Assembly (NCBI GenBank): GCA_037367355.1
Contig: CM074704.1
Location: forward strand, 682,001 to 746,000
From: Neoscytalidium dimidiatum
Lineage: Eukaryota > Ascomycota > Dothideomycetes > Botryosphaeriales > Botryosphaeriaceae
Reading direction: 5' to 3'
Length of the DNA: 64,000 nucleotides
Below the pieces are notes generated by a model. The model was given only the letters and a program-made list of their open reading frames with translations. It searched no databases and was not told the DNA's origin. Shown here piece after piece: positions 1 to 64,000 of the stretch. The position numbers and the translations under genes were made by a program. Every line of letters starts with the position of its first letter. Positions within the stretch are counted from its first letter, which is position 1.

Positions 1-677
1 ACGCTGCCCAAGCAGAAAGACCTGAGCTGGTCGCCCTGGCCGCACTGCGACCAGAACCCGCAGCGCAAGGGCATGCAGTGCGTGCAAGGGCTGCTCAACT
101 TCGCGCCCAACGGGCCCGAAGACGGCGGACTGATCCTCATGAAGGGCTCCAGCAAGCTGTTCGACACGTTCTTCCGCGAAACGCGGCAGCAGGCGGCGCA
201 CGAGGACGCTCCGCCGCCCGAGGAGGATTTCAAAGACCTTTTCATCTTCACGGAAGAGGACGTGAAGTGGTTCGAGGACCGCGGATGCGAGCTGATCAAG
301 ACGTGTCTCGAGCCCGGCGATTTTGTGCTGTGGGACAGCAGGACCATGCACTATGCCAAGCACCCGGAGGGGGAGGTTATTCGGTCAGCGCAGTACATCT
401 GCATGACCCCGGCGAAATTCGCGAAGACGGAGGACTTGGAGCTGAAGGCGCAGATGTTCAAGGAGCATCAGGGGACGACGCATTGGCCGCACTGGTGAGT
501 CGGGTCTGCTCTCGGAGAGAGAAGGTCCAATAGCTGACGTATGATACTAGCAACATTCGCAAGCAGGGTCCGCCGATGAGGGATGGCAAGGTGGATCCGT
601 TGAACAGAACAAAGCCGATCGAGCCTCCGGAGATTACCGACCGGATTTTGCAGTTGGCAGCAGTGAAGGCCTATTGA
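1..677 (+). CDS. PhyH-like 2-oxoglutarate/Fe(II) dioxygenase, 5' truncated
   Basis: C-terminal part of a phytanoyl-CoA-dioxygenase-like (PhyH) oxygenase; the N-terminus lies outside the window. The frame is open from base 1. Exon 1..494 and exon 551..677 are joined across a 56-nt intron (GTGAGT...CTAG), and the codon TG|C reads through cleanly. Seen: an HxD pair in PHCDQNP near the start of the visible part, and a distal His in the DSRTMHYAKHPEG segment; together these match the 2-His-1-carboxylate iron site of the PhyH family. The end (EPPEITDRILQLAAVKAY) is hydrophilic and helical. The family hydroxylates carbon substrates using 2-oxoglutarate, but the substrate cannot be told from sequence. 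A second, unrelated 2OG oxygenase follows on the same strand about 455 bp downstream. The family call is fairly firm; the specific function is unknown. Confidence 0.8.
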
Positions 678-1132
678 GAGCAAGTGATAGATAAGAAGTT
701 GGTCTGAAGGTAGTATCAATCAGCGAAAGTCACTTTTCTGCTAGCAAAGAAATGAATCACGTGTTAAATCGCGTATTTTGAAACGAGCAAAAGTCTGGAA
801 CCAATTGATTTTCGACGCTCCCTAGATTTGCAAGTCGTTGGATTCGGAAGTTTGGTAAGGTTGCCGTGCTGGAGCAGGCCATCGCTGACGTGCTTGCGGG
901 GAAATCGCACGAACACCAACCATTTGTGGAAAGCCGCGCCCTGCTATTCATCGGCGTACCGGAACGGATGGACGTGATTGGGAGACGTCAGACGGTCTGC
1001 TTGCTGAGAAACCGTGTTGCAGGAGAAGGAAGCGCTGCGGTTTCGCTGCAGTATGCGATCTTTTAAGACTGATGACCCGCGAGCCATGAATCAACTGCCC
1101 TTGAAGTGAGACCTCGGCTGGCGAACCTTAAA
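678..1132. other. Intergenic, no gene seen
   Basis: 455 bp between two same-strand oxygenase genes. It should hold the 3' end of the first and the promoter of the second. A CACGTG palindrome lies at 758-763. No conserved coding frame is visible. Confidence 0.5.
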
Positions 1133-2339
1133 ATGACGACGAAGGTTGAGACTCTGCAAGCGGCGCCGGAGCTGCCTCGCTACATACAGGTTCCGGAAAC
1201 AAAATATGAGCGTATGCAGTCAGCTGAGCTTACGAGTATGATACGTGGCATGCTAAGCAAGACAAACAGTGGACTGGGCCGATCTCGCAACACTTGACCT
1301 ATCCCAATTTGATGCTCCGGGAGGAAAACAGAAGCTGGCCTCACAGCTTTTCGACGCAATTCAGAATGTTGGTGAGTAGATGGAGCTAAGGAACTAGCGC
1401 AGCTGCTGAATAGTGGTAGGATTCTTCTACGTGATAGGCTTCGGATTGACGCAGGAAGAAGTGGACCGTCAGTTTGCCATTGGGAAAGAGCTGTTCAAAC
1501 TTCCCATGGAGGAACTGCTGAAGTATCGAGCAAATCTCGAAGAGGGCGGGTACAACGGGTACAAGCCGCTGGGATTACGAGAGATCCGGCCCGGAAAGTT
1601 CGACAACACGGAGATCTACAATATCCCAAAATTCATTCCCGCGTACGAGCAGGAGCATCCGGAGATCATCAAGCAGCACCGACCGGAAATCGAGCGGTTT
1701 GCGCGACATATCTTTGACGAGATCGTCAAGAAGCTGCTGGTCCTCGTGGCAATCGTTCTGGAGTTACCTGAAGAGTACTTCCTGGAAAGGCATCAATACG
1801 AGGACAGAAGCGACTGCCATCTCCGGTACATGAAGTATCACAAACGCAGTGCGCAGGAGAACGCAGAGCTCGACAATGTGTGGGTCAAGGGTCACACCGA
1901 CTTCGGCAGCCTGACGCTGCTGTTCCGTCAGCCAGTTGCATCGCTCCAAGTGCGCACCCCACAAGGCGAGTGGAAGTACGTGAAGCCACACCCGGCGAGC
2001 ATAACGGTAAACCTGGCGGATTATCTGGACTTCGTCACGAACGGGTTCCTGAAGAGTAGCATTCATAGGGTTGTTGCACCTCCGCCAGACCAGGCAGATG
2101 TCGATCGACACGGCGTGCTATACTTTGTCAGGCCAACGGATGACGCGGAGCTGCGACCGGTGGAGAGCAGTGTGCTGAAGAGACTGGGATACGATCAGCT
2201 CAAGGACGAGGCAGCCGTGGGGATTACGGCGGGCCAATGGGTGAAGGGCAGGGTGAAGACGAACGTGATGAAGGTGCCGGAGAAAGGCAAGAATGACCAC
2301 TTCATTGTCAACGGCGTCAAGGCGACGTACTATGACTGA
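1133..2339 (+). CDS. 2-oxoglutarate/Fe(II) oxygenase, isopenicillin-N-synthase-like
   Basis: About 366 aa. Exons 1133..1211, 1270..1371 and 1420..2339; introns of 58 nt (GTATGC...ACAG) and 48 nt (GTGAGT...GTAG). The splices restore typical family text: VPETKYE|LDWADL at the first junction and AIQNV|GFFYVIGFG at the second, which is why ATG 1133 was chosen. The N-terminal DIOX_N-like region is followed by the 2OG-FeII core: GHTDFGSL gives the HxD pair (about H219, D221), and SIHRVV gives the distal His (about H276), followed by an Arg-containing strand that would bind 2-oxoglutarate. Length and architecture fit cytosolic fungal members that act on small metabolites. The substrate is unknown. 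It lies between another 2OG oxygenase and an aldo/keto reductase on the same strand, so a shared catabolic or tailoring role is possible but is inference only. Confidence 0.87.
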
Positions 2340-2848
2340 GAGATGCAGGTACGGGATCGAGGATGTGGGAGATGCTCAGATCAGCCGGCGCTGGATCAGA
2401 GCGAGTTTCAGCGCTGGCCAGGCCCGTGCGCGCGCGCGAAGCTTGTCGAGCTGCCAAGCGTCAGCCAGCTGCCGGCAAGACGTCAGCTGTCAGCAGCTCT
2501 TGTCGCGTCTCGCTTCCCCCCTGCAGTGAGCAGAGACACCTCCTATAATAGCAGTCGTCATGCCGCAGATTTCAGCACAACCTCTGCCGCACAATGCAAG
2601 CTCTCACACGAATCAATTGCCGCCGCCGCCGTCTCGTGGCGCGCCCGTGCTGCCGCGCTTCGCCAATTATTATTAATCGTGCGGGGTACACTGTGCCGGA
2701 GATAGCTGCATCTCCGCCGCCCTGTCATGACGTGCTGCCGCGCTCCCACTTTTCGACATCACGGTAACCCGCTACACTTCCCACTCAAAAAGTCTTCCTC
2801 CTCACCCAATTCCACAGCCACCTCAACCATTCCCGCCCGACATCCACA
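2340..2848. other. Intergenic, promoter of the aldo/keto reductase
   Basis: 509 bp, no gene. It contains a TATAATAG-like string near 2543 and a long C/T-rich leader just before the ATG (about 2770-2848), typical of well-expressed fungal genes. The start context CACAATGGC is good. Confidence 0.5.
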
Positions 2849-4143
2849 ATGGCCGTCCGCACTGCGTTCGATCCCAAGGACATGCCCTTCAGGCACCTGG
2901 GCCCCACCGGTCTGAAGGTCTCCGTCTTCTCGCTCGGCGGCTGGCTGACCTACGGCGGCACCCAGAAGGGCAACATCGTCAAGGAGTGTCTGCAGGCCGC
3001 ATGGGAGAACGGCATCAACTTCTTCGACACTGCCGAAGTCTACGCCAACGGGGAGTGCGAGATTGAGATGGGCCAGGCCCTGAAGGAGCTCGACTGGCCC
3101 AGGGACGAGTACGTCCTCTCCACCAAGGTATGTGCCCCGCAATCGTGCCCCGCCTTCTTCACTGACAACCACCCCCAAGGTCTTCTTTGGCACCGGCAGG
3201 AAAGAGCCCAACACGAGGGGCCTCTCGCGCAAGCACGTCGTCGAGGGCCTGAAGTCTTCCCTCGAGCGTCTGCAGCAGCCATACGTCGACATCGTCTTCG
3301 CACACAGGCCCGATGTTGGGTGAGCTCCCGCGTTTGCTCCCCCGATTTAGCCTGGTTGCTGACGGAATGTAGCACTCCGATGAAGGAGATCGTCGAGGGT
3401 TTCACCCAGGTCATTCGCAACCTGAACCTGGCGTACTACTGGGGTGCGTCCCTTTCCCCCCCTCCCCCCAATTCTCCGCCCAAATTTGCTAACGCACGCC
3501 AGGCACCTCCGAGTGGAGCGCCACCCAGATCACCGAGGCCACCCTGCTCGCCGAGAAGTACAACCTCATCGCCCCCGTCGCCGAGCAACCGCAGTACAAC
3601 GCCTTCCACCGCGAGCGCTTCGAGGTCGAGTACGACCCGCTGTACAAGCAGTTCGAGTACGGCACGACCATCTGGAGCCCGCTGGCCTCGGGCCTGCTGA
3701 CGGGAAAGTACAACGACGGCATCCCCGCCGACTCGCGCTTCGCCAACAACAAGGCCTTCTTCGAGGACACGGTCAAGAAGCTGCAGGAGCCCGAGGGCCG
3801 CGCCAAGATCGAGAAGGTCAAGAAGCTGACCGCCGTCGCCGAGCGCCTCGGCGGCACCCCGACCCAGCTCGCCCTCGCCTGGGCCGCCAAGAACCCCCAC
3901 GTCAGCACCGTCATCCTCGGCGCCACCAAGGTCGAGCAGATCCACGACAACTGCAAGGCCCTGAAGCTGCTGGACAAGCTGACCCCCGAGGTTCTGGACG
4001 AGATTGAGAAGATTCTGGATAACAAGCCCACCCCCAAGCCCACTTTCGGCCGGGACAGGTAGGTGTGAGTAGTTCTGGGGACCCATGGCGTCTGTGGAGC
4101 CAAGCGCTGACAAAGTCGCAGGTTGAGACAGGCGAAGCTCTAA
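2849..4143 (+). CDS. Aldo/keto reductase, voltage-gated K+ channel beta-subunit type
   Basis: 355 aa; NADPH-dependent carbonyl reductase of the AKR superfamily, closest in text to fungal Kv-beta-like proteins. Exons 2849..3127, 3180..3319, 3373..3443, 3503..4058 and 4122..4143; all introns are GT-AG, 52-63 nt. Seen: the [17 protein letters not shown] start of the TIM barrel, and the catalytic tetrad as D60 and Y65 ([12 protein letters not shown]), K93 (STK) and H135 (FAHRPD). The cofactor region [12 protein letters not shown] and the C-terminal [14 protein letters not shown] are conserved. The last exon is tiny and adds LRQAKL; its intron has a CTGAC branch site 18 bases before AG. Without that splice the frame would stop at 4062 with only those residues lost. 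The protein is probably cytosolic. The reducible substrate is unknown. Confidence 0.9.
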
Positions 4144-4622
4144 GCAGTTGATATTAGAAGCGAAGCGACCAGCAAAAGAATAAGAGAAAGACGAATAGTA
4201 ATCAGATACCATTCATCAAGTGGCCTACCCCCTGTTTGCAGAATTCATGTTGGTGTATTGTTCTTGTGCAACTATTCAGTTGAGATACCGAGATAGCCAT
4301 GATTGATTACCTAGCTTATTCGCGCAAAACCTTTCTTGGACTGAAATATGGCCCAGCCCCCTTCAAGTCCCTGCATTGCAAATTAAGTGATAGAGATTCG
4401 CTTACAGGCAAAGCGCATAGTGTTAAAGTTGCCCGCCGCTTTCTCCTAAGTGCTTTATTCTTATCTTTTCTCAAATGTGTCTTTCCGATTCCCGCCACCT
4501 GTGACACCTTACGTGGCCGAGCTAAACTAGCAAACTGATATATTAATGTCCAATCTGATTTCGTAGAGATGGCTTCTTATAAATGCATATCGTGCTCCTT
4601 GAAACCTTCATGCAGAAGGCTT
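4144..4622. other. Intergenic between convergent genes
   Basis: 479 bp between the 3' end of the aldo/keto reductase (+) and the last conserved codon of coiled-coil copy G (-). No coding signal was found on either strand. Confidence 0.45.
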
Positions 4623-5415
4623 CTAAGTGTTCTTGGTGCAACTGGTATTCTTTGGATCTTTGGGCTCCTTTGCTTTCTTAATATTTTTTATATCCTTGAT
4701 CTTGGGGTCCTCGGTCTCCTTCATCTCAAACTCCTGCTCGCTCATCGTATGGTTTCGAGTCTTCTGCACCATCGCTAACACACCTTCCAGAATGGATGGG
4801 AAATCAGAATTGTTGAGCCTCCGGAGTTCACGGCCGAGATCGCTGCTCGCGTGGAAAGTGTCTTCCAGTTTCCTTCAGCTCTCTAGCTCCGTCTCCGTGA
4901 AGCTGTGGAACGGGAGTTGTTGCTTGCTAGCATTCAGATAATCGACACCCGCCTTGACTTGCTTGTACTCGAAGGTCGCGGTTCGAACATCCTCTTCCCA
5001 CTGCTGGCAGAAGACCGGGACGTCTGCAAGGACGTGGGGAATGTCGAAAGACTTTCTATCCGAGATCGCGACCGCCATGGGCTGCGCGTACTTCTGCGCT
5101 CACCTTTGCTAGCTCTGATCACTCAGGGATAGCGCGTGAGCCACCCACCCTCTTCTTCCTGTTCGTTTCCTCCTGCAGTCGCTGTTGTCGTTTCTTCTCA
5201 TCTTGGATTTGCCTTGCCAAGTTGTCGATTTGCTGTTTCTTATCATCGTGCTTTCTCTCTATCTTTTGTAATTTGTCTTTCGAGTTCAGACAACTTTCGT
5301 GTATCTCCACCGCTTGGCGTAGTGATAATGTATGTTGGTTTGGAAGGTTCACGAGGGTGCCACTAATAAGTGATGAAGGGTGGAGAGGTGAGAATCTGGG
5401 CTGAGGAAGCCGCAA
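4623..5415 (-). pseudogene. Coiled-coil family copy G, broken by a stop codon
   Basis: Last copy of the tandem coiled-coil family. Exon 1 (about 5415..5149) encodes a charged coiled coil ending in NRKKR. A 55-nt GT-AG intron (5148..5094) follows, then exon 2 begins KYAQPMAV, the same KKR|KY junction seen in copies B and E. The C-terminal motif is present as HSFTETELES, then an in-frame TGA at 4877-4875, then RKLEDTF in the same frame. It aligns without gaps to FTNEEISAFSELKDTM of copy E. Reading past the TGA the frame stays open to TAG at 4623, with a Lys/Glu-rich tail. No ATG lies in frame before the coiled coil; the frame opens just after a stop near 5425. Either a recent pseudogene or a truncated product. 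Function unknown. Confidence 0.5.
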
Positions 5416-5978
5416 TATATACTATAAGAATCACGCCACACTTCTTTAAAAAGTCAGGTGCTGTATCGTGCAATATGCAAGTCCCACCGCCCCTCCCGAA
5501 CTCGGACATTTCCCCACGTGTCTCGCAATAGAAGCACAATATCTTCACGGCTACCCATCAAAAGCGCGGTATAATGCTTTAAACAGGGACAGAAATTAAT
5601 CACAAGCTCTGCAGGCATCAAGCGTACACGTGCATATTGGCGCCAAAGCTTTTCAATTGTGGGGCTGTTCTACCGTACTCTAGCGTTCGCAGTTCTTTAC
5701 GGCGTTGTATGCCATTGACATGAACAGTTCCAGTGAAGCTTTAAGCGGATGATGATGGACTGTATAAACCCCGTAGACTCGTCTGATATCGTCTGATCTG
5801 TTGGAACTTTCAACCCAACACCAGCTTTCCAAATAGACTCCCTCCCAGCCAGGAAGTTCCCTCTATGTTTGGAAGCCCACAAGGCCCTTTACTTCACATC
5901 GCGATGACGGCCTCGGCGTGGTAAACGAGGACGGTTGTGGCACCTCTCGGAGTCTACTACACGGACGATGTTGCCGAC
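5416..5978. other. Spacer between coiled-coil copies G and F
   Basis: 563 bp with no recognisable coding. CACGTG occurs near 5514 and 5624. It would be the promoter of copy G if that copy is still expressed. Confidence 0.4.
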
Positions 5979-6543
5979 CTACTGGAGAATCTGAACCAGC
6001 TCCGAGGGGATATGAGATTGCTCAATTTCGTCCAAGACTTGGTCGAGGGCGTCAATCCTGTCCCCCTCTACTTTCAGGAGGACCTCCGGCTGATCAACCG
6101 TCTTCACCTGCTCTTCGGTGAGCTTGTCGTAGGGACGGGTGGAGGGCGACATGTTGTAGAAAGCCCTGAACTTGCCCTTGAGCTGGCGGTATAGAGCAAG
6201 CTTCCCGCCGACCCGGCGCTTCGTGGAGCGCTAGAGATCGCTAATAATGTCTAATAATATCATTGATGGCAATCGGCATGCCATAGAGAGAGCCGCGGTG
6301 CAAGGCGTCCTTCATGTACTCCTCAGATGTCTGCGCTCGGCCTCGCGTTAGCAGTGATAAGGTGGTCAGCAGGTGCGTGAAAGTTCTGCGTGCCCTCTTC
6401 TTGTACATCTTGAACTCGTCCGGCGCGAATTGCTTCTCGTCCGCGAGTTCGGCGCGAAGAGCGTTGAGTTCGACCTTCTTCTGCTTAATCATGTATTCGA
6501 TCTGCTTTTGCCTGACAGAGTCGATGCCGCCGTTAGTCGCCAT
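5979..6543 (-). pseudogene. Coiled-coil family copy F, broken
   Basis: ATG at 6543 begins MATNGGIDSVRQKQIEYMIK, a coiled-coil start like copy E. Exon 1 ends MYKKR at 6394. The intron is 6393..6331 (63 nt) with a good CTAAC branch, but its donor is GC, not GT; being stop-free and a multiple of three it would also read through. Exon 2 has EEYMKDAL and AINDIIRHY, then TAG (about 6243-6241). Next to it is a 10-bp direct duplication built on TAGCG that shifts the frame. After it the family text resumes: KRRVGGKLALY, then RPYDKLTEEQV, ending at TAG 5981-5979. Removing the duplication and the stop would restore gap-free alignment to copy E, so I call a pseudogene. The product may be a truncated 100-residue protein. 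Confidence 0.5.
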
Positions 6544-7131
6544 GTTTGCCAGGCGACCAGAATTTGTCGGTGGGGCGGTGGATGAGGTGAAGGCAGATTG
6601 TGCGACAGGTATTTTCTTTTGTTTTGCTGCTTGACTGCAACGCTGTATGCAGGGCCCTGTCCTAAAGAGGTAAGCATGACATCAGCGTACATATGTCTTC
6701 CCCTGTAACATTCAAAGAAGAACGCAATGCTGCAATAATTTCCTAGTCATTGCGCGCCATATAGGTACCGGAATGGTTTTGTTTTGAGCAGTTCTCCTAA
6801 GTCTGCCAATTCCTTTTCCTTCCCGTTAATCCAAGCAACTTTTCCCCCGGAGCACTTTCTGCTTAGAGATTCCATGCTAGTCAATGTCAGTCGAGAGTGC
6901 TTGGAGATCTATTACCTCCCGAGTTGCTCTGCGTCAGAAGTCCAGCAGATTAGGGCGGTCGGCAGGCTGCGCCGCTCCTCGAAAGCCAGACTCCAATCTC
7001 CGTTGCCATGAGAGATGATGTGTCTCAAAAACGCGATCAATCTGTTCCCGCATTTTTCAGGTCTTCCACTGAGCTCAGAAATACCCTCCCCATCCGCATA
7101 TATAGGACTATTATTGCCGTAGATCCTCTAC
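6544..7131. other. Spacer between coiled-coil copies F and E
   Basis: 588 bp holding the presumed promoter of copy F and the 3' end of copy E. No other coding signal seen. Confidence 0.4.
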
Positions 7132-7745
7132 TCATTTCTGGTGGGCGATCGAGGCTTCGTCACGGCTCATATTTGCCGTCATAGCGCCGCTGGCTTTCTG
7201 GGCCATACTGTCAATCCTCTTGTAGATTGATTGCAATTTCTGAATGTCTTCCGTGCCAACCTGGTCGATCTTCTTGCCGAGTGCATCTAATTTTTTGTGG
7301 TCGCTAGTCATAGTGTCCTTCAGCTCACTGAAAGCCGAGATTTCCTCGTTGGTGAATTGGTCGTAGGGAAGAGGTTTGGCCGCAAAGTTGAGTGCCTTAA
7401 TCTTGCTCTGTATCTTCTCGTACATGGTGAGATTCTCGGGTTGTCTCCTCCTCACGACACACTCGAAGTGATGGATCATAGTATGAATGTCTCTCGGAAG
7501 GTAGTTGTGGGAGTCCGGGCCCATTGGATGTCGCATATACTCGTCGTACTTCTGTGTTCACTTGGTCAACAGTGTCCCTCTAATGCTTTGTCTCTCTCTT
7601 GATTTACCCTCTTTTTCACGTTGGTCTCGAGCTTTTGGCGGATCCTCTCAGATCTGAGCTCTTCTTCAAGAACCAATAACTCCTGCTTCTTTTCTGCGAT
7701 CATTTCCTCGAGTTCCTTATGTTTGGTGGGTATGTTGGTCGCCAT
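7132..7745 (-). CDS. Coiled-coil family copy E, intact
   Basis: 185 aa; no family recognised. Exon 1 7745..7608 (46 codons) starts MATNIPTKHKELEEMIAEKK and is an amphipathic Glu/Lys/Leu coiled coil ending in NVKKR. The intron is 7607..7552 (56 nt, GTAAAT...ACAG). Exon 2 7551..7132 starts KYDEYMRHP, then YLPRDIHTMI, a basic stretch (VVRRRQ), MYEKIQSKIKALN, and the signature PYDQFTNEEISAFSELKDTM, ending in helices to TGA 7132. No signal peptide, membrane segment or catalytic motif is seen, so a cytosolic or nuclear helical protein that oligomerises through its N-terminus is the likeliest reading. It is the best-preserved member and the reference for aligning copies A, C, F and G. Function unknown. 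Confidence 0.62.
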
Positions 7746-8314
7746 TTTTCCGTATCCCTGGCCGTGAGATCTTTGCCAGTATATGAACTCAGGAGCCGCA
7801 GGAGAGTGGAATTTGGGTATTGATTGGTATTCAGTTCTGAGAAGAGCGAGAATGACTCTATAGTACGCATGACGATTAATATAGTCTCAACGTGTGTGAT
7901 TCAGGTCTGTGCACCTTCCACGTGAAAGGCCATGAGGAAACATCAGTGGTGAAGGAAATTTTGCAAAATTAGAAACTGCCTTTCGCCAAAAATAGAGCCG
8001 CCATACTAGCGCGCGCGATTAATGCATTGGGAGATAAAATATTCCAATAAGTGACTTTTCAACACAGTAACACCACCGATATCTTCGCTTTTTATCTCTT
8101 ACCCGGACTATCTGATCCAACTTTTTCGCCTCTCCCAACAGTAGAGGAGGATAAAGCTTCCCTATTACGCTCGCTTAGAAATCCGTTTGCTTCTTGAATC
8201 AATTCTCTCAACCCGCTAAAATACCCGGTGCTAAATCCGGATCTCTCTTAAGTTCCAAGACAACATTTACTAAAGGAATTCCTCCAGAATGGGCTGACAG
8301 GCCTATTAGGCCGC
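7746..8314. other. Spacer between coiled-coil copies E and D
   Basis: 569 bp. It carries the presumed promoter of copy E; a CACGTG lies near 7919. Some AT-rich sequence around 7960-8060. No gene seen. Confidence 0.4.
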
Positions 8315-9006
8315 TCACGACCGCCGCTCCTCTCCGAGCCTTTCCGCCATTCTGTCCAACATATCACGAATCGGCTCCAGCCCCGGCCTCTCCTTCCTCG
8401 CCAACTCCATGACCGCAATATAGCCCGCCTTGATGTACGCCTTTAACCGATCTAGTGCCTTGCGCTCCTCATCCGTAAAGTATAGCGGCGGCCTTCCCTC
8501 TCCGTCCATCTTACTATCCTCTGCGTCTCCAAGTTCGTCCTCCCCGTCGTCATCGCATTGAGTAACAGCAAAGGTCTTTCTCAGCCCTACAGACACCCTC
8601 TCGATCCCCAAATACGCCACCTGCCTCATATGCAGCAAGTTCACAGCATTGTAAAACACGTACGAATACTGCTGCAGCCGGCGAACCAGGAAATCTCTCG
8701 GATCATCTGCCACTCGGTCGTACTCCTCCAACATCTTCAATGCCTCCGCGTTAGCAGCGTGCTCTACAATACCACTAAAATCCAAAAGAAAAAAAAAAAA
8801 AGAGGGAAACAAACCTGCTGCAGCTTCTCGCACAATGGCTGCTGCTGCTCTTCTTCCAATGCATTAAGCTCTTTCTCCAGAACAGCAAGTTCGCTGCGTT
8901 TCTGCCTGATTTGCACTTCAAGAGAAGCGCGCCGTTGTTCTTGCGTCAACTGTTGTGTTTCAGGACCCGCATGCTGCGGACGGGGCGTAGGGGTCACCGT
9001 TGGCAT
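8315..9006 (-). CDS. Coiled-coil family copy D, intact
   Basis: 203 aa. Exon 1 9006..8815 (64 codons): a Pro/Thr-rich start MPTVTPTPRPQHAG, then the coiled coil RRASLEVQIRQKRSELAVLE. The intron is 8814..8735 (80 nt) with a long T-tract; the acceptor ATTGAAG| was chosen because it keeps phase 0 and gives QQ|MLEEYDRV, equivalent to KKR|KYDEYM in copy E. Exon 2 8734..8315 contains PRDFLVRRLQQYSYVFY, an acidic insert, and the family signature LYFTDEERKALDRLKAYI, ending GEERRS at TGA 8315. No membrane or catalytic motif. It differs from copy E by the acidic insert (QCDDDGEDELGD) and the longer N-terminus. Function unknown; the structure is well supported by paralogy. Confidence 0.6.
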
Positions 9007-9498
9007 GGTTCTATGGATAGCTGGTGGCTTGGCTCTGGTAAGATCGACTAAAGGAGTTGTATGATGGAGGATATGATATCGATATCTGCTGGTATAAGTA
9101 AGGTTCCGGTATAGCTCGCTGCGCCCGATTGTGTTAACGGTTAGACAGGACCGGAATTGTTTTGGATCATCACTGGATAAGAGCCTCGGAGCGGTCAATG
9201 GTGGCTGGTACTGGGCAGGAATGTGTTGAATGATCATCGCCTACTTCGATCTGATTTTAGAGCTCTCCAGTGCCTCTCCTGCTCCTTAAGTGAAGTGGAA
9301 GAATCATCAAAATGCAGTTACTGCATCTTCCCAGACTGTTCACGCTGAAGTGCAAGAAATGCATGAAACTCCGAATGCTAACCTTGCCCCATCGTTTCCA
9401 AACTTCAGTTTTAACCTGTTTGGCCCTCCAACCGCAAATGGCAAACCGACAGTAGTTCCCGCACGTTCTCCCCTGTAGTATCCTCTCATGTCGAAAAG
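9007..9498. other. Spacer between coiled-coil copies D and C
   Basis: 492 bp with the presumed promoter of copy D. No other coding signal. Confidence 0.4.
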
Positions 9499-10364
9499 TC
9501 ATGGTGCTCCATCAAGCTCGCGCGCAACTTCATTCCTTCCGAGCGCTATGATCCTCGTTCTCCATTTCCGGTTTGACCGCATGGACGCAATCCTATCTTG
9601 CATCCACGCGAGCGCCGCGTCGTTCAGCCGGAAAATGGCGTGCATATCCGTCCTCAAGCACCCGTACAGCTGCTCGAAGGCACCGATTTCCCTTCCGGAG
9701 AACCGCTCGAACGGGACCCGCATCTTCCGCCGCGGGTGACCACGCTTCCGTTCCTGCCGTTGCTGCTGCCGAGCCGCGGGAGACGACGACGATGACGACG
9801 ACGACGACGACGACGACGCCGCCGCCGCTGCCGCATCCCGCAGCTTCTGCAGATCTGCCCGCACGGCCTCGAACCATTCGCGCCTCCCGCGCACGGCGTT
9901 CGGCACGCGCTCAAGCTGGCTGATAACGTGCTCGAGTTCGTCCAGCAGGCGCGCGCTGCGGCCGCCATCGGCGCGGCTAGCCGGGTTGAGGAGTACTCGT
10001 CGAACTTCTGCGCTCGCCATGTCAGCTCAGTTCCCACCACCGTATCAGAGAATTTTAGGAAGGGTTTTGCTGTGATGGATTCGAACGGACCCGCTTCTTG
10101 CGCTTCGTCTCCTCCATCTCCTCCAACTGCAGCTGCCGTGAGGGTTCGAGAGCTTGCTTGAGCTCGTTGATTTCCTTTTTCTTCTGCTCGATCTGCGCCT
10201 CGATCGAGCTTTGCGAAAAGGACAGCGGAGTAGGGTCGGACGCGCGGCGCTTTGTGGTGGTCGGAGGAGGGGTTGGTGAGGCGGACGGTGTCGTCGGCTG
10301 TCATAGTTGCAGGCGGGAAGGGAGGAGGTGTGGAGGGATCGTGAGGCTCTTCGTCTAGGTCCAT
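9499..10364 (-). pseudogene. Coiled-coil family copy C, frameshifted
   Basis: The ATG at 10364 (MDLDEEPHDPSTPPP) opens a frame that differs from the coiled-coil frame. The family text IEAQIEQKKKEINELKQALE up to TKRKKR (exon end 10091) lies one base over and has no in-frame ATG of its own. The intron 10090..10008 (83 nt) leads to KFDEYSSTR, matching KYDEYM of copy E. The rest (RLLDELEHVISQL, then VPFERFSGREIGAFEQLYG) continues in yet another frame, to the stop at 9499. So two frame breaks separate conserved blocks. A poly-Ser tract, coded by a GAC/GAT-type repeat on the plus strand near 9785-9825, splits the C-terminal half. An alternative donor could rescue the second break but would lose KFDEY. 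Pseudogene, or a locus with sequence errors. Confidence 0.42.
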
Positions 10365-11020
10365 GGTTACTTGATGAGGGGGCTACTTGCTATGTTTGCT
10401 TGAAGATCGAAGCGAAGTTGTTGCTTTGAGGTTTCTTGGTTGGGGTTGCGAGGTAGGTGAAGCGGTGAACGGCGATGTTGAAGAAAAACGCGAACTGGAC
10501 TTCCTATTGCCAAATATGAGCACGAGAGGTTCACATGTGACATTGTGCCGAATTCAATCAATTCAAAAAAAGATTTGTGAGAAGCTGTTTTGAGGCCCCA
10601 TGAACCCCGGACGTGTGTTGAGCTTCTGTCCTTTGACGATCCCGCTCGCTTTTTCCCAACTATCCTCTCCTTTTTCTTCTTGATTGAACGAAGATGCCCT
10701 CATCCGTCTCTGAAAGCCTCTAAAACCCTTTTCTTATCTGGGGATCCCTGAAGACTCAAAAGAAGCCTCAATACTACTAATATCCCAACTCTAATATGAG
10801 CTGTGCCTGGGTCAAATGACAATCCGTATCCGTTTTGATTCCCGTCTCAGCATATGTCTCAATGTTCTGATTTCTTGAACATTTCGAACGCTGTGCATGT
10901 TTTCGCCTTCGATCATTATCTTTGAAGAGCGAATTACTGAGGGTTTTCATTCCACTCCATTCTGAAAGAGCTACTCCGCCAAGTGTCTCGTTGAGGCAGG
11001 CGGCGTATTGAGTAAACGCT
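10365..11020. other. Spacer between coiled-coil copies C and B
   Basis: 656 bp. It would hold the promoter of copy C. No supportable gene or RNA seen. Confidence 0.4.
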
Positions 11021-11626
11021 TTAGGAGATCTCCACTACTTCAAGGCTTGAACTATTCTGAGGCTTTGGCCGCGCTTTTTCCACGAAGGCATGGATTCGAT
11101 CACGCAGCGATATAAGCCCCAAAGCTCGGAGTGCGGCGATGGCTTTTCTCTCTTTCTCTAGGCGAACTCGTAATTCGCCTAGAGCGTCGACTTCATCATG
11201 AGTGACTTGCTCGAAATGAAGACAGTAGCTGCTGGAGGTGATAAGCAGCGCCTTATTGATGTCTTCGTATATTTTCTGGATGTTGTCGATGTCAGACTTT
11301 AGGAAATCGAGGTCGAAGAGGATATTGTTCAGGTTTGAGGATAGGCTGATCCTGCGCATGTTGCAGGCGGGTTGGCCCATCGCTTCATCGTATTTCTTCA
11401 GTCCACTGTTAGCAGAAGCCTCATCTATATATAGTGAGCTGCGTACCCTCTTCTTTTTCTCACATTCATGTTGCTCCTTCAAGTGAAGTAAGTCTTTGAG
11501 GTGCTTGACTTTGTCCTCTGCCTGCTTGAGCTGCTCCCGGACTTCGTCGGACGTTGCATTTTCAAGGTTAAGCTCATTGAGGTCGCCAGCTGATCTCTGT
11601 GTAGATGCAGGTGTCATTTTTGGCAT
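11021..11626 (-). CDS. Coiled-coil family copy B, intact
   Basis: 184 aa if spliced. Exon 1 11626..11447 (60 codons) begins MPKMTPASTQRSAGDLNELN, followed by the coiled coil SDEVREQLKQAEDKVKHLKD and ECEKKKR. The intron 11446..11396 (51 nt, GTACGC...TGAAG) was placed to give KKR|KYDEAMGQ, phase 0, as in copies E and G. Exon 2 11395..11021 carries the C-terminal signature FEQVTHDEVDALGELRVRL and a basic tail. The intron is stop-free and divisible by three, so retention would give an otherwise identical 201-aa protein. No signal peptide, membrane span or known catalytic motif. One of three intact copies; function unknown. Confidence 0.6.
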   Translation of the reverse strand: MPKMTPASTQRSAGDLNELNLENATSDEVREQLKQAEDKVKHLKDLLHLKEQHECEKKKRVRSSLYIDEASANSGLKKYDEAMGQPACNMRRISLSSNLNNILFDLDFLKSDIDNIQKIYEDINKALLITSSSYCLHFEQVTHDEVDALGELRVRLEKERKAIAALRALGLISLRDRIHAFVEKARPKPQNSSSLEVVEIS

Positions 11627-12245
11627 CTTGTACGTGGGTTGTGTGGTTTGGAGCTGAAGGTGGTGAAGTGTGTTGCGTGAACAGATTGTAAGTCATAAGA
11701 TCATTGGCACCTTGCATCTGCATCTTCCAATGGACAGAGTTACGCACTTTGGACCACAGTTCTGAGTCTAATCTACAGAAGAATTTTCTCGGGAATGCTC
11801 TTAGCAAACTGCCATATTACTAGTACTTATGCACTCAAGGCCTATGCACGGCAATCATGGAGAACGCCGCTGTTCACTAGCATAAAGATCATGGATTTAG
11901 CAAGATAGTTATTAATTCTTCCCAGGAGCTAGTCTTGGATCTCTACCAGAGATTTATCCACAATTATGTCATTGTGCTACGCCTCTGAGGTAGTGATTAA
12001 ACCCGTTTTGAAGCCTGAATCCTACAGCCAATTTTGTAGGAATCATTATCCTATCTTCCGCATTCAATTTTCCCGCCATCATGGCCGATAGCCTGTAGCT
12101 CTGAACGTTGACAGCTTGACTTCACTTCCATTGCAGTCCAATTATGTGGGCTCAGCCAATGAAGTCCCACCGTATTCAGGCGTGATTCCGGCGCCTGCTC
12201 TAGGCCGAGAGGCTGTTGAATAAAATCGACCTTTCCGTTGTCTCC
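11627..12245. other. Spacer between coiled-coil copies B and A
   Basis: About 620 bp with the presumed promoter of copy B. No gene seen. Confidence 0.4.
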
Positions 12246-12803
12246 TTACTTCCTGTGGGAGATCAACCTGTCCCGCATGGCACAGGTTTTGATGTAGACT
12301 GAGTGCAATTCTTGACCAGGCGGCGCATTTCCGAACGAGTCAAGAAGCCAAAGGTCATGTGTGACCAGACTCACGAGTTCGCCCAGTAACCTGTCATCAT
12401 CCTTAGTGAAATGGTCGGGTGGTATCTTCGAGGAACTGTGGTCATCTCGTGCAGCGTGTTATAGACAGAATTGAAAATTCCACGCTTCTGGGCAACGGTT
12501 CCATTCAAGAGCTCGTAGAGGCGACAATCCAGGAATTCGAGACTGGCTGCTGTGCCGTCATTTGGCTCAGCCTCCAATGCGATCCACCTCTGTACTCACT
12601 TGTCAGCAACTAATGTCTACTAAGAATCATTGACCTCTTACCTGCTTGTTCTCCTTCGCTTTTACAATGCGTAGAGCTTCCTTCAGTCGCTGGATTTCTT
12701 TTCCGGTGTGGGAGAGCCTTAGTTCGTCTCGCTTGTAATCGCGTTCCTTCGCTTCGATCTGCTTCACCCGATCTTCCTTCGGAATGTTTGTGTCATAGGT
12801 CAT
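12246..12803 (-). pseudogene. Coiled-coil family copy A, frameshifted C-terminus
   Basis: ATG 12803 begins MTYDTNIPKEDRVKQIEAKE, a coiled coil like copy E (shared TNIPK). Exon 1 ends KENKQ at 12642; the intron 12641..12590 is 52 nt (GTAAGA...ACAG). Exon 2 starts RWIALE and runs to a stop at 12371. Near 12418-12424 the family text jumps frame: the next frame reads PDHFTKDDDRLLGELVSLV, which matches the FTNEEISAFSELKDT signature, and stays open to TAA at 12248-12246. As read, the product (126 aa) would lack the conserved C-terminal helices. A second ATG 36 bases upstream is out of frame and gives only a 13-codon reading. Pseudogene, or an indel error in the sequence. Confidence 0.48.
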
Positions 12804-14014
12804 ACTATCTCCTGCTTGACACGCTTGGCGAGTGGGCTCATGGTGATCTTTCGTTAGCAGAGGGTGTAGTGAGCGTGATCGAGTTTCAAGGTGTGTCGGC
12901 TGTCAAGATGATGTGCCTGGAAGATATATCGTAGTTGCGTAGTGCGATAACTTGAAAGGGTAATGATGGAAGACCGCCGAAAGCCAAGCCCAAATGGGAG
13001 ACTTCACTTGTTCTGTATTTCAGACAGAAACTTATGAGTCATGCCCTTAGCTAGTCCAAGAGCTCTCACGGTTTGTGACATGGATAAACGTTGCAAGGTA
13101 CCTTGTTTTAGCTCACTTGTATCTCCAAGCCTCTCCTCTGTCTTCCGTTGGTAGGCTTCACTTCAACATAGCTAATGATATAAAAACCAACAAAGGACGC
13201 TGTTACACACGGGCTAAAGCTTCAAATATCAACCCTATCTTTTCTGCATGCGTAGAAGGAATTGCCCTACGTGAAAACAGATGTTTGGCGAGAGCCCAAG
13301 ATTGCTTATCTAACTTGGTTCATAGGTTGATTGGATTTATTCTATCAACCATTACCTCGCGTTAGCAAAGGCAAGAGATAATGCTAAGATAATATCAGCT
13401 TTTTAAATAGTCCACGAAAGGAGGTTGAAACCCAGTGATTTAAAAAACACAATTTCAAAGTTTATTAGCCTATGGCCGAGAATAGGTGATCAAGCGAGCA
13501 ACCGCCGGTTCCATTAATGCGAATGCCTCGAGGAGAAGGACCTTGGTATCTCGAGACGTCCTCAGAGCATGCCTCCTGAGCTTCAGGATGTAGGTCGTTC
13601 ACGTTGTGTCTGCTACCTCTACCAATAGGTTAATATACACTATCAGGCAATAGGAAGGCCTTCGCCAGTTGTTTGATTCACTAAAACAAATGTTTGTGGA
13701 CACAATCTCCCTGGTGAAAGCAATGTGCATGTGAGGGGCATCGCGGCTGGTAAGCGTCTCCGCATAAAAAAGTCAGGCAATGAATTCATCCTCATCCAAG
13801 AACCTTAGACCAAACCAATCCGTGCCAATGGGGTTTCAGATTAGATCTACCCTCTACATGCCAAGTCTCACGTTCTCTTTTCATTCACGCCAGGCGTCGC
13901 CGCCTCCATGTTTCTAACATATATAGCAACCGGCCAGCAAACTCCGCACGAGGCAATCAACCCTCACCTCAACAGAAGGTCCCCTCCAAACCACACTGTT
14001 CCAACCCCCGAAAC
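12804..14014. other. Intergenic, possible decayed eighth coiled-coil copy
   Basis: 1.2 kb between copy A and the cytidine deaminase 3' end. No intact gene. On the minus strand around 13605-13470 one frame gives LHPEAQEACSE and the neighbouring frame gives LRTSRDTKVLLLEAFALMEP up to TAG. Joined, these resemble the FT-E-A-L signature and following helix of copies B and E. The match is weak (a few aligned residues) and the N-terminal half was not found. Confidence 0.3.
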
Positions 14015-15073
14015 TCACGCCTTCGCCCCGTTCCCCTCCTCCCCCCGCTCCCTCCTCCTCGCCAACAGCTCTTCCGGCGGGGGCAGCACATCTGGGCCAA
14101 ACGACATGGGCAACAGCTCCCCCATCGTCATGACCTTGTACTCGCCCGCACTCGTATGCATGAAAATCGGGGTATCCAACTGCCGAATTATCCCGCATCA
14201 GCCTCTTTCTTTCGCCTCTTCATCCCCAGGAGAGGGAAAAAAAAAACAAAAAAAAAAGCCACTTTCGACCCTCCCTTCCTCCCTCCCTCCCCTCCCCCCA
14301 AATACCCCAGCTCGTGGGATACCATGCCGCGAGCGGAAAGCACGCACGACAAAATTAAAAAAAAAAAAAAAAAGAAGAAGAGGAAACGAGCTCACCTCCA
14401 GGAACTCCCTCAAAAACTGCCTGCACATGCCGCAAGGGCTGCAAAACGCGTCGGGCAGGTCCGTCGCCACGCCGACGGCCTTGAAGTCGCCGCGGCCGTA
14501 GCCGAACGTCGTCACCGCGGTGCCGACGGCGACGCGCTCGGCGCACGTGCCGACGGGGTATGCGGCGTTCTCGACGTTGGCGCCGAGGATGATTCGGGGG
14601 GCGTCGCCTGTGGAGGGCGGCGGCGGCGGCGGCGGGGATGTGGAGGAGGAGGAGGATGCGGATGAGGATGAGGATGAGGATGCGGATGACGACGAAGGGC
14701 GGATCAGGAGGGCGGCGCCGACGCGGAATTGGGAGTAGGGGCCTGTGATGGCGAGTGCGCTGGTTAGCTTGGTGGGGAAGGTTGGGTTCTCGAAGAGGAG
14801 GAGGAGAAGGTGGAGGAGGAGGTGAGGAGTGCGACGCGTGCGCGCGTGCGCACACGCCTCTCGATGCGGGATTGGAGTTGCGCGCACGTACTCCGCGACG
14901 TCCTCCCCGCGCCTCTCTACCTCTAGAGCTCTGTTATGGGAGACAAGGAAGCAGGTGCAGTACGTACAGTACGCGCGCCCCCGCGCCTCCAGCGCGCCCT
15001 TGGACAGCGCGTCGACCTCCCTCAGCGTGAGTCCATGGATGAGGTCGCCCTTGTTCTGTTCAGCCGCCGGCAT
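14015..15073 (-). CDS. CDD1: Cytidine deaminase
   Basis: 205 aa; zinc enzyme of pyrimidine salvage that deaminates cytidine and deoxycytidine to uridine forms in the cytosol. Exons 15073..14968, 14742..14396 and 14179..14015; introns of 225 and 216 nt, long for this locus but both GT-AG. The first splice rebuilds AYC|PYSQFRVGAALL. Seen: ANVENAAYPVGTCAER, with zinc-ligand C102 and catalytic E104, and SPCGMCRQ with C139 and C142. The C-terminus (LDTPIFMHTSAGEYKVMTMG, then LLPMSFGP) is the usual fungal ending plus a basic tail. Odd: a 32-residue Ser/Ala then Pro tract (residues 51-82) sits between the first strand block and the active-site helix; it is coded by CATCCT-like and CCG repeats. The enzyme identity is firm. 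Confidence 0.92.
14603..14698 (-). repeat. Ser/Pro low-complexity insert inside cytidine deaminase
   Basis: On the plus strand this is a (GGC)n block followed by GAGGAT-like repeats. In frame it encodes poly-Ser/Ala and then seven prolines. The length is a multiple of three (96 nt), so the reading frame is kept. It is probably a loop insertion generated by repeat expansion. Confidence 0.7.
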
Positions 15074-15369
15074 CGTGAGAGGGAAAAAGGGAAAAAGAAG
15101 GAAAGAAGGAAGGGAAGAGAGAAAGGAACGGAGCGAGCGGGTTGCGCGGAGAGAGAGAGAGGGGATACACTGCGTGATTGGCGTCAACGGTGCGCCGTAT
15201 GTGGGGATGAAGGCAGGAGATAAGCAGGAGATAAAGGAGCTTCCCCGGCCGGCCTGCGCGAATGGCGTGCGTCGGTGGCCGGACTGGCGGGGCTCGCCTG
15301 GGTTACCATTTGCGGGTTGGTTTATGGTGGAAGAGTGGCATCGACTTGCGGGTTGGGGGATAGCGGCTG

Positions 15370-18300
15370 CACGTGTGGGGAAGGTGGATGACGCGGGTCG
15401 TTGGTTTTGACTGCGGGGCACGGTGCTTGCGTGACGTTGGTGAGGTACGTCTGCGGTTTGCGAGGACGAAGCTCTGAGCTTCGTCGGAAACTTTCTGAGC
15501 GTTTTGATTTTCAGCGTGACAGTTTGCAGTCTGCCTAGGCAGTTGCCTGCATGATTCGCTCATCACTTCTCTTGAGGTTAGAACGACAATAATTGCCGTC
15601 AGAGCCACACACGAAGTTCCTTGGCATTCCCCGGCCGTGGCAAGTGAGGGCTCGCCAAGCAAAAGTCAACGGTGATCACGGATGAAGATTTCCAGGCGGC
15701 ATTTGACCTCGAGCAACGGAAATCGACATCAGCCTTCCAGCGGCGTTTGAACGAGTGGCCAGCATGTTCTCTCCATGACTCCTTAGCCCTGCAGAGCCTC
15801 AGCCAGACGGACGAACACCCGCTCCTCGTATTGCACCCTGCGCATTGCCCCCGACGATCCCCAGGGCGCGAGCATCGGGCGGGTCGACCACCTGTCGCGT
15901 GGCCAAGACGAAGAGGAGTAAGGATGGTTGCCAAGGACGCAGAACCGTAAACTCTAAACCACGTCGATCCCCACGCGGCCGGCGATGACGCAACGGACAT
16001 GTGCGATCAGGGTCGACGGCGTCATCAACCCTTCCCACTACCAGCAATTTTTCCCTCCCTCCTTTGCCATTAATCTCTCACTGATCTGCAATTCCCTCTC
16101 ATATCATCCCGCTCGGGGAACCGGGAAACACAAAAAGTTTGTCATCCCTGTTCCACGTTGCCTCCCAACCTTGAGCAGCGAGGGGAGGAAAACCGTGGGC
16201 GGAAAAGGCAAGGGAAAGTTAAGTGACTCGCACACGCGTTCCGCGCAGCCGCTGCAGAAAAGGATGGAAAGCAGCGAAAGGGAAGAGTGGGAAGCGAGAT
16301 CGACGTAACGAGCAAGAAAGAGACAAAGAAAGAAAGAGGGAACGACATGACGGCAGGTAAGGTTTGGAGCCAATCAATCCCCAGCGAGGACCCCGAACAT
16401 CATCATCGAATCCGCCCGCCCACCGAACCCAACGGGCAAGACAATCATACACATGCATCCTCATCTCTCTCCCTGACTTGCCTACTTTTCCAGACTGCAT
16501 GGCTCATTGATTTGCATGCCGCTCCTTCGCACGTGCGAATGCAATCGTCTGCCCGCACAAAAGTCCCTCCCTGCCCGCGTGCTCGCGTCCCCCTAGCCAT
16601 GGCAGCGGGCGAAAAAAAAGAACCTGCTGCTGCGGGCTGATATGCACATCGCTCGAAAGGGTCGTCGATTCAACACTTGCTTTTTCTGCAAATCTCGGTC
16701 GCCAATCTCTCCCCGTTGGCTCAATCGCTGGATCCTGCCTTTATCATGCTGTGCCTGCTCTTTTTTTTTTTTTTTTGCCCAAAAGTGCGCATATGAATGC
16801 GATTGTCGATCTGCAGGAGGGGCAAGTAGTGAGCGTATAGCAGCGAGGTCTCCTCTCATCTTGCGAAGAGGGGAAAAAGCGGCGAGGAGTGGCGTTTCCC
16901 GGTAGAGAGGACAGCCAACAGGATTGCACCGCTGTGCAAGGGATCATGGCTGGGAAAAGGCAAAAAAAAAATAAAAAAAGCAAAGATGAGAAGGAATTCT
17001 CCGTCTGCGGCTGGTACGTATATGGCCTGTATGTAGTCTGTACGTATGCTTGCATATATGCGCATGACAGAGGGGATCGCTCCGCTCTCAGGGCCTCCTC
17101 GCACGTGAGATCAGCAGCAGCAGCAGCATCGACGGGCGACGACGACGACGACGACAATTACCGATAGACGGATGAGACAGACAGCCTTGCAGCGTACCCT
17201 GCAGCAGTGGACGCATCATCAACTTTCCTCCTCGGGAATCGCCAAGAGCATCTTCGTCGTCTTTTCATCTGCCATCACCGGCATGACCGAACTTCACCGG
17301 TAGGGCCATCAACGCGGCGAATGCAGCAGCAGCAGCAGCAGCAGCAGTAGTTCATCCGTCCGTCCGTTCGGACTTTTGTTTGCTGGGTTGACCCTCGTCC
17401 CATGGTCGTCGCCGCACGTGCCTATGTCGCAACAGCCGCATACTTATTGTTTTATTTCCTTCCCTCGGCAACGCGGCTTTTTTTTTTTTTCCTCTTAGAT
17501 GGATGCAACGTCGGATCACCCAGACACCAAGCCTAGCGGAAAAACGGCGCACGGCATTCCCGCGGGGCCCGCTCCGCCTCGGGAAGGGGGGAGGGTCAAA
17601 AGGCGATAAGACCTAGAGAGAAAAGAATTAAGGTTCCGGGGAACGGAGAACTTGGCCTCAACCGCTCCGTTTAATTTCTTTGCCGATGAAGAAGGGGAGC
17701 GTCGATTGGTATAGTACGTATGTAGGTTATTTCCGTCCTACACGAGGACGCTGCACGGTTTACGTGCGTTTGGTCGGCGAGGAAAAAAGTACGCACGATA
17801 GTAGGTGCACCCCGTCGATGGTAAGGTTGCGAAAACGGGCGTCAAACCCTTCTGAGGAAAGTCGCCGCCGCGGCGCAATGGAGGAGGGACCTCACGGGAG
17901 AGAGCCGCAGTTACACCCTAACTGCCAGATACGAGATACTTCCGGCCAGCATTAAATTCTCCGTTGCCGGAGGAAGAGCAATAAGGCGTACGTGTAGCTA
18001 TGATGTGATTTGCCGTGGCGTTAAGGGCGGGCTGAAACAGAAATGGGCTACGGACGCAGGAGACGGGCACGACGGGTACGGCCGCAAAAAACCCTAACGG
18101 CAGACCGATTGAGGGTAGAGGCGAAATGAAAATGAAAAAAAAAGTATAATCCGCGGAGCATCATCCCCAAAACACGTCCCCCGAGTCCTTCTTCCATACT
18201 GGCAGAAAGCCGGGGCCCGACCGAACGGATTGTAGTTGCAGCAGAGCAAGCAGAAGCTAGGGGCACGTGTCTTGTCTGTGTGGGGCCATGTGCTTCTCGG

Positions 18301-19016
18301 CAGATGAGAAAGAGGCTGTGTGGGGTGAGATGGGAACGAATGATTAAAGGGGAAACGGAGAAAAGTAGGGGAAATAGGGCACACGTCTGCGCCTGTACTA
18401 GGACCGCTGTATACGACCACGTCGAACCAATCGACGAGGGACGACGGCCGACTCGCGAGAAGAGCCGGGTTTATCCCGCAAGGCGGGCGTGGTTAGGCTA
18501 AGCAGCGGCAAATCCAACAAGCAACGTGGGAGCCACGAGGCGTGCCGGCCGCCGGGGGGACGGGGGTAGACGGGGAGCGGTGGAACGGCCGGGGGGAGCG
18601 GGCGTGGCAACGAAAAACGAACGAAAAGGCGGAGAGCCAGGCTGAGGGAGGGATTGGCAGAGTGGGCGCGGTGGGGTGGGGAGGGGCGGAAAGAGGACGA
18701 GGGGGGGAACGGAGAGCACACAACGAGGCCACGCAGGCAGGCAGCGACGAAAGGAGCGGCCGGCCTCTCTCGCGGCGAAATTGTCATCCGGCAGCCTGCT
18801 ACTCTCTCCGCAGCAGCATCACCATCGTCATAGTTGCTGCGACAAAGAGCAAGACGAACCGCTGCCAGGCCGCTCCTTCGTGCGATTTCGCTGCCCCTTC
18901 ACTCCCCAGCAAGCTTGCGCATCACATCCGCATGCGGCAGACATGCCACACGTGCGATTTCCACTAAGCACCGAATCACCCGCCCGCCACGCTTTCCCAC
19001 ACGCGACACGCACGTG
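15370..19016. promoter_or_regulatory. Cluster of seven CACGTG E-box palindromes
   Basis: CACGTG found by eye at 15370, 16530, 17102, 17415, 18264, 18949 and 19011 (start positions). Chance expectation for a given hexamer is about one per 4 kb at even composition, so this is a modest excess, partly explained by GC-rich sequence. CACGTG is the classic target of bHLH proteins with the His-Glu-Arg contact set, such as the factor encoded at 22.8-24.3 kb. Functional binding is inference. Confidence 0.3.
17322..17347. repeat. CAG trinucleotide repeat
   Basis: About nine AGC/CAG units in non-coding sequence. A shorter CAG run and a GAC run lie 200 bp upstream (17115-17155). Confidence 0.7.
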
Positions 19017-22000
19017 TCTTGGAACGTGGCAATATAAGGATTTGCCCTATACGTGCACACCTTAAACCCCCACACGCTCTCAGCCCCCAGAACGCGCGCC
19101 GACGGGGGTCGCGAAGCCGAAATCTATCCTAATCATACGGGGTTTCCTGGGACCGGGCATCATGCGTTCATGCCTGGTGGGAACGAGGATTGGCGGAGGG
19201 GACGGCAAGTGTGAGAAAGGGGGCCCTGCGATGGGCGATGATGACGATTGCTGCATACATGCAGCCTGTGACGGGGGCCAAGGAAAGCGGTACCGGGACG
19301 ACGGCGAGAGGCAGCGCGAGGGATGGAGTCGAGACGAGCCCTGCAGTGCTGCTTTTGCAGCCCGTCTGACCTCACGGCGTCATTCGCTGCGCAGGGATGA
19401 CGAGCAAGCTGCAACGAGCCAGAGCGGTCGAAAGAGAGAAAAAAAAAAAAAAAAGGGCTGGCCCAGCCCATCCGCCCTGCGCTGCGCCATGGCATCAAAC
19501 ACGTACGTCGATGGCTTGGCCCGCCTCTGGCAGGGCCAGAGTAGCTGCATGCCTTGCTTGGGCTTGCTCGTGGCGGCGCGCTGCCGCAGCAACCTGTGCG
19601 CATTCCGCCCTGCCACCTGCGCGGAACCCCAAACCGGGCCTCGCGCCCAGCTGAAGGGGCTGACTGTCCGCACCATCCATCGTACCATGATCGCAGCCTG
19701 CAGCTCGCAAGAAAAGAACTCCTGCCCCGGTCCAATCAACATCGCGCGCTACGGAGTTAGTCCGCTCGTTAGCTCTTAGCCACCCTCCCGCACGCGTGCG
19801 CTGTGAACGGCGTTCCCATCCCCGTCCAAACCTTAAAATTTCCCCCCCAGTCCTTGAACCAACCAGCATCATGGCCCAACGAGACAAAGAACGCCCAGCA
19901 AGTGCCTCCGCCCATCGCGCATCACATACCCATGCATCGTACCAGTTCGGAAAATTTGTCCCTACTGTGTCAGAGGAATCCGCCAAAGAATTGGGATCGT
20001 CGCACGTAGAGGAGCAAAGGCAGGAAAGGCAGAGACTACTGCTAAGACGTACTCCAACAGCGACTATTCCCCTGCCGCGCCAGGAATTACTGGAAGCAGC
20101 AACCCTGAAAAATGATGGAAAAGGAGCACGCGCACTCAACGCAACGCAACGCAACCATGCATTGCATGCAGCCCACAGCCAACACCTAGATTGCTTTCGG
20201 CTTGCAAAACAAACACCGACCCGGGAGCATCTACGCCGAAACCCAAACGTCCCGTCCGGCCTACGTATGTGGAGGCGTGAGAGAAGATGATCGCCCTTCG
20301 GGCGTCGCCGAAGCCCTTTTTCCCCAGTCCGAGCTGCTCCTCAGAAAAAAAGCTTGTTCGGTTCGGATCGTCACCGCTGCGGCATCAGCAGCGGATGTCG
20401 GCGCGGGAAGCACTCCGCCCGCCGCCAGAAGACATGACGACAGTACGTAGCTACTTTTCACGTAGATCAGCCATGAAGCCGGAAAAGAAAAAAAAAAAAA
20501 GGAGATGCGATCATCACGACGGAGGCAAAGAAGAAGTAAACTTCCGAAAATGGTGAAACAGGTACAGACGGGGGGCAGTGATAGATAGTCTTCGCCTGCC
20601 GATAAACCCGAGCATCGGCTCTCGCGCCCTTTCCTCTGGCAACAGAAAGCCGCATAATCCGTCCCGAGTACTTGCTACCAGATCGGCCTGCATACCCGAC
20701 CACAAAGAAGAAAAGGGAAATCTTAAAACAGCCCATGCCGGCCGGCAGGTACGCAAGGCAAATCCACGGCCGGACAGCGGAGCGCACGGCTCACGGCAAA
20801 GCCGGGCAAAGCGGACCGAGGCACACAGAAACCTGCACGAAAGGAGAGTAACACGAAAGAAGGAAAGCGAGGAAGCGAATATCCGGGGAACGACTGCAAA
20901 GCACAGTCATCGGGAGGAAGGAGGAAGAGGAAAAAAAAAAAAAGTAGAACAGAATTTCGGCCGGGTCCGCCAGGGAGAAGGGAGCGCGAAGTAGTGAGGA
21001 CAGACAGACATCCGTCCCCGTGGTTCACCCGGTCCGGCGCCCGGCAACGACCACGAGCAACCTTCTTTTTCCTATGGGATGTGGTGTGAGAGTTGTTGTA
21101 TGTGACGCGGGACGAAGCGCGCCCTCTCCCCCCTTCCCCCTCCCCTACGAGAGCCCCACATCTGCCTCGAAACGAGCACGACGCTCAACCCCATCTCGAT
21201 CAATCACCAAATAAGAAAAAGGAAAAAAAAAAATAGAGAAGCTAAGATCTCGCATGACTATCCCGTCTTCTTCCCGCTCTCGTTCCCGTGACGGGTTCTT
21301 TCTCGTCCAGCCGGCCGGCCGGCCCATTCCACACCCTACCACCACTACCACCACTACCACCCCCCCGGCGCGGATCTTCCGAAGAGCAGCAAGGAAAAAA
21401 AAAAAAAAAAGAGCGAAACGCACGCACAGAAGAAGCGCCTTATGCCATACCAAATACGGAGAACGGGAGGCTCCGCGCGAGAATGAGGAAGGTACAGCCT
21501 CCCACCCATCCCAACGTTAAACCTTGGATCCGCGTCTCGGTTGTGGATCTCTCGAGAGGCTCGGCATCGGATCACCCGCGGCAGAAGGCCGGATGTTTGA
21601 CGGTGACGACGATGATTAGGAGGCTGCTGCTACGCAGCCCCTCTCTTACTATGGGATTTCCTCGGGTTGGTTTGAAGCCGTGGTGGCCGGGGCGCAGCGT
21701 GGGATGCGTGCCGCTGAAGGAGTTGAGAACCCAACTTCCCCCCCCCCCACAACCTCCTGCTGTCCCACCCCAACGTTCAACCACGGGATGATTAATATCA
21801 CTGGCATGTGAAAGTCACTTAGGCACAAGACTATTGGTAGATAGTCGGAAGGAATTGAAACTGCAAAAGCTATTCTCTATCATTTGTGGGTCTGTTTCGC
21901 CCATGCGTGCGTGGTTATTCCGCGTCACGCCTGCCCGAGGTTTTACTCGTGGTGGTGTAGCTAGCTAAGATACATGCCTCAGAAAATCGGTAGCAAGAAA

Positions 22001-22771
22001 TTTTTTTTTTTGGAAAGTATTCCCCGGTCTCTCGAGACGTTTTACGGCCCAGCTCAAAGCTGACGTAGCAAGAAATAAGCTGCCAGGCCGAATCATGACC
22101 ATGGAACATCGCATCCGGCAACATTCCTTCAGAATAAGACAATATCCGGGGAAGAAAGCGTGACAGAAAGGGACACAGAGTCAACAGATACGTGAATAAC
22201 AGACAGTACGGCAGCCAGAAAGAAGAACAGAACGAAAATGCCGATACCATAACAATACCCCTTAGTGGTGTGCCCCATCTTTTTGTTCCGTTCACGCCAC
22301 AGTGAGGCCTTTTTCACATACCCTGTGACTTTGACGCCCCATTCCGCCTGGAAAAGAAAAGTAGACCATTCCGAGCAGCCACATGCAAAGGTCTGCGATA
22401 AAATCTGAAAACGCGCCGGGATATGTTGCGAACCGAGAGAAGCCTCCGGATTAGAACAGATGAGACGCCAACCCCATGTTAATAAAGGAGAGCTTTGATC
22501 GTCGGACTGAAGCTGGTATGTCGATGTTGAGGGGCGGTCCAGTCGTGGCACAATAGCGTATGCAGCGGTAGACCTATCGTACAATGCGTAAAAGGGGATC
22601 TCTTTATGCAGAAACGGAGAGCTCTCGTTGGTACTGCATGAGGGAGCCGGAGGATATCATCGATGGAAAGTATGCCCTGTCGTAGTACCGATGGACATTG
22701 CAAATGTCAATGGAAAAATGGAAAATCTGATTTGTCCGAAGCGCAGTGATTGGACCGTCGCAAGCCGACAG

Positions 22772-24299
22772 TTACCTGTGGTTGTACGGTCTTCCGCCGG
22801 CGAACTCCACACCTTGCATGGCGGTTGGTTGCGCTGCAGGTTGTGCACCATTCTGCCATTGTTGCTGCAGAGGTGGAAGAACGTTCTGCTGGCCTTGGCC
22901 TGGCTGAGATTGGTGCTGCTGTGCCAAGTAACTGGTCAAGTTTCCGAACACGTGTGGGTGGTTGGGGTCAATCGAGCGAAGATGCTGCCACGCAGCGTGA
23001 AGCTCGTGCTTGAGTTCGGTGTTTTCGCGCTCGAGTTCACTGGTCCTAGTGTTGTAGGCAGCAGTCGCACTCTCCTGCCTTAGGCGGTTGTTGTCGCTCT
23101 GTATCCTGTCAAAATTCCTTTGCAGGCTCCGGATGTACTCGATCGCTGCAAAATGTGTCAACAGCCATTATTACGGTGAGCAGGCGGAGGGTGACAAACA
23201 TTTGGTGAGAATTTCCCATTTGCTAGACTTGTTGCCAGGCGAGTTAGGGAGAATGCCGTTCAGTTCATCGAAGAGTTGCTTCATCTCACTACGCCTCTTG
23301 CGCTCGGCCATCTTGTGGCTAACGCGCAGTTCGGGAGTGCGGCTGTAGTTGCCAGTTCCAGGCGTTGATGCATGCTCAGACTGCAGATTAGTGATATTGC
23401 GGTGTTGCATGGAGTGGTGATGAGTGTGCGGGATTTCTGCGACAAATTAGCTACAGCAACCGCAACACCGGAAGAATAGACACACCATCCTCGAACCTCT
23501 TCTGGCCCGGCGGAAGCGCTTCAGCATAGATGCTGCTGTTGATGGAGGTAGCGAAGCTGTTCTGCCTCGACGGGATCGACCTTGTTGACCTCTCAATGCT
23601 GGAATCACCGCTGCTAGAGCCACGGCGTTCATCCGGTTCGGCATCGGGGAAAGCCCATGGGAAACCCTTGGTCGGTGCGGCCGCCATGGGATCGGGCATA
23701 CCAGAGACGCTACGTGGGTTGGGGTTGATCACTGGTGCTCGGCGGGGTGCTTGGTTGGCGCGAACGGAGTTCCGTGGGCCGAGTGGGGAAAGCGGCGGGC
23801 CTCCATTCTGGCGTTGCTCGCCGGTGATACCTCGCTGCTGCTGCAGACTAGAGACGAGCGAGACGCGCGAGGTGTTCTGGGACTCATACGGCGAGGACGG
23901 GCTGATGGCCAGGTGGGTCATTCCAGCGTTCATACGGCTGTCGACGCTGCTTCGCCTCGACTCGAGGTAGGAAGAAGAAGCATCGAGGCTCTGGCGATTG
24001 TCGAAGGTGTGGTTGAATGGAGGCAACGCTTGCGGCGTCTGCGAGGGCTGCCGCGCTGACTGTGGTGTTTCCGGCACAGAATTCCGCGATGGTGAGTCCT
24101 CGGCATTGAGGATGGTCTGGAGCTGGAGGTTGGTGTTGTTGGACACGCCGGACGAGTGCTTGCTGTGTGTCTGGGAAATGGACCAAGTGCCGGAATCACG
24201 GGCGTCAGGCGGCTGACGTTGCTGCATCTGGACAGCGTCCGATTGAGGGAGGTTGTGCGTCAGCGACGCGATGGACGGCAAGGCTTGAGCCTGAGACAT
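22772..24299 (-). CDS. bHLH-leucine-zipper transcription factor
   Basis: 474 aa. Exons 24299..23486, 23436..23200 and 23145..22772; introns of 49 and 54 nt. The first 300 residues are Ser/Gln/Pro-rich and disordered, as in activation regions. The bHLH runs from about residue 310 to 361. The basic region SHKMAERKRRSEM has His312, Glu316 and Arg320, the contact set that predicts CACGTG binding, followed by LFDELNGILPN, a loop, and KWEILTKSIEYIRSLQRN. A coiled coil with heptad Leu follows (NNRLRQ, then SELERENTELKHELHAAW), and then a Gln-rich tail ending GRPYNHR. The second splice joins LTK|SIEYI inside helix 2, as expected for the family. A CACGTG lies 18 bases before the ATG. An extra 3' exon is conceivable (GTAACT donor at the stop) but not needed. 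Target genes unknown. Confidence 0.88.
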
Positions 24300-24316
24300 G
24301 GTGTTGAAGGAGTAAC

Positions 24317-24322
24317 CACGTG
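24317..24322. promoter_or_regulatory. CACGTG E-box just upstream of the bHLH gene
   Basis: Perfect palindrome 18 bp 5' of the bHLH-zip start codon, within the likely 5' leader. The encoded factor has the residues that read CACGTG, so autoregulation is possible. Not tested. Confidence 0.35.
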
Positions 24323-24797
24323 AGGCAGCAAGCGACAAACAACAAGAAAATGAGGGATGGACAGCGGGACTTGGACTTTTGAGAAAGAGAAGAACAAGTC
24401 GCTAGGCGCAGACAAGACCGGGACCCGCGAAGCAGATCAGACCAGAACGGAATTGGCTCCGTGCTTGGGCGGTTAAGACGAAAGGAGATGGCGTGGTGGT
24501 GAGGACTAGCGGAATGGTCAGGGTCCTCAATTAAAAGAAGTTGGAGCAGCAGCAGCAGCAGCAACAGGTCGCCCTGTCCCACGTCAGCAGGTGAAGAGCA
24601 ATTGCTGCCAAGCAGAGCGGGATTGCCGACGCGGCGGCAGCACGGGGGAGACAGGGTGACGGAGTGACGTCGGGTGGTGGATGGAACGGGGAGGGCAGCA
24701 GCTGGGAAGGCACTTACTCGAGGCGGGGGGCTTGTCGGGGCTAGAGAGTAGCTGCGCGAGGAGGCAGCCTGGCGGCGAGAAACAAAAGAGCGGTTCC

Positions 24798-24828
24798 GTT
24801 CAGGTTCAGGTTCAGGTTCAGGTTCAGG
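24798..24828. repeat. TTCAGG hexanucleotide minisatellite
   Basis: Five near-perfect TTCAGG units upstream of the bHLH gene. Confidence 0.8.
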
Positions 24829-24933
24829 CGAGGACAGCAGCGCCGCGAGCCGGGCCGATTCCACACTGCAGGGAACGGGGCGGGCTCAGAGCATTGGGGT
24901 GGTGGAGGGGGAAGGCCGGTCGTCGCGGGGCGC

Positions 24934-24969
24934 GGAGCTGGGAGCTGGGAGCTGGGAGCTGGGAGCTGG
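24934..24969. repeat. GAGCTGG heptanucleotide minisatellite
   Basis: Five units of the 7-mer GGAGCTG in tandem, upstream of the bHLH gene. Confidence 0.8.
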
Positions 24970-25445
24970 CAGCGGGCAGGCGGGCGTCGCTGAGGAGGAC
25001 CGTGGACGACGGGGGAGGAGGACAACCTGAGAGAAGCGGGAGGTGGTGTGGAGATCACGGGATGCCGCAGGACGGAGCCAGTGCGCCAGGGCTCTTTCAC
25101 GGCAGGCCCGAGGGGAAGAGACGGGCGCGCGGTGCGGGTGCGGAGGCAGAGGCAGATGAGATATTGCAGCGAAGGGAGGCGGAAACGGTGGCGCGCACGG
25201 GTGGTTGCACGAGAGCGCTTCGGAGCCTGACACGGTCACGGGCGGGAGCCGGCAAGGGAAGGGCAGCCGGCGGCCAGCAGCGGAGGCAGAGGCAGCGCAG
25301 GCCAGGGCAGCAGCGCGGCGTGCAGGAGCGTGGGCGTGGGTGCGGGAGCGGTTGCGGGCGCGCGACGAGAGTCAGACAAGAGTCAGAGTCGGCGTCAGGA
25401 ACTGGCTGCGATGCGACTGCTGCGTGCGTTCGAGCGTGCGAGCGA

Positions 25446-25474
25446 GCGGGCAGGCGGGCAGGCGGGCAGGCGGG
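25446..25474. repeat. GGCAGGCG octanucleotide minisatellite
   Basis: About three and a half tandem units of GGCAGGCG, upstream of the bHLH gene. Confidence 0.75.
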
Positions 25475-27153
25475 CGAGAGCTACGCGCGTAGGCGTAGGG
25501 AGGGCGAGCGCGGCGTCTCTTTCTTTTTGGCGGCGGCGGCAGGGCAGCACCAGCTCCAGGACCAGCACCACAGAGCAGCACCAGCAGAGCAGCAGCAGCC
25601 AGCAACCAGCAGCGACGCCGACCAGCGACCAGACCTCTCAGGCGTCCCTTACATGCACGACTCAGCAGCTCCCGACGGGGCGGTTCGGGGAAGCAGTCGC
25701 CAGCGCAGCGTGCGCGCGGGTTGGGGGCGCGCGGGCAGCGAGGGCAACGAGCACTTGGGGGGGGCGCGGGCGGCGGGCAGGGCAGGACGGGCGCTGTGCA
25801 GCTCGCGAGCACCGCACGCCAGCCTGCCAGCCTGCGAGGCGAAGGGCCACGGCGCAGCAGCGCTGCTGGTGCTGGTCGCCGCCGCCGCCAGGCCGCTGAT
25901 CGTCTGGCGGCTGCACGTGGGCGGCCGGGTTGCGAGCCTCCAGATCTCCTCGCATCCGCATCCTCGCAGCTGCTGCCGATGCCCACGCCGCCTCCTGTGG
26001 CTGGCGCTTGCCGCCAAGCGCGTGGAGCGGCCGACAAGGAACAAGGGTGAGGGCAGGGCCTAGCCTACGAGGCTGCCCTGGCGCGCGCAGGCGCTGGCGG
26101 CGGCGCTGGCTCGCTGCACGCTGCTCGCCGCCCGCTGCCCGCTGGGCCCAGGGCCGGCCTGCTCCCGAACCCGGCCAGGTGCCAGCGGGCGGTCGCCAGC
26201 CAGTTCAGGCGGCCTTCCCAATCCCGGCCGCGGTGGCGCGCGGCCGCGCCTCGCGTGGCTCCCGCCGTCCATGCTTCCTTGCAGCGTGCTGCTTTAACCA
26301 CGCGCCGTGCTCGCTTATCGTCCGCTGCTCGACCAGACCGCCCCATCCTCTGACTCGATCTGCCTGCCCGGCGAAACGCGCCCAAACGCGCCCAAACTGC
26401 GATCGTGCGACCCTCCCGCCGCCGATCTGCAACGTCGCCGCCAGTGCTGCCAGGGAGCAGCAGCAGCAGCAGCAGCGCAGTCGCGGTACCAGCAGCACCG
26501 ACAGACTGCGCCCGCGACCGCGCGCGCAGCCTCAGCAAAGAGCACCACCGACCCGCCCGACCGTCCGCACGCTCGGCCCTTTTCGCCCGCTCCCTCTGGC
26601 GCCCGGAATGATGAGCGCTGCAGCTCCCGTCGCACCGCGCAGCCGTGCAGCGTTCTTGTCCCCTGTCCAGTTAGCGTCCGCTGCATGTCATTCGTCTGGA
26701 GCTCTCCCACCGCGCTAACACCACGCCGAGCCATATTTCGCTGCTTGCAACCTCACCCACCCTCCACGCCTGCTCCTGCACTCCTCAGCCCACCTGTGGG
26801 GCTCCGCCGATGCCCGCTTCAAACCGGACGCCATGTCTCAGCGCCAGCAGCGCGACCACCGACTTCGCTCAGGTCCAGCTGGCCCAGAGCCCGCTGCGCC
26901 ATGCCCGCAAGAGATCCCCCTCAATGCTCGAGTTGCACAACGCTGCCGTTTCTGGCCCGCCTAGCAGGATGAGTAAGCCCTTTGTCGCCCGCCTGCAACA
27001 CTTGGCCGCCCGAAGAGCAATCCGGGTCTGTCCCAAGTCAGCAACATCGACGCGCCCGAGAGCTCCTGCAGATCTGCCCGTGAACCCAGGAATCCCGCCA
27101 TGACAAGGGAGCATTCTAGCCAGGGGCGATGGCTGCTGCGTATCGTGAAGCCT

Positions 27154-27331
27154 CTCTGTACCACCCACCACTGCCCGGATACCCAGGACGGGTGCAGTAG
27201 CGGCAGAAACTGTCCATCGCGGCGAGGCCAGCCTTGGTTCGTCTCTGTACCACCCACCACTGCCCGGATACCCAGGACGGGTGCAGTAGCGGCAGAAACT
27301 GTCCATCGCGGCGAGGCCAGCCTTGGTTCGT
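27154..27331. repeat. 89-bp perfect tandem duplication
   Basis: Two head-to-tail copies of an 89-bp unit, 27154..27242 and 27243..27331, each starting CTCTGTACCACCCACC and ending CCTTGGTTCGT. By eye they are identical, so the duplication is recent or maintained. No coding frame is evident. Confidence 0.9.
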
Positions 27332-30300
27332 CCAACCTTCTGATCCTCCCCGTGACGGCCGCTGTCCATGGTGCTGGACCCTCTTCCGTTTCATTGAGGG
27401 GGGAGCCTGCTGCAGAAGGTCATCTCCCGCTGCAAACGCGGCCATGGAGAGCCGTGCTGCAGAGGGTTGCATGTCTCTGAGCAACGCGGACGAACTCCGT
27501 CCGCGCCACGCTTCGGAGAATTTTTTGTCGTCGGATACGCACACATGCCAATACTGGTCCCCACATGGCCCGGAGCCCGCTTGCAGCGTTTCGAGCAGTG
27601 CCAGCCTCGTTACGCGCGCCTCCACATGCTACGTGAGTGGGACGCCTCCCAGAGACCGGGTTTGGAACGGCGTCGCAGCACCCTAGCCGTGCCTCGTAGC
27701 ACACCCGTCGGAAGCGTGCGCAGGTGAGCTCGTCATTTTTGTCCCCCACGCCCGCCCTGATCCTCTTTGGTTGTGAGTACCCACTGTGCACTGCATCGCG
27801 CTAGCCTTGGACTCATCGCCGAATGGGCTGGCGCATTGTATGTTTAACTTTGCCTCTGACATTTGAACGACCCGGCCGTTGCGATGTTTTGGCCGTTGCC
27901 TATCAGACAACGGTGGTGCTGTGGAGCCAATATCAGCTTTCATATTCGCCTCGTTGCGGATGATGTCTCAGCATAATCTCGTTTCCTATCGGCCTAATCC
28001 AGAGATCGCGCCAATGCGTGCCTCCAACGCTTTCGGCAAGAGGGGTCAATGCTTGGGCTGCGGAACGGGCGTAATTTGCGGGGTTCGTTTCAACAGTTGA
28101 GGTCTTGTGGCGACTTTCGTGGCGGCAATGTACATCATGCGGAACGCGTTTGTTATCATGGCCTCAGCATGATCAATCGCAGCTACACACGCTCTTCACA
28201 CCGCTCAAAGCGCCAATGGCTTCGGCTATACACCTCAAATAAACAACGAAAGTCGTCGATCAGTGTGGTGGTGACCAGATGTAGCTTGAAGTATCAGTTG
28301 TTCGTAGCCCTTCGTACCAGACACGCGTTTCCTCGCGCGCCCTTTCGTACACATGGCAATGATCCGAACACTACTTCTTGTTGGACCAGAACCAGCCAAG
28401 CTAAACAAGCGTGGATGGGGACGTTGCAGGAAGCACGCTTTTTGTCACGTTGTCCTCGTGCTGCAACCGTCCGAAATCCTGGAGACCGAAAACGGAAACA
28501 CCACAGTCTGAGCAACGTGCCCCGAGCTCCCCATGCTAGCGTCCGCTAACAATTATTCAAAGAAACGGACGTTGCCCCACCAGGGCATGCGATTCTCATT
28601 TTTCTCCGACCCAACACAGTGGGCAGTGTCATAGCACTCCTTTTCCTACGGTACTTGGCCTTCGTTGCGCCTCCCGAAGCATTGTTGTTTTTTAGGGCCG
28701 TGAGCAGAATACCAGCACGTCCCATGGATGCGGGCCGACGAAAGGAATGCTCAGAGCGGCCCCACGCGTGCAAAGCACGAGGGCGTGTTGCTACGGCGAA
28801 ACGCATTCCTCGTCTGTGGAGGAAGTCGTACGATGCAGGAAGATCAGAAAGGCGATCATTTTGACAACATGACCACGTACAGCGAGCGTATGCCAAGGAT
28901 CCGCGCGCCGATTCGGCTCTTCGCCGACTACTGGGAGCCTGAGAATATGCGTGCCCCGTATCCACCCAGCTCCGCAGCGAAGCGTCTGAATTTCGCGGCA
29001 GAATTCTGCGCTCCAAAGAAAAAAAAAAAATACGGAATGTCCTCCCGTGCTCCCTTTTGGGAAGATCGACTCGGCAAAGCTTCCCCCCTGCCGTACTTCC
29101 TGATCTGTGTAGCCACCGTGCCAAAGCATAGGCCTTCCCGTCTCTCGTTATAGCAGCCGCTACCCGTACGCCTGTCGAAGGGGAACGGCAAGGTCAGCCT
29201 GTGTTCAAAACACATCTCGAACAACTCTGATGCGCGCACCATCCCCCATGCGGACGCGCACGAGGACGAGTAGCCGACCGAATAGGCAGGAGGTGAGATA
29301 GCGGAACGCGCCACGGTGAAAGGCAACGCGGGGCCGCCCTGTGGAGGACGGCCTCTGCCAACGTCTAGAGAAAATCTTATAACACGCCACAAATAGTTCG
29401 CGCTTGTCGGCGAGCGGCCACGGAGTCGCGCAGTTGCTGTAACGGCCGGTCCCTTCCACCAGGCTCCAGAGTCGCAAAGTAGGTGGGTAGAACCGTCGGG
29501 TTTGCATTGCGGACAAGAGGTAGGAAGCCATTTCATTGGATAATAGGGAGAATCACGTGACTAAGGCGATACTTTAGACTCGGTTGCTAGTGACGGTGAG
29601 GTCGCTCCTCTGAGTTGACCACGAAGGTCAAACTACCATCTAACGAGCGAAGTTAAAATATAGTATAATAGCTATGACGATCTGGATATCACGACTAGGA
29701 TTGAATTCGTTCTGTTGGATTGGTCTGATGGTTGGCCTACAATCTACTGGCTGAGTCTATACCCCGAGATGTCGATGCTAAGGTGTCTATATTCTTAAAC
29801 CCAACATCTACCGTGGTGAGCGGGGAACATATTCGTTATTCCACTAACCCTTTGCTCTTGACTCCTAACGTCCTCCTGGATTTTTGACTCATCTTTGCTG
29901 ATGCTCTTCCCCTGCGGGATTTTTTGCCTGACTTCCCGGTTCTCACTATGCCCCGTTGGAACTGTTCCCGTGCGGGCTTCGGTTCCTCTCTTAACCGGGC
30001 CCGTACGCGTCAGTTTCCCTTGTGGTTGATTTTGGTGTGGAAGCTCTGGCCGTGCCGCTCTGCTGTCCATGATGAAACGTAGTGCTTGTGTCGCGTCGTC
30101 CCACGGGATTGGAAAGCCCTTGCACCCCACAGTTTGCAGCAAAAAATACGTTCAAACTTCGAAGAAATTTGTAAGGAGTTTAAAGACGGAAGACGCTGTT
30201 TATACTTATGACCTTTATCTGATAGTGCTGGTCTATCCTCTGATTTTCATTCAGATTCAACAGCCTCGGATGGCATAGCAACCACGTACAAGTCGAACAC

Positions 30301-31107
30301 GGCTACGGATATCACTAGATCCGAGATACTCTCGAAATGGCACGACTTTCGAGAGTTGTCCGACGACGAAAAAACGGTCCAAATCCGAATCCGAACCCGA
30401 GTGTCTACCCGAATGGAAATCCGAATATAATTCGAAGTCACTGCATCCAATACCGTTGTTCGAGGCGCATTCCTATGTGAATTTGTTGCTTAGAGATTCG
30501 GTTTGTGAGTCATGCCTCAGTTTTGATCTTACGATCTAGGTAAAATCGTCCACCGCCACTACCTTCCTGTCAGGAACAATCGCTCTGAAGCACCAATGAA
30601 AACTACCAGCTCGGCCCCGACGAGGTTCATGTGAGGCCTCGACATCCAAGAGATTGTTTACAATGTTTTGTTCGCTGTTTCAGGGGCAAACGTAAATATG
30701 TTAGACTGGAGAGCCCGCTTACTTTGTGTTGGTTTATTTGCCAATTGGCAGAATGCCAGCAGAGGTGTCAACAGTACCGATGATCACGGCCCACCTGCAT
30801 TTTTCAGGTAAATGTCGTGTTGATCATCGTTGCTTCATAAACACAGCCCAATGACCGACTCCCTTGTCATATACTAGAGACCATGGCAACCCTATACGAG
30901 ACCCAAGAGTCTTGCCTGCGGATCCTTGGCGAAAGGACTGCCGATATATAAGTGGCCTACGGTGAGTACCTTGAACATGCTAAGAAAACGTTGGACAGAC
31001 CAATTCTCTCCTATTAAACACTGACCCAGTCGTCTCTTCATGACCCCTGTCCAACGCGCTCTCACTCTTACCATCGTTAACCTCACACACAATATTCAAG
31101 TAACACA

Positions 31108-32099
31108 ATGAAACTTTTTGTATATTTCTCAGCGGCGGTGAGCCTATTCAGATGCTACTCATTTGCTTATAGTACAGAAGACCGGGTCATTTCACTCACC
31201 AATCAACGGTATAACGGTACCACTGAGGTCGAGTTCACTTCGCAAGCTCTTGGTCAGCTTGATTTCTTCAAACTTGATCCAGCCCCTAATTCCACCACCT
31301 TTGACTCGTAAGCCTCCCCCTGCCCCCAAAACCCACTCTAAGACCGCCGTTCGTAAATCTGAGATTCATTAGTTGGTATTTCGACGCGATCAATCCATCG
31401 ACGAACGAGACCATCGTTTTCAACTTCGAGATCCAGTGGCCGGTCGACAACGGGGTCGCTCTAGCGGAAACCCTCTATCGCGTTTCCATATTCGGCTCGT
31501 TCGCAAACGGCACGGCCTTCAGCTACGGAGTCGATGCGGAGAACGTCAACATCACCGAAAGGGCGGACAAGAGCATGCTGGTCGAGTTCTTCGGCCGCAA
31601 CGAGTTCAGCTGGTCCGGGTCGAGCCTGCTGGAGCCAAGGCCGGTCTACAACGTGACCATCAACTCGCCCGAGCTCGGCATCACGGGGAGCCTGGTCCTC
31701 CGAGGCAACGTATGTGGTCCACACACACACATACACACACCCCGTGTCCCCAAACACATCAACTTGCAGAACCATTTTCCTTTCCCTTCACCACTGACGC
31801 ATTCTTTTAAACCCCCCCACAGCTCGCCGCGCCACACTTCTCCTGCGGCACCGACGCGGCCGGCGTGGAGGAGCGCATCATCCCCGGCGTCGCCTGGGCC
31901 AACGCGGTGCCAGACGCCAACGCGAGCGTCGCGCTCCGCTTCGCCGACGGCACGACCGTGGCGTTCGACGGCGGCTACGGCTACCACGACAAGACGTGGG
32001 TGGACCGGCCGTTCGAGACGGCGCTGCAGTCGGCCTTCTGGGGCCACGCGCGCGTCGGGCCCTACGCCGCGGTGTGGTGGCGCGCGCGCGCGCGCGCAG

Positions 32100-32133
<34 letters not shown>

Positions 32134-32474
32134 TGGACGTCAGCTCCGAGTACCTCGCGCGGTGGGCGGACGGGCTGGTGGTCGCGTCGCGGTGCGTCGT
32201 CGGCGCCGCTGCGAGCGACAACAACACGCCGGGCTGGGGCGAGGGGCAGGCCTGGCCGCTGCTGCCCGGGGCTCCGGCGCCCGCGGGCATGGCGCTGCGG
32301 TGGGACTTGGGCGACGCCGGCGTGTTCGTCGCCAACGTCACGAGCGAGGACGTGTTCGTCGAGATCCCGTTCTGGATGGCCGGGAGGGGCCCGGTTGTCG
32401 GGGGGTTCGAGGGCGGGGAGGTCTACACGGATGAGCTGGGCTTGTGGTCGCTGAATCAGCTGCAGCCGCTGTGA
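31108..32474 (+). CDS. Secreted CrtC/AttH-like (Diels-Alderase-type) protein, frame broken
   Basis: Exons 31108..31307, 31373..31709 and 31823..32474; introns of 65 nt and 113 nt (the latter holding a CA repeat). About 395 aa if the break is ignored. The N-terminus MKLFVYFSAAVSLFRCYSFA looks like a signal peptide, and several NxS/T sites occur (NGTT, NETI, NGTA, NVTI). The body matches the lipocalin-like hydroxyneurosporene-synthase/AttH fold used by fungal Diels-Alderases: PGVAWANAVPDANASV, GGYGYHDKTW, AFWGHARVGPYAAVWW, then EYLARWADGLVVASR and the C-terminal GEVYTDELGLWSLNQL. Odd: the frame of the first half (through VWW) and that of the second half (from poly-Gly11 on) differ by one base, with the switch inside a (CG)n tract at 32080-32098. 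That fits loss of one CG unit. No other biosynthetic gene is adjacent, so the substrate is unknown. Confidence 0.72.
32080..32132 (+). repeat. (CG)n and (GGC)11 microsatellites at a frame break
   Basis: A CG dinucleotide run is followed directly by eleven GGC triplets. Upstream coding is in one frame and downstream coding in another; a change of one CG unit (2 nt) would restore continuity. Confidence 0.75.
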
Positions 32475-34869
32475 AAGACGTCTTTGGCCGGGGATGGCGC
32501 CGGACTTCTTTCCTTGGAGGAGGGCCTTGTTTGGGGATATCTTATGCCAAGAGTGTAAATGAGAAGGGCGCCTCCATCCATTATTCAATCCTACTACAAT
32601 GCGTCTTTTTTTTTTTTGGCGGGTCTCTAGCGTAAAGTAGTTAAAATTGCGCGGTGCAAAAATTGTGACCGTATGATCCAGGAGAAGATGTCAGGTGCAG
32701 TCAGCGAGCATAGGTTTTGGGCGAAGTGGAAGTAGCGGGCGATCTCCGGGTAAGTTTGGAGAGGGAAGACAGGCCCGTACGGCAACCCGGTACCTGCACG
32801 GCCGACCAATTGGGAGCGTCTGTCTATCCTTCATGGACTCAATCGCCACGTTGCTATTTTCTGAGGAGCCTGAAATATCGTGTGGGTGGGAAAATAGTTG
32901 CCAGCACTCCTGAGCAGCCCTATCAGCAAGCAGCACAGTTGGGAGTGGGAAAGAAAAATCAACGTCCATGTAATAAGCAAAGATGTCTCTCACGAGTCTG
33001 AACAAAGAGCATGTTGACGTCACTCTCCTACTAGGAACCCGTTAAAGCTGTGAGTCCTTATACTACCAGTGTCCGAACGAGCAAGCTGAGGTCTCCAGCG
33101 CTTTTCCTCTCCCAACAACCTTTCCAACTTCACGTGACAATGAGCGGAAATGATGACCACGACTCCAATTATCGAAAATTTTCAAGTATGTAAGACAATT
33201 GGTACTTTTACTGTTCTCTGGCTGGTTGACGTCGTCTTGTTAGCTGAATTCATTCTGAATTCTAAATAAAGCAGAAGGCATAGCTTTCGTGCATGGGCGA
33301 CGTCAGTCTCGCGCAACGAACACCTCCGCGGCGAAGATCCGACGAAAAAACAATATGGGCTCTCTGCAGTTCAGTTCCGGCACAACCGAAAGAAAAAGGA
33401 GAGACCAGCCGTCCATGTCAGAAGCAGAGTCGACGGAGCAGTCTGGACCTCCAGTCAAGCTTAAAGCGGCGTGTCGCGCTATGACTCGCCCAGAGTTTTG
33501 CTATCCGACAGGCCCCAGGCCACGGAAGAGCGATCCAGAAGAGAGGGAGATTAATGGCATTCGGGCGGACAACTCATGGCAACGACCAGCGAAAGAAGCA
33601 AGCAAAGCTTAAGAATGACGCTGGCGTGGGGCAGAGCAGACTCATGAACAGCACGCGGCAAAGTGATTGTCGGCGACCTCACGGGAGCGCCACAGGACAG
33701 GGACTATCCCAGCGTTGAATAGCCTGAATCAAAAGCTTCGGGCGGGACTCCGCGTGGCTGATCAGCAAGGCAAAATGAAAGCGCGGCCCTCGTCGGAGGA
33801 CGCTCCACGTGGGCGGTGGGCAGATGCCACGCGGTTTGCCGCGGGATCGCACGCTACTCCCTTGGCCTTGCGGGCTTCTTCCCCGTTCGGGCTCGCATGG
33901 GTGGGTGGGCTGCTGTTGGCCGAGCAAGCGACGCTGACGGTCCTTTGCCGGGGCGGAACCCCAGGTGCAATTTTTGCAGCGGAAGGGCACCGAACACGAC
34001 GGTGACGATGACTGTGATGAGCGCAACAGCACCAGCACCAGCACCAGCAGCACAGCCAGCATGACAGAGGCGTAGCGAAAAGGCCGCTGCAAACGTTGCT
34101 ACGCGCACCCGCGTTGCACGCCGTCCCATGCTTGCGTGCAGATCTAACCAATCGCGCCGGGGCCCGACTTTCCACCAATCCGCGCGCCGTCTGCTGGCTC
34201 GGTGCTGGCGCCGGGTAGGATTTTTCCTCTTTTCGCTATTCTCATTCTCCCACGGGCACCGTCGTCCGTTTGGATCGATCCAAGATCAGGCCGCATCCTT
34301 CGCGCGTTCCAGTGACGAAAAAGAAAAAAAAAATTCCCTTCAGCGCGGCTGGCCGTTCTCAAGCCACAGTCGACTAGCCAACAAGGCCAATGGGTCCCCG
34401 ATGCAACGTAACCATCGGCCGTTGGCACAGCGCTCTGGAACTACTGTGCTGTCCAGGTCCTGCAATCACACGCTGAAATCTTTTTTTTCTCTTTTGCTGC
34501 TGCCTTCACTTCTCCCATCCAATCGGTATCACTGTTCACTAATTCGGAGCGCGCCGAATGGAACTTGTTGCCCGTGCTAAGAACGCGTTCTGGTAAGGCT
34601 TTCCTATTCGAGGCTACCGGCTTTCGCACTACTAGTACCTATTACTTCCCTTCCCCGCCGACCAGTCAGACAACATCGGACCACATAAGATTTTCCTGTA
34701 CCTACGCCCTCCTCCCGCCGCCTTACCTTCCTCCCTTTGCTCGTCTTTTCCCTTCGAGTCATTCCGGCACCGAATCCAGCCTCCAAATGACTCCCGCCAA
34801 AAAGAGAGGAAAACAAAAAGAAAAAGAAAACAAAAAGGAGGAAGAAACCAATCCATTCATTCCTTTCTT
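32475..34869. other. Intergenic, no gene seen
   Basis: 2.4 kb. It holds poly(T) and poly(A) runs (32607, 34320) and CACGTG at 33131 and 33806. Open frames around 33.3-33.6 and 33.7-34.1 kb are low-complexity or basic, with no recognised motif. Confidence 0.45.
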
Positions 34870-35805
34870 CCCATGCGCCACGGGGTCGTAGAACGCCTCG
34901 ATGTTGTTGCCCGGCGGATCGAGCACGAACGCGGAGTAGTACGCGGGCCGATACTGCGCGCGAATGCCCGACGCGCCGTTGTCCCTGCCACCCGGCCTCT
35001 GCGGACGGGGCTGCTGCGTGGAACGCCCTGACGGTTTCCTCGTCTACCAGGGAAAAAAAAAGAGTAGGAAGATGACGTGAGTATTGCGTTGCGGCACACA
35101 CGCGACGGAAAATGATTGCATGAGTAAAAAGCGTCAAGGACGAAGGCAGTAACGAGACGACTCGCGCGCAACACTGACGTGCCCTGCTCAAGCCGAAAAG
35201 AGAAGTCGGAATGACTCAGGCGAATATGCTTTTTCTTCCCCCTCCCATCATCGCCTGAACAAAAGCGAAACGACGGAATGACGATGGCGAGGCGGGGATA
35301 TGGCGGGATGAGCGTTGGGGAAGAGGGCTAAACCGCGACGGCAAGGTCGACGCGGTGGGGAGTCATTTTGCTCGGTGCTACATGAATAAGAGGCGTCGCG
35401 GACAGATGGGAGAGAAGGGTGGTGAGGCCCCGCGGCGCGTTTGCCGGGACGTGATACACGAAGTGCGGACCGCAAATACGCGCGAGCGGATGCCATATCA
35501 GCCTTTTGTTCCCTTCGCCCTCGGGTACACGCAAACGCACCTGGGGGCATCGAGATGAGGGGGGAAAGGAAGACGTGGTGTTGCAGAGGTGATTGAAGCT
35601 ACCCGGAGATGGCCACTCCTGGTGCCGCGGGAGCTGCATCCTTCCAGAAGTCGGCCGCCTTGGTTTCCGCGGGCCCCATGCCGATGCATCCCGGGAAGGA
35701 GAGGAGGGCGGTGTAGTCGAGCGGGCCGAGTGCGCGGCCGTAGAATGCCGCTACGGCATCAAACTTTTCGGGCGGAGCCGCGATGCCCACGTGGTTGAGC
35801 GACAT
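34870..35805 (-). pseudogene. Glyoxalase/VOC-fold protein, frameshifted
   Basis: The ATG at 35805 starts MSLNHVGIAAPPEKFDAVAA, then FYGRALGPLDY, FPGCIGMGP and DFWKDAAP: the first beta-alpha-beta-beta-beta unit of fungal glyoxalase/bleomycin-resistance/dioxygenase proteins. The second half lies at 35045-34870: DEETVRAFHAAAPSAEAG, then one base out of frame GRDNGASGIRAQY and YYSAFVLDPPGNNIEAFYDP. Removing one G from GCCGGGTGGC (about 34990) would join them as AGGRDNG. The intervening 550 bp has a plausible donor after ISG and a T-rich acceptor before DEETV; a middle stretch PHFVYHVPA could be an extra exon but lacks a proper acceptor. Metal and substrate are unknown. Pseudogene or sequence error. 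Confidence 0.52.
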
Positions 35806-37825
35806 GACTAAAGAATGGGACGATTTTGTCGGAGATTCGTGCGGTGGTTTAATGGGGAAAAAAAGAAAAAGACGCAGCGCACGTGGGAGACCGTAGATGT
35901 GCGCGGGATGTGAACTTTCTCTGACTGACCGACTGACTCTAGGTATGTAGACACATCAGGATGGTGTCCTCTCCGCTGGGAATCCCCGGCTTGCTTTATG
36001 TACGTGCTGGTTCACGTGCTGTCGCGCGTGTTTCGTGCTCTAACGACCAGCTACATACGATGCGGGGCAAGCTTCTGTCAGCACTTATGACAAAAGTGGG
36101 ATTGTAGGATCCCCGACCTTGTCGCGTTACATATTACAGGGAGTCGCAAAAGTCGTTCGGGCGGAAATGATCAGCGTCTGTAACGCTTACATTCGAACGA
36201 TTGCTTCGACTGCCTATACAGATTCGTCCATCGTACGACGGCTCGACCTGTATCAACGCAAATGTATTCCTTTCTCGCCTGCTCAAATATTCTCCAAACT
36301 CAGTGAGAACTGACACTTAGGGAGAGAAACAAGCAATCAACCCATCGTTTCTGTCTCAATCACAGGTGGTGTAGCCTCACAATCCCCCATGTGCCTCCGC
36401 TAGTACTCAGCATCCACGCCCAGGGCGCTACTATTACTTGACGCCTCGAGAACGACACCAGAGCCCCTCACCTTGCAATATCTCTCTCCACGCTACTGCG
36501 GTGCGTGAATGGAGGATTAGAGGGCTACTACAAGTGACCCCTCTGTATTGCCGGCAGGCCGTAACCAAATGGTGTGCAACATAATACGACCAAGAAATCT
36601 TTTGTCTATCAAGGACGCGGAACTTGTAAGAGGCGGAAGCATACTGCTCCAAATCCAAGCAGCAGAGAGTGTCTTTTTGGCGAGACTTAAAGCTGAAGTT
36701 GCTCGCTCTGCACAAATGATTGTGAGTACCCAACGCTGCGATTTCGGGCCACGGAACTCAGCACTCAGCTTTGTCTGCATGTAATCGAAGGTGCAGGAGC
36801 CCCACCTCACCACTTTCTTCTTTCATATCCAAGTGCATCGCCTGCAAACTGCCAATATATCTGGTGGCGTCTCTCTCATTAGCAATCCAGAAGAATGCAT
36901 TTCTTAAGCGGATAAGTGTGTTTCAAATTTACTCAAAAGCAGGACATTGGACTTTACCAAGTGCTGCAAGTTGCCCAAGGCGAGGAAACTCCAAGAGTCT
37001 GCCGTGTATTTGAAGCCTGCAGGTTACAATGCTTCTTGTAGCACATCGCTCGCTGTATCCCGCCTTAAGCGTCGAGGAAAAAGTCTGCAAGACATACTGG
37101 TGATGACGCGCCGCTGCAAATTTGTCCAGGCGGTGAACCTTACTTTTCGCAATGTAACCGAAAATTTGGTTACAAATGCACGGTAAATAGATGATGAGGT
37201 GAGATTGCGCTGATCCGAAATTCTTTTGACGCTTCGAGATTCAAATTTGGCCAGATGTGTAACGGGAGGTCAGGGATATGTGCTAAAATAGACTTCAGCC
37301 TCGGAAAGGCAGCAGAAAGGCAGCTATGCTGCGGCTCAAATGTTCACAAAATGTGCACAATGAGCAGCTCCGCACATTAATTCAAATATTGATTACCTAG
37401 CAAAAGGGAAAATCTCTCGAAGTAAGACCACATTTCGAACTATGGAGCTGATTCGTGGCGCATCGTTTCAAGCTATGAGGTATATACTAATCATCCCTGT
37501 GCTACACGCGTAGGCATGACGCACCGTCATCTGCACCTGCTTCCGATACGATAATTGACTATCGGCATGTTGTTCCCACACCGCAGTCAATGCTGAGCTT
37601 GCTAAGAACTGCAAAATATTCCTCTGCGTCACCTTCTTTCTTTGTAACTGAGCGGTGCCGCTCATTCCTTATTCGATTGACAATCCCGAAAGCCAGTATC
37701 GGTCTAGTAAAGGCAGCTTGCAGTCTGGTCTTGGAAGCGGGTGCGAAACGAAAGCCACCAAGTGATATAAGACGGGTGTAGGCTCCCGTGCCCAGTGTCT
37801 GATCTTCAACTGACGCCTAATCAAG
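35806..37825. other. Intergenic, partly AT-rich
   Basis: 2.0 kb. CACGTG occurs at 35880 and 36013. 36.1-37.8 kb looks AT-richer with only short frames on both strands; it may be decayed repeat DNA. No gene supported. Confidence 0.45.
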
Positions 37826-40800
37826 ATGGTGAATACCCCCGAGTTGGGAAATGTTTCTGATTGGAAAGAATATGGGGAATTTCACCTCCTGAAATCAGCG
37901 ATAAGTCCCCATGACCTCGCGTAAGCCCAACTTCAGAGTATATCGTAACGTCCTACGCAGTACATTGGCTGACACCACGAGAACCAACAGGATCATTGCT
38001 GTCCTAGGATTGCCTGGTGACAAGGACAGCGATTTGCCGACTGACTCTGGTTCCTCGTGGTTGAAAAATTTGCTGCCCCAAGACCTCACGTCTGGTTGTA
38101 GCATTTCCTCGTTTTCCTGGAAGCCGGACCGCGAGAAAACCGGATTTAAAGGTGCTGCCAAATGTCTTCAAAACAAAATCCGGCAAAAATTGAGGAGTCA
38201 CAATAAATCTTTCTGGCTCATAGTCTCGGAGGGATTGTGGCCAAAGACGTAATGCAATCTTGAGTAATTCATTGGATACACGTTTGGCTCATAACTCGGA
38301 ATTCTAGGCGCTTGCCAATAACGTCGATATCAGAAAAAATACCACTGGAGTACTGTTCTTTGGTCAGTATATCTGTTCTCTCAGTAAAGGTACATAACCA
38401 TGTTGTTGACCTTTTGCAGGTACTCCGCATCACGAACTCCCATGACTACTCAGGACGCGGAAAAGGTTCTACGAAAAACCTACTTTCAAGAAGTGAATGA
38501 GCACTTCTATCACATTGCGCCTCAGTTCCGCATAGTTTCATTCTACGAAACTGTACCTTCTAGAGACCTTACACCAGCTCGCGTCGTTGTCTCTCCTCAC
38601 AATGCCACACTCAACCTCCCGAATGAAGTCTCGATCGCAAGTCCCTTCGACCATCAAAACCTTTTCGAGTTCAATTCAGAATACGACGAAGGTTACGATA
38701 TAGTCATTGGTTCCATACACGGCATGAATCCCCACATCGAGTGGCCTACATTATGCCGTCCAGAAAGGTTTGGGCCGAAGAAAGGTCATTCCCCAAGACT
38801 CAATTATGAGTCAGAGTTAGACTTTGATGATGAAATGTTTTTCTATCTTGTCACCGAGCATGGGCTCGTCGGAGAGCCGAGGAGGTCTGTGGCCGTGTTT
38901 CAGGCTGAAAATCCGGTCGCCTTTGCACTGAAAGGATCCTCAGATCCACCTGACAAGGCAGACATAAAATGCTCTTGGACCCATATTCCGGCTAATTGCA
39001 CAATCTGGATTCATGTAAGGCCCTATAGGAAAGGCTACAGATACTTCTGATTTGGTGCTAATACTTACCAGCCTTGCCTCAAGAGCATTTCAGAAGAAGC
39101 CGGGTTTGATCTGAAAATCACTTCGTCACAATTCTGGCGCTCTCTTCAACGAAACTCCACAGCACTGGCGTCACATGCGAGATTTATATTTCCATCATCA
39201 CAGGTGATAAGTGGTGAGTCGAAAAACCCCACACTGCCTGATACTCGATGGAATCAATGCGCAGTATACGTAAGCTTAAATTACCACGCAACAGGAAAGC
39301 CTGCATACTGACAGTTTGCATGAACAGCTTCCATACCTGCATTGGGACAGCTTCAAAAGCTTTCAGAGACGAGCAGAAGAGCTTAAAGAGGTGATGGGTA
39401 AGCGGGGAAGCGGCAAAAACGATGTCTTAAATCGAAGAGGGACTCATATGGGCCCCTTTTTCCATGCCCGTCGCAGCTTGGATCAGTATTTCTACACGGC
39501 ACTTAACGACACGAGCGCAAGAGACGCAGACCAACTTATCATGAAACGGTCTGGCCGTAAGCTCCCACTCAAAGACCAAAAAATGATCATGGTGGACCAA
39601 TTATGGTTGTGGATTCTAGACCAGGACGATTGCGATACCAATCATGATGTCACTCCAACTATTCTCACTAGCTTCGAACCGAGGACCCCGGAAGAGAGCA
39701 CGGACACATTCCAATGGACAGCTGATCTGTATCAGGATATCAAGAATGAGATTGGTAGATTACCTTCCAGATATTCTGATAGGTACCAACTGGCAGAGCT
39801 GGTTATTAGAAGGACTGTCAACGTCATGCTGGATGTAAAGGTAGAATCCCTGGACTTTCTGGAAATTTTTCACCAAGAAATTGGAAAACTTGTAAGCTAT
39901 CCGATTCCATTCGTTTTCTTACTGTACGAAAATGGCTTATAATATGCTTTTCGATCATAAAAGGCAGATCATCAGGCTCAGCATTTCAGAGCTTTCCAGA
40001 ATGACCTCTCTCGTACCCCTGATCAAACCCTCGGCACCATGGAAAGGCGGTTTGAGATAGAGTGGTTGGCAGCGGATATGATGGATGAGTTGAATATGCT
40101 CAGGGGCGTATTTGAAACACAGCGCGACATACTGATTACCTTCAGTCGAAAAATTGGCCAGAACGGAACGGGCAAAAAGTCAAATCCATCCCTTGCAAAT
40201 TTTGCCGAAGCCCTTAAGACCATTGCAAAAGAGGATATTTCTGGACATCTTGAGCATGTGGACAGGTTGATGAAAAGCGTGAAAAGAGTGCATCAGGCGG
40301 TATGATTGACACCATGACCCAAGTCAATCGTCTCACATCGGCTGACTTGTTCATTTATTACAGTTTCTGCGCCTCCTAGGCCTTCAACAAACAGAAGCAA
40401 ATCTTCAAGAATTGCAAAACTCTAACGAGCAAGCAAGGTTAGTCATAGGATTGTACAAGGAAAACCACGAACAATTCCAAACCACTAACGAGATTTCCAG
40501 AATGACGCAACGGCAGGCTGAGCAAACTAGCCGACAAGCTGATCAGACCCAAAGACAATCAATTGTCATTCTCCTCTTCACCGTCGTGACGGTCATATTT
40601 GTAAGACTTTCCCTAGAGACTTGTGTAAAGTTGGTTTCCCCTAAACATTTAATAGACCCCCCTGTCTTTCTTCACTTCATACTATGGCATGAACGTCGTC
40701 AGCTTTACTGGAGAAAGCGGGAACCAGAGCTTGACGTATGTTTGGACTGTAATGGGCCCCGCATCCGTGGGGATAATCGCCGCGCTCTTTTCTGCGGCAT

Positions 40801-41051
40801 ATCTCCTTTATCTGCGTGCAGGCAGAGGCTTTCACCACTCTCGATCCGAATTCAAGCCAGGATCTTCGGAGAGTGTTGGTCAACAAGGGAAACCCCAATC
40901 TGACTTAGAACGGGGTCACATAAGATGCGCTAGCTGCCAAGGTGCTGGGGGATGGTCTACATCGACCCACGATCAAACAGCGGGCGATTCTAGAACCAGC
41001 TCTGGACCTCCTATGCAGCTACTACAACTTCCTAGAGGAAGAGAACTTTAA
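37826..41051 (+). CDS. SERAC1-like alpha/beta-hydrolase fused to a CorA-like membrane domain, two frame breaks
   Basis: Exons 37826..37920, 37991..38248, 38308..38362, 38420..39014, 39072..39269, 39328..39891, 39964..40299, 40364..40600 and 40656..41051; introns 57-74 nt. N-terminal half: RIIAVLGLPGD-like strand, SSWLKNLLPQDL, the nucleophile elbow LAHSLGG (38213-38233), IVAKD|ALANNVDIRKNTTGVLFFGTPH, FYETVPSRDL, DHQNLFEF: text typical of SERAC1/SesB-like lipases. The middle has CSWTHIPANCTIWIH. The C-terminal half has RRSLDQYFYTALNDTSARD, KMIMVDQLWLWILDQDD, long helices, then SIVILLFTVVTVIF|TPLSFFTSYYGMN with the CorA Gly-Met-Asn signature (40686-40694) and a second span VGIIAALFSAAYLLYL. One base is missing just before LAHSLGG (38200-38212) and another in CTCCC near 38440, so only the CorA half is intact from ATG 38443. 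Membrane protein; role unknown. Confidence 0.7.
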
Positions 41052-44000
41052 CGGCGTAGACTAAATTGTGGCAGAGCTTGTCGACATCAACGGATGCCTG
41101 AGAGAGTTGAATTAAATGAGGGCCTCAGAGAAGACGATCACGATCCTCCTATAGACCATCTGCGAGTCATCAATGATGTGGTAGACGAAGAAAATATTGA
41201 TCACTCCCAAGAAGGTAAAGAAGAATTTATACGCATTAGTAGCAAGCATATAAAAGCAAGCCTAGAATACTTCGGAGTAAGCGATGCTTCTATCCCTAAG
41301 AAGCATACTGAAGGAGACGCATTGCCCGAGGAAGAGCTGAGGCGGATGCAAAAGCATGTGTCTAATTATAAAGGCCCAGCTCTTGAAGAGGGGCTCGAGG
41401 TTAAAGCGATTTCGAAGGTTCAATTACTATGCAAGGAGAACGGAGCCCTTAAAATGTAGACCAACGATAGGAACAGTAGACAGCCGGCCGCTCTTCAACG
41501 AAACTCATGTTACTTCCGGAAGCCAAACCGCTTATCGAGCCTAGAATAGAGGAAGGAATCATACAAAGATCTAGTAGTGAAGGACATCTGAATCACCGCC
41601 GTGGTAGAGATCTATAAGCATTCTTGCATTATCAGACATACTTAAACTTCTAGATGGTGCCGAGCATCGATCTGGCCTACCTCTGAAGGATTTCTACAAG
41701 ACCATACTATGGAATGAGGACTGCGCTAATGAACTTCGTGGAGAGGGGCAAATATTTCCCAGATGATCTTGGGCTTCAGCTAAAAGTCTGATTAATGAAT
41801 CTTTCTATGATATATCAACCATTGCATCATGGGAATTTGTCGACTCTAGTTCGGTACACCAATCATTCTTGGTATACTATTACTGGTAAGATGAGAAATC
41901 CCAGCGGGGTATAGTCACTCATTGGCCGGACTATGGAAATGTATTGCCAGTTTTCGAAAGAACAGAAAAGAGCTGCCTTAAATCCTAGGTGTATCCAGTC
42001 ATTCTCACAAACTGCAATGCTGCAGGCAGTCCCGCTACTACCACCCTCGCCAGTTGCTTCTTCTCAGAAATTTAGCTCACTTTTCTTGCAACATATAGGA
42101 CAGAAGATCATTGGATCGATGATGTTTGAAAACACCTGGGCGTAGGAAAACAAACAAATAAAGGCAGAGAACGGCACGCTTGAGATTGAATTTTCTGCTT
42201 TGTCACTGGGAGAGTGGGACATTTATAAAATGAAGTTGACAATATACGATCCGGATAACGTTGTCTTTCTTGACGACGCTGATCTTGTTATTATTGGCGG
42301 TAATGATGATGGTTACGCTGAGTTCGTTTCTATTGACGATGAGTGGTTTCCTCGGAGTTTCTGTGTTCTGTTATGGCAATTGAAACCAAGAATGGTATAT
42401 CCCGTCGGCTGAGGACGGGTGAGGTATTGTTCAGCTGCTGGCTTCGGTTAGAAAGACGCTTAAGGGCAATAGTCCGCGAATAACTGACAGCAGTTGACCC
42501 AGTATATTTTCAAAGAGCAGACGAGAAGAGTACAAGCTGAGATGTTAGTTGTTTGAACTCAATGGAATATCCCTCTGACGGTTTGATGAGGAGACACTAT
42601 TTACACAAACCGACACACCGCTCTAAGCCTCTTTTGTACAATATTCCATGTCAGTCTATCTATCGAACGCTTTCGGCTTCCAACACTAGTCAGTTGCCTA
42701 TATCACTCGCCTTTTCTTTCTTTCATCCGTACGATGGAAGGAAAATGCAAGAGAGCGCGTAATGACAGTCAAGGATGCAAATTATGGGGTATATCAGGAC
42801 AGGGGTGGTTGCCTCACACATTGGTAAGTTCTCATCGAATAAATTTGCATAGCCAAAAACCCAAATGGCGAGATATTTCGGGCCTGCATTAAATGCGAGC
42901 ACCGAGAAAGCCTCGTCATCCACCGTATCGCTTTGCCGACACTCATGATCGAGTATATACCTTATTGGTGGCATTCCCTGATTCATAGGGGACAAATGAA
43001 AAAGATGGAAGCGTGGCGCCCATTACATACATAAGTCTAGCGGTCCCTCTTTGTGAGCCTGCCCGTGCAATGGATAGCTGGGTTCATATTCCGTCTTACC
43101 CATGCCCTTCCACTTTGAGAGAGTTTCATCGGCAAAGGGTGGCAAATTAGCATAATAAATGAATCAAAGTGTAGCGGACCAATGGTTTGCATTTCCGCCA
43201 AAATTTCGGTCCAAACTTTTCCATTTAGGGTCGGACGTGATTGAAGAAAATCCCCACGTGTTGGGCCGCATCCGAGGATGTTTCCTAGACGTGCAGTAAA
43301 AGAACTCATTTGACGTGCATATGGAACAGAATCCATGCCGCTTGTGCCCGCAATGCCACTGACAAAGGTACAGGTACCGTCCAAGCCATGGAAGGACTCG
43401 TGGAAAGTTCGCAAGAAACCTTTTTCAAGGCTTGAGAAGGACTGAAGCAGTATGGTGCAGCGAATTGATGTATACCTGTAACAGGCTCCGTCGCTTCCAT
43501 TTCTCACAAGCTAGTGACTGTCATTCATTACTCCTTGCTATAGGCCCCCAGGGCGGACCGAGAAATAGTTTCTGTTGCCATTCAACGCTATTTGGTACAA
43601 GGTGAGAAACTGGCATTGGTCTGCTGGCAACATCCCTTAGCATTTGAGTACCTGAAGGCGCTCAGCGTGGACACCTTCGCGTTTGAGAGTAGCACCTTGA
43701 CAAGGACAGGGCAGGATACAAATTGTGTATAGGCAATATTGCTAATCGTCCTTCAGAGGTTGAGTGGAACGTTCCGTGAGTATGAAAGGCTTTAGCTGGC
43801 AGTTGGAGGCCTAGGCCGAAACTAGGCAATCCACAGCTCAGAGGGCAATCAAGAGTTTTCGCGCCCTCCAACTTGGTTTAGCGCGTTGGGACTCATGATG
43901 TTGGGTATACCGGGGACTCCGGGGTTAGCCCCTGGACAAGGATCAAGCCTCGTAGCAAGGCATAGTAAGCCGGCGAAATGCTATGACTAACGTATTCGCC

Positions 44001-44792
44001 GAGATGTCACTGTGAAGGAACTTCTGCAGAGCACCTTTCACGGTCAAACTTCATTCATCGTACAATGACAAGCCACCGGCACGGGCAAGAGCCGATACCC
44101 CTCTCGCACACCCCGGCACGCAAACTAGACCGAATTTAGCCCTCGGCTGAAGATGCCCTAAACAAGACTTCATGCAAGAGTCCTCAACTTGGTCAGCCGT
44201 ACTGGCCAAGCCAGATGCATGTTGTATTTCAACTTTGGCTTTCTCCTCGGCCTCTTCGCCTTTTGGACTCTAACCCACTTCCTTGGCGCGGTCTCCGCAA
44301 CAGCCGATGATCTACGCAGGACTTGCCCTTTTCTGATGGCGACATTACAAGCGGTGTCGGGAGGCGTGGAAAACTTGCCATCTGTTCGAGGTTTCCCCGC
44401 AGCACGACTGGCACCTGGGCAAGCTGATTCATCCGACACAGGAATACAAAGTTTTGACCAGGAGCGACACAGTTGGGCTGAGAGTCCTGGGATATTTTCG
44501 ACGGCGTCCTTTCAGGCATGAATGGATTCAGATGCCCGTCAGCTATCTCATCCCATGAGATAAGGCAGAGCGCACACAGGCACATCACTTGCATATACTT
44601 TGAGAAGAGCGGCAAACACTCCGCGGTCTGCACTGCGCGTCCCAAAGCTTGCTTGAGGAAGAAAGAAACTCGAATCCGCTTTCTAGCCATCTCTATTGTA
44701 GATACGTTCTTCAAATCGGTACGGTCAAGGGATTCATAGTCCTGTAATGAAACGTCAGTGACGTTTCTACTTACTAAAGAAAGGGAGCAAAC
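41052..44792. other. Gene-poor region, unrecognised short frames
   Basis: 3.7 kb. Frames seen: 41094-41459 (+, acidic, starts MPERVELNEGLREDDHD), 42229-42412 (+, MKLTIYDPDNVVFLDDADLV, acidic), 43037-43500 (-). None has a recognised domain, and stops interrupt the sequence between them, so they may be remnants of one decayed gene or element. I cannot assign a gene. A CACGTG lies near 43255. Confidence 0.35.
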
Positions 44793-46403
44793 TTACGTAG
44801 CCCCGCCATCAACAATCAGATTCGCTCCCGTAATGTAACTGCTGAAGCCACTGGCCAGGAACCCGACAACCTTTCCAATCTCCTGCGGCAAACCCGCACG
44901 TTCCAGACCGATGTGTTCTTTCTGAGTCTGCAAAGGTTCTCGGGTGAGCGCTTGATATGCCGACCTTGGGAACTCGGAAAGGTCTGGCTGAAATGCGAAA
45001 TCAAATGGGCATAACGATGACACTAGAGTTTGCCAAAGGCTCTGGGAACACGACTCACCTTTTCAGACTGCAAGCTGGACGGTGGCAGTTGTGAGCTCAT
45101 CCCCCGCATGTCAAAGCCCTTGAGATCGATTCCCATATCGATCTGCCCCGGCGATACGCAGTTGATCCTAACACCAGTCCCTACACACGACTCGTTAGCA
45201 ATCCACCGCCACATACATCAACTTTTCTACCCGCATACAACTCCAACCCTTCAAGCCAATTACAGGACATTAAAGGTCAAAGCAGGGGAAAAGGGAAAAG
45301 GAGAAATCAGTAGTCTAAGCGAAGGTAGAGAAAGACGATTGCTGTAATAAAAAAGAGCGAGAGAAAATTATTCTCGCCCGATCAATCTCTCAGAAACGCG
45401 ACAGAAAGAGAAAGATAGCTCCTGAACAAGCGACAAAGGGAGCAAAGGAAAGTAATCATAAAAATAAGAGAGGAAAAAAAAAAAACAAGCACCTCTAGAC
45501 TCACCCTTCAGGCTCGCGACGCCCGCCCTCACGACCCCCAACGCCGCATGGCAGCTCATGGTAAAGCCGGCGCCCCAACACCCACCGTACGTGCTCGCGA
45601 CGCTGCTCACGACGACGATGCTGCCCCACGCGACCTCCTTCTCGACGGCGCCGGCGTACCGGCCGCGCGCGCCCGCCGTCGTCGTCTTCATCATCGCCGG
45701 CGGCGCGTACTTGAGGGCGAAGAAGGGCGCCATCGCGTTGGCCTCGAAGCACATGCGCAGGTCCTGCGGCGACGTGTCGGCGATGCTGGGCGGGCCGAGC
45801 AGGCCCGACGACGTGACCCAGACGTCGAGGCGGCCCTGCGCGTTGAGGATGTCGTCGATGAGGGAGAGGGTGGACTCTTCGGTCGCGAGGGCGTAGGGGT
45901 AGGGGATTATTTTCGTGGTGGGGTGGGTGGAGGCGACGGTGCTGGCGAGGGAGGCGTAGGCGGGGTGGGCGTCGGGCTCGGAGGAGCAGGCTGGGTTTGT
46001 GGTGTTAGATGACGGTTGGGAGAGGGTGAGTGGGGAGACTGGGACAGACCGTAGATGCAGGCGGCTCCGTGAGCTGCGGTCGGTGGGTGCTAATTAGTTT
46101 GGACCGTCACGAGAGAGAGAGAGAGAGAGAGAGAATTTTTTCACCAGCTAGTTCGAGAGTGATGGCCTGGCCGATTGGCTGGGTGGCCCCTATCACGACA
46201 CAAACGAAGCCGTACTGTCAAATCGTGTGAGCAGCAGTCGGATTACGATTGTGGGGTGCTCACGCCCTGTTCGACGTCCCGAGCTGGGGAGAGAAGCCTA
46301 CCAGCTTTCCGTCTGAACGGTAGGGCGAGAAATTCTTCGAATCCATAGCAGTGACATTGGACTGAGGCGGTGATATGGAGGAGGAAGTCATGGTAGCGGT
46401 CAT
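44793..46403 (-). CDS. Short-chain dehydrogenase/reductase lacking the Tyr-Lys pair
   Basis: 332 aa. Exons 46403..46302, 46214..46145, 46073..46050, 45990..45505, 45180..45059 and 44987..44793; the 24-nt third exon and all phases fit. ATG 46391 is an alternative start. Rossmann start: VCVVIGATQPIGQAITLELA (the usual Gly-rich motif with Pro for the middle Gly). Then DVWVTSSGLLGPP in place of NNAG, SIVVVSSVASTYGG with the catalytic-type Ser, and GFTMSCHAALGVVRAGV where the YxxxK pair reads F208 and C212. C-terminal GVRINCVSPGQIDMGIDLKG and ASGFSSYITGANLIVDGGAT are classical. So fold and cofactor region are kept but the proton relay is absent; it may be a non-reductive or scaffold member, and this may be a trait of its subfamily. 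Intron 2 holds a GA repeat. Confidence 0.85.
46112..46134. repeat. GA dinucleotide repeat in SDR intron 2
   Basis: About eleven GA units inside an intron of the SDR gene. Confidence 0.85.
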
Positions 46404-47000
46404 TTCAGGAAATCTTCACTGTTGGTGGTGGGGTGAGAGCTTGGCTGCGGGAAGATAAACAGTGAAAATCCAAAGGTCAGGACGGAGAAGGTAGCATTGA
46501 CGGGTCGGATAGGAGATCTAGCGCCATAGCGGCAGCTGTACGGAAGAGATTGAGCGATAGCAGCATTTCCGTGGATGTGGGGAGCTCTAGAAGCAGCATG
46601 TCCTCGGAGAAAGCTGAACATTTGACGCGGGGTTGTTATCGCATCGTATGACGTACATGCTTGCGGCTCGACCACTATCGACGCCATTTTTGCAACCCTG
46701 CTAATATGATTAGCTGCGCCCTTAGACTAGGTATTCCTTTCGAGGTCAGCTGTCCCACTATACAAGAGTATTACCATCACTTCCAAGTGGCCATAACGAC
46801 TTCAGAAAAAAATTTACTAGAAAAGACGAACGAACGGCCTTAAACCTCTCGATTGATTGCTTTTTATTTTTCCACAAGCTACCCAAGGCCCCCATAGCTG
46901 CTCGAAAGTTTTCGTACCCATCCCAGTTGTAAGTAAAGCACAGAAATCATGCCTTCATCCCGACGTTACCAGCCTCGCCGTCTATCCTAGGATATCACTT
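46404..47000. other. Intergenic between eIF3d and the SDR
   Basis: 597 bp: 3' region of eIF3d and promoter of the SDR, both minus strand. No gene. Confidence 0.45.
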
Positions 47001-48854
47001 TTATTCCTCATCCTCCTGCTCCGCAACAGTGCCCTCCTCGGCCTCCTCCTCGAAGGTGTTCTCCGGCACCTGGTAGAGCCGGAGAACAGGCTTGTTGGGG
47101 TCCTTGACGAGAACATATTTGCCCTCAGGCATCTTCAGACACATGTCCGCAATCGTGCGAACAATGCCCCAGCCGTTGGCCAGGTTGAGAGCCATCTGGC
47201 TGGCAAACTCACGCGGCTTAGCGCTGAGCACACCCAGAATGACGTGGTCGTTGTTGTTCTTGGGATTCGCGCGGGAGACGAAACTATAAATTGTTAGCAT
47301 TTATTTGCTTCCATCTTATATGCTCGATTGGCTTACCCAAGCTTCATCGAGTCAGCCTTGGCGAGGATACTCTGAACAGTCCAGCGAGCAAGCTTGCAGC
47401 TGTTGTTCTTCATCTCAGTGGCAAGAACAGCGCCCCTCTGGCTGGCAAGCTTGGTGCGCCAGTCAAGAGCACCACCAGAGCCCTGAGCCTTGTTGTCGAA
47501 CTCGTTCAACGCCTTGATAGTCAGGAACTGGTCCTCGCCGTTGATGTTGTTCTTCAGAGCAGCGTCAAGCTCCGTCCTGACGATCAGATGAAGAGGCTCC
47601 TCATCGTTGTTAAGCGAAAGGTCAAAGCGGCGGTACCTATACGTCTTAGACGCCGGGGGAGCAGTCTCCTCCTCCTCGTTGTAGAAGGGATGCGGGTGGG
47701 GCATGTCCTTCTTGGTGCCCTCCTGGACAACCTGGAGAGGGAAGACGTTGTTGATGTGGGTAGCCTCCAGCATCAGCGCGTTGGGGTTGTTAATGGCATC
47801 CTTGTTGCCTTCCGACGTCTCGAGCGGCGCATCCATAGCGTTCTCGTTAACGGTAACCATGTCAATGGCGGAGTTGTCGCGCTTGTCGATGAAAACCTGG
47901 TTGCGGCGGCGAGTGATGACCAAATCCCAGGGGTACACCGACTTGGGCGCACACATGAGCATCGAGAGGATGTTGTCAGTGGCGAAGATGGTGGCCTCGT
48001 CCTTCTCAGACAGTTCCTGGATGATGGGATCGCTTGAGGTAGTAACATTGTAGGCGGCGCGATCGAGGACCTGGAGTTTCCTCTCAGACGTCTTAGCGCC
48101 GGGGGCCTTGTCGTAGGAACGGTCGTAGTAGTAGAGGAAGCCGTAGCTGTCGAGGTCCTCGCCATCGGGGGTTTCGAGGTTGAGCTTCGCAAGGCGAGAG
48201 AAGTCAATCTCCTCGAGAACAGCCCAGTCGGGCTTCACCTGAACGGAGGCGTCCCTGTTGCGTTGGGGTTTGTCGTCCCTCCAACCGAAACGCCTGCCGC
48301 CACGGCCACCGCGCTGGGAGCGGTTATCATAGCCGCCCTGCTGCTGCCTTCCGCCAACACGCTGGAATGTACCTCTGCCGCCGCGCGCAGCAGTTCCGCC
48401 ACGCTGGCCGCGACCGCGGAAGACTGTGCCACCACCACGACCAAAACCGCGGGTCCTCGTGGAGGTGCGGGTGTTGTCAACAACGGAGAAGGTAGCCTCC
48501 TCCTCGGCAACCTGGATCGCGAAAGGGTTGTTCGCCTGAGAGGCGCCGTAGACTTGCTGGTCTGGGTTGCAGGTCAGTATAGGTTTCATAGGTGGATATG
48601 CGCAAAACGCGTGAATTGCACGCGATACATGCAAAAGACATACCACGGTAGTTCCTGCCGCCGTACTGCTGGCGACCGCCGCGTCCATCACGATCCTTGC
48701 CCTCAGTCCAGTCGGCCATGCGGCCTAGGCGATCGGCTTTCGAGTAGGGTGCATAGGGAACACCATCCAGCATAGTCTCGCTGGAGGTGGGCGGACCCCA
48801 GCTGTCGGTGGCGGGCAGAGCCGACACGAGGTCGAGGAGCGAAGCGGGTGCCAT
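47001..48854 (-). CDS. moe1: Translation initiation factor eIF3 subunit D
   Basis: 572 aa, the normal length for fungal eIF3d; cap-binding subunit of the eIF3 complex that recruits mRNA to the 40S ribosome. Exons 48854..48644, 48561..47337 and 47283..47001; introns of 82 and 53 nt, with junctions [12 protein letters not shown] and MKLG|FVSRANP. N-terminal [20 protein letters not shown], the conserved [20 protein letters not shown], an RGG-rich RNA-binding stretch ([19 protein letters not shown]), and then the globular core: [65 protein letters not shown] and [18 protein letters not shown]. It ends in an acidic tail. Intact, which argues against widespread sequence error in the window. It shares an upstream region with a divergent gene. 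Confidence 0.97.
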
Positions 48855-49203
48855 GATTGCTGTGGGGATGTTGGTGGTGACCGGCAAGGCCAAAGTGCAT
48901 CAACGCCGGAATTTTGATATCTTGGCGCGGCCTGACTAAGCCCCGACGCGACCCTTGGCTGCCGTTGCCCGCTCACGTCCTTTCTCCTCACCACCCCGGT
49001 CGCGCCCCGCCGTCTTGACGCCTGCGCACGTGCTCCTTTATTGCCGGGCGCGAGACGACATCTTAACACCTCGCGACATTCGCCCGGTGGGACCTGACAC
49101 CTCAGTATCTTTCCCGTGTGCTCACTCTTCTGGAGGTGCCTACCCCCCTCGAAATCATGGATTTCTTGACTTTCACCAGGTCCTACTCGGTACTATTTTG
49201 GAT
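48855..49203. promoter_or_regulatory. Divergent promoter, eIF3d and 585-aa protein
   Basis: 349 bp between two start codons facing apart. It contains a CACGTG at 49027-49032. Another ATG at 49157 is out of frame with the plus-strand gene and ends after 16 codons, so it could act as a short upstream ORF. Confidence 0.55.
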
Positions 49204-50961
49204 ATGAAGGAAATTCTCGTCCACATCTCTGCGCCTACCTCCCGCAAGGATGATGACAGTTACAGGAGGCTTGCCGAAGCCTATGACGAATTTGAATCTG
49301 TTACCACTATCCACTGTACCGGCGAGGATGACCACCAGGTTTCCAAAGTGAATGCGAGTGAGAATCTGACCACGGGTCCCGCGCGAGATGTTGTGCCCGG
49401 AACCCCGGCCAATCTTCAGGCTTTCAGTGGTCGAGCCTCACACCATGGCGTGACTGAAGAGGGATCTTCACCCCGTCGGGTCGAGCAAACACCTCGAGTC
49501 CAAGAGACTCCGACTGCAGCTGGCTTTGTCGAGCCGGCGCAAATCGTCCCTGCCTCCAGAACACCTGCCGTCAAGGGTAAGAGGCTGGAACTGTACGCGC
49601 AAGCACCGGACTTCGGCAGCTTCACGAGCACTGCTACCACCTCATCGCGAACCCCAATACAGCAACTACACGAGCTTGAACGACGGTTCCTTCGGCAGCA
49701 GCGGTCTTCCGTGAAGCGCAGTGCGTCCGGTGTGCAGAAGGGCAGTATTCCAGCGAGAGTTTCCCAACCGCTGTATGTTGAAGATACACAAGAGGCACTG
49801 GCCGCGTTGGAAGACCATATTGAGTCTTCTTCTTTCGGATCTTGGCCGTCTTCCTCCCCAGCAGAATCACCGATCACACAAAGATCCAGCAAGAGGCGTC
49901 GTCTATCAGTCGACACCGAGTCTCCAGACGTTCGTCGGGGTAGTCAGCATGCAGAGGTCCCGGCAGTCGACACTCTCATCTCCAGCACATGGGTACCACC
50001 TCCGCGAACACCGCCACGGGACAGCATGAGTTCCCAGATGCCTGATGATTACAATTGCAGCACGTCTCAGTCTTCATCTCTAAGAACGTCGGAAAATTCA
50101 GGGCCTATCTTTTCGAGAGATTTCGGCCTCGACGGGAGCCAGGACACGGTTTTTCATGCGCAAAACACCAGCGACCCTGCGCTTCGGCCATATACGGGAC
50201 AGGCGCAGGCTTATGAAACGGGAAAGGAGGGCTCGCGGCATTCACAAGCTTCAGCACAGGATGTGCCGGAACTTTCCCAGGCCGAGTCGTCTGACTGCAG
50301 ACATCAGCGACCTTCGCAGGATTCCACACAAGACAGGTCGGAAAGTCTTCAGGCGGTTAAAGATCAACCAGCCGCTCGAAATGACGAAAGTTATGCGACG
50401 TCTATGACGGAGCAGACGATAGACAAGTCTGCGATAATCCCGTCCAAGCCGGTTCCCCAGCCGCAGGATTTAGACTTTGCATCACTCCCGCTACAGCTGT
50501 TGCCCAAGCCTCCGGCTACAGAAAAGAAGCAAGAATTCGATGAGGTAACCTGGATGCTTCAGCGCTATGTGGACAAGGCCTCGATAGCCAAACACTACAA
50601 GCCGGCTTCCGTTTCTCGTGCTATTGCCGCGGCAGAGCGCGGGTGCTGGATGTTCGACACATCAACTTGGGAGCCGAGACGGCAATACGAGTTTTGGACG
50701 CGCATGCAGTATTTGCTTGGGGAAGGTTACTTCGGAAACGTTTGGCTGCAGAGGAATGTTGCCAACGATTGGAAGCGGGGCGGGAGCGACGGCAACGAGG
50801 CAAAAGGTTTGGGGGTTGTCTGGGTGTTTTGCTGGGGCCAAGTTGTGGCGCACATATGGATTGTGTTGCTAGTGGAGAGTCATCTGCAGATCAGGAAGTC
50901 GAAGGCTCGGTGGACAGTTGGACCGATGGAGAGATTGGAAGTGGTGGTTCAGATGCCATAG
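49204..50961 (+). CDS. Conserved-looking fungal protein, disordered with C-terminal domain
   Basis: 585 aa, single exon. Start MKEILVHISAPTSRKDDDSY; the frame is open further 5' but has no ATG. The first 70 residues look folded (RRLAEAYDEFESVTTIHC). About residues 75-440 are Ser/Pro/Gln-rich and disordered, with a basic nuclear-localisation-like cluster (SSKRRRLS). A compact C-terminal part begins near EFDEVTWMLQRYVDKASIAK and has ERGCWMFDTSTWEPRRQYEF and YLLGEGYFGNVWLQR, followed by a hydrophobic Trp-rich segment (VVWVFCWGQVVAHIWIVLLV). I do not recognise the family. The NLS-like cluster suggests a nuclear protein, but the hydrophobic stretch could be a buried strand or a membrane span. Divergent from eIF3d. 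Confidence 0.75.
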   Translation: MKEILVHISAPTSRKDDDSYRRLAEAYDEFESVTTIHCTGEDDHQVSKVNASENLTTGPARDVVPGTPANLQAFSGRASHHGVTEEGSSPRRVEQTPRVQETPTAAGFVEPAQIVPASRTPAVKGKRLELYAQAPDFGSFTSTATTSSRTPIQQLHELERRFLRQQRSSVKRSASGVQKGSIPARVSQPLYVEDTQEALAALEDHIESSSFGSWPSSSPAESPITQRSSKRRRLSVDTESPDVRRGSQHAEVPAVDTLISSTWVPPPRTPPRDSMSSQMPDDYNCSTSQSSSLRTSENSGPIFSRDFGLDGSQDTVFHAQNTSDPALRPYTGQAQAYETGKEGSRHSQASAQDVPELSQAESSDCRHQRPSQDSTQDRSESLQAVKDQPAARNDESYATSMTEQTIDKSAIIPSKPVPQPQDLDFASLPLQLLPKPPATEKKQEFDEVTWMLQRYVDKASIAKHYKPASVSRAIAAAERGCWMFDTSTWEPRRQYEFWTRMQYLLGEGYFGNVWLQRNVANDWKRGGSDGNEAKGLGVVWVFCWGQVVAHIWIVLLVESHLQIRKSKARWTVGPMERLEVVVQMP

Positions 50962-51488
50962 GAGGGGGCCATTGTTAATCGCAATAGCTTCCTAAGGATC
51001 TGAGCGTCCCACATACTTGCTTGGGACGGAAAATCGTCTGAAGAACTGCAAAGATAGTGTATAATACAGTCAAATCGACAGCTGCTGTGTCACCGGGAAG
51101 TCTGGATGTAAAAATAGCTGCGAGCGATCGGCGAACAGCAGCTGCAGGTCATGGTTGAGCGCGAGTCAGTGCCGATGCGGGCGGCGAGGAATTCCAGACC
51201 CCAAGGAACAACCATGCCGCATGCCTCAACATCGTTGCTGGAGGTAAGCTTCACATACGGCCGTCAAGCTCGACGCGCCTCCCGATCAGACTACTCGAAA
51301 GTGGCATCATACTTCGTCGATGACATTCTCTGTTTCCGGGTATCGACGCTTACGGCCACGAACGCAACACGGACGCCTGCCTAATATTACGACGCGAAAC
51401 TCGCTCGTCTCAAGGGATATGAGCCCGTGAATCGCAACGCCTGACCGCAAACAAAACACCTCAATCGCTCGAATCGCGACTACCAGCC
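50962..51488. other. Intergenic, promoter of the NPP gene
   Basis: 527 bp, no gene seen. Confidence 0.45.
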
Positions 51489-53925
51489 ATGGCACCGCCC
51501 CGTTCCGACCGACGAGGTCGCCGCGAGCCTGAGGACACGGAGCCAATGCTCGCTGGCTCCGACAGTGATACAGCCTACGAAGACGAGGACGCTGGCTATG
51601 ATGAGGGCAAGACATCGGCCGAGCTGCGGCGGGAGGATCAGTCGTTGCTGGAGGAGGAGGAGGAGCGTGAGAAGCTGATCGCACGTAGCGCATCATCGGG
51701 CGCAGGAGCGAGGAGTGGGCTGGGAAGACTATTCCGCAGCGGCAAAGGTGTCGACACCACGACGACCCGGGGGGCGCGACGTAAGTCCAAGAAGGAGCCG
51801 GGCCGAGATCGCAGGCGACACCTCCGCAGCGCCGAAGAGAGTGAACTCATGTATGATACTGAAGAAGGAGGACGGCTGTCGAGCACATCGTCCAGGGACT
51901 CATCTGAAGCCGACGAACAGCGGTTGCGCACCCTGTTGGCCAAGAAGAAGCGGGTATGTTCGACGTCTCCAACCTCTGTTTAGTCCACCAAGCTAACGTG
52001 CTGTGCAGTCTTCGAACCCGCGCTTCTTGCGTATCGCGATCTACGTCTCCATCGTCCTCTTGTTCTTCGTTTTGCTTTACGCTGCATACAGAGCATCCGG
52101 CCTGCGGCCCACCAAGCACTACACCGCCTTGCTGCATAATGGCACATCCAGCTTCGCTCCGACTACTATCCTTATTTCCCTCGATGGCTTCCGCGCGGAC
52201 TTTCTCCAGCGCAATCTCACCCCCACGATGCAAGCTTTCGTCAACGAGGGCGTTTCCCCGCCGTACATGAACCCCAGCTTCCCGAGTCTCACCTTCCCAA
52301 ACCACTGGACTTTGGCCACCGGCCTCTACCCTGAAGCTCACGGCATCGTCGGCAACACCTTTTGGGACCCGCAGTACGAGGAGGAGTTCTACTACACGCA
52401 CAAGGAAGTCAGCATGCAAGGGAAGTGGTGGGGCGGCGAGCCTCTTTGGGCGACTGCAGAGCGGCAAGGCATTCGCACCGCCATCCACATGTGGCCGGGC
52501 TCGGAGGCCGAGGGGATGGGCGAGCTCACCCCGTCGCACGTTGACAAGTACAACGGCTCGGAGAGGCTCTCCGTCAAGGTCGACCGCATCCTGCACTTCC
52601 TCGACCTCCCCGGGCCGGACAGCCCGCACGCGCTAGCCGACCAGCCGCGCCCACAACTCATCGCAGCATACGTCCCCAACGTCGACTCGGACGGCCACAA
52701 GTACGGGCCCAATAGCACGGAGATCCGCGGCACCATCGCCGCCGTCGACACCATGCTAGGCGACCTATTCAAGGGGCTGGCGGACCGCAACCTGACGGAC
52801 ATCGTCAACGTGGTCGTCGTGTCCGACCACGGCATGGCGACGACGGACGTGTCGCGGCTGATCCAGCTGGAAGACCTGGTCGACCCGGCGCTCATCTCGC
52901 ACATCGACGGGTGGCCGCTGTACGGCCTGCGGCCGGCGAACGCGGACAACGTCGACCGGCTGTACCAGGAGCTCAAGTTCAAGACCGAGCACAACCCGCA
53001 CGTCGACGTGTACCTGCGCGACTACGACATGCCGGCGCGCTACCACTTCGCCGCCAACGAGCGCATCGCCCCGCTCTGGCTCGTCCCCAAGCCGGGCTGG
53101 GCGATCGTGACCAAGGACGAGTTCGACGTGCAGGCGGCGCTGAGGAACGGCGCCTCGTACCAGCCGCACGGCCTGCACGGCTACGACCACGAGCACCCGC
53201 TCATGCGCGCCATCTTCATCGCCCGCGGCCCCGCGTTCCCGCACACTCCCGGCAGCCGGCTTGAGCCGTTTCGTAAGTTTTCCCCCATCTTCCTTCCCTC
53301 CCCCTCCCCTCCTCCCTTGCATACCCTTAAATGGCAACGACGACGACGACGACGACGACGACGATGGTGACTAACGCACCGGCCCCATCCAGAAAACATC
53401 GAGCTCTACAACATCATCTGCGACTCCATCGGCGCCGAGCCCCGCCCCAACAACGGCACCCTGCGCCTCCCGCTCAAGCCCGTCGGCCTGCATTCCGACC
53501 TCGAGCCGGAGGAGGAGCCCGCGGATCCGCCGGTCTCTGCGTCTGCTTCTTCCTCTGTAGCCGCCGCCGCCGCGTCTACTGCCGCTGCGTCTGCGTCTGC
53601 GTCTGCGTCCGCGTCCGCGGCGAAGACTACGCTTGCCGGACACGTCCTGACGGAGTCTCCGTCTTCCATCGCCGCCGCGGCGACGGCGACGGCGGTGGTG
53701 GGCGTGGATCCGGTTGCTGTTGGTGGTGATGAGAAGGGTAAGGGGGAGGACGAGGACGAGGACGAGGAAGAGAAGTCTTGGTGGGAATGGTTCACGGATA
53801 AGGTGAATGCGGCGAAGGGCTGGGCATTGGACACGGCGCATAAGGCGGGCGATAAGATCGAGGAGGTGAAGGGGAAGATCGGTGGTGCGGGTGAGGAGGG
53901 GAAGGAGGGAAAGGTGGATGAGTGA
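51489..53925 (+). CDS. Type II membrane nucleotide pyrophosphatase/phosphodiesterase (NPP)
   Basis: 753 aa. Exons 51489..51953, 52009..53272 and 53393..53925; introns of 55 and 120 nt, phases consistent. Residues 1-160 are an acidic/basic cytosolic tail; residues 162-182 (FLRIAIYVSIVLLFFVLLYA) are the signal anchor; the catalytic domain faces the lumen or outside. Alkaline-phosphatase-fold metal site: ISLDGFRADFL (D214), PSFPSLTFPNHWTLATG with nucleophile T250, NVDSDGHKYGP, VVVVSDHGMA and HGLHGYDHEHPLMRAIF. The family hydrolyses nucleoside triphosphates and phosphodiester bonds, releasing nucleotides for phosphate and purine scavenging (yeast NPP1/NPP2). C-terminal NIELYNIICDSIGAEPRPNN closes the domain. 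Unusual: an Ala/Ser repeat and then about 50 residues of amphipathic helix (WWEWFTDKVNAAKGWALDT) with a Gly/Lys/Glu end. Confidence 0.94.
53335..53365. repeat. ACG trinucleotide repeat in NPP intron 2
   Basis: About nine CGA/ACG units inside the second intron of the phosphodiesterase gene. Confidence 0.85.
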
Positions 53926-54677
53926 GCGTCATTCGATGGAATGGGTGGATCGGTGGCTTTGTTGGATGAGGGCTGAGAGGCAGAGCGGGAATGGGTGAAT
54001 GAAAGTGGGTTTAGAGAGGAACGGTGGAAAGGAACGGGGGAGGATAGCGAGCTTGTTTGAGACTTCGTGAGATATTGTTCTCCGCTTAGAGTGTAGGGGT
54101 CTGTTTTCCCTCGGGTTGGATTGGGCAGGTGCGGCGTTGGAGTTCATTTTGGATTTGATACCCTCCTATAGATATTTATCTGAGTCATCGATCACCTTGA
54201 CACATCTGTAGTTGAAGGTGAACCGTAGCACACCTCTGAGTTGAAGCGATCGTGATCACTCTTTTGATTTCAATTTTGGCTATTCAACGGTGACACGTAC
54301 CTACGAGATCCAAGTCCGCGGCCGCCCTTCAACCATCGCGTTCCCTAACCTCTTCACATTCAGCGCGGGCAACGGTAGAGCAGACCATGAGAGCATATGG
54401 TCCCAGAAAGCAGACGGGGCATATCAATTCCGTCATCGGCACCATCTCCACTTTGACCCTTTCTCTCCGACGCCCCAACTTCTTAGCACGGCATCATATC
54501 TGGAGGATATCAACCGTGGCCCAGTGACAAGACTCTGGATATCATAACCTCATTACACCCTCTGCCTCGCGTGCCTTTTCCAGCCTGTTCTCGAAACCCC
54601 GTCCGAGGGCATCGTACGTTTAAATGCACATTATTTTCTTTTCCTCCCCTCAATCGTATGGGCATCCCTCCTCTTTC
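53926..54677. other. Intergenic between convergent NPP and LSM2
   Basis: 752 bp holding the 3' ends of both genes. No further gene. Confidence 0.45.
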
Positions 54678-55293
54678 TCAACCCTGCTTTGCCTTCGCCG
54701 CCGCCTGCGCCGCTTCCCTCCTTGTCGCGTCCTCGAGCAGCGCCGTGTCGACGGCAGCGCCGGGCAGGTGCACGTAGCGCACGACGGAGCCGCGGATGAA
54801 GACGTTCTTGACCGAGCTCTGCCATCCACACCCGTCAGCCATGTTCTCGCAAACCAGCTTCCTGGTCCTTCTGCGCGGCTTGTATGATCCGTGGGAGAGT
54901 TGGGCGGAGTGAGTGAATGGGTGCTGACCAGATGCGGATACTTGAGCTCCTCGACGACGGAGATGTCGTCGAGCTTGATGTTGAGGAACTGATCGACGCT
55001 CTTGAGCGTGCCGCGGATGGAGATGTCGTTCTTGAGCTCGACCGTGACTTCGTGGTCGACGAGCGTCTTGAAGAAGCTGTGTTAGAGGTACGTGTTGTTA
55101 GCGCGGGTACGGAGGATCTAGCCTGAAAGCATGCTTGCACGGGAAAAGCCAGGTAGCGGCAGCTGGAGGTGAAAGGACGGTGTGTGGGTAGGCTGTTGCT
55201 GGTGGTTTTGGCGTCGCTCGCAGCAGAGCGGATATTGGGCGCGGCGTGGGTTGGGACTGAGCTCAGGCCGAGCACCTACCTGAAGAACAGCAT
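54678..55293 (-). CDS. LSM2: U6 snRNA-associated Sm-like protein LSm2
   Basis: 100 aa. Exons 55293..55280 (14 nt), 55076..54929 and 54818..54678; introns of 203 and 110 nt. The tiny first exon gives MLFFS, which is invariant in LSm2 and decides the start. Sm1 motif: FFKTLVDHEVTVELKNDISI, then RGTLKSVDQFLNIKLDDISV; Sm2 motif: SSVKNVFIRGSVVRYVHLPG. A short Ala/Lys-rich tail follows. LSm2 is part of the LSm2-8 ring that binds the U-tail of U6 snRNA in the nucleus and of the LSm1-7 ring that acts in mRNA decapping in the cytoplasm. Intact. Confidence 0.96.
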
Positions 55294-57329
55294 GGTAGCA
55301 GCGGAGACGGTTGTATGTGCGAGGTTGACGCGGGCGGAAGGTGAGATTGGTGGGCTGTATTGCTGGGCGGTGGTCGTGGTGGTGATGATGCACGCGCCTG
55401 AAGTCGTTGCCGCGCTTTGGGTGGCTCGTGCGCGGTATCCGGACTACTTGACGACTATGGCTCTCTTCTAGTTGACAATCACTTTGCATTTGCCTCGTCA
55501 AAAGATACAAGTTTCACTTGCTCTCTCATGGATTGTTGCTAGAGTGCGGAATGATGGACTTCAAGCCCTCTATCATATTTTCCGGCTCACTATTGGCTTT
55601 TCCGCATCAACTTTGTTATCAAAGCAGAACCGAGAATCGTCGAAATAACCTCTTCTCTATAAAATATAGTTACAGATGGACTACTCTTCAATCACTTTGG
55701 ATTTTCCGAGACTTTCTAGATCCGCTGTACCCAAATCTTAGCAATCTTTTTGTTATTCCAATCTACTCCTCCTTGTACCATCTACGATTTCAGATAGGTC
55801 TATCCGTATATATCTTAATCTACGAAGATTACAGTCTATACAGTTTCTTTTGTATTTGGGGTGGTTCAAAGCTTCCAGACCGCTGTTATACTAGGCGTAG
55901 ACGACGAAAATAGCAACGAAGGCAGTGAGTAGTCCATACGTCGCAGACTGCCTACACCGCAGACCAGCCCGGAGGTATACAGTCAGACACATGGACACTG
56001 AAATACTAAGAAATACTACAGCATAACGGCTTTTTATCTGTAACGCATTTAACCGGCCAAATTTATAGTTTTTCAGCTAAGGATAGCGCCAGCATAGTCC
56101 GTGTGTCCAATGGACATAAGTTGAAGTCCGGAGCATAGCGTAGTTTCTCGAAATACATCATAGCATCTATAGCACCATACTAACATTCGATATATATCTT
56201 ACAACTACAGCTCTCTTGAACAGAGCAGTATAAATAAGTCTACTTCGCGCTCAAAAAGAATCGATATAGTCAGGTCACAGATACAGACTGCGGGAGCGTT
56301 CGTGTGAATGCAAATGTACAAGCAGTGCCAGTAAATTTCACTTTGAGACTGATATAACACCATATATACATCGCTGGTTCCTGTCAAAAAAATTTCTGAG
56401 CGCAACATCAAAAGAGATTTCTTGAGCACGCTGCTGGCGATGCTGTCTCTTCAGTCATGTTCCTTTATTGACGGTGCGCCCACTATTATTATAATATGGC
56501 ACTACTCAAAGTCCTCTTCTGGTCAAGTTGTGTCTTTATGAAGGCTGCTTATAACTTGCTCATTTTTGTTCTCAGTGCTGCAGTTAAAAACTATGTTCCT
56601 GCTTACAGTGAATATTGGAGTGCTTCTATATTTGCTGACTCTTGGAGCTTCATGAGGCAGAAAGATAATTGATACTGCTTTTTTTCAACACCTCCTTCGT
56701 TTTCCTACCTTTTCATACTAAGTAAATCATATTATTCTTGATTTCTTGTACTTATTCTACTTTTCATGCCATTGCTGTAATTTAATGTCCCCGCATATAC
56801 TACCCTTATTTACCCTTCGGCATAAGGCATACATACGTCGGATCTTAGTCTTTTCTGCGAGTAGCTAATCATTTGATCCTACCGGGAAGAGCTTCCATAT
56901 TATCCCTCTTCATGAGATACTACAGTATTATCAGCTCCTCGAACTGTCTTCTACGGTATGCACAGCTTTGCCGCCCCGAATGTTGGGAAACTGTGCGATA
57001 ACGCAATCTCTGGCTCAACCATTTTATACTTCAGAAGTCGCTGTCATGCGTGATAGGTCCAAGAATGCTATCCAAATAAGCTTCCATGCTTCCTCCATTG
57101 GTAAAGTATCTTATCCGCACACTTCATTGTAGGCGGTTCGAGATGTTTGCAAGGATTGTGTACCCGTGGAAGATATTATAGATGCTCTTGTAGTATGTTT
57201 ATTATATCTAGTGTACACTTAGAGCAATAACATCATCGTCGATTTCAAGGAAACCATTTTCAAATACAAATATACACTTTGGCCTCACGCCTATCCTGAA
57301 AACATTTCTTCACTGCCAATCAACTACGG
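55294..57329. other. LSM2 promoter then AT-rich, gene-free DNA
   Basis: 2.0 kb. After about 55.5 kb the sequence becomes clearly AT- and TpA-rich by eye, with short frames only. It could be a repeat decayed by RIP (repeat-induced point mutation). No repeat partner is visible inside the window. Confidence 0.5.
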
Positions 57330-57992
57330 ATGCATTCAACTAGCCTGGCTACAATCCTCCAGGAATCTCATATTTCCACACATTTCGGCGTTCCTGAAAA
57401 TGCAATCTACCTTCCTCAGCCAAATCCCGACTTTGAAATTCAAAGCTCTCCTACGTCAACTTCCCCTCAAGCTCCATCCACGCCGCCCCGATCCTTCCCG
57501 TTCCCACCGGACACGGTCACGCCTCCGAGCCGCCTCACGTATGTCTCATCTCGATCCAACCAACCGCCCTCCCATCAACCACAACCGTTGTCGCCCGCCC
57601 CCAGAACCAGCCGCATACGCCAGCACTCGGGGCAGCGCACCCGCAACCATAAACGTATATGCCAGCAAAGAAAATCACAAGCCCCCCCTCCACCAACCGC
57701 GGAAAATATTAGCAAATGCATACGTCAGGGAGATCATTCCTCCGAAAGTACATCGCATTATGCCCTCTTCAATCACACCATTCTCTCGCCACGCCATGTA
57801 AATGAAAGAGGCCGGGGAAAGGAGGGTACGAAGCATTTCGGGATGCGCGCGAACCCACGTTCGTCCGTCCCGAGGAATACGACTAGACAGCCGCTGCCCC
57901 GAAATTATTGCCCATCGTACCGGCCACATGCCTTTTTTTCGCCTCTGCTCCTCCCTCTCTTCCCCCTCCTTCCGCGGCTATCCGCCCGATAA
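57330..57992 (+). CDS. Unrecognised Ser/Pro-rich open frame, doubtful
   Basis: 220 codons from ATG 57330 (MHSTSLATILQESHISTHFG), with a Pro/Ser/Thr-rich middle (STSPQAPSTPPRSFPFPPD) and a basic end. No domain recognised. A GTATGT donor-like site at 57540 and a CCCAG acceptor-like site at about 57603 would remove an in-frame piece. GC-rich composition alone could give such an open frame. Probably a hypothetical or spurious gene. Confidence 0.22.
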   Translation: MHSTSLATILQESHISTHFGVPENAIYLPQPNPDFEIQSSPTSTSPQAPSTPPRSFPFPPDTVTPPSRLTYVSSRSNQPPSHQPQPLSPAPRTSRIRQHSGQRTRNHKRICQQRKSQAPPPPTAENISKCIRQGDHSSESTSHYALFNHTILSPRHVNERGRGKEGTKHFGMRANPRSSVPRNTTRQPLPRNYCPSYRPHAFFSPLLLPLFPLLPRLSAR

Positions 57993-58632
57993 CTCTCTTC
58001 CAGCCGCCCGAAGGAGCCGCTGCGCGGCCACGTCGTCAATTCGACCAGGCCAGCCTTGACCCTGCCCACCCCAAACCCTTGTCTACCTACCACCTTGATG
58101 GCAAGATTGTCGAGGGCGCGCGCTCGCGCCGGACGCCCGCAAAACCTGCAACAGCCCTTGCTGGCCTCCCCCCCAGCCTCGCTCCCCAGGCCGAGCCTCC
58201 ACCATGCAATGCCATCATCCTCCATACCGTAGCCTCCCGCGCCGGCCGAGGTATTCCCACTTTCCCATCTCACAGCGCAGTGCAGCGCAGCGCATCAGCA
58301 TAATACATACAACCAGCCTCGCGGCGGCCGGTCCGCGCCGCCCCGTGCTCACGGGGTAGATGCGCTGCGCACCTCCGCCTCACGCCGACGAGCAAATGGG
58401 AGCCAAAAGCGCCGGCCAGGGAAAGAAAAAAAAAAAAAAAAAGGAGTCGATACTGTATCCCGCCTCATAGCGATATACCATGCGTGCCCCTCCCAGTCTG
58501 GGGCCTACCTCCCCTCACGCTTTGCTCCGCAGACCCAGAATTTATCTCCACGTCCCCTTCCTGCGCCAACCATGGCTGCGCCACCGCAACGCAGAATGCA
58601 ATGCACACGCACCGTTTTTTTGCCATAATGTT

Positions 58633-58667
58633 TGTATGTATGTATGTATGTATGTATGTACGTACGT
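58633..58667. repeat. GTAT tetranucleotide microsatellite, first copy
   Basis: About seven GTAT/TGTA units running into CGTACGTA. Confidence 0.85.
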
Positions 58668-58687
58668 ATCTACGCCGCACGCCAACA

Positions 58688-58715
58688 GAGAGAGAGAGAG
58701 AGATAGAGAGAGAAA
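58688..58715. repeat. AG dinucleotide microsatellite
   Basis: AG repeat with one AT interruption, between the two GTAT arrays. Confidence 0.8.
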
Positions 58716-58825
58716 GTTGAAAGGCCGCCGGCCCACAGAACTCGGCAGCGTACCCGATGTTCCACGACGAAGCGCACCACCCCACAATTCGTTCTCATGC
58801 GTGCGCGTGCGCGCGCATGAATATT

Positions 58826-58862
58826 TGTACGTACGTACGTATGTATGTATGTATGTATGTAC
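58826..58862. repeat. GTAC/GTAT tetranucleotide microsatellite, second copy
   Basis: GTACGTACGTAC followed by about five GTAT units, 190 bp from the first array. The CGTACG part is self-complementary. Confidence 0.85.
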
Positions 58863-61800
58863 GCTCCGTACATTGTAATTTCTTTCCAGACCTATACGCG
58901 CTCGCCTGCCATCCTCGAGCGGCTCCGCGGAGAGAGAAAAAAAAAGAAAAAGACAGAGAGATGATGGAAAACGGAAGCGAAAGCAGGACGTAAGTAATCA
59001 CGACGAAGCGAGCCAGTACGCGTGCTCCAGCGAACGGCCCTCAGGCTCGCGCCCCCCTCCCCTTCCCCTCCCCTGCCCGCTATAAGAGGCGTCCGCTATA
59101 CGTGACACGGACAGCGGTCTCTCCCGCCGCGCGCGGCGCGATCCACAGATCGGCCGTCATCATCGCGAGAGCGCGGGCAGGGCGGGTGGGAAAAAGGGCT
59201 CGATCCGCACATTGCGTATGTCAGACGGGCGGGGGGTTCCCCGAGGACCGTGCCCGGTATGGCGCGCATATGGAGGAAGGAGGAGAGGACGACGGCGAGG
59301 GGGCCTTTTTCCCCCCCGGATGTCGATTGTTGGCTGTGGTTGCAAGCCACAGTGATGATCTCGATGAGTATGCAGATGGGGAAAAAGGATTCGAAGCAGG
59401 GAACGGCAAGGGCAATCGGCAATGTAGAGTGGCAATGAGGAGGAAAAAGAGGAGGACGAGCAGAAGCAAGGGCTATACGTAGGATAGGGCAAAAAGAGAC
59501 ACCTACGAAGCGGAAAAAAAACCCCCCTACTAAAAATAAAAACGGGAAAATCATTTCGCGGAACGCAGCCTACCGGGGCTGGCCCCGGCGTCCAGATGGA
59601 GGGAGGCGACGAGACGTTTCGTGACGGGGAGAGAGGATGACGGGGGTGTTGTTGTTTGTTAGCGTTGCGTGTGGATCGTGTGGAGAAGGCGATTGGTCGC
59701 GCTACATGGATTGGAAGCGGACTTTGGGAGGGCACATCGGTCGCGCCATGGGTTAGTCGGGGGGGAATCGGGGTACCAAGCGGGCGGGTTAGACGAGCGA
59801 CGTCTATTTGCGGACCTAAAACAATTGGAGTTATTGGATAGCGCGGATCTGCGACTGGGGTGCGGTTCCTCTTTCTCGTCGTGAAGTGTTGCGGTATTCG
59901 GATCGTGGTGTTCTTCTGGGGCTGGTTTGTTGCGTGCTGGATGGCTTGACGGCTATGGCTGTGGCTGCATATCGCGTGGTTTATGCGTGCAGGAATGAGT
60001 GCGATGGGCCTTTTCTTTCTCCTTCGTTGTTCTTTTGCGCGGCGTGAGCGGCCAATGGGGCAGGGGTTTCATGCTGGAAAAGTGGGCGGGTCGATATGCA
60101 GCGTGCGTAAGACGAGCTTATCTGCGGGCTTCTCTCCTCTACGGGTGAGGGCCCGCGCCAGATGAAGAGCATGCCTTGTAATATGGGGTTTCTGGGGTAG
60201 AAAGTGGGCTGCGGCGGCAAAGCAAAAGAATTGAAGAGAGAGACGGAAAATCAAAGGGCTGGAACTTCTCGTGTATGTGGCACATGCATCCATGACATTT
60301 GTGGGGATTGTAGGTAGGAGAAGCCCACAGTCGATGGAGAACCTGCGCCGACCCGTTGCTGCGTAACATGACTGTTGCAGATATCCCCCCGGTCGTCAGT
60401 GCCGCGTGTCCGGTGTTACCAGTGGTGCACATGCAATGCTGCGCTGTCGCGAAGAGCCGAGCCGTGAGCGCCTTGATAGGTAATTGCCGGGCCCTGCGTC
60501 TGTCATGCTGATGCCTGTAGGTGAGACTCTGCTCATACCGGCGCTTCTGCATCTTGCTCTCTCGAGGTATATGCCTCTGAACTCGGAAGGCGAAGACACT
60601 GCGGTGACGTCGAGTTGGATATATCTCGGGCGTCTATAGGTTTTGAGTGGCAACGCCGCACTGAAGCGGACTTTTCCTACCGTTTGCCTTCTTTTGCCTT
60701 CCCTTCCCTGACCAGTCTGTACGCTAGAGAGGTATCGCCGCAGCTGATTCGCTTTCATCAAGCTGTCGTCAGAGGCCGAGATACCAACACGGCGGGGCCA
60801 GCAGCCGATGCCGCACAAAGGAGAGCCAAGAAGTTGCTTGCATGGAAGAAGAACGTTCGAGATGATCCCAGCTGCCTCGAAGCATGTGAAGATTGGGGAA
60901 GGACAACAATGTGTACGGAAACACACCTGTTCCAGCCGGACCAGGTGTGTACGACGGGGTTTAGGATCTCCGGGTGTAAACATGGAACGATGATCATCTG
61001 ACGTCCTGATAGATCTCGTGCAGATGATTGACGGAAGCTGGCAAGCGAAGAGATATCAGATCAGAGAAGTTGTTCGTTACAGGTGTATAGTATACAAGAT
61101 AATGCATAGGGGCCGTGATGAGAGGACCCGCCCGGGCTTGTGCATTCGTCGATACACTGCATAAAATCGATAGATGACCTCGTGTCATTGGCCTGACGAC
61201 CATGATAAGCACGTGACGAGAAAACCTGGAGAGATGATCAGCCGCTCCCTCGTCTGCGCACTGTTCCTCAGCTGCAAGATTCAACCAACACGCGTGAGCT
61301 GAAATTATGTATGAATGACTAGAAGATCAAGGACAGCTGAGAAGACTTCTTGCTGTCAATTGGCTCCGGACTGACCCAAATCCCAAAGTATCTTAATCGC
61401 TATGCACGTAAATGCGGAGTGCATCGGGTAAATGGCTACTTTGAGAAACGAGGCAAACGGCCGCGGAAACAAAGAGGGGTGAAGCATGTGCGGAAGGCAG
61501 CAGTTTGGATGAAGAAGCGGAAGAGTCCAAATCTCCAGGTTGAGGACTCCTTCATGCAAACACTGTTGATCGAACGGCACGGCTGCTAAGCGAATACGTG
61601 TGCTCTATCGCCCTCCGGATGAGCGCAATATCATTCGATATCAGCTTGTGGCCGCATGTTTGGCGGCGGGTGTGTTGGAAAGCTACGGACTCTGATGGTT
61701 AGCTACTGTGACCTACTTTGTCGATGGAAATGCTCCCCTCTGGATACTAGGCGATATGGGAGATATCAGCGAAGGGTACAAATGATACATGCTCTCTGGT

Positions 61801-64000
61801 GGCACAAAGCCTTCCTTGGAAGGTATGATTTGTTCGAACGCCTGCACATGAATTGTCGCCTATCAAAATAAAAGGGGGGTTACCTTTGGCTGCGCGGATC
61901 TGGCGCTCACACTGGAGTGCCATGTAATGTTAAGACTTTCGGTCATGCAAACCTCCGAAATGAAGAATACTAGAAATCACACCCCGGTCGTGTCTTGCAC
62001 TCTCTCCATGAATGATTGTAGAAGGACCTGTGCCTGTCTTATTCGGAAGTGTCCATCCCGTTCTAAACGGATTTATGCTCCTCGATCGCGCTGCGGCCAC
62101 ATGTTGAGGAACCGAAAGCCTTTCTAGGATCCTAGAGATTATTGGAATACACTGAATCAGACCAGCAATTGGAGGAACCGCTGTTGTATCGGTACCTTGA
62201 AGTCTGGGCAAGGCGATGATTACTCCGCCTAAGGTGACATCGCATCTAGTTTCTAGAATTAGTTTACGTACGCGCCTCGAAAGTTTAATCATCCTTCCGA
62301 GCCTTGGAGAAATTAACATCCGTGGAGGCCTGAAGAAGATCGTGTGGTCGGAAAATTAGGGTTGATGACCGTTAGACATCCGTGGTCTAAGAGGCCCAAA
62401 GTATGTAAGTCTCCAAGCGATGGCGGAAGTCCAGGCTTCAATAAGACTCCTGGGAATCTCTCCGCTGCGGGTGGTGAGGGGAAGAGGGAATCGAGCCGAG
62501 CAAGGTCCTGTCGGAAGACGGGTAGCTGCAGGCATATTAGAAAGCTGAGACAGCTGGTTTGCCGTCTCGTGAATGCAGAGTCTGCGTAGTTATGCATTGT
62601 CATCAACTGTCCACGAGGCCACCAAAACAAGCTACCAATAAAGCTTGGATAAAGCAGAGCGTGATGCGGAAAGACGGCCAGCTGGCCCGCAGGCTTACTA
62701 TTAGAGGAAATCCGTAAATGCAGGCGTATGCAAGCCTTTTTGTCGAACTGTAGTTAGCCGCGCGACAGGTACTTAGACGCTGATGTCTTAATTTATAGTA
62801 GACGAAATGCGCCTCACTATTATGATGATCGCCAAACGAAAACCAGAGCCATGGAAAGTAATTGGCATTGTGCTTCGTCCATTTTTTTTTTCGGCGAGCG
62901 TGTTCCGCTTCCGTGTCTCAACTTTCGCTTTGGAGACAGGTAAGGTGATCCATGTTCACAGCAGGCGGAGCTGAGTGAGAGGCATTCAAGCACACAGCAT
63001 CATCTCACTACATGAGCAGGCCACTGCAATGCGGCAGATAGTCCAGGGCCAATACTACACACTGTTCCAGGTTCGGGGCGTGGCGCTGGGCAAAGTGCTG
63101 TGTGGTATAAGGCTGGCTGCAATGTGGCCAACAAGCTTGCAGGCGCTAATGCCAACAAAAGGGGCCTCGGGCCAATGCAGGAGCATCCGATAACCCGTCC
63201 AATTGTCCTCGGTAAGAGGTTTCTGACCCGGCAGGTGGTGTCGCGGGCGCATAGGGTGGTCGTGGAGAAAGTCTGCGGATGCGGATGAGGAGAGAAATCC
63301 GCATGCAAGCAGCTTGTCATGCAGCAACGCGGCAGCTCAGGTCAGATAATAGGCCGTCTTCTGCACTGGACAGCGATCCCAATCGGCGCGAAGCGGATCT
63401 CGGCGCCGAAGAACAGGTAGAAACACGAGGTGAGACTGACAACAAAGCAGGGTGCCTCATGACCGCCTCCAAAAAGCGAGGCTGCTGGAAGTGTAAACGG
63501 TGTGAGGTGGCCGCGAACAACAAGAGATCGACTGAAGAGCGGTCAAGTGATCTACCTGTGAGCACCAAAATGGAAGTGCGTGAGAGGCCTAGTGTTTCAA
63601 GCACAGTGTACAAAGTCAAAAGCAGCTGGTGGCTGGCGTCGAAGAGCTGGAGAAGCCAGTCGAAGGATGTGAAACGAGGAGCGGCTAGTCACATCGAGGG
63701 CTTCCGGACGGCGCGGGCGCAATTCGACGCCGCAAGCAAAAGGCGGGGTAGCTGAACTTGCGTGGACTCCACCGAAACGTCGTCAACCATGGTGGCCTCA
63801 ACCAAGAACACCACCACTACCACCGCCGCCGCCGCACGGGCATCTTGATGGACTGGCACATTTCGAAACGAGTTGTCCACCACACAACACCAGGTCGCCG
63901 TCTTGGTCTAGGCCCGAACAGTGCGTATGCCGCAGATGTGAATACGTGCGAGCCAGTCAGTCAATAGTCGGAATGCCGGGAAGTAGCGCTAATCCGGTCT

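Follow-up and report, generated by a model that had tools for sequence, protein, structure and literature searches.

A tandem array of divergent two-exon gene copies, predicted to encode helical proteins, in Neoscytalidium dimidiatum

From the perspective of genome organisation, the closest described counterparts of the locus presented here are lineage-specific families whose members arise and decay in tandem, such as the wtf genes of fission yeast, a tandem birth-and-death family that encodes membrane proteins. From the perspective of protein structure, two designs are relevant: prefoldins, which are helical hairpins, and the capping box with hydrophobic staple, a generic helix N-cap found as a local motif of unrelated proteins. 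The locus lies in a 64-kb window of Neoscytalidium dimidiatum (the whole stretch of DNA analysed) and consists of seven same-strand (minus) two-exon units, named A to G, within 12803-4626.

Array layout and state of the copies

The units are evenly spaced: from A to G, the exon-1 ends of neighbouring copies are 1195, 1356, 1276, 1207, 1214 and 1245 bp apart, and start-to-start distances amount to 1177-1326 bp, with start points set by choice in C and G, since neither offers an in-frame ATG. All seven are interrupted at the same phase-0 junction by an intron-like stretch of 51-83 nt, with GT-AG ends in six copies and GC-AG ends in F. This common intron point had been claimed in the original prediction, whose quoted junction strings are all present. 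The same prediction had described seven tandem genes; the seven same-strand units stand, with splice junctions 1.20-1.36 kb apart, but complete gene models exist for B, D and E only.

These complete models, all on the minus strand, are gene B (11024-11626; exon 1 11626-11447, intron 11446-11396, exon 2 11395-11024), gene D (8318-9006; exon 1 9006-8815, intron 8814-8735, exon 2 8734-8318) and gene E (7135-7745; exon 1 7745-7608, intron 7607-7552, exon 2 7551-7135). The start of D is uncertain, because its frame stays open further upstream. In all three the intron is GT-AG and exon 2 is open for 124-139 codons, and although B and D share only about 23% identity with E, the order of elements is the same.

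The remaining array copies, also on the minus strand, are broken or incomplete. Exon 1 of copy A (12642-12803) encodes a charged helix of 54 aa, while its exon 2 (12249-12589) is broken by a frame change into the pieces 12589-12437 and 12437-12249. Copy C (9502-10300) lacks an in-frame ATG ahead of the helix segment (10300-10091), and the common junction leads into a different frame; its exon 2 frame (9993-9502) contains an Ala/Ser run. Copy F (5982-6543) consists of exon 1 (6543-6394), an intron with a GC donor (6393-6331) and two exon 2 pieces (6330-6244 and 6230-5982) that lie in different frames, with a stop. In copy G (4626-5280), the helix segment 5280-5149, a stretch chosen inside a frame that is open from 5421 onwards, lacks an in-frame ATG and is followed by an intron (5148-5094) and by the exon 2 pieces 5093-4878 and 4874-4626, between which a TGA falls inside the motif. 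Insertions directly before this motif differ in composition, being Ala/Ser in C and acidic in D. An eighth relative, H, is found beyond the window, at a distance of 28 kb from the array and on the opposite strand; it has no GT at the expected junction point, admits three single-intron GT models and, like C, does not fit the common model. Since complete models are limited to B, D and E, the set amounts to three genes and four relics, with H as a doubtful relative. The even spacing, and the presence of three complete copies beside four that are broken or incomplete, support the tandem birth and death that had been proposed.

Coding-like codon usage is seen in E (z 2.6 and 4.4, the latter for exon 2) and persists in the broken copies F and G (z 1.9-4.3). 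Codon usage is weak in exon 1 of B (z 1.0), in D (0.0 and 1.8) and in A (1.4-1.8), and codon bias for B and D ranges from z -0.0 to 2.5. RIP was rejected as a cause of decay, as the indices over A-G (TA/AT 0.34-0.74, (CA+TG)/(AC+GT) 1.12-1.57) fall outside the usual ranges given by the thresholds in general use. Recent segmental duplication was also rejected: one of 28 upstream pairs exceeded z 2.5, over 15 nt (z 2.8, reached by 1/60 shuffles).

Homology within and beyond the locus

Smith-Waterman comparison of exon 2 of E with the other copies (500 shuffles) gave z values of 17.0 for F, 8.8 for both B and G, 6.5 for A, 5.2 for C and 3.3 for D, the E-D score being matched by 6/500 shuffles. 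Over all 21 pairs, ten were reached by at most 7/500 shuffles and the other 11 by at least 31/500. In a leave-one-out profile test, carried out on 2540 ORFs of 104 kb from which the training ORFs and one further F piece had been removed beforehand, seven of the eight members (A, B, C, E, F, G and H) ranked first, with E-values of at most 5e-4 for E, B, H and F (lowest 1.3e-14), 0.053 for G, 0.17 for C and 0.2 for A. Copy D ranked third (E = 3.3) and received an hhalign probability of 1.2, out of register; its intron site and position agree with the rest of the array. A genome-wide search with E returned five candidates and five matches, all within the array, namely its own two exons, F (E 0.013), B (0.017) and G (0.53), and B as a query retrieves H (E 0.0025). 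The profile of all eight members found no additional member in the 104 kb, the best unrelated ORF having an E-value of 2.3. As judged by sequence comparison, E, B, F and H are clear homologues, A, C and G show weaker homology and that of D is marginal. Detectable homology between copies, on which the original prediction had staked its reading, is borne out by the shuffles and the profile test, with D as a doubtful member.

Beyond the locus, Pfam yielded no family at the curated cut-off for B, D or E (best E 0.023), and neither HET, NACHT nor other incompatibility domains, including HeLo, were listed for them at E up to 10. Against a set of 5.8 billion proteins, the two queries were full-length E (62 candidates) and a nine-row exon-2 alignment (5040 candidates); no candidate of either query had an E-value up to 10. 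When exon 2 of B, D and E was searched against PDB sequences, eight distinct matches had E-values up to 10, the best (E 0.0025) corresponding to viral fusion-protein helices; these matches are read as compositional. A conserved neighbour gene in the same window retrieves Botryosphaeriaceae relatives at 81-85%, whereas the searches with full-length E and the exon-2 alignment gave none for the array, and the gene family is therefore fast-evolving or lineage-restricted. The claim that no named family has this pattern, likewise put forward as refutable, agrees with the Pfam and protein-set results. The terms 'coiled', 'tandem' and 'orphan' do not occur in the main text of PMC13403568, PMC8905617 and PMC8336260, and, within the extent of the literature sources consulted and of the Pfam and protein-set searches, the gene family is apparently undescribed.

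Predicted helices and the turn signature

The AF2 model of B exon 2 (pLDDT 80.6, pTM 0.56) contains helices at residues 9-54, 66-91 and 94-108, and the model of E exon 2, the modelling of E having been suggested originally, contains helices only (pLDDT 63); neither has a strand, and the fold is predicted to be helical. Signal and membrane segments are predicted to be absent: no hydrophobic N-terminal segment appears in the six exon 1 peptides scored by a hydropathy proxy (maximum 12-residue mean 0.46), and no membrane-like segment in the five exon 2 peptides scored by hydropathy, each of which has at most two cysteines.

The N-terminal coiled coil first ascribed to the copies is plausible, with a heptad signal in some of them. 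Heptad periodicity in exon 1 is clear in B and G (reached by 4 and 2 of 1000 shuffles, respectively) and marginal in C (43), but does not exceed shuffles in the case of A, D, E, F and, outside the array, H (165-761). The C-terminal F-T-x-E-E signature was quoted correctly, the motif strings being present, but the pattern is generic, since shuffled exon-2 peptides contain its loose form in 38-69% of cases and its strict form in 3-19%. In both models the signature stands at a helix start, the helix beginning one residue after T. Five of the eight members share with the capping box a T/S cap residue, E at N3 and hydrophobic residues at N' and N4, whereas A, D and F do not conform to the strict form. 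Because of this position and its fit to a generic helix-start motif, the signature is not family-diagnostic.

Competing readings and known systems

The preferred reading, to which roughly even chances are given, is that of a family of small, all-helical intracellular proteins, restricted to the lineage and evolving fast, that undergoes tandem birth and death and acts as an oligomerising interaction module. Exon 1 would form a charged, probably self-associating helix through which the proteins may oligomerise, and exon 2 a long helix connected by a variable linker to a helical hairpin, the first arm of which would start with a capped F/V/L-T-x-E-E turn. The array would have grown as a ~1.25-kb unit was duplicated in tandem, with H now displaced to the other strand, and birth and death would have left the present three complete models, four broken or incomplete copies and one doubtful member. 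As a working role, such a protein-protein interaction module might titrate or recognise a changing, hypothetical intracellular partner. Counted in its favour were the junction spacing and phase-0 intron of all seven copies, the leave-one-out ranks, the genome-wide matches, the helical models, the insertions of differing composition before the motif, the coding-like codon usage of E, F and G and the hydropathy result. The missing heptad signal in five of eight exon 1 peptides, the marginal homology of D and the weak codon usage of B exon 1, D and A were counted against this reading.

A strong rival, at clearly less than even chances, is neutral decay, in which a formerly useful small family is drifting, the intact B, D and E have so far escaped breakage and divergence reflects relaxed constraint. 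This would fit the four broken or incomplete array copies out of seven, the lack of relatives in the 5.8-billion-protein searches and the weak codon bias of B and D, but the three complete GT-AG models with their long open exon 2 argue against it, as does the element order that B and D keep at such low identity to E. Genes for recognition or genetic conflict (allorecognition, factors directed against mobile elements, or a selfish family of the meiotic-drive type), with divergence and copy turnover under selection, are an unlikely alternative suggested by analogy, given that the array turns over and diverges extremely in a window that also contains a well-conserved gene; incompatibility domains such as NACHT or HET are not listed for B, D or E, and a killer/antidote structure is not visible. 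Selection for recognition, self/non-self or effector functions, as raised in the original prediction, is not supported. Slightly less likely still is a specific form of it, an undescribed Botryosphaeriaceae intracellular recognition or conflict system made of a self-associating helical set, in which the variable linker and hairpin surface would track a changing partner while the capped hairpin and helix would be kept.

Plant-directed secreted effectors are very improbable. Effector families often duplicate, and the fungus belongs to a family presented as plant-associated in the portions of the literature consulted, but a classical secreted effector is unlikely because all six exon 1 peptides scored, by hydropathy only, are devoid of a hydrophobic N-terminal segment, and the exon 2 peptides are poor in cysteines. 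The least probable reading, unrelated helical ORFs alike through composition, could draw on the ease with which charged helices resemble one another, on the 11 of 21 pairs within reach of shuffles and on the frequency of the motif in shuffled peptides. The E-F, E-B and E-G scores, the leave-one-out E-values and the common intron site and spacing speak against it in the case of E, F, B, G and H, and it could still hold for D.

The array adds an apparently undescribed gene family to a plant-associated fungal family in which, as far as the consulted parts of such studies indicate, work on gene families is mainly concerned with effectors, secreted enzymes and metabolite clusters. Because the locus is compact and its neighbours on either side encode known domains (aldo/keto reductase and cytidine deaminase), copy number and selection could be read across existing Botryosphaeriaceae genomes, and a recognition role, if true, would offer a handle on non-self or conflict biology in the family. 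Regarding known systems, the prefoldin alpha subunit 2zdi gives a weak profile match (profile positions 24-119) at chance level (E = 1.1), and differs in that the exon-2 models of B and E have no strand. Finally, the fission-yeast wtf genes differ in encoding membrane proteins, whereas no membrane-like segment appears in the five exon 2 peptides scored; the likeness, one of gene organisation, lies in the tandem copies, the mix of intact and broken members, the high divergence and the restricted distribution of lineage-specific birth-and-death families.

Layout of the array and condition of its copies

The minus strand from 12803 to 4626 holds seven two-exon units (A to G, with A at the 12803 end), which are a real, fast-evolving tandem family, apparently undescribed so far, with about half of its copies decayed. 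Successive exon-1 ends lie 1195, 1356, 1276, 1207, 1214 and 1245 bp apart, and the start-to-start spacing of the units is 1177-1326 bp, the points taken for C (10300, the first codon past a stop) and G (5280, chosen within a longer open frame) not being start codons. As originally predicted, an intron-like interval (51-83 nt) occupies the same phase-0 point in all seven units, bounded by GT...AG in six of them and by GC...AG in F. The final ~10 intron bases are alike in A, C, E, F and G (ends 12590, 10008, 7552, 6331 and 5094; e.g. GTGAGTACAG, GCGAGCGCAG, GTGAACACAG), a likeness that exceeds the needs of the splice consensus, and the introns of B and D have a different ending, common to both.

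The prediction of seven genes holds only in part, as complete models are limited to B, D and E. Each of these three starts with an ATG in frame, has its GT-AG intron at the common point and keeps exon 2 open. The start of D is uncertain because its reading frame stays open further upstream, and the intron of E has no match to the simple branch-site pattern used. Copy A has a frame change within exon 2, and F combines its GC donor with a stop and a frame change; each of these two has one single-intron GT model, without a branch-site match. In C, no ATG in frame precedes the helix and the common junction runs into a different frame, while 10 alternative single-intron GT models leave exon 2 open. 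G also lacks an in-frame ATG, and a TGA falls within its exon-2 motif (F-T-x-E-E-x-x-A-x-x-x-L type). In H, an eighth relative located outside the array, GT is absent at the common point and three single-intron GT models use other donors.

Selection for recognition or effector function, as originally suggested for the array, is hypothetical, and neutral decay is a serious rival. Scored against four reference frames, codon usage is coding-like in E (z 2.6, 4.4), F (4.3, 3.8), G (1.9-3.2) and H (4.5), which suggests that the copies may have broken recently. Lower scores were obtained for A (1.4-1.8), B (1.0, 2.5), C (2.6, 1.7) and D (0.0, 1.8). Some frame breaks may instead be sequencing errors.

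Homology among the copies and search for relatives

Exon 2 was compared in all 21 pairs of A-G, each against 500 shuffles. Copy E exceeded all 500 with F (z 17.0), B (8.8), G (8.8), A (6.5) and C (5.2), and 6 of 500 shuffles scored as high as its pairing with D (z 3.3). For B-C, B-G, C-G and F-G (z 2.8-3.6) this number was 3-7, and for the remaining 11 pairs at least 31. In a leave-one-out test over the 2540 ORFs of 104 kb, with training ORFs and the further F piece dropped before ranking, seven members ranked first (E-values: E 1.3e-14, B 3.4e-8, H 1.2e-5, F 5e-4, G 0.053, C 0.17, A 0.2); D ranked third (3.3), with an unrelated ORF ahead of it at 1.3. When an E+B+H profile was compared with the profiles of individual copies, the probability was 18 (C), 5 (A) and 1 (D); D is retained in the family mainly by gene structure, position and motif.

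The genome searched comprises 43.76 Mb in 40 contigs, the window being C10:682001-746000 (contig CM074704.1). All five candidates for copy E matched within the array: its own two exons, F (0.013), B (0.017) and G (0.53). B matched its own two exons and H (three of three candidates; C10:657849-658358, plus strand, E-value 0.0025). H (C10:657813-658457) lies outside the window, ~23.5 kb before it and 28 kb from the array, on the plus strand, opposite to the array, and is most similar to B; its exon 2 retrieved itself and B. The larger F piece retrieved itself and E, the first exon-2 piece of G only itself, and D and C themselves plus others taken as compositional. In the 104 kb surrounding the array, an all-eight profile found no additional ORF under an E-value of 2.3, except the other piece of F. 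More distant copies are possible elsewhere, as the genome-wide first-look searches were loose and intron-blind.

The expected lack of a named family was borne out: no Pfam family reached cut-off for B, D or E, and in a set of 5.8 billion proteins no match with an E-value up to 10 emerged from the 62 candidates obtained with full-length E or from the 5040 obtained with a nine-row exon-2 alignment. This set includes Botryosphaeriaceae, as judged from a phosphodiesterase (51997-53367) used as coverage control, for which the best 120 of 7530 matches were considered; among the matches listed were a first match at 83%, then Botryosphaeria dothidea (85%), Neofusicoccum parvum (84%), Macrophomina phaseolina (83%), Diplodia intermedia (82%) and Lasiodiplodia (81%). 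These matches also place the window within Botryosphaeriaceae or close beside it. By estimate, an annotated ortholog of the array family at roughly 40% identity or more should be detectable, unannotated or more diverged ones being missed.

Genomic neighbourhood

The array is flanked by an aldo/keto reductase (2768-4062) and, on the other side, by a cytidine deaminase frame (14201-15559); a 2OG oxygenase lies at 1410-2336. Between H and the array are a Zn2Cys6 regulator, an MFS transporter, an EthD-domain frame and an S15 peptidase. A scan of 30 frames (E-value up to 0.001) listed neither NLR nor HET domains. Elsewhere, an open frame with an AsqO-like/Diels-Alderase-type domain (31305-32471) is a possible secondary-metabolism enzyme, and an AT-richer stretch (38388-40900) carries three long frames in succession on the plus strand, which have no Pfam match and appear NLR-like or lipase-like by eye only.

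Predicted structure and the exon-2 signature

Exon 1 is charged. The predicted N-terminal coiled coil is plausible for B and G, where the heptad signal is clear; this signal is marginal in C and not clear in the other copies. Judged by hydropathy, six exon 1 peptides lack a signal-like segment and five exon 2 peptides a membrane-like one; secretion is unlikely. AlphaFold2 models of exon 2 contain helices at 9-54, 66-91 and 94-108 for B (eight sequences; pLDDT 80.6, pTM 0.56) and helices only for E (nine sequences; pLDDT 62.9, pTM 0.41). Low-complexity insertions, differing between C and D, occupy the linker directly ahead of the motif, as expected for a loop. A (GAC)n run inside C (9782-9823), read from the opposite strand, belongs to the Ser-rich linker of this copy.

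In both models, the helix begins at the residue following the T of the F/V-T motif. A T/S N-cap with E at N3 and hydrophobic residues at N' and N4 is strictly present in five of the eight members, A, D and F being the exceptions. The C-terminal signature, originally regarded as a family mark, thus matches a textbook helix-start motif, the capping box with hydrophobic staple, and this explains how it can recur yet mark no family.
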